Made by a program: the position numbers and the translations under genes
Part shown: positions 1-26,019 of the stretch, piece by piece
Numbering within the stretch: the first letter of the stretch is position 1
How the letters are laid out: each line of letters starts with the position of its first letter
Notes under the pieces: model-generated
What the model saw: the letters and a program-made list of their open reading frames with translations, nothing else
Databases searched by the model: none
Told to the model about the DNA's origin: nothing
IMG/VR virus record: IMGVR_UViG_3300032462_000072
Location: 1-26,019 of that record
Origin: a virus
Length of the DNA: 26,019 nucleotides
Reading direction: 5' to 3' (one strand)

Positions 1-399
1 ATTGGCCTCACCCATGTTCCACTCTTGGGACAGCATCTCTGCCGTATATGCCGCCGTTTCATATTGCGGTTCAGGGCCGACATCGTTGGACTTTGCGAGA
101 TCATCACGAAGCTGACGAAAGCCACCAAGCATATCATGAAACGCCAGCAAGTGCTGCTTGAGACTCGCCACCGACTTCTGCATCATCTGATGGAACTGCT
201 CCTCTTCTTCAGTGGCATCAGGATCAGAATGATGCTGGTTACCGGCCGCCATAACTGCCTTACAGATCAATTCGTTGGTGCAAAGACCCATGCCGAACTT
301 TGCCATACTTGTGCCGAGCAGGTCGATATGTCCAATGAGAATGTTTGCGGGCATAGGAGAGCGCAGAACGCTCACGATAGGAGGCTGATTTGTAGTCAT
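1..399 (-). CDS. Early protein, paralogue A (3' end outside window)
   Basis: The reading frame opens at ATG 399 and runs off the left edge, so 133 residues are visible and the C-terminus is missing. I do not recognise the family. It is clearly related to the proteins at 705-1226 and 2487-2912: residues 18-36 share the pattern A-N-I-x-I-G-H-x-D-x-L-G-x-x-x-A-K-F-G, and near residue 100-125 all three have L-R-x-D-x-A-K-x-N followed by Q-Y-x-T-x-x-Y-T-A-x-M. The middle is acidic (E-E-E-E) and predicted helical. The start was chosen because ATG 399 lies exactly where transcription should begin (-10 GAGAAT at 406-411) and because the N-terminus M-T-T-N aligns with the paralogues. No Shine-Dalgarno sequence precedes it. 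Composition is more GC-rich than the right part of the window. Function unknown. Confidence 0.8.
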   Translation of the reverse strand, partial: MTTNQPPIVSVLRSPMPANILIGHIDLLGTSMAKFGMGLCTNELICKAVMAAGNQHHSDPDATEEEEQFHQMMQKSVASLKQHLLAFHDMLGGFRQLRDDLAKSNDVGPEPQYETAAYTAEMLSQEWNMGEAN

Positions 400-434
400 G
401 TGTATATTCTCCCATGATCATGTCCCGCTGTCAA
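400..434 (-). promoter_or_regulatory. Leaderless early promoter for 1-399
   Basis: Read leftward: TTGACA (434-429), 17 bases beginning GCGGGACA, GAGAAT (411-406), 6 bases, then ATG 399. The predicted +1 falls on the A of ATG. The sequence from -35 to -10 is the same as at 1889-1917. Confidence 0.8.
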
Positions 435-505
435 GCGGTATGGACAAGATTTTATGGTGCGATTGCACAAGTCCGATAACATCGTATACTATCAACTTTC
501 TGCAT

Positions 506-556
506 AAAAAAGCCCCATCTAGCCTCTCTTTGTTTCAAGTGAGTGCTAGACAGGGC
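506..556 (-). terminator. Intrinsic terminator of the 1881-to-tRNA-Lys unit
   Basis: Leftward strand: a 12-bp stem (arms 556-545 and 523-512, two G-T pairs) is followed by a run of T at 511-506. It closes the unit that starts at 1881 and includes the tRNA. Confidence 0.85.
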
Positions 557-619
557 ATTTAAGCAGCACCGAATGACCATTGGCGCTGCCTAATGATCGT
601 TGCGAGCCGTGGAGTCATA

Positions 620-692
620 TGCCTTCTGTGGGACTCGAACCCACGACCAGAGAATTAAAAGTTCCCTGCTCTACCAGCTGAGCTAAGAAGGC
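620..692 (-). tRNA. tRNA-Lys(UUU)
   Basis: Leftward strand from 692: acceptor GCCTTCT pairs with AGAAGGC; D arm GCTC/GAGC; anticodon stem GGGAA/TTCTC with loop CTTTTAA, giving anticodon TTT (lysine); T arm GTGGG-TTCGAGT-CCCAC; discriminator A at 620. The length is 73 bases and CCA is not encoded. It lies 12 bases after the stop of the gene at 705-1226 on the same strand and before the terminator at 506-556, so it is probably co-transcribed with protein genes and cut out by RNases. Between the tRNA and the terminator a further 8-bp hairpin with arms in GCAGCGCC/GGTGCTGC can form. A UUU-reading tRNA suits the AAA-rich late genes of the AT-rich part of the window. Confidence 0.95.
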
Positions 693-704
693 CTTCTGTT
701 TTTG

Positions 705-1226
705 TCAGTCATCGACCTGATAATCATCGAATCCATTAGTTTCCAGCTCATCCTCGTCGCGATCATCCTCATTCGCCGGCTCGTTGGTGAACGGGAATGG
801 ATTATGCTGCGTGTTCTTCTTGGGCAGTGGGCCGTCAACGGCCGTACGGTCGAACCCGGCCATTCGCTCATCTTCCATCATTTGCGCAGCATACGCAGCT
901 GTCTTATACTGGCAGCCGTCATCGACTTCATTGGCCTTTGCCAAGTCCATGCGAAGCGTTCGCAGGCAGCCGGTGATTGCAACAAGGGCTTCCATGTCGG
1001 TTCGCAGCTGCGCCAGACCTGCCTTCATTTGTACGGCAATCTCGTCGTCTGCGCCAACATTAGCAATATGCAGCTGCAGAGACTCCACATAAGAATTGAA
1101 CAGCGGGGAGCGGCACATATTACTGCCGAATCTTGCAAGGCTGCCGCCGAGCATATCCAAGTGTCCGATGATAATGTTTGCGGGTTGGGAAGAGCATATG
1201 CTCACGATAGGGGATGAGGTGGTCAT
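705..1226 (-). CDS. Early protein, paralogue B, acidic C-terminal tail
   Basis: 173 residues. Unknown function; second member of the paralogous trio with 1-399 and 2487-2912. Residues 15-34 show the shared P-A-N-I-I-I-G-H-L-D-M-L-G-G-S motif, and L-R-M-D-L-A-K-A-N-E-V followed by Q-Y-K-T-A-A-Y-A-A-Q-M marks the second shared block. The tail (about residues 125-173) is longer than in the relatives and strongly acidic, ending D-Y-Q-V-D-D. Start ATG 1226 was preferred over an in-frame ATG at 1259 because M-T-T-S-S-P-I-V aligns with the paralogues. Unlike them it has no TTGACA promoter of its own: it follows the 39-residue membrane protein by 19 bases and is read as third gene of the unit starting at 1881. 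A weak GGA lies upstream of the start. Confidence 0.8.
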   Translation of the reverse strand: MTTSSPIVSICSSQPANIIIGHLDMLGGSLARFGSNMCRSPLFNSYVESLQLHIANVGADDEIAVQMKAGLAQLRTDMEALVAITGCLRTLRMDLAKANEVDDGCQYKTAAYAAQMMEDERMAGFDRTAVDGPLPKKNTQHNPFPFTNEPANEDDRDEDELETNGFDDYQVDD

Positions 1227-1245
1227 GTTTTTGTTCCAAAATGTT

Positions 1246-1365
1246 TCATTGAAATACATAAATGTACACAGCTATAATATAGAATATCGCGGCAATCGCC
1301 AATGATACTAATATTACTGTTGGTACAATCCATCCTGCTTTAGTTTTCATTTTCAATTCCTTCAT
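1246..1365 (-). CDS. Small single-span membrane protein (39 aa)
   Basis: M-K-E-L-K-M-K-T-K-A-G-W-I-V-P then one hydrophobic segment of about 24 residues (rich in I, A, V, Y) ending V-F-Q. The charge pattern (six lysines or other charges in the first ten residues) suggests an N-in membrane protein. Two starts are possible: ATG 1365, 5 bases after GAGAGGGGG, or in-frame ATG 1350, 7 bases after AAGGA; I give the longer one. It lies between the 140-residue protein at 1459-1881, which also ends in a membrane segment, and paralogue B. Small phage membrane peptides often act on host envelope functions, but nothing here shows a specific target. Confidence 0.65.
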   Translation of the reverse strand: MKELKMKTKAGWIVPTVILVSLAIAAIFYIIAVYIYVFQ

Positions 1366-1370
1366 AAAAT

Positions 1371-1449
1371 CCCCCTCTCATCACACCATCGCCCGTCGAT
1401 GATGGCAGTGAGAGGAGAGGGGGCGGTTCATCAGCCCCTAAACGGGGCT
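1371..1449 (-). promoter_or_regulatory. Hairpins masking a ribosome binding site
   Basis: In the leftward transcript the purine-rich GAGAGGGGG at 1379-1371, the ribosome binding region for ATG 1365, can pair over 9 bp with CCCCCTCTC at 1423-1415. A smaller hairpin AGCCCC-GTTTA-GGGGCT lies at 1449-1433, just after the stop of the upstream gene. Neither has a T-run, so they are not intrinsic terminators. The arrangement could couple translation of the 39-residue protein to passage of ribosomes, or to a temperature or ligand signal; this is inferred from pairing by eye only. Confidence 0.45.
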
Positions 1450-1458
1450 TCATGTGTA

Positions 1459-1881
1459 TTAGGCGAAGAATCTCATATAGGTGAGGACGACAAAACTGGT
1501 GAACACAACATCGGCAAGCATAACTGTTCCGACAACACAAACCGCGTGAGCCTTTGACTTAAACATAAAGCCTTGCATTGCCATAAATGCGTTATTGACC
1601 TTGAACTCAATCTTGTCGTTCATGTCGCAATTAGTCGTGCAGGCACTTTCTTGAGTCATTGCATCGAACCTAGACTGCATAAGATTCACAATTTGGTTTT
1701 TGTTGTACTCCATTTCACGGAACATGATTACATTGTTATCGGCGATCCGAGTATCAACATCATTGCTCAATGTAATCAAGAGACTGGTGGTAGAAACTTT
1801 TGGCTTTACCCAGCCGATCTTGGTCATGATTGATTTGCGTTTGCGAGAGGGGGATTTGACGGTATTTTGCTTTGTGGGCAT
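1459..1881 (-). CDS. Leaderless early protein with C-terminal membrane segment
   Basis: 140 residues, unrecognised. It opens M-P-T-K-Q-N-T-V-K-S-P-S-R-K-R-K, the clearest example of the N-terminal tag shared by this cluster. The centre is polar and predicted helical; the last ~28 residues (A-V-C-V-V-G-T-V-M-L-A ... L-T-Y-M-R-F-F-A) form a likely membrane span, so it may be tail-anchored. Start ATG 1881 sits 7 bases after the -10 hexamer; an upstream in-frame ATG at 1917 lies inside the -35 element and is rejected. First gene of a unit: 1881 protein, 39-residue membrane protein, paralogue B, tRNA-Lys, terminator at 506-556. Confidence 0.8.
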   Translation of the reverse strand: MPTKQNTVKSPSRKRKSIMTKIGWVKPKVSTTSLLITLSNDVDTRIADNNVIMFREMEYNKNQIVNLMQSRFDAMTQESACTTNCDMNDKIEFKVNNAFMAMQGFMFKSKAHAVCVVGTVMLADVVFTSFVVLTYMRFFA

Positions 1882-1917
1882 AGAGTATATTCTCCCATGA
1901 TCATGTCCCGCTGTCAA
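1882..1917 (-). promoter_or_regulatory. Leaderless early promoter for 1459-1881
   Basis: Leftward: TTGACA (1917-1912), 17-base spacer beginning GCGGGACA, GAGAAT (1894-1889), 7 bases, ATG 1881. Confidence 0.8.
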
Positions 1918-2013
1918 GCGGTATGGACAAGATTTATATTATGCAGATGCGAAAGTCCGATAACACGCCTACTATCAACTTTTGACAAAAAAAGAGGATT
2001 GAAAGAGGACGGA

Positions 2014-2214
2014 ATGAAAGCCCATTTAGGCATCGGTCGTGTTGTATACACTCAATGGAGTCTGAAGGCAATGTGGAGAGAAATCTGCGCTGGATATGAA
2101 ATAACAAAGAAAAGGCCTTATAGGGCAAAGAGGTGTGGGACTGTGGGGGAAAGTGTGGAGAAGTGTGGAGTAGTGATTGCAACGGCATCATGTACGAATA
2201 TTGAGAAAAGTTAG
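2014..2214 (+). CDS. Possible small basic protein (doubtful)
   Basis: A 66-residue frame from ATG 2014, preceded by AGAGGACGGA, which could serve as ribosome binding site. The product is basic (K-K-R-P-Y-R-A-K-R), with four cysteines, and is not recognised. It is the only substantial frame in the 569-base stretch 1918-2486, which otherwise holds a spacer and a terminator. Against it: no convincing rightward promoter is visible upstream, all neighbours are leftward, and the N-terminal tag typical of the cluster is absent. The stretch also has TGTGGAGAA at 2153-2161 and a near copy just after it, one change from the DnaA-box complement TGTGGATAA. Confidence 0.25.
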   Translation: MKAHLGIGRVVYTQWSLKAMWREICAGYEITKKRPYRAKRCGTVGESVEKCGVVIATASCTNIEKS

Positions 2215-2352
2215 TGTACATTTGCGGTGAATAATATAATAAAGCGTGTCAATTTGAGTTGAGCCAAAAAGGCCTAACTGCACCTGTCGCAAAATAATCC
2301 ACTTTCCGCTACAATCGAGCCACGCAATTTGGTCACGAAGTCTGTTTCGTTA

Positions 2353-2412
2353 CCAAAAAAAGAAAAGGCACTCGGCCTCCATATTCATCGTCATGGGAGA
2401 ACCGAGTGCCTT
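2353..2412 (-). terminator. Intrinsic terminator after 2487-2912
   Basis: Leftward strand: perfect 11-bp stem (AAGGCACTCGG at 2412-2402 with its complement at 2375-2365) followed by TTCTTTTTTT. Confidence 0.9.
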
Positions 2413-2486
2413 ACTCGCCGCTTATGACCATTAGCGCAAGTAGTGTGACATGGTCTGCGAAAGAGTGGGCTGTATTAGCCCTTTAA

Positions 2487-2912
2487 TCAATACTCGTCAT
2501 CGGCTCCTGCATCATCGTCATCGTAGCCGGTTGTTTCCTCTTTCTTTTCATTGTCGAAATCCATTTCCTCGATCAACATGAGTGCAGTATATTCCGGCGT
2601 GAGATACTGAGCGGTGTTGCCGATGCCGTTTTCTTTTGCCATGTCCTTTCGCAATTTGGCCAAGCACACGATCATGGACTGAAGTGCAGTCATGCTTTCT
2701 GCAAGTTCCAATAATGAAGCGTGTAATTCATCCTTGACTGGGCAGTTGGGCTTCTTCATTTCGAGGGCACAGGACGAAACGAAATTAGACAGCATTTGGT
2801 TGTTGTTCATGACGATATTGAACTTGGCCATGGCGGCGCCAACCATGTCGATATGGCCGACCATTACAGAGGCCGAATAGGGGGATTTCACGATAAGTTG
2901 AGTTTGGGTCAT
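2487..2912 (-). CDS. Early protein, paralogue C, acidic tail
   Basis: 141 residues, third member of the family with 1-399 and 705-1226. The N-terminus M-T-Q-T-Q-L-I-V-K-S-P combines the cluster tag with the family motif V-G-H-I-D-M-V-G-A-A-M-A-K-F (residues 18-31); the second shared block L-R-K-D-M-A-K-E-N-G-I plus Q-Y-L-T-P-E-Y-T-A-L-M lies near residues 90-115. The C-terminus is very acidic (D-D-D-D-A-G-A-D-D-E-Y). ATG 2912 is at the predicted transcription start; upstream in-frame ATG 3008 would lie beyond the promoter and is rejected. Monocistronic unit with terminator 2353-2412. Function unknown. Confidence 0.8.
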   Translation of the reverse strand: MTQTQLIVKSPYSASVMVGHIDMVGAAMAKFNIVMNNNQMLSNFVSSCALEMKKPNCPVKDELHASLLELAESMTALQSMIVCLAKLRKDMAKENGIGNTAQYLTPEYTALMLIEEMDFDNEKKEETTGYDDDDAGADDEY

Positions 2913-2947
2913 GTGTGTAGTTTCCCATGTCTTTGTCCCGCTGTCAA
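2913..2947 (-). promoter_or_regulatory. Leaderless early promoter for 2487-2912
   Basis: Leftward: TTGACA (2947-2942), 17-base spacer beginning GCGGGACA, GAAACT (2924-2919), 6 bases, ATG 2912. No Shine-Dalgarno sequence. Confidence 0.75.
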
Positions 2948-2993
2948 GCGTGAACGGCGGGAAAGTTGTTATGCGTTTGCATAAGAATCGTGC

Positions 2994-3022
2994 TTGACAA
3001 TGGGACATAGTTATGGTAGCAT
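2994..3022 (+). promoter_or_regulatory. Rightward promoter opposing the early genes (copy 1)
   Basis: TTGACA (2994-2999), 17 bases beginning ATGGGACA, TAGCAT (3017-3022). With the leftward promoter at 2913-2947 it forms an inverted pair: both carry GCTTGACA-N-N-GGGACA pointing outwards. No start codon follows; the transcript would enter the terminator region at 3053-3094 from the wrong side and run antisense to 3259-3498. Confidence 0.6.
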
Positions 3023-3052
3023 ACCCCGAATCACTATCAACATTTTGGAAAT

Positions 3053-3094
3053 AAAAAAACCCATTCTGGCGCCTAGGCTCGCTGCCAGAATGGG
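3053..3094 (-). terminator. Intrinsic terminator after 3259-3498
   Basis: Leftward strand: 11-bp stem (arms 3094-3084 and 3070-3060, CCCATTCTGGC with GCCAGAATGGG) followed by TTTTTTT (3059-3053). Between it and the stop codon at 3259 (3095-3258) I see no convincing gene. Confidence 0.9.
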
Positions 3095-3258
3095 AGATCG
3101 AAGGGGGCTCACTAGCCTAATCGAAGCAAATACAGACCTCTAGTCGATTTGCTCTTGGTCAGCTGTATGGAGCCCTACCTTCTATCGGTGACATGGACAA
3201 TTTTCGTCTCGGCATACGGTGCCCGAAAAGACTCGTTCAGGCAAGTAGTCGAGGGGGT

Positions 3259-3498
3259 TCATACTGCGACCCCTTCCATCGACTTTGCAACGGCCGCAAG
3301 TTTCTTCTTTGCGTCCTCATGTCGGCAGGCCATAACGCATCCGTCTGCGGCCAGCATATCGCGCCGATTGAGTAAGTTCTCAATTCGACTCTCGTTTGCA
3401 GTTACTAGAAAAGTGTGTCGTTTCACTTCATAATCGTGAGTCTTTTGGACTCGTGCAATTTCATTCTTGATTACAACCGAAAGGTCAATGTTTTCCAT
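3259..3498 (-). CDS. Small early protein, helical
   Basis: 79 residues starting M-E-N-I-D-L-S-V-V-I-K; charged and predicted mostly helical, with heptad-like spacing (E-S-R-I-E-N-L-L-N-R-R) in the middle. Not recognised. Start ATG 3498 is preceded by GGAG at 8 bases, a normal ribosome binding site, unlike the leaderless first genes; an upstream in-frame ATG (3531) is less well placed. It is second gene after 3570-3836; the 71-base gap contains a G/C hairpin (CCCTCCCC with GGGGAGGG) without T-run, which may pair with or stabilise the leader. It lacks the T-V-x-S-P tag, as expected for a downstream gene. Confidence 0.65.
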   Translation of the reverse strand: MENIDLSVVIKNEIARVQKTHDYEVKRHTFLVTANESRIENLLNRRDMLAADGCVMACRHEDAKKKLAAVAKSMEGVAV

Positions 3499-3569
3499 TT
3501 GTGAATCTCCAAGTAAGTCCCTCCCCCCCATTGGAGAGGGGAGGGAATTGGTTTCAGAACTGTCCGAAC

Positions 3570-3836
3570 TTACTTCACATTCGCAATTGTGCGCAATGCG
3601 ACGACACTTGCACGGAGTGCAACGATGATTGCATCGTGAGACTTCGATCCTGCAATCGTCTTTGCAATTCCGGCCTCATACCGTGCAATGCGTTTCAGGG
3701 AACGGGACTTCTTGCGTTCCGCCCGAACGACTTGTCGTTCCGCAGAAATAATTGCGGCATCAATGGGTGATGGTCGAGTCTTGCGGGTTGTTGGTGCGGG
3801 ATTGGATGGATTCACGGTAGGTGCGGTACTGGTCAT
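3570..3836 (-). CDS. Leaderless early protein, basic, Ala/Arg-rich helix
   Basis: 88 residues. N-terminus M-T-S-T-A-P-T-V-N-P-S-N, a variant of the cluster tag, then a Pro/Thr/Arg-rich linker and a long basic helix (A-E-R-Q-V-V-R-A-E-R-K-K-S-R-S-L-K-R). Such composition would suit nucleic-acid binding, but no known domain is visible. ATG 3836 coincides with the predicted transcription start, and no ribosome binding site is present; the in-frame ATG at 3875 lies upstream of the promoter. First gene of a two-gene unit with 3259-3498. Confidence 0.75.
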   Translation of the reverse strand: MTSTAPTVNPSNPAPTTRKTRPSPIDAAIISAERQVVRAERKKSRSLKRIARYEAGIAKTIAGSKSHDAIIVALRASVVALRTIANVK

Positions 3837-3871
3837 GTGTGTAGTTTCCCATGTCTGTGTCCCATTGTCAA
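3837..3871 (-). promoter_or_regulatory. Leaderless early promoter for 3570-3836
   Basis: Leftward: TTGACA (3871-3866), 17-base spacer beginning ATGGGACA, GAAACT (3848-3843), 6 bases, ATG 3836. Confidence 0.75.
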
Positions 3872-3921
3872 GCACATTGGATGATATTTGTTTTCATGTT
3901 GCGAACGCATAAAAATCGTGC

Positions 3922-3950
3922 TTGACAACGGGACACAGTTACTCTACCAT
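3922..3950 (+). promoter_or_regulatory. Rightward promoter opposing the early genes (copy 2)
   Basis: TTGACA (3922-3927), 17 bases beginning ACGGGACACAG, TACCAT (3945-3950). It is preceded by AAAAATCGTGC, as in the other two rightward copies (AGAATCGTGC). Transcription would begin around 3957, at the inverted repeat 3956-4041. Confidence 0.6.
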
Positions 3951-3955
3951 GTGCG

Positions 3956-4072
3956 AAAGTTGATAGTATACCTATACCTGTGGAGGGCGGGGAGGAGTCC
4001 GATAACCAATCTCCGAAACTATACCTATACTATCAACTTTTGCTAATAATATACCTATACTATCAACTTTTC
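3956..4072. repeat. Inverted and direct iteron copies
   Basis: AAAGTTGATAGTATA at 3956-3970 faces TATACCTATACTATCAACTTT at 4020-4040, so a rightward RNA from 3957 could fold into a ~15-bp stem; a second direct copy follows at 4050-4071. AGTCCGATAAC lies between the arms (3996-4006). Confidence 0.8.
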
Positions 4073-4077
4073 ATGCC

Positions 4078-4124
4078 AAAGACGCCTGACACAAAGCATC
4101 CCGTAGGCGCTGGGGTCAGGCGTT
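4078..4124 (-). terminator. Probable terminator after 4221-4529
   Basis: Leftward strand: 10-bp stem (AACGCCTGAC at 4124-4115 with GTCAGGCGTC at 4090-4081) followed only by TTTGG, so weaker than the others in the cluster. Confidence 0.55.
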
Positions 4125-4220
4125 CTGGCGCAGGTTGAACTTTGCATCGTCCTTCCTTATGTTTGTAAAATCTCTATGCGGTTTGCAGTCCCGCAAGAGA
4201 ACTTTTCCCACCCCATTAGG

Positions 4221-4529
4221 TCATCCTTCGTTGTCCCCCAATGAGTCGGTGAGAGTGTTCGTCATGTCGGTCAAAAACTCCGACAATTCTTCTTGAGTGT
4301 CGAATCCATCATTCATTTCCTCTTGACACTCGACCAAGAATTGATCGAGGTCGGATGACTCATCATTGAACTCTTGATGGATCAAATGCACTTGCATTAC
4401 ATTCTGTATGGATGCAACGAATCCTTCTTGATCTCTGGACGAGTCTCTGGTCATGTAGGAATTGATCATTCCCACTAGACGGTGAATAATGGATTGAGGT
4501 GATGTCACGGTGGAGTCGGGGTTGGTCAT
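4221..4529 (-). CDS. Leaderless early acidic protein
   Basis: 102 residues, strongly acidic, unrecognised. It opens M-T-N-P-D-S-T-V-T-S-P-Q, the cluster tag, then a helical body; the C-terminal half is rich in D and E (S-D-L-D-Q-F-L-V-E-C-Q-E-E-M) and resembles a DNA-mimic-like acidic helix only in composition. ATG 4529 is the predicted +1 of the strongest promoter in the set (TAAAAT). Monocistronic. Small acidic early phage proteins often bind host enzymes; no specific target can be read here. Confidence 0.75.
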   Translation of the reverse strand: MTNPDSTVTSPQSIIHRLVGMINSYMTRDSSRDQEGFVASIQNVMQVHLIHQEFNDESSDLDQFLVECQEEMNDGFDTQEELSEFLTDMTNTLTDSLGDNEG

Positions 4530-4564
4530 GACTGCATTTTAGGGGGTCTGTGTCCCGTTGTCAA
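4530..4564 (-). promoter_or_regulatory. Leaderless early promoter for 4221-4529
   Basis: Leftward: TTGACA (4564-4559), 17-base spacer beginning ACGGGACACAGACC, TAAAAT (4541-4536), 6 bases, ATG 4529. Confidence 0.85.
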
Positions 4565-4610
4565 GTACATTGGGTACATATTATTTTATGCAAGTGCAAA
4601 AGAATCGTGC

Positions 4611-4639
4611 TTGACAACGGGACACACCTATGGTAAAAT
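4611..4639 (+). promoter_or_regulatory. Rightward promoter opposing the early genes (copy 3)
   Basis: TTGACA (4611-4616), 17 bases beginning ACGGGACACAC, TAAAAT (4634-4639): the best consensus of the three rightward copies. It is preceded by AGAATCGTGC. The transcript would be antisense to the 3' end of 4729-5052; no coding start is placed at +1. Confidence 0.65.
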
Positions 4640-4679
4640 ACGGTAAGGCGGATAAAGGCCTTTACTATCAACTTTTGCA

Positions 4680-4709
4680 TAAAAAACCCACAGTTTGCAG
4701 TCCTGTGAG
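4680..4709 (-). terminator. Intrinsic terminator after 4729-5052
   Basis: Leftward strand: 7-bp stem (CTCACAG at 4709-4703, CTGTGGG at 4693-4687) followed by TTTTTT (4686-4681). Confidence 0.75.
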
Positions 4710-4728
4710 GTATGAAGAGATTTGGTAA

Positions 4729-5052
4729 TCACAAGGGAGGAGGGTTATTCGCAGGTATGAACTTCTTCTTGAAGTCGTGAATGACCCAAGAATCGTATTC
4801 CTTCCGATTGGTGATAAATGTCCATAAAGAGTAATCATCATTTGATCCTCCTGCAAGATGATACTCGTAAACATCACTAGTATCATCATCGGGAACTTCT
4901 GCATCCAGTTTGGTCTTGTATTCCTCGATCAGTCGCAAAATGTGGTTAAACCGCATGATGTGTTCCCGATTGAGTGGAGTAGTAGTTTCCCAAATCTCGG
5001 ATGCAGGAACTTCTCGCATCTTTAGGGGTGAGGGGGTAGGAGTGTCTGTCAT
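4729..5052 (-). CDS. Early protein, translationally coupled second gene
   Basis: 107 residues from ATG 5052: M-T-D-T-P-T-P-S-P-L-K, a reduced form of the cluster tag, then a helical stretch with N-R-E-H-I-M-R-F-N-H-I and an acidic loop D-D-D-T-S-D, ending N-P-P-P-L. Not recognised. The start overlaps the stop of 5049-5525 in the form ATGA, so it is probably translated by re-initiation; only a weak GGA is present upstream. In-frame ATGs at 5067 and 5073 are possible but would overlap further and lack the tag. Confidence 0.7.
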   Translation of the reverse strand: MTDTPTPSPLKMREVPASEIWETTTPLNREHIMRFNHILRLIEEYKTKLDAEVPDDDTSDVYEYHLAGGSNDDYSLWTFITNRKEYDSWVIHDFKKKFIPANNPPPL

Positions 5053-5525
5053 GACTTCAACATCCATTCGCACGACTTGACAACATTCTCGTCATTGATT
5101 GGGAAAGTTGATGCGATCAGTCGCAATCCTTGCAAATACTCGTCATTGTCGAGAATCTTGCAAGTGTCCCATCGTTTCAGAAAACCATTGAACTGTGCAA
5201 AAAACATCTGTTGCGTGTGCAATCTGACTTGATCTGCGGTCGGAAGGACGAAATCTTCCGAGACAATCGGGAACTTGGAGATGTGTTGCATCCCCCCCTG
5301 ATTGTACATATCAAACCTGACGATCTTCTTGCGTGTCGGATCGTCCAACTTTTGTGCAAGTGCGATGACTGGATCAGTTGAAATGGTGATCCATTGTCCT
5401 CGACGACTCCATCGCATCAAAATTGGTGTACCCTTTGAAAAGGGGATCAAGACGGGGGATGGAGGTCGAACCTTTGGTTTGCGGGTGCGAGAGGGGGAGG
5501 TCACGGTAGTTTGAGTCTCTGTCAT
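5049..5525 (-). CDS. Leaderless early protein with TVTSPSR tag
   Basis: 158 residues. N-terminus M-T-E-T-Q-T-T-V-T-S-P-S-R-T-R-K, basic and proline-rich to about residue 25, then a mixed alpha/beta body (G-T-P-I-L-M-R-W-S-R-R-G-Q-W-I-T-I; F-N-G-F-L-K-R-W). No family recognised. ATG 5525 lies 7 bases after TAAAAT; the ATG at 5534 overlaps the -10 and that at 5567 lies upstream of the -35, so neither can be used from this promoter. Its stop overlaps the start of 4729-5052, forming a two-gene unit ended at 4680-4709. Confidence 0.75.
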   Translation of the reverse strand: MTETQTTVTSPSRTRKPKVRPPSPVLIPFSKGTPILMRWSRRGQWITISTDPVIALAQKLDDPTRKKIVRFDMYNQGGMQHISKFPIVSEDFVLPTADQVRLHTQQMFFAQFNGFLKRWDTCKILDNDEYLQGLRLIASTFPINDENVVKSCEWMLKS

Positions 5526-5561
5526 GTGGGTCATTTTAGGTACTCCATGTCCCATTGTCAA
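5526..5561 (-). promoter_or_regulatory. Leaderless early promoter for 5049-5525
   Basis: Leftward: TTGACA (5561-5556), 17-base spacer beginning ATGGGACA, TAAAAT (5538-5533), 7 bases, ATG 5525. Confidence 0.85.
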
Positions 5562-5583
5562 GTGCATTGGATGATATTATTTG

Positions 5584-5622
5584 AGTCCGATAACGCAAGT
5601 CCGATAACGCAAGTCCGATAAC
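5584..5622. repeat. Three tandem AGTCCGATAAC repeats, 14-bp period
   Basis: AGTCCGATAAC at 5584-5594, 5598-5608 and 5612-5622, separated by GCA. Single copies occur in three other promoter regions of the cluster. They lie upstream of the promoter at 5526-5561 and directly beside the nested inverted repeat. Confidence 0.9.
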
Positions 5623-5627
5623 CCGAT

Positions 5628-5709
5628 GTTGATAGTATAGGGGTATATCATGATCCCGAAACAGATTTCGGGATCATCGCTGAGCGCCCGATATACCTAT
5701 ACTATCAAC
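5628..5709. repeat. Nested inverted repeat (possible cruciform)
   Basis: Outer arms GTTGATAGTATAGGGGTATATC (5628-5649, split here: 22 bases with two extra G) and its near complement at 5690-5709; inner perfect 12-bp arms ATGATCCCGAAA (5650-5661) and TTTCGGGATCAT (5666-5677) with a 4-base loop. No T-run follows the inner stem in either direction, so it is not a usual terminator. Confidence 0.85.
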
Positions 5710-5715
5710 TTTTGA

Positions 5716-5773
5716 CAAAAAAAACGGACTCTCGCACCACAGTATTACTACTGCGTTCCGTGTGCGAGAGTCC
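5716..5773 (-). terminator. Intrinsic terminator after 5790-6134
   Basis: Leftward strand: perfect 12-bp stem (GGACTCTCGCAC at 5773-5762 with its complement at 5737-5726) followed by G and T8. Confidence 0.9.
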
Positions 5774-5789
5774 TGCGGTGGGAAGTTTG

Positions 5790-6134
5790 TTACCCCCAAA
5801 TTGACTTGAGGATGTCGTTCCGCATCCGTGGTTTGACCACCTGCAAACAATGCACCATGTGTCGTTCTTTGTTGCAGTAGTACCCGACACCGTCCGTTCC
5901 CCATGAGTGACCTGACCCAAGGTACTGACTCATGAGTCTGCGGACATCCCACAGGACATCGTCGAAATTGACATCAGAGACCTCCATGACTTGAACAGAC
6001 ACGACATCACGAGTAATTGCGACCGATCCACGAAGGAGTTTGATCTCATTCACGAATTCGTCCATGAGTGCGAGACGAGATCGGTTGGTTGGTGGTGCGA
6101 GAGGGGGAGAGACAGTAGTGGGTTGAATCTTCAT
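5790..6134 (-). CDS. Leaderless early protein
   Basis: 114 residues. N-terminus M-K-I-Q-P-T-T-V-S-P-P-L-A-P, a divergent form of the cluster tag, then N-R-S-R and a mixed body with V-S-V-Q-V-M-E-V-S-D and a Gly/Trp/Tyr segment (L-G-S-G-H-S-W-G-T-D-G-V-G-Y-Y-C). Family unknown. ATG 6134 is 7 bases after TACACT; the in-frame ATG 6170 overlaps the -35. Monocistronic, with terminator 5716-5773. Confidence 0.75.
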   Translation of the reverse strand: MKIQPTTVSPPLAPPTNRSRLALMDEFVNEIKLLRGSVAITRDVVSVQVMEVSDVNFDDVLWDVRRLMSQYLGSGHSWGTDGVGYYCNKERHMVHCLQVVKPRMRNDILKSIWG

Positions 6135-6170
6135 ACTTGGGAGTGTAGGGGGTCTGTGTCCCGTTGTCAA
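6135..6170 (-). promoter_or_regulatory. Leaderless early promoter for 5790-6134
   Basis: Leftward: TTGACA (6170-6165), 17-base spacer beginning ACGGGACACAGACC, TACACT (6147-6142), 7 bases, ATG 6134. DnaA boxes lie about 30-60 bp upstream. Confidence 0.8.
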
Positions 6171-6201
6171 GTACCTTGACGAAGAATTAATATAGGTATA
6201 T

Positions 6202-6232
6202 TGTGGATAACCTGTGGATAACCTGTGGATAA
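6202..6232 (-). promoter_or_regulatory. Three consensus DnaA boxes, 11-bp phased
   Basis: TGTGGATAA at 6202-6210, 6213-6221 and 6224-6232, i.e. TTATCCACA leftward, matching the bacterial DnaA-box consensus exactly three times with one-helical-turn spacing. An AT-rich block AAGAATTAATATAGG lies beside them at 6183-6197, and iterons at 6246-6292. Confidence 0.8.
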
Positions 6233-6294
6233 CCGATATACCTATACTATCAACTTTTCATTCGGCATCGCTACCCTATACTATCAACTTTTGA

Positions 6295-6348
6295 CAAAAA
6301 AAGACTCCCCGCACGGTGATTGCATATCGACCTCGTGCGCGGGGAGTC
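6295..6348 (-). terminator. Intrinsic terminator after 6365-6493
   Basis: Leftward strand: a 12-13-bp GC-rich stem (GACTCCCCGC... at 6348-6334 with ...GCGGGGAGTC at 6315-6303) followed by T7. Confidence 0.9.
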
Positions 6349-6364
6349 CATGAAGTGATTCGGG

Positions 6365-6493
6365 TTAAACCATCTCCCCCCTGCATTGGAGTCTGTGGAG
6401 AGTCTCCAGTTGTCTCGTCAACACACGGATGCGAATCTCGATCCGCATCTTTGATGCGTTCAAGACGACGAGTTTGTTCTCGATGTCCATCAT
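6365..6493 (-). CDS. Small early helical protein, coupled to 6490-6645
   Basis: 42 residues: M-M-D-I-E-N-K-L-V-V-L-N-A-S-K-M-R-I-E-I-R-I-R-V-L-T and on to G-E-M-V, a single amphipathic, coiled-coil-like helix. The start ATG 6493 overlaps the upstream stop (ATGA) and is preceded 3 bases away by AAGGGGGG, a usable ribosome binding site; a second ATG follows directly at 6490. No known family. Confidence 0.6.
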   Translation of the reverse strand: MMDIENKLVVLNASKMRIEIRIRVLTRQLETLHRLQCRGEMV

Positions 6494-6645
6494 GCACCCC
6501 CCTTCTTCTTTGCGGTCAGACCCATCTTCTTCAGTTGCGGAATGATCCGCAGGATGAAGTACTTGCGTTCCTTGTCGAACTGGTTCATCGATTCCAGTCC
6601 ACGGGTGCGGGAGGGGGATTTCACGGTGGGGGTTTGAGACTTCAT
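6490..6645 (-). CDS. Leaderless early peptide with TVKSPSR tag (51 aa)
   Basis: 51 residues: the tag M-K-S-Q-T-P-T-V-K-S-P-S-R-T-R takes up almost a third of the protein, followed by a basic helix (F-D-K-E-R-K-Y-F-I-L-R-I-I-P-Q-L) and a C-terminal K-K-K-G-G-A. ATG 6645 is 7 bases after TACAAT. It heads a two-gene unit with 6365-6493. Function unknown; because it is so short it is a good reference for the tag. Confidence 0.7.
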   Translation of the reverse strand: MKSQTPTVKSPSRTRGLESMNQFDKERKYFILRIIPQLKKMGLTAKKKGGA

Positions 6646-6681
6646 ACTTGGGATTGTAGGGGGTCTGTGTCCCGTTGTCAA
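6646..6681 (-). promoter_or_regulatory. Leaderless early promoter for 6490-6645
   Basis: Leftward: TTGACA (6681-6676), 17-base spacer beginning ACGGGACACAGACC, TACAAT (6658-6653), 7 bases, ATG 6645. Confidence 0.85.
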
Positions 6682-6717
6682 GTGCATGGTGCAAGAATTA
6701 ATATAGGGGTATATCGG

Positions 6718-6737
6718 TTATCCACAAGTTATCCACA
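6718..6737 (+). promoter_or_regulatory. Two consensus DnaA boxes, 11-bp phased
   Basis: TTATCCACA at 6718-6726 and 6729-6737, in the opposite orientation to the triplet at 6202-6232 and with the same 11-bp period. They are flanked on the left by AAGAATTAATATAGG (6693-6707), the same AT-rich block as beside the first cluster. Confidence 0.8.
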
Positions 6738-6815
6738 ATATACCCTACCCCCTTAACTATCAACATTTGAGACAGCAACACACACCCATATGCACCACAT
6801 ATAGACACATATAAG

Positions 6816-6897
6816 GGACGGATGTAGGGGTTCTCTACATCTGTCCTTGAACAGTGCTGGGGGGTTTTGGGTACCCATGCCGCCTAGACGCTAGCAC
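6816..6897. other. Hairpin-rich non-coding stretch
   Basis: The stretch 6738-7050 has no convincing gene. It holds a 12-bp stem (GGACGGATGTAG 6816-6827, CTACATCTGTCC 6835-6846, one G-T) with a 7-base loop, and a second possible fold closed by GTGCT (6854-6858) and AGCAC (6893-6897) around GGGTACCC. Neither is followed by a T-run. It could be part of an origin, a packaging signal or an RNA; nothing decides between these. Confidence 0.5.
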
Positions 6898-6911
6898 AGA
6901 AGTACCTACCC

Positions 6912-7022
6912 TTCAGCATAACTAATTTTTTCGCAAAAAAACCAAATATCCATATCTAAAAATTTTTTTAAATATTTTTCCCCGTATTTTGCAAATTTCC
7001 CGCAATTCCCCGCAATTCCCCT
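6912..7022. other. AT-rich tract with short direct repeats
   Basis: Long A and T runs from 6926 to 6980, then CCCGCAATT written twice in tandem (about 6998-7017) preceded by GCAAATTTCC. It lies between the DnaA boxes and the divergent junction at 7258-7263 and would melt easily. No gene seen. Confidence 0.6.
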
Positions 7023-7050
7023 TTATGCTCTCTGTTTCCCTTACTACTTC

Positions 7051-7224
7051 TTAGAACCCCGCCACGAAAAGACCCCACCAATTCATCACCCATCGAATCT
7101 GGGCGTAAAGCAGGAAGATCATCATACCGAGGGCCTGCAAACACACAAATGTGAATGCCCCAAACATGATCCACTCCAGAGGTTTGGACATTATAAAGTT
7201 GTCGATAAAGTCTTTCTTTTGCAT
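7051..7224 (-). CDS. Leaderless small membrane protein (57 aa)
   Basis: M-Q-K-K-D-F-I-D-N-F-I-M-S-K-P-L-E-W then two hydrophobic segments (about residues 19-40 and 45-57: M-F-G-A-F-T-F-V-C-L-Q-A-L-G-M-M and W-V-M-N-W-W-G-L-F). Not recognised; it may span the inner membrane once or twice. The start lies 6 bases after TAGAAT, and there is no Shine-Dalgarno sequence, so the mRNA should be leaderless like the rest of the early array. It is the first leftward gene after the divergent junction with the late module. It lacks the T-V-x-S-P tag. Confidence 0.65.
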   Translation of the reverse strand: MQKKDFIDNFIMSKPLEWIMFGAFTFVCLQALGMMIFLLYAQIRWVMNWWGLFVAGF

Positions 7225-7258
7225 AGGAGTATTCTATATGAATAATAAGGAATGTCAA
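7225..7258 (-). promoter_or_regulatory. Leaderless early promoter for 7051-7224
   Basis: Leftward: TTGACA (7258-7253), 16 bases, TAGAAT (7236-7231), 6 bases, ATG 7224. The spacer is AT-rich and lacks the CGGGACA block of the other early promoters, so it may escape their shared control. It lies back to back with the late promoter at 7263. Confidence 0.75.
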
Positions 7259-7262
7259 GTAT

Positions 7263-7270
7263 TATAAATA
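7263..7270 (+). promoter_or_regulatory. T4-type late promoter, leaderless start for 7277
   Basis: TATAAATA followed after 6 bases (TATTGT) by ATG 7277. No ribosome binding site. In T4 transcription starts about 5-7 bases after this octamer, so the start codon is at or next to +1. Confidence 0.8.
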
Positions 7271-7276
7271 TATTGT

Positions 7277-8803
7277 ATGAAAACCTTTAAGCAATTTTTA
7301 CTTGAGTTGTATGATCATTTGGGTGAGGAATTACCATGGGATTTGACTGATGAAGTTCCAGAAGAAGATAGAAGCGACCTGACAACTCTGAGAGGATTGC
7401 ACCACGAACCCAAGGATTCAGGTCTAGTGTCTACCAGACTACCATATAGACGAGGTGAAAAAGAATCGTATGCTCATGATTTGCATGGTGTGAACAGACT
7501 CACTGTGGGACTTGATTTAGAGGGAAACGTAAATTATGTTTCAAAAAAACTTCAACAATTTTTGCGTCCTGCCTCTTCTACTACACTCCCGAAACATTCT
7601 TGGCAAGCGACAAGTGGTAAATTTGTGAAAGGAGAAAGCCCCATGGACACAGCTAAGAGATCGCACGAATTTATTGTTGGAAATCAAGAACATCATATAG
7701 CAAGATATGAAAAAAGTTTTGGTGAACTGGCAGAACGAAGCAAGTCATGGTATACAGGAGCAGGCGCAATAGGTAATAGATTTGCTAAAACATATGATGT
7801 ACATCCTCATGTTGTTGCTGCCGTAATAGCAAGTCAGTCACCAGGAACAGACTGGAATAGAAATGTAAGCAATGCCGAAAGACTTATTCATACTTACACA
7901 ACTCAGCAAAATACTCAAACCAATCAAAAAATGGTAACTGCTGCCGATTACGTATTTCACGATCATCGTAAAAACAAGAAAAATCAATATATCGATAAAG
8001 AAGGCAATGTCACAACAAATCCAAAGGAGTATGTTATACACACAGAGCACCAAGAATTAAAATCCGCTGTTCTTGGGACTGGGGGAAAACATCCAAGATT
8101 GAAGGACATGAAAAATTCTAGAGAAAAGGCTGCCTGGATTAGACTGTATGATACTTCCCATCACGATTCACGACATAGAGAAATAACACCAGAGGGAGAT
8201 TTTGGAGATTTTGTGCAAACTAAAGCTGGACAGAATGCAAAAATTGGTTGGGGGTCTTTTAATATGATTGCAAATGGAATAGATGCCCTTGAATCTGTAA
8301 ATCATGACGGTAGTCTTAACATGAATAAATTATCAAAATCTTTAGGGAAGGCGCACAAAGTAAGAAGTTTTTATAACAATCAAGTTAACCCAAATGCAAA
8401 CGACGTAACTGCGGACACTCACATGGGGGCAGCATCTACATTAGACACATCTTTGAGTCAAAAATCCCCTGAAATAAATGACATGTTTACTGCTCCCCCG
8501 AATCGTCGTAGTGGTCAGGGAGGACTATATGCTCATGTTGCTACTGCAACTCGTGAGTTGGCAAAAAGAAGAGGATATCGCCCATCATCAGCACAAAGTC
8601 AAGTATGGGACGCAGAAAAAGCACTTAAAGATGCATCTTCTGATGAAACCAACCAAACAAACAGGGACAATCTAATACGACACGGACTAGGACAAATTAG
8701 TGCCGCCGAACTTAGAAGAAAATTTGATAAAAACAATCCTGTGGCACAACCTGCGTGGAGCAAAACTAACACCAGCGCAAATAATATCAGTACATTCTTA
8801 TGA
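7277..8803 (+). CDS. Late protein with capsid-targeting peptide; HhH-GPD-like region
   Basis: 508 residues. The first ten, M-K-T-F-K-Q-F-L-L-E, resemble the T4 internal-protein targeting peptide, and L-L-E fits the prohead protease signature L/I-x-E, so the protein is probably packaged into the prohead and trimmed. In the body, about residues 176-198 (V-V-A-A-V-I-A-S-Q-S-P-G-T-D-W) and 345-385 (K-V-R-S-F-Y-N-N ... D-V-T-A-D-T-H-M-G-A-A) resemble phage proteins with a helix-hairpin-helix glycosylase-like fold, in which a loop of the type v-D-t-H carries the catalytic aspartate. That relationship is my recollection of motifs, not a search result. If correct, this would be a DNA-repair or base-modifying enzyme carried in the virion. 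First gene of the rightward late module. Confidence 0.8.
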   Translation: MKTFKQFLLELYDHLGEELPWDLTDEVPEEDRSDLTTLRGLHHEPKDSGLVSTRLPYRRGEKESYAHDLHGVNRLTVGLDLEGNVNYVSKKLQQFLRPASSTTLPKHSWQATSGKFVKGESPMDTAKRSHEFIVGNQEHHIARYEKSFGELAERSKSWYTGAGAIGNRFAKTYDVHPHVVAAVIASQSPGTDWNRNVSNAERLIHTYTTQQNTQTNQKMVTAADYVFHDHRKNKKNQYIDKEGNVTTNPKEYVIHTEHQELKSAVLGTGGKHPRLKDMKNSREKAAWIRLYDTSHHDSRHREITPEGDFGDFVQTKAGQNAKIGWGSFNMIANGIDALESVNHDGSLNMNKLSKSLGKAHKVRSFYNNQVNPNANDVTADTHMGAASTLDTSLSQKSPEINDMFTAPPNRRSGQGGLYAHVATATRELAKRRGYRPSSAQSQVWDAEKALKDASSDETNQTNRDNLIRHGLGQISAAELRRKFDKNNPVAQPAWSKTNTSANNISTFL

Positions 8804-8815
8804 AAACAAAAGGAA

Positions 8816-8823
8816 TATAAATA
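8816..8823 (+). promoter_or_regulatory. T4-type late promoter for 8828
   Basis: TATAAATA, then GAAT and ATG 8828: only 4 bases. AAGGA at 8810-8814 is 13 bases from the ATG, too far for efficient use. Confidence 0.75.
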
Positions 8824-8827
8824 GAAT

Positions 8828-9700
8828 ATGAAAACATTTAAACAATTTATAGAAGAGTCTCATTTAGAATCAGCAGCGCATGTTCATTATAAACAAGATT
8901 ATAGTGAACGAAGACGTGATAGACGCGATGCAGAGAAAGCAAATATAGCAAGTATTATGGCTAGTATGGACCGATCTCGTGTTTCTTCTCCTGTGGAAGA
9001 TGAGTTTGAATCAGGAGAATTAGAGGAATTGGGGAAAGTAGGAAATATAGAGGCACCCGACTACGTTGAGTTTCAGAAGACTGCTGCCGCTAGTGCTCCT
9101 GCTCCTGTTGCCGGTGATGATGACAAAAAATACACTTCTACTATTTCTCCCGAAGATTTTGAAAAGCATGCTGATATTTTCACTCAAGCAACAGCAAAAA
9201 GTAATGCTCATATTGAAAATCCAGAGTTATTAGATATAATCAATAGACACAAAATTACAACTGCTAGACAAATGGTAAAAGGTATTATCAGCGATCATAG
9301 AGAAAATACTAAAGTATGGGAACCAGATATAGTAGATCCAAGTATAGGTAAATATGTTACTAGAAAAAAAACCACAGAAGATGGGTGGACAAGAGGTAAA
9401 TATATAAGGTCGCTTCTAGATCCAGTTCAAGCAAAAAAAGATATGACACGAGAAGTAGCAAAACAGTTTCATGTAATAGAGCAACATCATATGCATGAAT
9501 ATGATATTACAAACTCTCTCAACGTGGACACAGAAAGTTCGGAGGACATACATGATCTGTTTGCACGTAATGACGAATTAAAATTAAAAAATAAATTACA
9601 TAAAGTTATTCCTCCTTTTGACACATTATCTCAAAAAGAACAAGATAGACATACTGGGCATGCTGAACTTGCTATGCAATTGGCTAATTCTGTACCCTGA
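8828..9700 (+). CDS. Late protein with capsid-targeting peptide
   Basis: 290 residues, unrecognised. N-terminus M-K-T-F-K-Q-F-I-E-E, nearly identical to that of 7277-8803, with I-E-E as likely cleavage site. A charged stretch (Y-S-E-R-R-R-D-R-R-D-A-E-K) follows, then an Ala/Pro linker near residue 80-95 and a helical, His-rich C-terminal half (H-V-I-E-Q-H-H-M-H-E-Y). The late promoter and targeting peptide make it a good candidate for an internal head protein ejected with the DNA. It follows 7277-8803 by 24 bases. Confidence 0.8.
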   Translation: MKTFKQFIEESHLESAAHVHYKQDYSERRRDRRDAEKANIASIMASMDRSRVSSPVEDEFESGELEELGKVGNIEAPDYVEFQKTAAASAPAPVAGDDDKKYTSTISPEDFEKHADIFTQATAKSNAHIENPELLDIINRHKITTARQMVKGIISDHRENTKVWEPDIVDPSIGKYVTRKKTTEDGWTRGKYIRSLLDPVQAKKDMTREVAKQFHVIEQHHMHEYDITNSLNVDTESSEDIHDLFARNDELKLKNKLHKVIPPFDTLSQKEQDRHTGHAELAMQLANSVP

Positions 9701-9712
9701 ATAATGTAATAT

Positions 9713-9720
9713 TATAAATA
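9713..9720 (+). promoter_or_regulatory. T4-type late promoter for the RNA at 9725
   Basis: TATAAATA directly after the stop of 8828-9700; the predicted start is at 9725-9726, exactly where a 9-bp closing stem begins. Confidence 0.75.
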
Positions 9721-9724
9721 ATAT

Positions 9725-9835
9725 GTACTAGGGCATACCCAATCGCTTTACGCTATTGGTGTGTTAAAGGGAATTTCGCTACCTCAGTACCGGCATAGTG
9801 GAAGACGCTAGGCTTAGAACCTAGCGTTTTCTTTT
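9725..9835 (+). ncRNA. Putative structured RNA with intrinsic terminator
   Basis: About 110 bases between a late promoter and a terminator, without an open frame. GTACTAGGG (9725-9733) can pair with CCTCAGTAC (9782-9790), with one A-C mismatch and one G-T. Inside, CCAAT pairs with ATTGG (extended by CATA/TGTG around a bulged C), forming a hairpin. The 3' end is an 8-bp stem ACGCTAGG (9805-9812) with CCTAGCGT (9820-9827) and TTTTCTTTT. I could not match it to a known riboswitch, ribozyme or tRNA. It may be a free small RNA or, with read-through, the leader of 9864-10247. Confidence 0.6.
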
Positions 9836-9863
9836 GGGTATACATATATATAAGGAAATGCAT

Positions 9864-10247
9864 ATGTTTAACTCTAATATACCTGACGATATTTTAAGAC
9901 AATATAGTGAATCTAATGATTTTGGATTCAGTACAGTCGATTCTAATGAATTAAACTCGATATTATCTCCAATTGGTCAAAGTGAAGAAATGGTTGCGAT
10001 TAAAGAGAAATTGGAGTTGATATTGGCCATGAATTCGACATGTGATGGGGCTTTGCAAGTAAAAGCACAATATGATATATTATTAAAAGCACGATTATTA
10101 GAGATAGAGAGGACTATAATCCCTCTTTTACTCAATTTAAAGAAAAATACCGAAAAAGATTACATACATTGGCCAGGTGGTGCAAGAAATGCACAATGTG
10201 ACCTTCAGATCCATAAAATCGTCAATCTTACCAGAAATAATCTTTAA
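9864..10247 (+). CDS. Late protein of unknown function
   Basis: 127 residues: M-F-N-S-N-I-P-D-D-I-L-R-Q and a mostly helical body (I-K-E-K-L-E-L-I-L-A-M; L-K-A-R-L-L-E-I-E-R). Not recognised. ATG 9864 is chosen because AAGGA lies 7 bases upstream; longer versions starting before 9860 have no ribosome binding site. It lies just after the terminator of the candidate RNA, so it needs read-through or a promoter not seen; a regulated terminator is possible. Confidence 0.7.
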   Translation: MFNSNIPDDILRQYSESNDFGFSTVDSNELNSILSPIGQSEEMVAIKEKLELILAMNSTCDGALQVKAQYDILLKARLLEIERTIIPLLLNLKKNTEKDYIHWPGGARNAQCDLQIHKIVNLTRNNL

Positions 10248-10274
10248 ATTTTTAATATATCCTAGGATTTCCCA

Positions 10275-10282
10275 TATAAATA
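10275..10282 (+). promoter_or_regulatory. T4-type late promoter for 10316
   Basis: TATAAATA 33 bases before ATG 10316; here the transcript has a normal leader with AGGAG 8 bases before the start. Confidence 0.75.
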
Positions 10283-10315
10283 ATGTAAACTTGAGGTACC
10301 ATAGGAGTTTTCTTT

Positions 10316-10702
10316 ATGTCGACATCAACGTATAAGTTTATAAAATTTATAAAAAAAGATTGTAGAAAATACAACATTTCTGTGCAATTCACTAAATGGA
10401 AAAATGTGGACGACGAAGAGGATGGAAATATCGAAGGGTATTTCGAAACTCCAACAAAAAATAAAAAAGGAAAAATAAAAGTAGCAGCTGGAGTTCCAAG
10501 AACAGTCTGGTTGCATACTCTTGCACATGAATACGCTCATTTTGAATATTGGAAGGGAAACCACAAGTTTAGAAAAAGTCATATTATGGACGAAAAACGA
10601 ACAGAAAAAAGAGCTTTAGAATTGTTAGTGGAATGGAAGCTTCCAATAAACATCAAAGTTCGCAAGAAACAATCACGAAAATATCTCAAATCCTTGACTT
10701 AG
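10316..10702 (+). CDS. HExxH zinc metallopeptidase-like protein
   Basis: 128 residues. The motif L-A-H-E-Y-A-H (residues 69-75) is the HExxH zinc-binding and catalytic signature, and E93 or E97 in M-D-E-K-R-T-E-K-R-A could supply the third ligand, the layout of small gluzincins of the ImmA/IrrE type. The protein is basic at both ends and has no signal peptide, so it would act in the cytoplasm or in the virion. Expressed from its own late promoter with a good ribosome binding site. Substrate unknown; small phage zincins are common and mostly uncharacterised. Confidence 0.7.
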   Translation: MSTSTYKFIKFIKKDCRKYNISVQFTKWKNVDDEEDGNIEGYFETPTKNKKGKIKVAAGVPRTVWLHTLAHEYAHFEYWKGNHKFRKSHIMDEKRTEKRALELLVEWKLPINIKVRKKQSRKYLKSLT

Positions 10703-10739
10703 GATTTGTTATATATATTATATACAAAGGAGATAACAT

Positions 10740-10919
10740 ATGGCTGAAAACGGAATAACTGGAAAATCTATAGGAAGTGGTGGAAGTATGAGAGGATCTG
10801 CAAGTCCTTTATCTGGAAAAGGGGCTCCACCTCGTGGTAGTGGTAGAGGCGACGGTCGAGCTGAAACTTTAAGAAGATCAGAAGAATCTAAAGAAAATTC
10901 ACGAAAGAAACCACGATAA
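10740..10919 (+). CDS. Small basic Gly/Ser-rich protein ending SRKKPR
   Basis: 59 residues, low complexity: M-A-E-N-G-I-T-G-K-S-I-G-S-G-G-S and on to S-R-K-K-P-R. Too short and disordered to classify. The ribosome binding site AAGGAG is the strongest in the window. Its C-terminus matches that of the next gene (S-S-R-K-K-P). Confidence 0.75.
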   Translation: MAENGITGKSIGSGGSMRGSASPLSGKGAPPRGSGRGDGRAETLRRSEESKENSRKKPR

Positions 10920-10925
10920 TAAGAT

Positions 10926-11102
10926 ATGAATAAAAGCAATGCAAGTAAGTCTGTTTATTTTAAACCTTTACCTTCATCAAAGAGTGCATCGTATATAGTA
11001 ATAGAAAATGGAGTTGCTATTCGTAAACCTAAGGAAAGTGGTCCTAGTAGAACGTTACGTAATATGGAATTTAGTATAAAATCATCTAGAAAAAAACCAT
11101 AA
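10926..11102 (+). CDS. Small basic protein ending SRKKP
   Basis: 58 residues: M-N-K-S-N-A-S-K-S-V-Y-F-K-P-L-P, a short hydrophobic segment A-S-Y-I-V-I-E-N-G-V-A-I, and the C-terminus I-K-S-S-R-K-K-P. It lies 6 bases after 10740-10919 and shares its C-terminal pentapeptide, suggesting the same partner or compartment, perhaps DNA in the head. Function unknown. Confidence 0.65.
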   Translation: MNKSNASKSVYFKPLPSSKSASYIVIENGVAIRKPKESGPSRTLRNMEFSIKSSRKKP

Positions 11103-11103
11103 T

Positions 11104-11397
11104 ATGCCTCTATATTCTTTTACATGTAATGATTGTTTTTTTGGTTTTGATGAATTATTAAGTATAGATAATAGAAAAAATCCGATTAATTGTGGTTGTC
11201 CTAGTTGCGGAAATAAATCTATAGTATCTAAAATAAATACTATTGCGATTTTTAGTGATACTACTTTAACTGCAAACTCAAAAACAAAAGGTGATTGGAA
11301 TAAATTGATGTCAAAAATGAAAAAAGGAACACCAAAACATTTACACGAAAATTTAGATCAAGCATCTTCTAGAACTGGTAGAAGGACTTTGGGATAA
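11104..11397 (+). CDS. FmdB-like zinc-ribbon protein
   Basis: 97 residues. M-P-L-Y-S-F-T-C-N-D-C-F-F-G-F-D-E-L-L-S-I and later C-P-S-C-G give the C-x2-C / C-x2-C zinc ribbon at the N-terminus typical of FmdB-type small proteins; the C-terminal half is basic and helical (W-N-K-L-M-S-K-M-K-K-G) and ends S-R-T-G-R-R. The family is found in bacteria as putative regulators and in many phages with unknown role. The start is one base after the stop of the preceding gene. Confidence 0.7.
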   Translation: MPLYSFTCNDCFFGFDELLSIDNRKNPINCGCPSCGNKSIVSKINTIAIFSDTTLTANSKTKGDWNKLMSKMKKGTPKHLHENLDQASSRTGRRTLG

Positions 11398-11401
11398 TAT
11401 T

Positions 11402-12316
11402 ATGTATGACAAAAGAACAGAAATACTACAATATTTAAAAGAGTCAGCATTCGCTGATATCTATAATCAAGAATATAATTCTTCAGAATATAATAATAAA
11501 GAACGGCTGTTTGGTGATGTAGGTCTGGGTAGAATTAATGATTTTCTTGCTACAGGTACTATGGTGGCGGGCGCTCTTGGGGCCCATGTTTACTCTAGAA
11601 AATTAAACAAGTTACGTAGTCAACTTAGTATAGATAAAACTAATCTTGGTCCCAAACCTACATTTAAAGTCGAAAAAGCCCCGACCGATTTAGAAAAGAG
11701 CAACTTGGATGCATATCAAAATAAATATAATTTAATAGACGCGAACTATAATACAGCTTCTCTAAAAGCTAAGAAATATCTTAAGTGGGCTAGTAACGTG
11801 GAAACCGGCGGGCTAATCGCAAATGCTGCTATGTTAGCTTATAGGGATCATATGGACAAAAAAGGAATTATTCCATCTAAATCATCAAATTTAGGAGATA
11901 GATCACAATCGGCAATGCAACTTGCTATAGGGAACTTTGTTTCCGGAAAAAGAACAGGGGAAAGATCAGGCTTAATGGGGACAGGGAAAGGGATTGGTGG
12001 GCACTCGATTAGTAGTGTTGAACGTGCATTTTTGCCAGGCGGAAATACTCCTCTGGGTTATCTTACTTTAATGGGTGGTTCACGTCCTTGGATCAAACAA
12101 CTAGGCTCACTAGCTACTACTCAATGGGCAGGCAATGCCGCAGATGCTGCAGCATGGGGAATTGGTATGCCCGGAATTCCTTTCATATCACAACACATGA
12201 ATACAAAAGATCCATATGGCACATATTCTAGATTTGATATAGAACGAGGAGTTGGCGGAGAAGGATATCCATCAGCTCTAGAATTAATGGCAGCTTCTCA
12301 TGCTCGTAGAAATTGA
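11402..12316 (+). CDS. Putative virion protein, glycine-rich
   Basis: 304 residues, unrecognised. The N-terminus M-Y-D-K-R-T-E-I-L-Q-Y-L-K-E-S ends in L-K-E, which fits the prohead protease signature, so it may be a variant targeting peptide. Two moderately hydrophobic segments (residues about 49-64, G-T-M-V-A-G-A-L-G-A, and 138-152, G-G-L-I-A-N-A-A-M-L-A) and a Gly-rich C-terminal part (P-G-G-N-T-P-L-G-Y-L-T-L-M-G-G) suggest membrane contact, as expected of an ejected protein. It lies between small late genes in tight spacing. Confidence 0.7.
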   Translation: MYDKRTEILQYLKESAFADIYNQEYNSSEYNNKERLFGDVGLGRINDFLATGTMVAGALGAHVYSRKLNKLRSQLSIDKTNLGPKPTFKVEKAPTDLEKSNLDAYQNKYNLIDANYNTASLKAKKYLKWASNVETGGLIANAAMLAYRDHMDKKGIIPSKSSNLGDRSQSAMQLAIGNFVSGKRTGERSGLMGTGKGIGGHSISSVERAFLPGGNTPLGYLTLMGGSRPWIKQLGSLATTQWAGNAADAAAWGIGMPGIPFISQHMNTKDPYGTYSRFDIERGVGGEGYPSALELMAASHARRN

Positions 12317-12319
12317 TAT

Positions 12320-12505
12320 ATGAAAACCTTTAAAACATTATTAAAAGAAACTCTAAGTAATGTCGAGGGTAACGATAATAAAACAGAGGACCATATATTT
12401 AAAGTGGCAAAAATTGCCAACGAAACAGTAAACGAATTCATGTCCTCTTCTCATGGTGAAGAATTACACAAAAGTGTTAAATCAATCTTATCAGAAAAAG
12501 CTTGA
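12320..12505 (+). CDS. Short protein with capsid-targeting peptide
   Basis: 61 residues: M-K-T-F-K-T-L-L-K-E-T plus a helical acidic body (D-H-I-F-K-V-A-K-I-A-N-E-T-V). L-K-E is the expected cleavage site, leaving a ~51-residue mature peptide. It starts 3 bases after the previous stop and lacks a clear ribosome binding site, so it is probably translated by coupling. Comparable in size to T4 internal head peptides. Confidence 0.7.
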   Translation: MKTFKTLLKETLSNVEGNDNKTEDHIFKVAKIANETVNEFMSSSHGEELHKSVKSILSEKA

Positions 12506-12530
12506 TTTCTCCTTAGAAATGGTATATAAT
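12502..12530 (+). promoter_or_regulatory. Sigma70-type promoter for the nuclease at 12529
   Basis: TTGATT (12502-12507), 17 bases, TATAAT (12525-12530). Seven bases later is an in-frame GTG (12538), the same spacing as in the leaderless early genes. The -35 overlaps the stop of 12320-12505. Confidence 0.6.
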
Positions 12531-13197
12531 GATTTGCGTGGGAAACTTCAGACACATACCGAATTCCTTAAATATTACACTAGACCGTGTAGAAACAAAA
12601 GGTAATCGTTTCTACACAACCCCAGATGGTTCATTTCCATCTGTTACCACAGTGACGGGGTGGGAAAATCAGAAGTTCTTTACTAAATGGAGAAAAGAGA
12701 ATCCAGAAGAAGCTTCTCGTGTGTGTGTAAGAGGAAATAAATTACACTCACTTATTGAGAGTTATTTAAATAACGAACAAGTATCAAATAAAAACGAAAG
12801 TCCAGAAGAAGAATTATTCACCTTAATGAAGGGGAATATAGATAAAATAAACAACATCCGGGCATTAGAATGCCCCCTTTATAGTAAAATTTTAGGACTA
12901 GCCGGAAGAGTAGATTGTATTGCAGAGTACAATAAAGAATTGTGCGTAATTGACTTCAAGGGATCTACTAAAAATAAGACAAAAGAGAATATAGAAAATT
13001 ACTTTCTACAAGCTACAGCGTATGCCTTAATGTGGCAAGAACGAACAGGCGAAGCATGTAAAAAAATATGTGTGATTATAGGGACGGAAGCCGGTATGTC
13101 GCAAGTTTTTCTAGAAAATACCATAGATTATGTTAAACGATTAAAAGAGACCATAACCCTTTATAGGAAATATCATGAAAATACTAAGAAAATCTGA
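12529..13197 (+). CDS. PD-(D/E)XK exonuclease-like protein
   Basis: 222 residues from ATG 12529, or 219 from GTG 12538. Motifs: G-R-V-D-C-I (D129), V-I-D-F-K (D142, K144), then Q-A-T-A-Y (Q161) form the PD-(D/E)XK nuclease core in the order seen in RecB-like and MGME1-like exonucleases; R-G-N-K-L-H-S near residue 68 fits the upstream helix of that group. It probably degrades or processes DNA ends in the cytoplasm. ATG 12529 lies within the TATAAT of the promoter at 12502-12530, so transcripts from there should start translation at GTG 12538; late read-through RNA could use ATG. The 3' end overlaps the next gene by 23 bases. Confidence 0.75.
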   Translation: MICVGNFRHIPNSLNITLDRVETKGNRFYTTPDGSFPSVTTVTGWENQKFFTKWRKENPEEASRVCVRGNKLHSLIESYLNNEQVSNKNESPEEELFTLMKGNIDKINNIRALECPLYSKILGLAGRVDCIAEYNKELCVIDFKGSTKNKTKENIENYFLQATAYALMWQERTGEACKKICVIIGTEAGMSQVFLENTIDYVKRLKETITLYRKYHENTKKI

Positions 13198-13633
13198 AGT
13201 AAATATACCCAATAGTAGAACTTGGGTTGCTTGTAATGATGACTCCAAATCAAAATATTATAAAGGTGCATTTTTAGAAAAATATGGGGGAGAATTCATT
13301 AAAAGTGGAAGATATGTCAAATGGCAAAAAATACAACCACCAGCCGAGATATATGTTCCTAGAAGATTGCTTGCAATCGTGGATCCCACAGGAAAGGTGA
13401 TAGGAATTGATCATATGACTAATTATTGTATAGAACACAAATTATCAAAATCTGCTTTATATGAGGTATTAAGAGGAACTCGTAAACAATATAAAGGGTA
13501 TACCGCTATTCCTGATCCAAATGCTATTATACCAGAGCCACTACCACCAATATTTCGATCAAATAGCCCTCGCCCTGACACCGTGATGATATCTCCGGCC
13601 TCTATAAATGTCGATCCAGATATAGTGACTTGA
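13175..13633 (+). CDS. Orphan NUMOD-like DNA-binding protein
   Basis: 152 residues. Residues about 70-115 (D-P-T-G-K-V-I-G-I-D-H-M, C-I-E-H-K-L-S-K-S-A-L-Y-E-V-L-R-G, Y-K-G-Y-T-A) match the nuclease-associated modular DNA-binding helix-turn-helix that usually sits at the C-terminus of phage homing endonucleases. No GIY-YIG or HNH catalytic motif is present in the rest, and the tail is Pro/Ser-rich. It could be a remnant of a homing endonuclease or a DNA-binding regulator. ATG 13175 lies inside the preceding gene and is preceded by AGGAAA. Confidence 0.6.
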   Translation: MKILRKSEVNIPNSRTWVACNDDSKSKYYKGAFLEKYGGEFIKSGRYVKWQKIQPPAEIYVPRRLLAIVDPTGKVIGIDHMTNYCIEHKLSKSALYEVLRGTRKQYKGYTAIPDPNAIIPEPLPPIFRSNSPRPDTVMISPASINVDPDIVT

Positions 13634-13656
13634 CACACTGGTAGACTATTTATTAT

Positions 13657-13664
13657 TATAAATA
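13657..13664 (+). promoter_or_regulatory. T4-type late promoter, leaderless start for 13672
   Basis: TATAAATA, 7 bases (TTCCTGA), ATG 13672. No ribosome binding site in front of the ATG. Confidence 0.8.
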
Positions 13665-13671
13665 TTCCTGA

Positions 13672-16600
13672 ATGAATGAAGGACTATCCAATAGAGCTTT
13701 ATATCACGCAAAATCTGGAAGTTTTGCTGGTTTTTACGTGTCAGTTCCTGTATCATTACTAGACGAAAATCTTCGAAAACTGTTCGATAATGTTCGTTCG
13801 ACCATGAAAACGGTCGAGGAAGAGTCCGAAGGTTGGTTTAGTTTAGAAGAATATGTTAATTATGTTGAAAATATAGAAAATATACCACAATATATCAGTG
13901 AAGATATTTCGATTGCGACACGGATGAAATTAAGAAGAGCTGCTAAGCGAACTTCTATTAGAAGAGCACGAAAAAGATATATCAAACGAGGAATTAGAAA
14001 AAATACAAAAGCACTCGCAAAAAGAGCTTATACACAAATCAAAACACTATTAAGAAAAAGACTTACGGGAGGTAGGTCTTGGTCTTCTTTGCCCTTGGCT
14101 TCTAGAGTTAGAATAGATAATGCCATTAACAAAAGAAGACCAATTTTAAAAAGACTGGTCAAAAATAGAATTACTAAAATGCCTAGTCAAGAAACTAAAA
14201 GATTACAAAGAGTTCGATTGAATAATTCGTTTGAACCAACTAATTTGAATTTGTTTTTAGAAGCAAGAAGTGCAAAACTAGAAAAAGAAGCCAACAAAGA
14301 CTCTCATGCAAGAGGCAGAGAATCTGTTAAAAATGATCCGTCTAAATTTTTAAGTAAAGTTATGGTAGTAAAAAAGCAGGTTAACAATAAACCTGTAGAA
14401 ATGTTGATTGATAAGGCATCATTTAAATCCCATATTCATAGTCGAGTAGCAGGAGACGGTAAGGTTACTATGAAAACAGCTAAGGATATCACTTCGAAGG
14501 ATTTTTTCAGACAAACAAAAACATCTATGCATCTTTTTGGAGAATTAGATAACACTAAAAAAGAGAGAAAAACAAATATGAGTACCCCAATTAAAACATC
14601 AAACGAAACACCAGAAGAATTATTAAAGAAACAACAAGAGCAAGAAAATAAGAACAAACAAGCACAGTTGTCTGGTAGTTCCACAGATTATGATGCTACT
14701 GATATAGAAAAATCTATTACTACAATATTCCAATTGAAAGCTAGTGATCCTGCTGGATATCAAGGATTTTTGAGTCAATTATCTAGTGCTCAACAAGACT
14801 ATAAGTCCCAAAAATTTGAGGCGGAAAGATTTGATGATCAAAAAGACGCTAGAACAAATGTGGTAAAATATCTAAAACAAAATGGAATATCTCCAGAATT
14901 CATTGAAAAAATATTATCACAAGAAGCTTTAATAACTACAGCAGATAGAGTTATTAATGGAGTTCAAGTCGATTCAGAAGGAAACGAGACTGATTACCCA
15001 TTTGGTAAATTAAGTGAACATGTATTTTTGAATATTGGTAGATCATCTTATAGCACTTCTCCTGATTACTTAGGAACCAATACATCCCCAAGATCTGATA
15101 TATTGGCGATTAGCCGAGAAACACTAATAAAGGTATATGGGGACCAAATCAAAACAGAGAAAGACTTTATAACATATGCTCAGGAATATGTTACAAATCA
15201 ATCTATTGTTGATGGAAGCACAACATACTTAAATTCAACAGGAAAATCAATAAAGGTATCGAAGAAGGATGTAACAGATGCAATAGAATATATGAAAAAG
15301 GGGAATGTGTCTGCTTCAGAAGGAATAATTCCCATTTCCATGAAAATGGGAGCAGCTAGATATCTTTCTGGTACAATCGATGCTGATGCTCAGAGTTTGT
15401 TGCTCTATTGTGCGGATGCTATGGAAGATTCTTCTGTCACAGAAACGATCAGTGGAATTATGAAAGAAATTACATCAGATCTTTCTTTGAAGAAAATAAA
15501 AATCAGAGGAAAATTTGAAGATAATCTTAAGTATGATAATGCCTTGGCAAAATCAGTTAAAAAGGCACAAGATACCATAAACAATATTATGTTGCCTAAG
15601 ATACTAAAAATAACAGGAATGAAAGAACGCCTAATAGAATCAGCATTGTCTGGGTCTTATAAATTTTCTCATGATTCTTTAGCTAGAGCAAGTTATGTAT
15701 TAACTGCAAAGGAAGATGGTTCGTCTCCTACATTATCTGAAATAAATTTGGAGTATGTCAAAAACATAGCAAATGATGTTGAGTTTTATTTTGGAAGCAA
15801 ATCGTCTTCTCTTCGTACTGCTCAAGAGAACATTTTTCGAGAAAATTATAACAAAGAACTAAATCGGTTGTATGTAGAAAAAATTCTAGATCCAGAAACT
15901 CTAAGTAAAGATGATTTAGATAAGGCGAAGGTCAAAATCGAAAATGAGTTTCTAAAAGAAACAATAGAATTAGAAAAGAAAATAGACGACGAAAAAGAGC
16001 GTACTACATTAACTCCAGAGGAAGAACAATCAGCATCAAAAAGTGTTAAACCAAAAACTAGTAAGGGGTTTTCCTTCTCTGGACTTAGTAAATACCAAGA
16101 GAAAAAACTAGAGAGTATACGTCAGGATCTAATAGATCAAAAAGCAAGACAACAAGTATTTTCTAGCAATATAACCGAAAGACAGAAAGCTTTACTAAAG
16201 GGTAACATACGACCAGTACTCCGAAGTGTTTGGCAAATTCTAAATATCGAATCCAAATCGGTTTCTCTTGGGGAAAATACAAATAAATTTACTCATAATT
16301 TGTTGTTAAAATCTCTTTTAGAGAACAATTACATAGAAAACGACAAAATATCACTTAAAGATAATTTATCAGATATAGCTAAAAAAGAAATAGACCAAAT
16401 CAGGTGTGATACTTACAATCTGTCGTTGGAATATGCTGGTGCTGATCTAGAAAAATTAATGACCCTATATGACACCTCTATTAATCGATTATCGCCAAGT
16501 AAGATAGATTTAACAGAATATGCGACTGTTCCTTTTACTGGAAAATACAATGCTATCACGATTAATAGTAAAGTTCATAATGTCCCAATTTCTATGAGTG

Positions 16601-16863
16601 AATACTATATAAATATCGGACAAACATTCCTCGCAGAAGCTAAGAAAAGAAACTATAGAAAAGAATATGATAATTATCAGGGAACAAAAGAACAAATAGC
16701 AAATAGGACAAAGAGAGTACTTGCCAGAAGAATATTAGCAAAGATGGGCAGAGTACGCAAAGGAGACAAAAAAGATGTCGATCACAAAGACGGAAATCCA
16801 CAAAATAATTCACAAGCAAATCTAAAAGTAATGGATAGAAGTGCTAATCGAGCTAAGCATTAA
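13672..16863 (+). CDS. Large late protein: basic N-terminal region, HNH-like C-terminus
   Basis: 1063 residues, the longest gene here. Residues ~83-180 are extremely basic (R-R-A-A-K-R-T-S-I-R-R-A-R-K-R and later K-R-R-P-I-L-K-R), suggesting DNA contact inside the head. The middle is charged, with E/K/Q-rich linkers near 315-330 and 770-800, and a segment S-G-S-Y-K-F-S-H-D-S-L-A-R-A-S-Y near 660. The last ~30 residues, D-V-D-H-K-D-G-N-P-Q-N-N, L-K-V and R-S-A-N-R-A-K-H, match an HNH-type zinc-free nuclease motif with conserved D-H, N and H. I take it as a virion protein carrying a nuclease-like tail; whether it cuts is unknown. Leaderless late start. Confidence 0.75.
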   Translation: MNEGLSNRALYHAKSGSFAGFYVSVPVSLLDENLRKLFDNVRSTMKTVEEESEGWFSLEEYVNYVENIENIPQYISEDISIATRMKLRRAAKRTSIRRARKRYIKRGIRKNTKALAKRAYTQIKTLLRKRLTGGRSWSSLPLASRVRIDNAINKRRPILKRLVKNRITKMPSQETKRLQRVRLNNSFEPTNLNLFLEARSAKLEKEANKDSHARGRESVKNDPSKFLSKVMVVKKQVNNKPVEMLIDKASFKSHIHSRVAGDGKVTMKTAKDITSKDFFRQTKTSMHLFGELDNTKKERKTNMSTPIKTSNETPEELLKKQQEQENKNKQAQLSGSSTDYDATDIEKSITTIFQLKASDPAGYQGFLSQLSSAQQDYKSQKFEAERFDDQKDARTNVVKYLKQNGISPEFIEKILSQEALITTADRVINGVQVDSEGNETDYPFGKLSEHVFLNIGRSSYSTSPDYLGTNTSPRSDILAISRETLIKVYGDQIKTEKDFITYAQEYVTNQSIVDGSTTYLNSTGKSIKVSKKDVTDAIEYMKKGNVSASEGIIPISMKMGAARYLSGTIDADAQSLLLYCADAMEDSSVTETISGIMKEITSDLSLKKIKIRGKFEDNLKYDNALAKSVKKAQDTINNIMLPKILKITGMKERLIESALSGSYKFSHDSLARASYVLTAKEDGSSPTLSEINLEYVKNIANDVEFYFGSKSSSLRTAQENIFRENYNKELNRLYVEKILDPETLSKDDLDKAKVKIENEFLKETIELEKKIDDEKERTTLTPEEEQSASKSVKPKTSKGFSFSGLSKYQEKKLESIRQDLIDQKARQQVFSSNITERQKALLKGNIRPVLRSVWQILNIESKSVSLGENTNKFTHNLLLKSLLENNYIENDKISLKDNLSDIAKKEIDQIRCDTYNLSLEYAGADLEKLMTLYDTSINRLSPSKIDLTEYATVPFTGKYNAITINSKVHNVPISMSEYYINIGQTFLAEAKKRNYRKEYDNYQGTKEQIANRTKRVLARRILAKMGRVRKGDKKDVDHKDGNPQNNSQANLKVMDRSANRAKH

Positions 16864-16872
16864 GGAGTTTAA

Positions 16873-17511
16873 ATGCAATCTGAAGTTGATTTAATAAACG
16901 GCATACAATGGAACCAGTGGTTAGAGTTTGGTATGGCTTTGTCGTTGATTGGTATTGGTTATTTTGTAGGATTAGTAAAAAAGCAATTTGTCAACAAAAA
17001 GAAGGCACTAACTGTTTCTTGGTCTTGTCATAGTCAAATACACGAACTGTTGACAGAATTGAGAGTAAATACCGATGCGTCTAGAGCGCAAATAATCCAG
17101 TTCCATAATGGGGAATATTTCATGGATGGTATATCCATGAAGAAGATGTCTCTTACCCACGAATCTTTAGCAAAAGGCATATCCCAAGAAGCGGACAAAA
17201 TGACCAATATACTTATATCCTTGTTTACTCCTTTGATGGTAAAGGTATTAGAAGATAAACCTGTTATTTACAGAACAGTAGACGATGAACATGGAATATG
17301 CAGAAATATCATGCAAACCAACAATACTGTTGCATATGCAGTTTTACCACTAAAACACAGAAATTCAGTAAGTGGTTATGTTATTCTCAACTGGTGCAAC
17401 GATTATAAGTCAAAACGACTAAATGCAGAGGAAATTGGAAAATTTTTAGAGGATTCTAGAGATTACACAGAAGTATATTTAAAGGATATTCTACATAAAG
17501 AGAACTCCTAG
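16873..17511 (+). CDS. Membrane-anchored protein with GAF-like domain
   Basis: 212 residues. One membrane span at ~17-35 (L-E-F-G-M-A-L-S-L-I-G-I-G-Y-F-V-G-L-V), followed by basic K-K-Q-F-V-N-K-K-K, so the bulk is cytoplasmic. Residues ~70-190 (I-I-Q-F-H-N-G-E-Y-F-M-D-G, M-S-L-T-H-E-S, Y-A-V-L-P-L, G-Y-V-I-L-N-W) have the strand pattern of GAF-like sensory domains found in several phage proteins. No output domain follows. It has a good ribosome binding site (AAGGAG) and follows the large protein by 9 bases. A role at the host membrane is likely; ligand unknown. Confidence 0.6.
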   Translation: MQSEVDLINGIQWNQWLEFGMALSLIGIGYFVGLVKKQFVNKKKALTVSWSCHSQIHELLTELRVNTDASRAQIIQFHNGEYFMDGISMKKMSLTHESLAKGISQEADKMTNILISLFTPLMVKVLEDKPVIYRTVDDEHGICRNIMQTNNTVAYAVLPLKHRNSVSGYVILNWCNDYKSKRLNAEEIGKFLEDSRDYTEVYLKDILHKENS

Positions 17512-17515
17512 ATAT

Positions 17516-17523
17516 TATAAATA
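17516..17523 (+). promoter_or_regulatory. T4-type late promoter for 17539
   Basis: TATAAATA 15 bases before ATG 17539; the short leader contains AAAGGGA as ribosome binding site. Confidence 0.75.
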
Positions 17524-17538
17524 GATAAAGGGACTACT

Positions 17539-17841
17539 ATGAACGACAATCAACTTAACTTTTTTAAAGAAAATATCATAAGAAAATACTGCACTCGACT
17601 AGACGAAGAGATTGTGAATCCCGAAAATAAGGGTACTATGAAGAGGAAGGACGAATTAAAAAGAGATAAAATAGCTGCTAAAACCAAACCTAAACCCATA
17701 AAAGGGGATACGGACGATGAATCAAGACATAGAATAGCGACATTTATTTATATTCGTAATAGGAAGGCAGGAAGGGACAGAAAAAACACACAGGCTCGAG
17801 CTAAACGTAAGATAAACAAGGAAAACAAAAAGAAGGACTAA
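17539..17841 (+). CDS. Small highly charged protein
   Basis: 100 residues, about one third K or R, with acidic islands (R-L-D-E-E-I-V-N-P-E; D-T-D-D-E-S-R) and a basic C-terminus (R-A-K-R-K-I-N-K-E-N-K-K-K-D). Probably disordered and possibly DNA- or RNA-binding. Not recognised. The stop overlaps the next ATG by one base (TAATG), so the two are translated together. Confidence 0.7.
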   Translation: MNDNQLNFFKENIIRKYCTRLDEEIVNPENKGTMKRKDELKRDKIAAKTKPKPIKGDTDDESRHRIATFIYIRNRKAGRDRKNTQARAKRKINKENKKKD

Positions 17842-18824
17842 TGAAAAAATTCAAAACAATAATATCAAGTTTACAAGAAACTGCACAATCCTTTGGTGGA
17901 TCAGTATTTAACGGTTTCAGTGACCCAGCACCACGTTCAGCATTCAGTGAAAAGGGGATTCATTATGCATATGATAACCCCGAACAATTACACCGATTGA
18001 ACGCTTTTATCTACTCCTTTTTAGGTGGTTCTTATATAGATCCACGAGAACCACTAAAAGAACTAGCTGGGAGAATTGCTCAACTCGGTCTTTCTATGAG
18101 ATTTGACAATAATGTTAGGTTAATACCAGGGCACAACGTTATACCAGTCGGGGTATTTGGAGACAAATTTGGTGTGACTCCTACTACTGATCTGACAAAA
18201 GAACCGTTCGATACTGGTGCTGATTATCCTGATATGTTTCTCCATTTTGAGTTAGCTCAAACTGATAGAGGATATGTTTTTAATCAAGTTCAAATATCAT
18301 CAGAGGGATGCACGGATTGCCCTGGTGAGGTAGGTCAAGAAGAGGACAATACTATATCCTCGGATACTTCTTTGAATGACATAACTAATAAATCACAAGA
18401 CACTGAAGCTTATAATATTCAGAACTCTAGAGTTCCTGATCATTTAGTTGCACGTCAAGCTTTTGGTCAAAATTTACTAGATTCGATGAAAGAAGATTTA
18501 GATTTATTGGACGAAGAGGCCTTTTTAATAGAAAAAAGAGAAATTAAAGATTCAGCTAGAGTAGTAGAATTATTCTTATCTAAAAGTTCTGATGCTTCTA
18601 AAACCATACTTGGACCAATTTATGCATCTTTACAAAGTATGAAAAAACGAAATAAATATACTTCTGAATCAGCTTTAAGTAGATTTTCTTTTGCTGTCAA
18701 TGGTGCTCTAAGAAGTTTAAAAAAGATTGGTAAAAATGTGGTCTTAACAGATTTGGAAAGAACCAGAGTTACTAAACGATTATTACACAATTTCGAAAAA
18801 CACGTTAAGACTATAGAAGATTGA
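17841..18824 (+). CDS. Putative virion protein with variant targeting peptide
   Basis: 327 residues, unrecognised. M-K-K-F-K-T-I-I-S-S-L-Q-E-T resembles the targeting peptides of the other late proteins and ends in L-Q-E. The body has a mixed fold (F-L-G-G-S-Y-I-D-P-R-E-P-L; P-G-H-N-V-I-P-V-G-V-F-G), a C-x2-C pair near residue 158 (C-T-D-C) and a helical C-terminus. GAAGGA precedes the start by 4 bases. Position among late genes supports a structural or packaged role. Confidence 0.65.
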   Translation: MKKFKTIISSLQETAQSFGGSVFNGFSDPAPRSAFSEKGIHYAYDNPEQLHRLNAFIYSFLGGSYIDPREPLKELAGRIAQLGLSMRFDNNVRLIPGHNVIPVGVFGDKFGVTPTTDLTKEPFDTGADYPDMFLHFELAQTDRGYVFNQVQISSEGCTDCPGEVGQEEDNTISSDTSLNDITNKSQDTEAYNIQNSRVPDHLVARQAFGQNLLDSMKEDLDLLDEEAFLIEKREIKDSARVVELFLSKSSDASKTILGPIYASLQSMKKRNKYTSESALSRFSFAVNGALRSLKKIGKNVVLTDLERTRVTKRLLHNFEKHVKTIED

Positions 18825-18831
18825 TATATTC

Positions 18832-19203
18832 ATGTATCCAAAACTGAATGAGAACAATTTTTTAATATATCTAATTAAAAATTCCTCATTCATAGAAATA
18901 CAAGATTTATATGAAGATCTGACCCGAATAAAGTATATAAAACGATTGTTGATACGATATCAGAAGACGGGGGACCTAAAAGAACGATTGTTATTAAATC
19001 ATATTATCATACTACAAAATATATTTGGTGCGGAAGTATGTGTTAGGATTTTGTTTTATAAGATACCAAAAGAATTACATTGTATGTTAAAGTCGTTTTT
19101 GGATTATTTAGAATATATTCCAGAAAGTATTCCAGAAACTAAAATAGATGAAATACCAAAAGATCACAGAATAGACAAAATATTGAATAGCCTCCATGAG
19201 TAA
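18832..19203 (+). CDS. Late protein of unknown function
   Basis: 123 residues, rich in I, L, Y and K, predicted helical (K-R-L-L-I-R-Y-Q-K-T-G-D-L-K-E-R-L-L-L), without signal peptide or known motif. It begins 8 bases after the preceding stop and overlaps the next gene by 8 bases; no clear ribosome binding site, so coupling is likely. Confidence 0.6.
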   Translation: MYPKLNENNFLIYLIKNSSFIEIQDLYEDLTRIKYIKRLLIRYQKTGDLKERLLLNHIIILQNIFGAEVCVRILFYKIPKELHCMLKSFLDYLEYIPESIPETKIDEIPKDHRIDKILNSLHE

Positions 19204-19627
19204 ACCATATCTTAAAACTTCAAATACCAATTCATTACGAAGACTTGTATCTGCTTTTACTATGTGGAGATATGTAAAGGCTATAACCAAAGAATTTATC
19301 GATACTGATGCATTTAAATTAGGAATAATCGACAAAGATGGTAAATATCTAAAAGATCCCAATAACTTATCAAACAAAGAAAACAAGGCACTAACCCCCT
19401 TTGATGTTATGATTTTTGATTTAAAGAAGTTATTTTCAAAAATTCCTAATCCCAGTATTCGGGTCAAATTAAAGTATATTCCAACAGCGATACCATTGCT
19501 CGCAGAAGAAGCGGCAAAATATGGTGCTGATGAAGCAGAAATATGCGAGGGCCTTTTGTTATATCTACACGAAAAAGGTTTTGATATAGATATATTAGAG
19601 GAAGATCCGAATGAAGACATTTTTTAA
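19196..19627 (+). CDS. Conserved-looking phage protein
   Basis: 143 residues. The order R-R-L-V-S-A-F-T-M-W-R-Y-V-K-A, A-F-K-L-G-I-I-D-K-D-G-K-Y-L and L-T-P-F-D-V-M-I-F-D-L-K-K-L-F reminds me of a small protein found in several T4-type marine phages, without known role. It is soluble, helical, with an acidic C-terminus (E-E-D-P-N-E-D-I-F). Both ends overlap the neighbours (8 and 17 bases), indicating a tight operon. Confidence 0.65.
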   Translation: MSKPYLKTSNTNSLRRLVSAFTMWRYVKAITKEFIDTDAFKLGIIDKDGKYLKDPNNLSNKENKALTPFDVMIFDLKKLFSKIPNPSIRVKLKYIPTAIPLLAEEAAKYGADEAEICEGLLLYLHEKGFDIDILEEDPNEDIF

Positions 19628-19811
19628 ATTGTTACTAGAACTTGCAAAAAAGAACACATCTGATGTAATATCAGAAGAGGGTGGTTTATCGGCAGGAGCA
19701 ATGACTACCAGTACTGGAATCGCAGGACTTGGAGATGATGCTAGAGAAGGTAATGTGGTTGTAAGGAAAAAACCAAAGAATATCTTACGCAGAAAGAAGA
19801 GAATCTTATGA
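19611..19811 (+). CDS. Short protein with capsid-targeting peptide
   Basis: 66 residues: M-K-T-F-F-K-L-L-L-E-L-A-K-K, with L-L-E as expected cleavage site, then a Gly/Ala/Thr-rich middle (E-E-G-G-L-S-A-G-A-M-T-T-S-T-G-I-A-G-L-G) and a very basic end (R-K-K-P-K-N-I-L-R-R-K-K-R-I-L). It looks like a small DNA-binding internal head peptide. GGAAG lies upstream within the preceding gene; overlap with both neighbours. Confidence 0.7.
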   Translation: MKTFFKLLLELAKKNTSDVISEEGGLSAGAMTTSTGIAGLGDDAREGNVVVRKKPKNILRRKKRIL

Positions 19812-20245
19812 TACCAATGGAACTTTTAACTTTAGTTGGCGGAAGTGTCGCTGGATTTATTTTTCGTCATATGGCAGAGAATCGAAAGAATACACAAGAG
19901 AATTTTCAACGCGCAATGGATTCTCATAAACAAACAGAAGCTTCTCGTAATGCAGCAGTCCAACGAGTTCCTATAGATGCGGGAAGAGGGGTTCGACAAA
20001 CAATCGTTCTTGTTATTTTGTTTGGTACTATTCTGGCGCCTTTCATCCTACCGTTTTTCGGGATTCCAACTGTAGTGGAAGTCGAACATACCTCTCCAGA
20101 ATGGTTGTTCGGGTTAATCCCATCGAACACCACTACATTATTTCAGACCGTAAACGGATACTTGTTCACCACAGAAAACAGACAGATTTTAGTATCAATC
20201 GTAGGGTTCTATTTTGGTAGTGCAGCAGCTTCAAATAAGTCATAG
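19808..20245 (+). CDS. Three-span membrane protein, holin candidate
   Basis: 145 residues. Hydrophobic segments at ~4-19, 64-88 and 126-143, separated by a charged helix (R-H-M-A-E-N-R-K-N-T-Q-E-N-F-Q) and a short polar loop. Size and layout match the three-TM holins of several phages and gene transfer agents. It is followed, one gene later, by a lipoprotein that also has a membrane span (20479-21012), which would fit a lysis cassette, but no endolysin gene is in the window. Alternatively a structural membrane protein. Confidence 0.55.
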   Translation: MIPMELLTLVGGSVAGFIFRHMAENRKNTQENFQRAMDSHKQTEASRNAAVQRVPIDAGRGVRQTIVLVILFGTILAPFILPFFGIPTVVEVEHTSPEWLFGLIPSNTTTLFQTVNGYLFTTENRQILVSIVGFYFGSAAASNKS

Positions 20246-20252
20246 GAGAAAC

Positions 20253-20477
20253 ATGGGAACTATAAAAAAAGTATTAAATTTCATTTGGTCAAAGATTAAG
20301 TTTGTCGGGAAGTTGTTTTATAAGTATTTCTGGGCTGCAGAAGACGAACCAGGGACACCCAAGAGTTGTTGTTCTTTGTCGAAAGATCAAGCAAAAGAAG
20401 AAATATTAAAAACACTAACTAAAATCCGTTTACGGCGTAAAAAATCAAAGACTGTTAAAAAGTACAAGAGAAAATAA
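20253..20477 (+). CDS. Small basic protein
   Basis: 74 residues: M-G-T-I-K-K-V-L-N-F-I-W-S-K-I-K-F-V-G-K-L-F-Y-K-Y-F-W, an amphipathic, aromatic-rich N-terminal helix, then C-C and a basic C-terminus (R-R-K-K-S-K-T-V-K-K-Y-K-R-K). ATG 20253 is chosen for AGGAG at 4 bases upstream. It lies between the holin candidate and the spanin-like gene; the amphipathic helix could bind membranes. Unknown function. Confidence 0.65.
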   Translation: MGTIKKVLNFIWSKIKFVGKLFYKYFWAAEDEPGTPKSCCSLSKDQAKEEILKTLTKIRLRRKKSKTVKKYKRK

Positions 20478-20478
20478 T

Positions 20479-21012
20479 ATGAAAAAAGTATTTATTATGT
20501 TGACATTGTTGTTGGTTGGGTGTTCACCTCAGTTTCAGATGTCTGGATTCACCAAACAAGTCCCAGATGTTCTTACTAACGACACAAAAGTTGTTGTTTC
20601 CTCTGAATTACATGGTGTTATTAATAAAGGCACTGTTTTACAAATTTCAGAGCAAGATAAAGTAGAAGTAACCTTAAAGGAAAATACTACGGCAAAACTA
20701 GAGGGGAAAGTGGTAGATCTTCCAAAGAACACCAAAGTCTTTGTAGATCCTGGTTCGTTACTTGTGGTAAATCAATCTACTAACATTCAACTAACAGAAG
20801 GTGCCGAAGTTATTCTTCAAAAAGGAACAACGATTACTATTTCTAAGATTAATTGGTATGCTATACTGTTCTATGCGGTAATAGCAGTAGGAGCTTTTTG
20901 GTATTTTGTAAAATTGCGTCGAAAGAACGAAGACAAAGATAATGACGGATATGTTGATGAAGTCGCATCAAAACCACAGCTGTTGAATGAAGATACTAAA
21001 CCGCCTCTTTGA
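20479..21012 (+). CDS. Lipoprotein with C-terminal TM, unimolecular-spanin candidate
   Basis: 177 residues. Lipoprotein signal with lipobox L-L-V-G-C (C15, next residue S), a ~108-residue beta-rich, Val/Thr/Lys-rich periplasmic part, a membrane span at ~125-144 (N-W-Y-A-I-L-F-Y-A-V-I-A-V-G) and a basic cytoplasmic K-L-R-R-K. A protein anchored in the outer membrane by lipid and in the inner membrane by a C-terminal span has the topology of unimolecular spanins (type T1 gp11), which fuse the two membranes at lysis. The cytoplasmic tail carries D-K-D-N-D-G-Y-V-D-E, similar to a calcium-binding EF-hand loop, which I do not know from spanins. Last rightward gene; it overlaps the 3' end of the opposing gene by 17 bases, with no terminator between. 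Confidence 0.6.
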   Translation: MKKVFIMLTLLLVGCSPQFQMSGFTKQVPDVLTNDTKVVVSSELHGVINKGTVLQISEQDKVEVTLKENTTAKLEGKVVDLPKNTKVFVDPGSLLVVNQSTNIQLTEGAEVILQKGTTITISKINWYAILFYAVIAVGAFWYFVKLRRKNEDKDNDGYVDEVASKPQLLNEDTKPPL

Positions 21013-21553
21013 TTTTGTTGTACAGATACTTGCATATGTAAAAAGCATCGACAATATCCGACACAGGGTTTGATATCTTTGATTTATCTGGACTTATTAC
21101 ATCCATAAGAGGAATAGAAGTTTCTTTGGTGAATGCTTCATACATCGATAACTTATCAGAGTTCCCCTTCCCGCTCGCAAATTTTTTAACTCTAGTGGGT
21201 GGTATAACTTCTACTGGTATTTGACTTTGCCACAGTTTGTATTTGAGAATACCAGTATTTTCTGCTATATTAAACACCCTACCTTGAGCACTATATGCAT
21301 ATCCTTCTAGTGCCACTTGATCTATTCCTGCAACTATGCCCATGACCCAATCAGAAATGCTATCATATCTTTCTGATTCTTCGTTGTATTCCTTGAAGTT
21401 TTCTCCATGAATATTGTGCAAGAAGGTCTTGGAATATTTCTTGATATCTGATAAGAAGTAAAAATTACAGTTCTGAAATTCAAAAGAATAACTAGTATCC
21501 ATAACACAAATTGCGGGGCCGTTTAAACTGTAATCGATGCCTGCTATTATCAT
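20996..21553 (-). CDS. RuvC-like Holliday junction resolvase
   Basis: 185 residues. RNase-H fold acidic residues in order: G-I-D-Y-S-L-N-G (D7), V-A-L-E-G-Y-A (E83) and S-D-I-V-D-A-F (D166, D169), with P-P-T-R-V-K-K-F-A-S-G-K-G-N-S-D-K at ~118-134, the conserved basic loop of RuvC-type enzymes. It should cut four-way DNA junctions to resolve branched phage DNA before packaging, a job done in T4 by the unrelated endonuclease VII. The start overlaps the protease stop as ATGA. TATAAATA at 21561-21568, leftward, 7 bases before ATG, could be a leaderless late promoter, but it lies within protease codons. Confidence 0.8.
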   Translation of the reverse strand: MIIAGIDYSLNGPAICVMDTSYSFEFQNCNFYFLSDIKKYSKTFLHNIHGENFKEYNEESERYDSISDWVMGIVAGIDQVALEGYAYSAQGRVFNIAENTGILKYKLWQSQIPVEVIPPTRVKKFASGKGNSDKLSMYEAFTKETSIPLMDVISPDKSKISNPVSDIVDAFYICKYLYNKIKEAV

Positions 21554-22305
21554 TCTACAGTATTTATAGATTTCACAACACTACCAATCCAATCTCTATA
21601 ACGATCCACTCGAATGCAAGAATTTTCAATGATTACTGGACCCTTATCTGATGAGTAAACAGAGAAACTTCGCATGATTCCAGTCAAATAAATTTCATAC
21701 CTATAAATGGTAAATACCCCACCACCAGAATCTCCAAACCATATACTTCCATCTACTGGGAGTATCTTGAACTCGTTGGTTTCCTGTATTAAAATACCAT
21801 AGAATCTAAATTTTCCTAATTGACTCTGTTTCTTCCAAGAACCACCATAACCACATACATCTAGATCTTGAAATTTATGTATAGTTAAAAGATCTGGGTG
21901 AAGTTTGTATATTGTTATATTAGTAATAGGTGTTACTAATTCAACTATACCAATATCGTTTAACACAAACCCCATTATAGAATAATATGGATGATGTATA
22001 AGTTTCTTGACAGGATGAGATCTACCATCAAAAGTTCTAACTTCTACTATATCCTTAGAATCTATACAATGTCCGGCAGTAAGAATAAAACTGGGATCTA
22101 TTAAAACACCACTCCCAACAAAAGAAGTAATGTTATGCAAAGCAACAACACACGGATACCTGTCGTTTTCTATTGTGGTATTGTCAAAACCACGACGAGT
22201 TGTTTGTATTGGTGCATCTTGGTGTTTTGATGTTTCTACCAAAGTAGAACAACAGACCAAAAGAAGCAAAAGCAGAATAGAACAATATTTAAGGACTCTG
22301 AACAT
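21550..22305 (-). CDS. Trypsin-like serine protease with export signal
   Basis: 251 residues. N-terminal signal M-F-R-V-L-K-Y-C-S-I-L6-V-C-C-S; cysteines at 18/19 resemble a lipobox but with V or C at -1, so lipidation is uncertain. Mature part: S1 protease fold with L-T-A-G-H-C (H79), N-D-I-G-I-V-E-L (D117) and G-D-S-G-G-G (S193), a complete catalytic triad. It should act in the periplasm, at the cell surface or outside. Such chymotrypsin-family proteases are rare in phages; a role in modifying host envelope proteins, in lysis or in defence against other proteins is possible. A weak site AAGGG precedes ATG 22305 by 7 bases. Confidence 0.8.
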   Translation of the reverse strand: MFRVLKYCSILLLLLLVCCSTLVETSKHQDAPIQTTRRGFDNTTIENDRYPCVVALHNITSFVGSGVLIDPSFILTAGHCIDSKDIVEVRTFDGRSHPVKKLIHHPYYSIMGFVLNDIGIVELVTPITNITIYKLHPDLLTIHKFQDLDVCGYGGSWKKQSQLGKFRFYGILIQETNEFKILPVDGSIWFGDSGGGVFTIYRYEIYLTGIMRSFSVYSSDKGPVIIENSCIRVDRYRDWIGSVVKSINTVE

Positions 22306-22357
22306 ATGAGTGCCCTTGAATATCTATAATAAATTATATTTTAAACTAACAAAAATA

Positions 22358-22645
22358 TCAATTTAATAATACGATACTATTACCAGTTCCTGTTATTTCA
22401 CTTATGCTACTATATCGTATAGGGTGTATTATACTAGTTTTAGCAGTTGCACTGAAAGTAAATCCGGCAGTTTCTAATGTGTTCCCAGAATCCCCTGTTC
22501 CACCACCCAAGAACATTTTACCAGTTACCGTTAAATCCGCTACAGCATTAAATAGTACTGCTTTATGATTTGGTATAGTACCTAGTGTTAACCCTGATGT
22601 AGTACCTGTTAAATATAATTGTCCTTTTTTGTATAGTTGGCTCAT
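22358..22645 (-). CDS. Small Gly/Thr-rich beta protein, possible virion decoration
   Basis: 95 residues, rich in G, T, S and L (G-T-T-S-G-L-T-L-G-T-I-P; G-K-M-F-L-G-G-G-T-G-D-S-G-N-T-L), predicted all-beta, without signal peptide. Not recognised; the composition is common in capsid decoration or tail fibre pieces. TATATATA lies 4 bases before the ATG in the leftward direction, a one-base variant of the late octamer with spacing as at 8816-8828, so it may be a late leaderless gene between nrdJ (14 bases upstream) and the protease. Confidence 0.6.
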   Translation of the reverse strand: MSQLYKKGQLYLTGTTSGLTLGTIPNHKAVLFNAVADLTVTGKMFLGGGTGDSGNTLETAGFTFSATAKTSIIHPIRYSSISEITGTGNSIVLLN

Positions 22646-22659
22646 ACACTATATATAAG

Positions 22660-25020
22660 TCAAGTTAAGTCAACCAATTCACATTTATCCCCAGAGCAGG
22701 CAAATGTCTGAGCTCCAACTGTACAGTCCTCTTTTTCATATACCATTAACTCTTTAATCCACTCTACAGAGGTCGGTAGCGTCGATGCCAACGCACTACA
22801 CTCCTCTACAGAACACTCTTGGTAAGGAGCTTGGCGATAGGAGTGATCTGAGTGTGGCAAGAACGAAATACCACTTATTTCATCGAAATGCTTATATACC
22901 CAAGCACCTACTTCCATCCATTCGGACTCTTTTACCGTAACGGTAATGGATGGTTTGTGTTCGCACCAAAATCGTTGATAAGTCAACCAAATAGTAAGAT
23001 GCTCGATTGCAGTAAGGTCATTTCTGGTGAAAGAATTAGGCGACACTATAGGAAATGAGAAAACCATAGTAGAATCTGGTTTATTCACACAGGGTTCATA
23101 TGGGAACTTCATATCCATCATCATTTGACATAATGGGTCTTTTCTGTCTGCTCTTACTGTTCTGATATAGTATGCACTATGCCTAGGATGAATACCAGAT
23201 GCACAATCAGCCAACTGTGAGGCTGTGCCTGAAGGTTTTATACAAGTTATAGCTGCAGACTGATTAATACCAAGTTTCTTCGCCCACTCTTTGTTTACAT
23301 CAATAGTAGTTTGTTTGAATTCGGTTAAAGTATTCTCTAGTTCTTTGTTATTAGTTCGCATAAATTCATTATCAAAAATCCCAGTCAAAGAAACCCCCAA
23401 TAGTGCTTCTTCTTGACAGTTCTTTTTAAATTCAGATGAAAGATAAGGAAAATGCAAAAGTGATGCCTGCCATGTCCCGAGAATAGTAGCAAGTCTGATT
23501 TTTCTTTTTAGCGATTCAGGAGTATCTGTATCACGAACAACAACTTCTGTTAGATTGCAAAACTCTCTGTCTCGTAGAATAATTTCTGAATTATGGACTA
23601 AAATCCCATTAGCGAAAAAATTCTGATTGACTGTTTGAATATCGTATGTGTCTCTTCTATCGTCAACTTTGACGATTTCTATTCCATAAAGCACATACAA
23701 ACACGATTGTTCCGTTATTAGTAAGATGTTATCTGTTTTTAATAAGTCTTTCGCCTCAATATATCCCCTAGTTTCTGTCCAAACTCTATGATCGGGGGTC
23801 AAGTCAATCGTTATAACTTCCGATGTTTCTGTTACAAATTGCAACTGTATTATTTCAGCATTTGGTCTTGTCATACCACCAGAAATAATCTCTTGATATT
23901 CTAGTTTTTCTGTTTCTAGATTATAAGTTAGAATAAGATAATCATTTATATTCTTGACAATATCAGATATTGATACTTTTCCCAAATTTGTCTGTATTAA
24001 AGTATTACCATCTAAACAACATGGGTTCGTGCCAAATTCATAATTAGCATCTCTTCGATCACCTAGTTTCGCAACTGTTTTCTTACACGCATCTCTGTTA
24101 AATATTCCTCGTTCTCCACATTTTGATTTATAAAGAGAAACCCATTCATCCATAAACACACCGATATCTGGTTTTTCTTTATATGCTACTGAATTGTTCG
24201 CAAGAGCTCTCTGTGGATTTTCTACCCACCATTGTCCTGTTTTAGCATCACGCAGTTTTTCATCTGTGAGATTTGAGAGGGATATTAGTGCACTTCTTCT
24301 AACTCCTCCTGTTACGACAATTTCACCAGTTTTACATACGATATCGTGGCACTCGATACTCGTAAGTTTCCTACCAGCCGCTCTTTTGAAGGTTGCAACG
24401 GTGAACTTGAACAAATCATCGAGGGGTTGTGGGCCAGATGCTCTACCACCGAAAGTTTTAAGTCTTGCTCCCGCAGGTCGTATCTTTTTAAGGTTCCATT
24501 TCGGTATTTGACCAGCAATAAGTAACGAGATGAGTTCTTTGAAAGCTCTAGCCCATCCAGCCTTATTGTCTTCCACCATAATCTCAGTTTCTGTATTAGA
24601 GAAGCTTTCAGTGATTGTAGGTAATTTTTCAACATATTGTCTCTCCACACTAAACCCCACGCCAGTACCGCACATGAGGGTGTATAATATTTCGTCAAAC
24701 GCTCTAACTCTACCAACTGTAATATAACTACAATTATATCCAGCCACATTGTCCCTCTCCAAAGCTTCTCCAGCAGTCATTAACGCTCGCATAGAAGGTA
24801 GTATTTCTAAATTAAGAATTGCACTTTCTAATTCATTTCTCAATTGTTTCGAAAGAATAAAGTCGTGTTTGTCTTTTAGATGTTTCTCAAAGAAATCAAA
24901 ATACCGTGCCACAGTCTCTTCCCAAGTTTCTCTACATTTTTCAGATTCTAACCAACGAGAGTATCGAGAAATATGAATAAATTGCTGATAAAGCGACGGT
25001 AGTATAATTTCTTTTTTCAT
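22660..25020 (-). CDS. nrdJ: Class II (B12-dependent) ribonucleotide reductase with intein
   Basis: 786 residues, of which 143 are an intein, leaving a 643-residue enzyme. It resembles monomeric adenosylcobalamin-dependent ribonucleoside triphosphate reductases: G-Y-N-C-S-Y-I (C97) and F-C-N-L-T-E-V (C488) provide the redox cysteine pair, N-P-C (C334) followed after splicing by S-E-I provides the thiyl-radical cysteine, G-G-V-R-R-S-A-L marks the substrate region, P-S-G-T-A-S a phosphate-binding loop, and C-S-G-D-K-C near the C-terminus the reducing thiols. It makes deoxyribonucleotides for phage replication and, unlike class I enzymes, needs no oxygen but needs host cobalamin. It follows thyX by 22 bases. 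Confidence 0.92.
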   Translation of the reverse strand: MKKEIILPSLYQQFIHISRYSRWLESEKCRETWEETVARYFDFFEKHLKDKHDFILSKQLRNELESAILNLEILPSMRALMTAGEALERDNVAGYNCSYITVGRVRAFDEILYTLMCGTGVGFSVERQYVEKLPTITESFSNTETEIMVEDNKAGWARAFKELISLLIAGQIPKWNLKKIRPAGARLKTFGGRASGPQPLDDLFKFTVATFKRAAGRKLTSIECHDIVCKTGEIVVTGGVRRSALISLSNLTDEKLRDAKTGQWWVENPQRALANNSVAYKEKPDIGVFMDEWVSLYKSKCGERGIFNRDACKKTVAKLGDRRDANYEFGTNPCCLDGNTLIQTNLGKVSISDIVKNINDYLILTYNLETEKLEYQEIISGGMTRPNAEIIQLQFVTETSEVITIDLTPDHRVWTETRGYIEAKDLLKTDNILLITEQSCLYVLYGIEIVKVDDRRDTYDIQTVNQNFFANGILVHNSEIILRDREFCNLTEVVVRDTDTPESLKRKIRLATILGTWQASLLHFPYLSSEFKKNCQEEALLGVSLTGIFDNEFMRTNNKELENTLTEFKQTTIDVNKEWAKKLGINQSAAITCIKPSGTASQLADCASGIHPRHSAYYIRTVRADRKDPLCQMMMDMKFPYEPCVNKPDSTMVFSFPIVSPNSFTRNDLTAIEHLTIWLTYQRFWCEHKPSITVTVKESEWMEVGAWVYKHFDEISGISFLPHSDHSYRQAPYQECSVEECSALASTLPTSVEWIKELMVYEKEDCTVGAQTFACSGDKCELVDLT
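23590..24018 (-). mobile_element. Mini-intein inside NrdJ
   Basis: Residues 335-477 of the precursor. Block A begins C-L-D-G-N-T-L-I-Q-T; block B has L-T-P-D-H-R-V-W-T; block F/G is Y-D-I-Q-T-V-N-Q-N-F-F and ends L-V-H-N, followed by extein S. All residues for protein splicing (Cys+1, block B His, terminal Asn, Ser+1) are visible. At 143 residues it has only the splicing domain and no LAGLIDADG or HNH homing endonuclease, so it cannot move by itself. The insertion lies between C334 and S of N-P-C-S-E-I, the active site. Confidence 0.93.
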
Positions 25021-25034
25021 AATATGGGATACGA

Positions 25035-25042
25035 TATTTATA
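25035..25042 (-). promoter_or_regulatory. Possible T4-type late promoter before nrdJ
   Basis: TATAAATA leftward, directly after the thyX stop and 14 bases before ATG 25020. No ribosome binding site is visible in the short leader. Late expression of a reductase would be unexpected, so this may be chance in AT-rich DNA. Confidence 0.4.
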
Positions 25043-25759
25043 TCAGAGTACTTCAGATTCGGTCAAACAGTACCAAGATTCGGGAAAAAGCTCTTCTATT
25101 ATTTTCGAAACGGCCTGAGCATATTCTCTAATTTCCCATTGTGCGTGTGGATCTACTCTTTGTTTATAAAAACGAGCATATGCTGCTAATGATCCAGTCC
25201 ACCACCACTCGGTATATGTCCCTTGTGGTAATATAAATCGCGCTTGTTCTGGTGCAATTCCACTGTTAACTAGTTCGTCATATATAGAAAGGCACTTTTG
25301 CGCAGCTCTATTATACTTCTCCTTGCATAATTCTTTTTCTGTACCTTCTTTCATAAATGTTTCACTTCCTTGTTTGGCACCTTGTGTTGGAGAAGTTCTC
25401 CAGTTTGGGGAATAAAACTCAGGGACTATAGTGACATACCTTCGTGAAATTTCATTTTCGACAAATCCTTGTTTGTGCTTGAAGCATTGTGTTCTGATGG
25501 AAATAGGGGCTTTAATTCTCAAAGTTATTTGTGGATGTGCAAATGGAGTCCAATGACCATGTTTTGCAAGATACTTTACTAGTTTATAATCTTTTTCGGA
25601 AAGGGTTGGTTGTGGTTCACTACCATTCGCCTGTAGTGTAACATCTAGAGTTGTTTCTTTGTTGAAACTTATTCGCGCGGCATTACAAACTGTCGCATCA
25701 TTGCCCATGTGAGAGACATATTCTACGAATCCTAAGTCGAGTACTGGTATTCTTTTCAT
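25043..25759 (-). CDS. thyX: Flavin-dependent thymidylate synthase
   Basis: 238 residues, the usual length of ThyX. The signature region reads T-Q-C-F-K-H-K-Q-G-F-V-E-N-E-I-S-R-R-Y (residues 90-108): the classical R-H-R-x7-S is replaced by K-H-K with one additional residue before N-E-x-S-x-R-Y, as in a phage-type branch with K-H-Q. H-G-H-W-T-P-F-A-H at 67-75 and Q-A-R-F-I-L-P-Q at ~177 are further family motifs. It forms dTMP from dUMP with FAD, NADPH and methylenetetrahydrofolate, working with NrdJ on nucleotide supply. AAGGA lies 5 bases before the start, overlapping the end of the 59-residue gene upstream. Confidence 0.92.
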   Translation of the reverse strand: MKRIPVLDLGFVEYVSHMGNDATVCNAARISFNKETTLDVTLQANGSEPQPTLSEKDYKLVKYLAKHGHWTPFAHPQITLRIKAPISIRTQCFKHKQGFVENEISRRYVTIVPEFYSPNWRTSPTQGAKQGSETFMKEGTEKELCKEKYNRAAQKCLSIYDELVNSGIAPEQARFILPQGTYTEWWWTGSLAAYARFYKQRVDPHAQWEIREYAQAVSKIIEELFPESWYCLTESEVL

Positions 25760-25760
25760 A

Positions 25761-25940
25761 TTAATCCTTCTTTAATTCTTTTAGTGGATCAACGGTCGAC
25801 GCATAATCTACTGCTCTTTTATACATTTCGGGATCTAGTTCTTTAATATATTCGATGAAATTGGTACTAAAGTTTAAATATATACTCGACACTATATTCA
25901 GTTCTTTTTGACTTAATTTTTTAAATTTATCACTTGACAT
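25761..25940 (-). CDS. Small hypothetical protein (59 aa)
   Basis: M-S-S-D-K-F-K-K-L-S-Q-K-E-L-N-I-V and a helical, charged body ending D-P-L-K-E-L-K-K-D. Not recognised. GGAGG lies 7 bases before ATG 25940, a strong ribosome binding site. The stop is one base before ATG of thyX, so the two genes are one transcriptional unit. Confidence 0.75.
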   Translation of the reverse strand: MSSDKFKKLSQKELNIVSSIYLNFSTNFIEYIKELDPEMYKRAVDYASTVDPLKELKKD

Positions 25941-26019
25941 TGATTTTCCTCCATTTGTTAAATTCTACCATAGAAGACAACCCTATGTGGGTATTTTTCA
26001 CAATCATACCATGAACATC
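25930..26019 (-). CDS. 3' end of a gene (partial)
   Basis: An open frame enters from the right edge (first codon GAT at 26019) and stops at 25930; 29 residues are visible, ending V-E-F-N-K-W-R-K-I-N-V-K. It overlaps the start of 25761-25940 by 11 bases and contains its ribosome binding site, as in other tight pairs here. Too short to identify. Confidence 0.45.
   Translation of the reverse strand, partial: DVHGMIVKNTHIGLSSMVEFNKWRKINVK

Follow-up and report, generated by a model that had tools for sequence, protein, structure and literature searches.

A T4-type phage genome fragment carries two clusters of exact DnaA boxes, each just upstream of an early promoter, near the place where its early genes give way to late ones. 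We tentatively favour, at somewhat less than even confidence, the reading that host DnaA binds upstream of these promoters and modulates them. The fragment, called the window in what follows, is the whole 26,019-base IMG/VR record IMGVR_UViG_3300032462_000072 and is linear. Textbook accounts have T4-type phages depend on factors of their own and on R-loops or recombination.

The window holds five exact copies of TTATCCACA, arranged as three and two with none elsewhere in its 26,019 bases, and its 9-mers match the DnaA consensus TTATNCACA above chance. The first-pass annotation had described two opposed clusters with an 11-bp period, each adjoining the same AT-rich block, and had judged five copies to be more than chance would give. 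The exact positions (Table 1) bear out the arrangement, the block AAGAATTAATATAGG does recur at both clusters, and in 100 dinucleotide shuffles of the window TTATCCACA appeared 0.35 times on average and three times at most, with five copies in none. To that description we add inverted arms at each cluster, an early promoter downstream of each, and a second, equally improbable 9-mer nearby, TTATCGGAC. An exact search for the boxes combined with the ATATACC arm gave no matches.

Table 1. Features of the window around the DnaA-box clusters, the early promoters and the strand switch
Feature	Position	Strand	Details
DnaA-box cluster 1 (predicted)	6202..6232	-	three TTATCCACA: 6202-6210, 6213-6221, 6224-6232; 11-bp period
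DnaA-box cluster 2 (predicted)	6718..6737	+	two TTATCCACA: 6718-6726, 6729-6737; 11-bp period
AT block AAGAATTAATATAGG adjoining cluster 1	6182..6196	+	
AT block AAGAATTAATATAGG adjoining cluster 2	6693..6707	+	
Inverted arms TATAGGTATAT / ATATACCTATA around cluster 1	6191..6246	.	ends approximate
Inverted arms GGGTATAT / ATATACCC around cluster 2	6707..6745	.	ends approximate
Early promoter P6170	6142..6170	-	sigma70-type TTGACA-17-TACACT, conserved spacer ACGGGACACAG
Early promoter P6681	6653..6681	-	sigma70-type TTGACA-17-TACAAT, spacer ACGGGACACAG as in P6170
Ninth early promoter P7258	7258-7231	-	TTGACA-16-TAGAAT; 16-bp spacer; ATG 6 nt past -10
Early ORF, 114 aa	5790..6134	-	ATG 7 nt past P6170 -10 (leaderless); no family match
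Early ORF, 50 aa	6490..6642	-	ATG 7 nt past P6681 -10 (leaderless); no PHROGs match
Second small ORF after P6681, 42 aa	6365..6493	-	no Pfam match
Early ORF behind P7258, 57 aa	7051..7224	-	transcribed toward AT-rich stretch
Three TTATCGGAC in slot of early promoter P5561	5585..5621	-	14-bp period
TTATCGGAC in slot of early promoter P434	471..479	-	
TTATCGGAC in slot of early promoter P1917	1955..1963	-	
Candidate unwinding element: 60-mer of lowest stability within 1-7260	6918..6977	.	includes 19-column L155 match
Late promoter TATAAATA at early/late strand switch	7263..7270	+	upstream of the first late gene read rightward (7277, MKTFKQFL...)

The assignment of the record to the T4-type phages, already made in the first-pass annotation, is well supported by sequence features, and the hallmark capsid genes, portal and terminase lie outside the 26 kb. 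Small leftward genes fill positions 1 to 7.2 kb and rightward genes behind late promoters follow from 7277. T4-type late promoters of the form TATAAATA occur 10 times against 2.64 expected; those at 7263, 8816, 10275, 13657 and 17516 start 12-41 bp ahead of ORFs, with distances of 12-15 bp at the ORFs beginning at 7277, 8828 and 13672. The exonuclease of the window is shared with T4-type cyanophages, and in the alignment of the A2 protein (window, L128 and L129) the L128 member, used as query, matches Pelagibacter phage Mosig (Kyanoviridae) at 30.8%. The class II ribonucleotide reductase (22660-25020) has its nearest counterparts in Roseobacter, Rhizobium and other phages, and a weak, below-cutoff match to intein splicing lies inside it. 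A tRNA gene in the early block (620-692) is called Lys by ARAGORN, yet resembles phage tRNA-Thr by blastn. No near match to the window was found among 50,697 phage records.

Eight leftward early promoters (434-, 1917-, 2947-, 3871-, 4564-, 5561-, 6170- and 6681-) have in common TTGACA, a ACGGGACACAG-type spacer and an ATG that follows the -10 element by 6-7 nt. With so short a distance their messages would be leaderless, and together they would make up a predicted leaderless early regulon. When the leaderless pattern was held strictly to a gap of 5 bases, it matched none of six records, L155 included; this is no argument against leaderless genes, because the gap is 6-7. The early proteins tested gave no family match, and Pfam returned weak, below-cutoff matches alone. 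An N-terminal stretch like M-x5-TVxSPSR is common to otherwise unrelated early proteins, carried by the ORFs starting at 1881, 2912, 3836, 4529, 5525, 6134 and 6642 on the minus strand of the window and by the one at 938 of L155; it may be a peptide tag, or else reflect conservation of the DNA around the start. Three rightward promoter copies (2994+, 3922+ and 4611+) stand back to back with leftward ones, have no ATG near, and are possibly small RNA promoters. A further repeat, AAAGTTGATAG, is present in nine copies (491-, 1974-, 3956+, 4032-, 4062-, 4667-, 5704-, 6249- and 6283-), several of them separating a terminator-like hairpin from the next promoter slot. Inverted repeats of greater length, with GTTGATAGTATA arms, span 5624-5710, around a hairpin with a 12-bp stem, and 3953-4043, around a TTATCGGAC site.

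Both box clusters fall within the slot upstream of such a promoter. Counted with the first base of the -35 element as -35, the box centres of cluster 1 lie at -71, -82 and -93 from P6170, with the boxes oriented like the promoter, and those of cluster 2 at -76 and -87 from P6681, with the boxes oriented opposite to it. The second 9-mer takes the same place elsewhere, centred at -76 (P434), -77 (P1917) and -63, -77 and -91 (P5561); its copies in the window number six, where 0.16 would be expected, five of them in promoter slots and one at 3997. Across the eight promoters with the ACGGGACACAG-type spacer the slot thus contains TTATCGGAC in three, TTATCCACA in two and neither in three. This swap of motifs, the flipped orientation and the use of two separate promoters would suit a promoter module and regulation. 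Placed at random in the window, a 31-nt segment would fall wholly in promoter-upstream zones at 254 of 25,989 positions and a 20-nt segment at 353 of 26,000; within early intergenic DNA the corresponding figures are 238 of 2,648 and 326 of 2,769.

Relatives were sought through the exonuclease (27 loci) and the A2 protein (19 loci, two of them repeating the L128 and L129 contigs), and L155 alone among those examined extends to the early/late border together with its early side. There, TTATCCACA at 998 and TTATCGGAC at 1010 form one array with a 12-bp period upstream of a visible leftward early promoter (TTGACA-17-TACGAT, ATG 6 nt on), and a second array, with TTATCCACA at 33 and 45 and TTATCGGAC at 57, stands beside a -35 element cut by the contig end. 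The layout expected of DnaA-regulated promoters, with conserved boxes at the promoter, is seen at both clusters of the window and alike in L155, at one whole promoter and one cut; across window and L155 the nearest box begins 22-37 bp upstream of the -35 element. In the 123-kb relative G001 there is no exact TTATCCACA, so that conservation in relatives, which the first-pass annotation had proposed to check, held for L155 and failed for G001. The latter carries four TTATCGGAC, three between divergent genes and a fourth that precedes a leaderless-type promoter by 72 bp; the three lie at L157 1257-1440, flanked by an AAA+ ATPase-like gene read leftward and an 850-aa, VWA-like gene read rightward, both genes having been named by eye.

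Other candidate relatives were set aside. L154 was dropped as an independent witness, matching L155 only from about 245 on, with an earlier part that looks by eye like other DNA, and searches of viral contigs with the early protein at 5790-6134 or a 508-aa ORF led to no confirmed relative. The sole match to a search with the promoter spacer (L126) was taken, from its stretch by eye, for a coincidence in a coding region. The pattern TTTTTTCGNCAAAAAAA proved too loose as a relative finder, with at least 120 matches, and two of its loci with boxes within 800 bp (L271 and L265) had stretches that looked unrelated by eye. Boxes in L162, L166, L168 and L153 were solitary and were dropped, and L132, with six boxes at a 12-bp period, differs from the window in layout.

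How common such arrays are depends on the collection. Any exact TTATCCACA box was present in seven of 20 records searched, and tandem boxes in one of 18 records and in none of the 13 T4-type isolates within that set, to which L155 does not belong. Among isolates triple arrays are rare, with 17 of 50,697 phage records by blastn, a method of limited sensitivity for such short repeats. In IMG/VR the triple-box pattern is common, with at least 120 loci, and for viruses generally tandem boxes are no rarity. The 120 loci listed reduce to 80 distinct ones, of which 14 lack full flanks, leaving 66 arrays; sigma70-type promoters lie near seven of these unrelated arrays against a mean of 6.0 in shuffles. 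The idea that viral box arrays are generally linked to sigma70 promoters was accordingly rejected, which makes the promoter link a property of the lineage of the window. Motifs resembling sigma54 sites (of the TGGCAC-N5-TTGCA type) were seen near four of the 66 arrays against 0.05 in shuffles; loci with such motifs beside arrays are L132 (1260-1370, about four in a row by eye), L009, L044, L080 and L093.

The reading that host DnaA acts at the early promoters draws on the five exact boxes where 0.35 were expected, on the position of both clusters upstream of early promoters, set against the random-placement figures above, and on L155, whose boxes at 33, 45 and 998 likewise precede early -35 elements. 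It also draws on what has been described of DnaA, a known activator and repressor that in its host-encoded form stimulates transcription of phage lambda. In published accounts of lambda pR and ori-lambda, as would be the case here, host DnaA acts on phage transcription and DnaA-box-like sites lie near phage promoters; those accounts place two DnaA-box-like sequences downstream of pO and not, as in the window, in an upstream tandem array. Lambda further differs in being temperate, in having its own O and P initiators and in not being T4-type. The clusters would then be sites for the host initiator built into the upstream slot of two promoters at the early/late border. DnaA, already in the cell at infection, would bind them and contact or block RNA polymerase, and early transcription would be set by the level or nucleotide state of DnaA. 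The copies of TTATCGGAC in the slot of other early promoters would be the sites of a second factor, and possibly the same promoter would start replication too, as oriE or ori-lambda would. Counting against this reading are the box centres (-61 to -93), which do not keep to one helical register, the single relative that reaches the border, with its second array beside a cut -35, the lack of sigma70 enrichment near the 66 IMG/VR arrays, and the absence of an exact box from G001.

The occurrence of both 9-mers in one 12-bp-period array in L155 also weighs against DnaA, in that one non-DnaA protein could read both. The boxes might on that account be sites of a phage-encoded protein, or of another host protein, that reads a TTATC core, the match to DnaA being incidental; TTATCCACA and TTATCGGAC both contain TTATC and occupy the same slot. 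Their pairing is no bacterial signature either, having been rejected as a mark of bacterial origins on 16 scattered matches in a collection of 84,980 genomes. We consider this reading improbable, as all eight copies of the box in the window and L155 are exact to the DnaA consensus, without the variation expected of a chance resemblance. A broader proposal, which we regard as speculative and rather unlikely, is a two-letter upstream code in which host DnaA would recognise TTATCCACA, and another factor, perhaps DnaA-like, would recognise TTATCGGAC. The leaderless early genes would be run through this code, the phage would sense the replication state of its host before choosing an early programme, and the border promoters would double as a transcription-coupled origin.

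The first-pass annotation had read the boxes as a possible DnaA-dependent origin. Its recognition of strong-consensus boxes unusual for a T4-type phage stands, with five exact TTATCCACA here and no tandem boxes in the 13 isolates, but the origin itself now seems unlikely, if still to be taken seriously. DnaA on the clusters, in a DnaA-dependent or oriE-like origin, would go with opening of the AT-rich stretch at 6918-6977, and early transcription would help to prime replication or load the replisome. Consistent with this, the boxes lie at the strand switch (about 7.2 kb), the 60-mer of lowest stability in the early region is some 180 bp from them, and P7258 transcribes toward it. L155 retains the border, the boxes and a 19-column match, 'AATTTTTTCG(G)CAAAAAAA', which in each lies about 190 bp away from its boxes (E 0.019, in a small comparison), and its own least stable 60-mer of positions 1-1300 (1240-1299) is also in the border gap. 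T4 oriE has likewise been described as dependent on an early promoter, with 12-nt direct repeats and a position near a strand switch; the window has such an early promoter with short, evenly spaced repeats at a strand switch, a likeness of layout only. The repeats located at oriE, unlike DnaA boxes, are 24 bp and lie inside gene 5; no DnaA boxes are found there, and DnaA is absent from the text of the review that describes it. Against an origin, too, the two clusters sit in promoter slots in opposite orientations, and elsewhere the slot is filled by the other 9-mer. In L155 the weak stretch is less pronounced (1.188, with a mean of 1.414, compared with 1.064 against 1.377 in the window) and is not at the matching place. 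The GC-skew check suggested for 6-7 kb gave no sharp turn there. With tandem boxes in none of the 13 T4-type isolates, T4-type replication does not need them.

Titration, also raised in the first-pass annotation, in which replicated phage genomes would soak up DnaA and halt host initiation, is a distinctly poor candidate. The boxes are consensus ones in clusters, and clustered consensus boxes are likewise described for datA and oriC-type bacterial loci, extra datA-type copies of which titrate DnaA. Those of the window, however, are in a phage genome and linked to promoters, a fixed place at early promoters is needless for titration, and there are five boxes only in the 26-kb fragment. A DNA-entry stop signal is the least probable of all. 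To our knowledge T4-type phages inject in one step, and the boxes here are in individual promoters, not in a terminal repeat. Repeats, palindromes and DnaA boxes have been proposed to mark the end of the first-step DNA of T5, whose stop signal, unlike the window clusters, is terminal and serves a two-step injection. The likeness lies in phage DNA with DnaA boxes, palindromic arms and hairpins, and Klebsiella and Salmonella phages of 102-114 kb, presumed from their size to be T5-like, were among the matches to the box search.

The open-access literature surveyed yielded no description of DnaA boxes for any T4-type phage. Effects of DnaA on lambda transcription are already known, and our analysis suggests that what is new here is predicted DnaA sites at T4-type early promoters. 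The clusters are short, and binding and reporter assays on them would not require the phage itself. If host DnaA does act at these promoters, the repeats at oriE-like sites, whose role is unexplained, would have a parallel open to experiment, and the start of infection by a T4-type phage would be tied to the replication state of its host.

Follow-up and report, generated by a model that had tools for sequence, protein, structure and literature searches.

The internal proteins of phage T4 are injected into the host (PMC9026906, PMC12373910), and Ip1-3 are all restriction inhibitors (PMC12373910). Genetic analysis of the T4 capsid-targeting sequence (CTS) has assigned residues 4 and 7 to targeting and residues 8 and 10 to processing (PMC9026906). 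Phages and conjugative elements also encode polyvalent proteins, for which entry with the DNA is predicted (PMC5512222).

Here we analysed a viral DNA window of 26,019 nucleotides (IMG/VR record IMGVR_UViG_3300032462_000072), for which a first-pass annotation had proposed six late proteins bearing T4-like capsid-targeting peptides. The N-termini of all six candidates were located where that annotation had placed them:

7277..8803, plus strand: gene 7277, 508 aa, with tag and DUF7178 domain
7277-7306, plus strand: tag of 7277 in CTS register, MKTFKQFLLE, then LYDH
8828..9700, plus strand: gene 8828, 290 aa, with tag
8828-8857, plus strand: tag of 8828 in CTS register, MKTFKQFIEE, then SHLE
11402..12316, plus strand: gene 11402, 304 aa, N-terminus MYDKRTEILQYLKE with LxE end, then SAFA
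12320..12505, plus strand: gene 12320, 61 aa, with tag
12320-12349, plus strand: tag of 12320 in CTS register, MKTFKTLLKE, then TLSN
17841..18824, plus strand: gene 17841, 327 aa, with longer tag and tagged homologues
17841-17879, plus strand: longer tag of 17841, MKKFKTIISSLQE, then TAQS (compare tagged homologues)
19611..19811, plus strand: gene 19611, 66 aa, with tag and strongly basic C-terminus
19611-19640, plus strand: tag of 19611 in CTS register, MKTFFKLLLE, then LAKK

The T4 register M..[FY]..[FL][LI].E is matched by four of the 27 window genes (7277, 8828, 12320 and 19611), whose tags have the common form M-K-T-F-x-x-[F/L]-[L/I]-x-E, that is, an N-terminal peptide of about ten residues with an aromatic residue at position 4, hydrophobic residues at 7 and 8, and Glu at 10. 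When the first 40 residues of each protein were shuffled in 20,000 trials, the mean was 0.0057 matches and the maximum 1; with about 0.006 expected by chance, four in-register genes correspond to a Poisson p of ~4e-11. The register is that of T4 IPII/IPIII (MKTYQEFIAE; IPI has MKTFKEF), and the proposed likeness to the IPI-III peptide held up, as the window tags keep residues 4, 7, 8 and 10 (PMC9026906). The bodies behind the tags differ, so that one tag sits on several unrelated proteins. Since synonymous codons differ among the four tags, it is the peptide, not the DNA, that these genes have in common.

For 17841, an orthologue in a related contig (L122), located without tag selection, starts with MKTFKQLKKYISE followed by SESFGG, and a homologue in L008 carries MIKFREFISE at an internal Met. 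Six further homologues in viral contigs begin with MKTFK and have E at position 10 (among the starts are MKTFKQHIKE, MKTFKQMLKE and MKTFKGYLNE); because these loci were retrieved by the MKTFK pattern, only their E10 is unselected. These homologues support 17841 as a fifth tagged window protein. The peptide of 11402 closes in L-K-E outside the CTS register, and we left this gene out of the tagged count because both register and a supporting homologue were absent. Five of the six proposed proteins were thereby retained.

No relatives of the 8828 body were found, and its N-terminus matched PHROG 2667, ‘internal head protein’, weakly (E 0.07). Gene 19611 lies near a phrog_407 gene, and two cyanophages have proteins detected in virions by mass spectrometry (MS) at that place, alike in position and layout. 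As a homologue of these proteins (S-SCSM1 gp97 and S-CREM2 gp160) 19611 was rejected, the similarity being not significant; because E is 0.3 at best, the likeness is only suggestive.

Lineage and expression were assessed from the following features:

7263..7270, plus strand: T4-type late-promoter-like box TATAAATA directly before 7277 (motif scan)
8816..8823, plus strand: TATAAATA box directly before 8828, possibly too near the ATG to serve 8828 (motif scan)
12529..13197, plus strand: PD-(D/E)XK exonuclease (phrog_298), 47% identity to cyanophage S-CREM1, T4-like marker
17516..17523, plus strand: TATAAATA box upstream of the gene pair 17539-17841 (motif scan)
18832..19203, plus strand: phrog_407 gene, closest relatives in T4-like cyanophages, T4-like marker

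The phrog_407 and phrog_298 genes both have their best relatives in Kyanoviridae, and by its gene content the contig is T4-like. Isolated phages gave no megablast match to the window. In the 1063-aa protein 13672, matches to known phages are confined to the C-terminal HNH part. Ten TATAAATA boxes were found where 2.6 were expected, and 7277 and 8828 each have one immediately upstream, which backs the suggested late expression.

The tag also occurs well beyond this window. A scan of viral contigs with MKTFK[QE]F[ILV]xE retrieved 99 proteins whose bodies fall into 50 unrelated clusters, whereas a control pattern in reverse codon order gave 0 matches. The tagged bodies include ADP-ribosyltransferases, a zeta-toxin-like kinase, cell-wall hydrolases and, as the most frequent family, SAM lyases. 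The tag is therefore modular. Of 35 tag-bearing fragments, 11 encode the gp21 family (PF03420), among them all three longer than 120 kb. Only two control fragments out of 35 do so, and these turned out to be tag-bearing T4-like contigs themselves; gp21 was also found in T4, S-CREM2 and S-SSM7. Because the 26-kb window has no known gene for gp21, gp22 or gp23 (a search there for a gp21-type prohead protease found none), we infer the full packaging machinery for this phage.

Published virion MS of T4-like cyanophages places such proteins in particles. The S-CREM2 virion contains five tagged gene products, namely a SAM hydrolase, a kinase, a cytidylyltransferase and two unknown ones (PMC10665884). 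This amounts to 5/6 tagged versus 23/189 untagged non-structural gene products (p 2e-4; stratified by length, p 6e-4), counted with a tag pattern that was written after the virion N-termini had been read. With the narrower window pattern M..[FY]..[FL][LI].E, the counts, made by inspection, are 3/3 in S-CREM2 and 1/1 in S-SCSM1. One of two tagged S-SCSM1 proteins was detected, an NMNAT, and a 106-aa tagged protein was not. The protein cluster of this NMNAT is tagged in S-SSM7 as well and also occurs in the S-SM1 virion (PMC3037559); in S-SCSM1 and S-SSM7 the NMNAT and the phrog_407 gene share a genome region. For S-CREM1, considered as a third case for MS, virion proteins are not marked in the stretches of its record that were covered. 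The S-CREM2 authors caution that CsCl-purified virions may hold abundant contaminating proteins. The available text of the S-CREM2, S-SCSM1 and S-SM1 papers does not mention the tag, and the word ‘targeting’ is absent from that of S-CREM2.

The largest tagged window protein, 7277, matches the Pfam profile of DUF7178 (PF23802) with 68.3 bits (cut-off 27):

residues ~130-500 of 7277, plus strand: DUF7178 domain, predicted fold HhH-GPD glycosylase-like
8357-8359, plus strand: K361, invariant in the homologue alignment
8414-8416, plus strand: D380, invariant in the homologue alignment

In a structure comparison based on one AlphaFold model (mean pLDDT 79; Z scores 4-8), the first row was DUF2419 (Z 8.0) and rows 2-24 were OGG1/AGOG (Z 4.4-7.0). 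K361 and D380 are invariant in 56 sequences and stand 19 residues apart, the same spacing as K249/D268 of OGG1. From this model, 7277 looks like a DNA-repair-type HhH-GPD glycosylase. Foldseek of the model against the PDB gave no significant match, a sequence search against the PDB no match, and a single-sequence search of viral contigs no relatives; an alignment of 7277 with three phage homologues as query retrieved at least 543 relatives in viral contigs. Outside the window, DUF7178 resides mostly within large multidomain proteins; relatives reach 3,491 aa, and the domain occurs on the same polypeptide as ART-PolyVal or methyltransferase domains. Gene product 7277, with 508 aa and one recognised domain, is not such a chain.

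The tagged genes very probably make up a cargo locus in a T4-like myovirus, with at least five unrelated CTS-tagged proteins that would be packed, trimmed and ejected with the DNA. For this phage we infer packaging, cleavage, delivery and the role of each cargo as follows. The tagged proteins would be made late and co-assembled into the prohead core, on which the tag, as an amphipathic N-terminal helix, would dock through residues 4 and 7. A gp21-type prohead protease would cut at the [L/I]-x-E end, and the trimmed cargo would stay in the head with the DNA, be ejected into the next host and act ahead of phage gene expression. Gene 7277 would deliver an HhH-GPD-type glycosylase, most likely directed against the host's DNA bases or nucleotides or those of its defences. 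As a class, the tagged proteins are likely to include the suggested new factors for anti-defence or takeover, given that T4 Ip1-3 are restriction inhibitors (PMC12373910) and that SAM lyase is the commonest tagged family; for these particular genes such a role is hypothetical.

The peptide might instead direct its bearers to another virion part (tail or baseplate) or to a membrane, and whole-virion MS cannot tell head from tail. We consider this unlikely, as register and key residues are identical to the T4 CTS, the LxE end is as at gp21 sites, and the tag is associated with gp21-bearing records. More doubtful still is that the tagged proteins are unpackaged or mere contaminants of virion preparations, their N-terminal similarity being a relic of gene duplication: one tagged protein each of S-SCSM1 and S-CREM2 went undetected, but the virion enrichment persists after length stratification, and whole-gene duplication fails to explain the tag because the bodies are unrelated.

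An A-rich stretch spans the first five codons, and in two genes a TATAAATA box abuts the start, as might be expected of a translation-initiation or mRNA element that says nothing about destination. Across the 50 clusters, however, the residues stay constant over 50 distinct tag DNA forms, with T3 encoded in all four forms and K2, F4, K5, F7, I/L8 and E10 also varying in codon, and on this ground a DNA-level explanation was rejected. E10 is moreover enriched where it was unselected, in 42 of 95 ORFs starting MKTFK (residues 6-10 unconstrained in the search). This reading is the least probable.

Related phages hold a second recurrent tag, MxYLTNYYKNLxEQLQxxxNxLxxxLxE, for which the 29-residue query, a weak one, found no match in isolated phages. 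Tentatively, and at somewhat less than even confidence, we propose that environmental T4-like phages have a general tag-and-load system with at least two interchangeable N-terminal tags (this one and the CTS). Through these tags, effector domains from a large common pool (SAM lyase, ADP-ribosyltransferases, kinases and glycosylases of HhH-GPD type) would pass from phage to phage and also switch their mode of delivery, as a tagged single domain or within a polyvalent chain. On this view, virions would deliver the DUF7178 protein as a glycosylase that attacks modified bases or defence nucleotides. For DUF7178, seen in more than 500 viral contigs, a glycosylase-type effector entering with the DNA is a testable guess. 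Nearly all such effector genes in uncultured T4-like phages are annotated ‘hypothetical’; the tag is legible from sequence alone and therefore offers a route to list the injected effectors of these abundant phages. It also offers an explanation for the SAM hydrolase, NMNAT and kinases in cyanophage virions, left open in those papers.

Compared to known systems, the window tags share register and key residues with T4 IPI/IPII/IPIII, stand likewise before unrelated bodies and occur several per phage; the window cargo is larger, partly enzyme-like (508 aa, glycosylase-like domain) and from another phage group, and no sequence similarity of its bodies to T4 internal-protein bodies was found. T4 Alt, an ADP-ribosyltransferase, resembles the proposed cargo as a head-packaged, N-terminally processed and injected enzyme, but differs in its 7-residue propeptide (PMC9026906), and no Alt homologue was seen in the window. 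The virion enzymes of S-CREM2, S-SCSM1 and S-SM1 (SAM hydrolase, kinase, NMNAT/cytidylyltransferase) bear the same kind of tag and were detected by MS in purified virions; the window cargo has other domains. With polyvalent proteins the window shares DUF7178, which there accompanies ART-PolyVal or methyltransferase domains; in the window it stands alone behind a short tag rather than in a giant multidomain chain. The predicted fold of 7277 is like that of the HhH-GPD glycosylases Pa-AGOG and OGG1 and the queuine salvage enzyme DUF2419, but sequence identity is only ~10%, and virion delivery is predicted for 7277. Cargo carried by tag is a kind already known from T4; what is new is the cargo, together with its breadth among environmental T4-like phages.

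We took the phage of the window to be T4-like. This IMG/VR virus fragment of 26,019 bases has no near match among isolated phages; its related contig L121 is identical to it over 13 kb, and another, L122, shows 78% identity at the marker gene. The products of genes 12529 (a PD-(D/E)XK exonuclease; genes are named by start coordinate) and 18832 (a phrog_407 protein) have their best relatives in T4-like cyanophages. Both genes lie in the right three quarters of the window, which also hold a RuvC-like resolvase, a ribonucleotide reductase and ThyX. Ten copies of the T4-type late promoter box TATAAATA are present, compared with 2.6 expected. A prohead protease gene is not present on the fragment.

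Features of the window
620-692: tRNA-Lys, within the left arm
7263-7277: TATAAATA box and start codon
8816-8828: TATAAATA box and start codon
13657-13672: TATAAATA box and start codon
13672-16863 (+): 1,063-aa protein with C-terminal HNH domain
21550-22305 (-): trypsin-like serine protease, unusual for a phage; a lipoprotein-like signal (VCCS) lies at its N-terminus
22660-25020 (-): ribonucleotide reductase that Pfam places as class II-like; an apparent mini-intein with LVHNS at its end interrupts it

In the three box-start pairs the box ends only 4-7 nt 5' of the start codon; if these boxes act as late promoters of the T4 type, the transcripts would lack a leader or begin within the gene. The L122 homologue of the ribonucleotide reductase is 142 aa shorter (644 vs 786 aa). 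The left arm (1-7260) is mostly minus strand, with higher GC (44-51%) and short minus-strand genes, most of which have copies of CTATACTATCAACTTTT before them together with a repeated block that contains TTGACA-like and TACAAT-like hexamers; it resembles an array of cassettes for early genes.

The first-pass annotation had proposed that up to six late proteins carry T4-like capsid-targeting peptides. All six quoted N-termini were found in the window. Four proteins are in T4 register and 17841 joins them with a longer tag and tagged homologues, whereas 11402, which lacks the register, was left out of the count. T4 IPII and IPIII start MKTYQEFIAE and IPI starts MKTFKEF (AF158101), and of the 27 window genes 4 fit the pattern M..[FY]..[FL][LI].E, with 0.0057 expected from shuffling. 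IPIII genetics assign targeting to residues 4 and 7 and processing to residues 8 and 10 (reviewed in PMC9026906), and these four are the residues kept in the window tags. The tag of 17841 is three residues longer than that of the T4 register. Its homologues free of selection for MKTFK are the L122 orthologue, which carries MKTFKQLKKYISE, and that of L008 (MIKFREFISE); others start MKTFKQHIKE, MKTFKQMLKE, MKTFKGYLNE and similar, but most of these come from loci fetched by the MKTFK pattern, so that only Glu10 is unselected in them. The 13672 homologue in L122 starts MEISESNLLVEAAESGNFAAF, in which LLVE is LxE-like; judged from sequence, 13672 may encode another virion-delivered protein. L122 has further tag-like starts (MKNFKEILKSKTILE and MRSFRQYLTE), and at L122:10359-12620 a single ORF of 754 aa, enlarged by a long insertion, takes in gene 19196 and the 3' portion of gene 19611; the set of cargo genes thus undergoes turnover.

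A scan of viral contigs for MKTFK[QE]F[ILV]xE returned at least 120 stretches. At least 99 proteins start with this motif, and their bodies, among the matches listed, form 50 clusters without mutual similarity; a control pattern in reverse codon order gave no match in viral contigs. When only MKTFK was fixed, Glu10 was found in 42 and the full tag in 21 of 95 ORF starts, compared with the full tag in 0 of 7 internal occurrences. The tag DNA differs in all 50 clusters and synonymous codons are freely used, which speaks for a peptide module and against a signal in DNA or RNA. Pfam searches on 49 body representatives identified SAM lyase, ADP-ribosyltransferases, zeta toxin/AAA kinase, phage lysozyme, glucosaminidase, lytic transglycosylase, a GNAT and others. 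SAM lyase (PF23780), an anti-restriction enzyme, is the largest cluster, with 25 of the 99 tagged proteins among the matches listed.

SAM lyase-bearing loci
L012, L048, L055 and 22 more

The prohead protease gp21 (PF03420) is present in T4, S-CREM2 and S-SSM7. Of 35 tag-bearing fragments 11 encode it, among them each of the three above 120 kb, compared with only 2 of 35 control fragments, which had been picked for the DUF7178 domain; both of these 2 fragments themselves bear tagged genes (e.g. MKSFKQYLTE, MKSFKTFLLE).

The published S-CREM2 virion proteome lists 52 proteins with coordinates (PMC10665884). Of the 219 gene products of S-CREM2, 6 match the pattern ^.{3}[FYL]..[FLY][LIMVF].E, which was composed after the virion N-termini were known; the internal rate predicts about 0.1. 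Five of these are listed in virions, namely SAM hydrolase gp6, gp13, kinase gp14, gp136 and cytidylyltransferase gp154; gp175 (55 aa) was not detected. Among non-structural products, the tag occurs in 5 of 28 listed virion proteins vs 1 of 167 others (p = 2e-4; p = 6e-4 when permuted within length classes), and all three matches to the narrower window pattern are listed in virions. In the listed Cas9-like virion protein (OR473000 7704-10313 (-); also L126), LRFASFMAE is displaced to residues 17-25; the true start of this protein may lie downstream of the annotated one. In S-SCSM1, NMNAT, the only virion protein that is clearly metabolic, starts MKSFLQFLKE, and a tagged 106-aa protein was not detected. 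The NMNAT cluster T4-GC190 was reported in the S-SM1 virion (PMC3037559), and its S-SSM7 member starts VKSFGQFLTE. As the S-CREM2 authors caution about contamination (PMC10665884), the evidence that tagged proteins of T4-like cyanophages occur in virions is strong but not conclusive.

The 7277 product carries DUF7178 (PF23802, E 1e-18). In three phages (40-54 kb) its homologues belong to larger proteins: one also contains ART-PolyVal, another a methyltransferase, and the third is encoded two genes from a portal gene. An alignment search found the domain in at least 543 viral contigs; in the best 80 of these, the proteins range in length between about 470 and 3,491 aa, and a clear capsid-targeting sequence was seen in none of them. 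An HhH-GPD motif was suspected from the invariant K...F..N...T.DTH pattern before modelling. An AlphaFold model built from 56 sequences (mean pLDDT 79) is most like DUF2419, an enzyme of queuine salvage (Z 8.0); the matches that come next are, without interruption, 8-oxoguanine DNA glycosylases, namely Pa-AGOG and OGG1 (Z 4.4-7.0). The invariant residues Lys361 and Asp380 stand 19 positions apart, as do Lys249 and Asp268 of OGG1. The modelled likenesses and this spacing suggest that the domain likely has an HhH-GPD fold, with putative glycosylase activity.

Among full-length DUF7178 proteins, the two nearest to 7277 (L252:5878-7323 and L254:5869-7290), both on gp21-bearing T4-like contigs, carry a second tag instead of MKTFKQF, clear in L252 and looser in L254. 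This recurrent N-terminal module, MxYLTNYYKNLxEQLQxxxNxLxxxLxE, was seen in 85 proteins of about 29 body clusters, often on the same contig as the first tag, and had no match in isolated phages.

Occurrences of the second tag
L252, 5481-5840 (-)
L252, 5878-7323 (+)
L254, starts at 5869, 7296, 10354 and 10877 (+)
L333-L381

Between residues 23 and 38, [LIV]xE occurs in 21 of the 29 cluster representatives vs 9% of control windows, and 14 of 33 second-tag records encode gp21.

Searches with the bodies of 8828, 12320, 19611 and 17841 found no functional match. 19611 lies near the phrog_407 gene, and S-SCSM1 and S-CREM2 encode virion proteins adjoining phrog_407; its sequence similarity to them is not significant.

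The tag and its register, its modular use, its link with phages that bear gp21, and the presence of tagged proteins in virions of two related phages were observed. On the T4 model, the tag would dock cargo on the prohead core and be cleaved after LxE, and the cargo would be retained during packaging and ejected together with the DNA; the likely purpose is action on the host before phage expression. A partial literature search found no report of the tag in marine T4-like phages. The tag itself, and the idea that T4-like phages use it for loading varied proteins, were already known (PMC9026906), and the T-even ip genes were found by their leader, the only feature common to T4 Ip1-3, which inhibit GmrSD restriction enzymes (PMC12373910). 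What this analysis adds is the cargo, a census of this breadth, and the agreement with virion proteomes already published. Like the T4 internal proteins, 19611 is small and basic.
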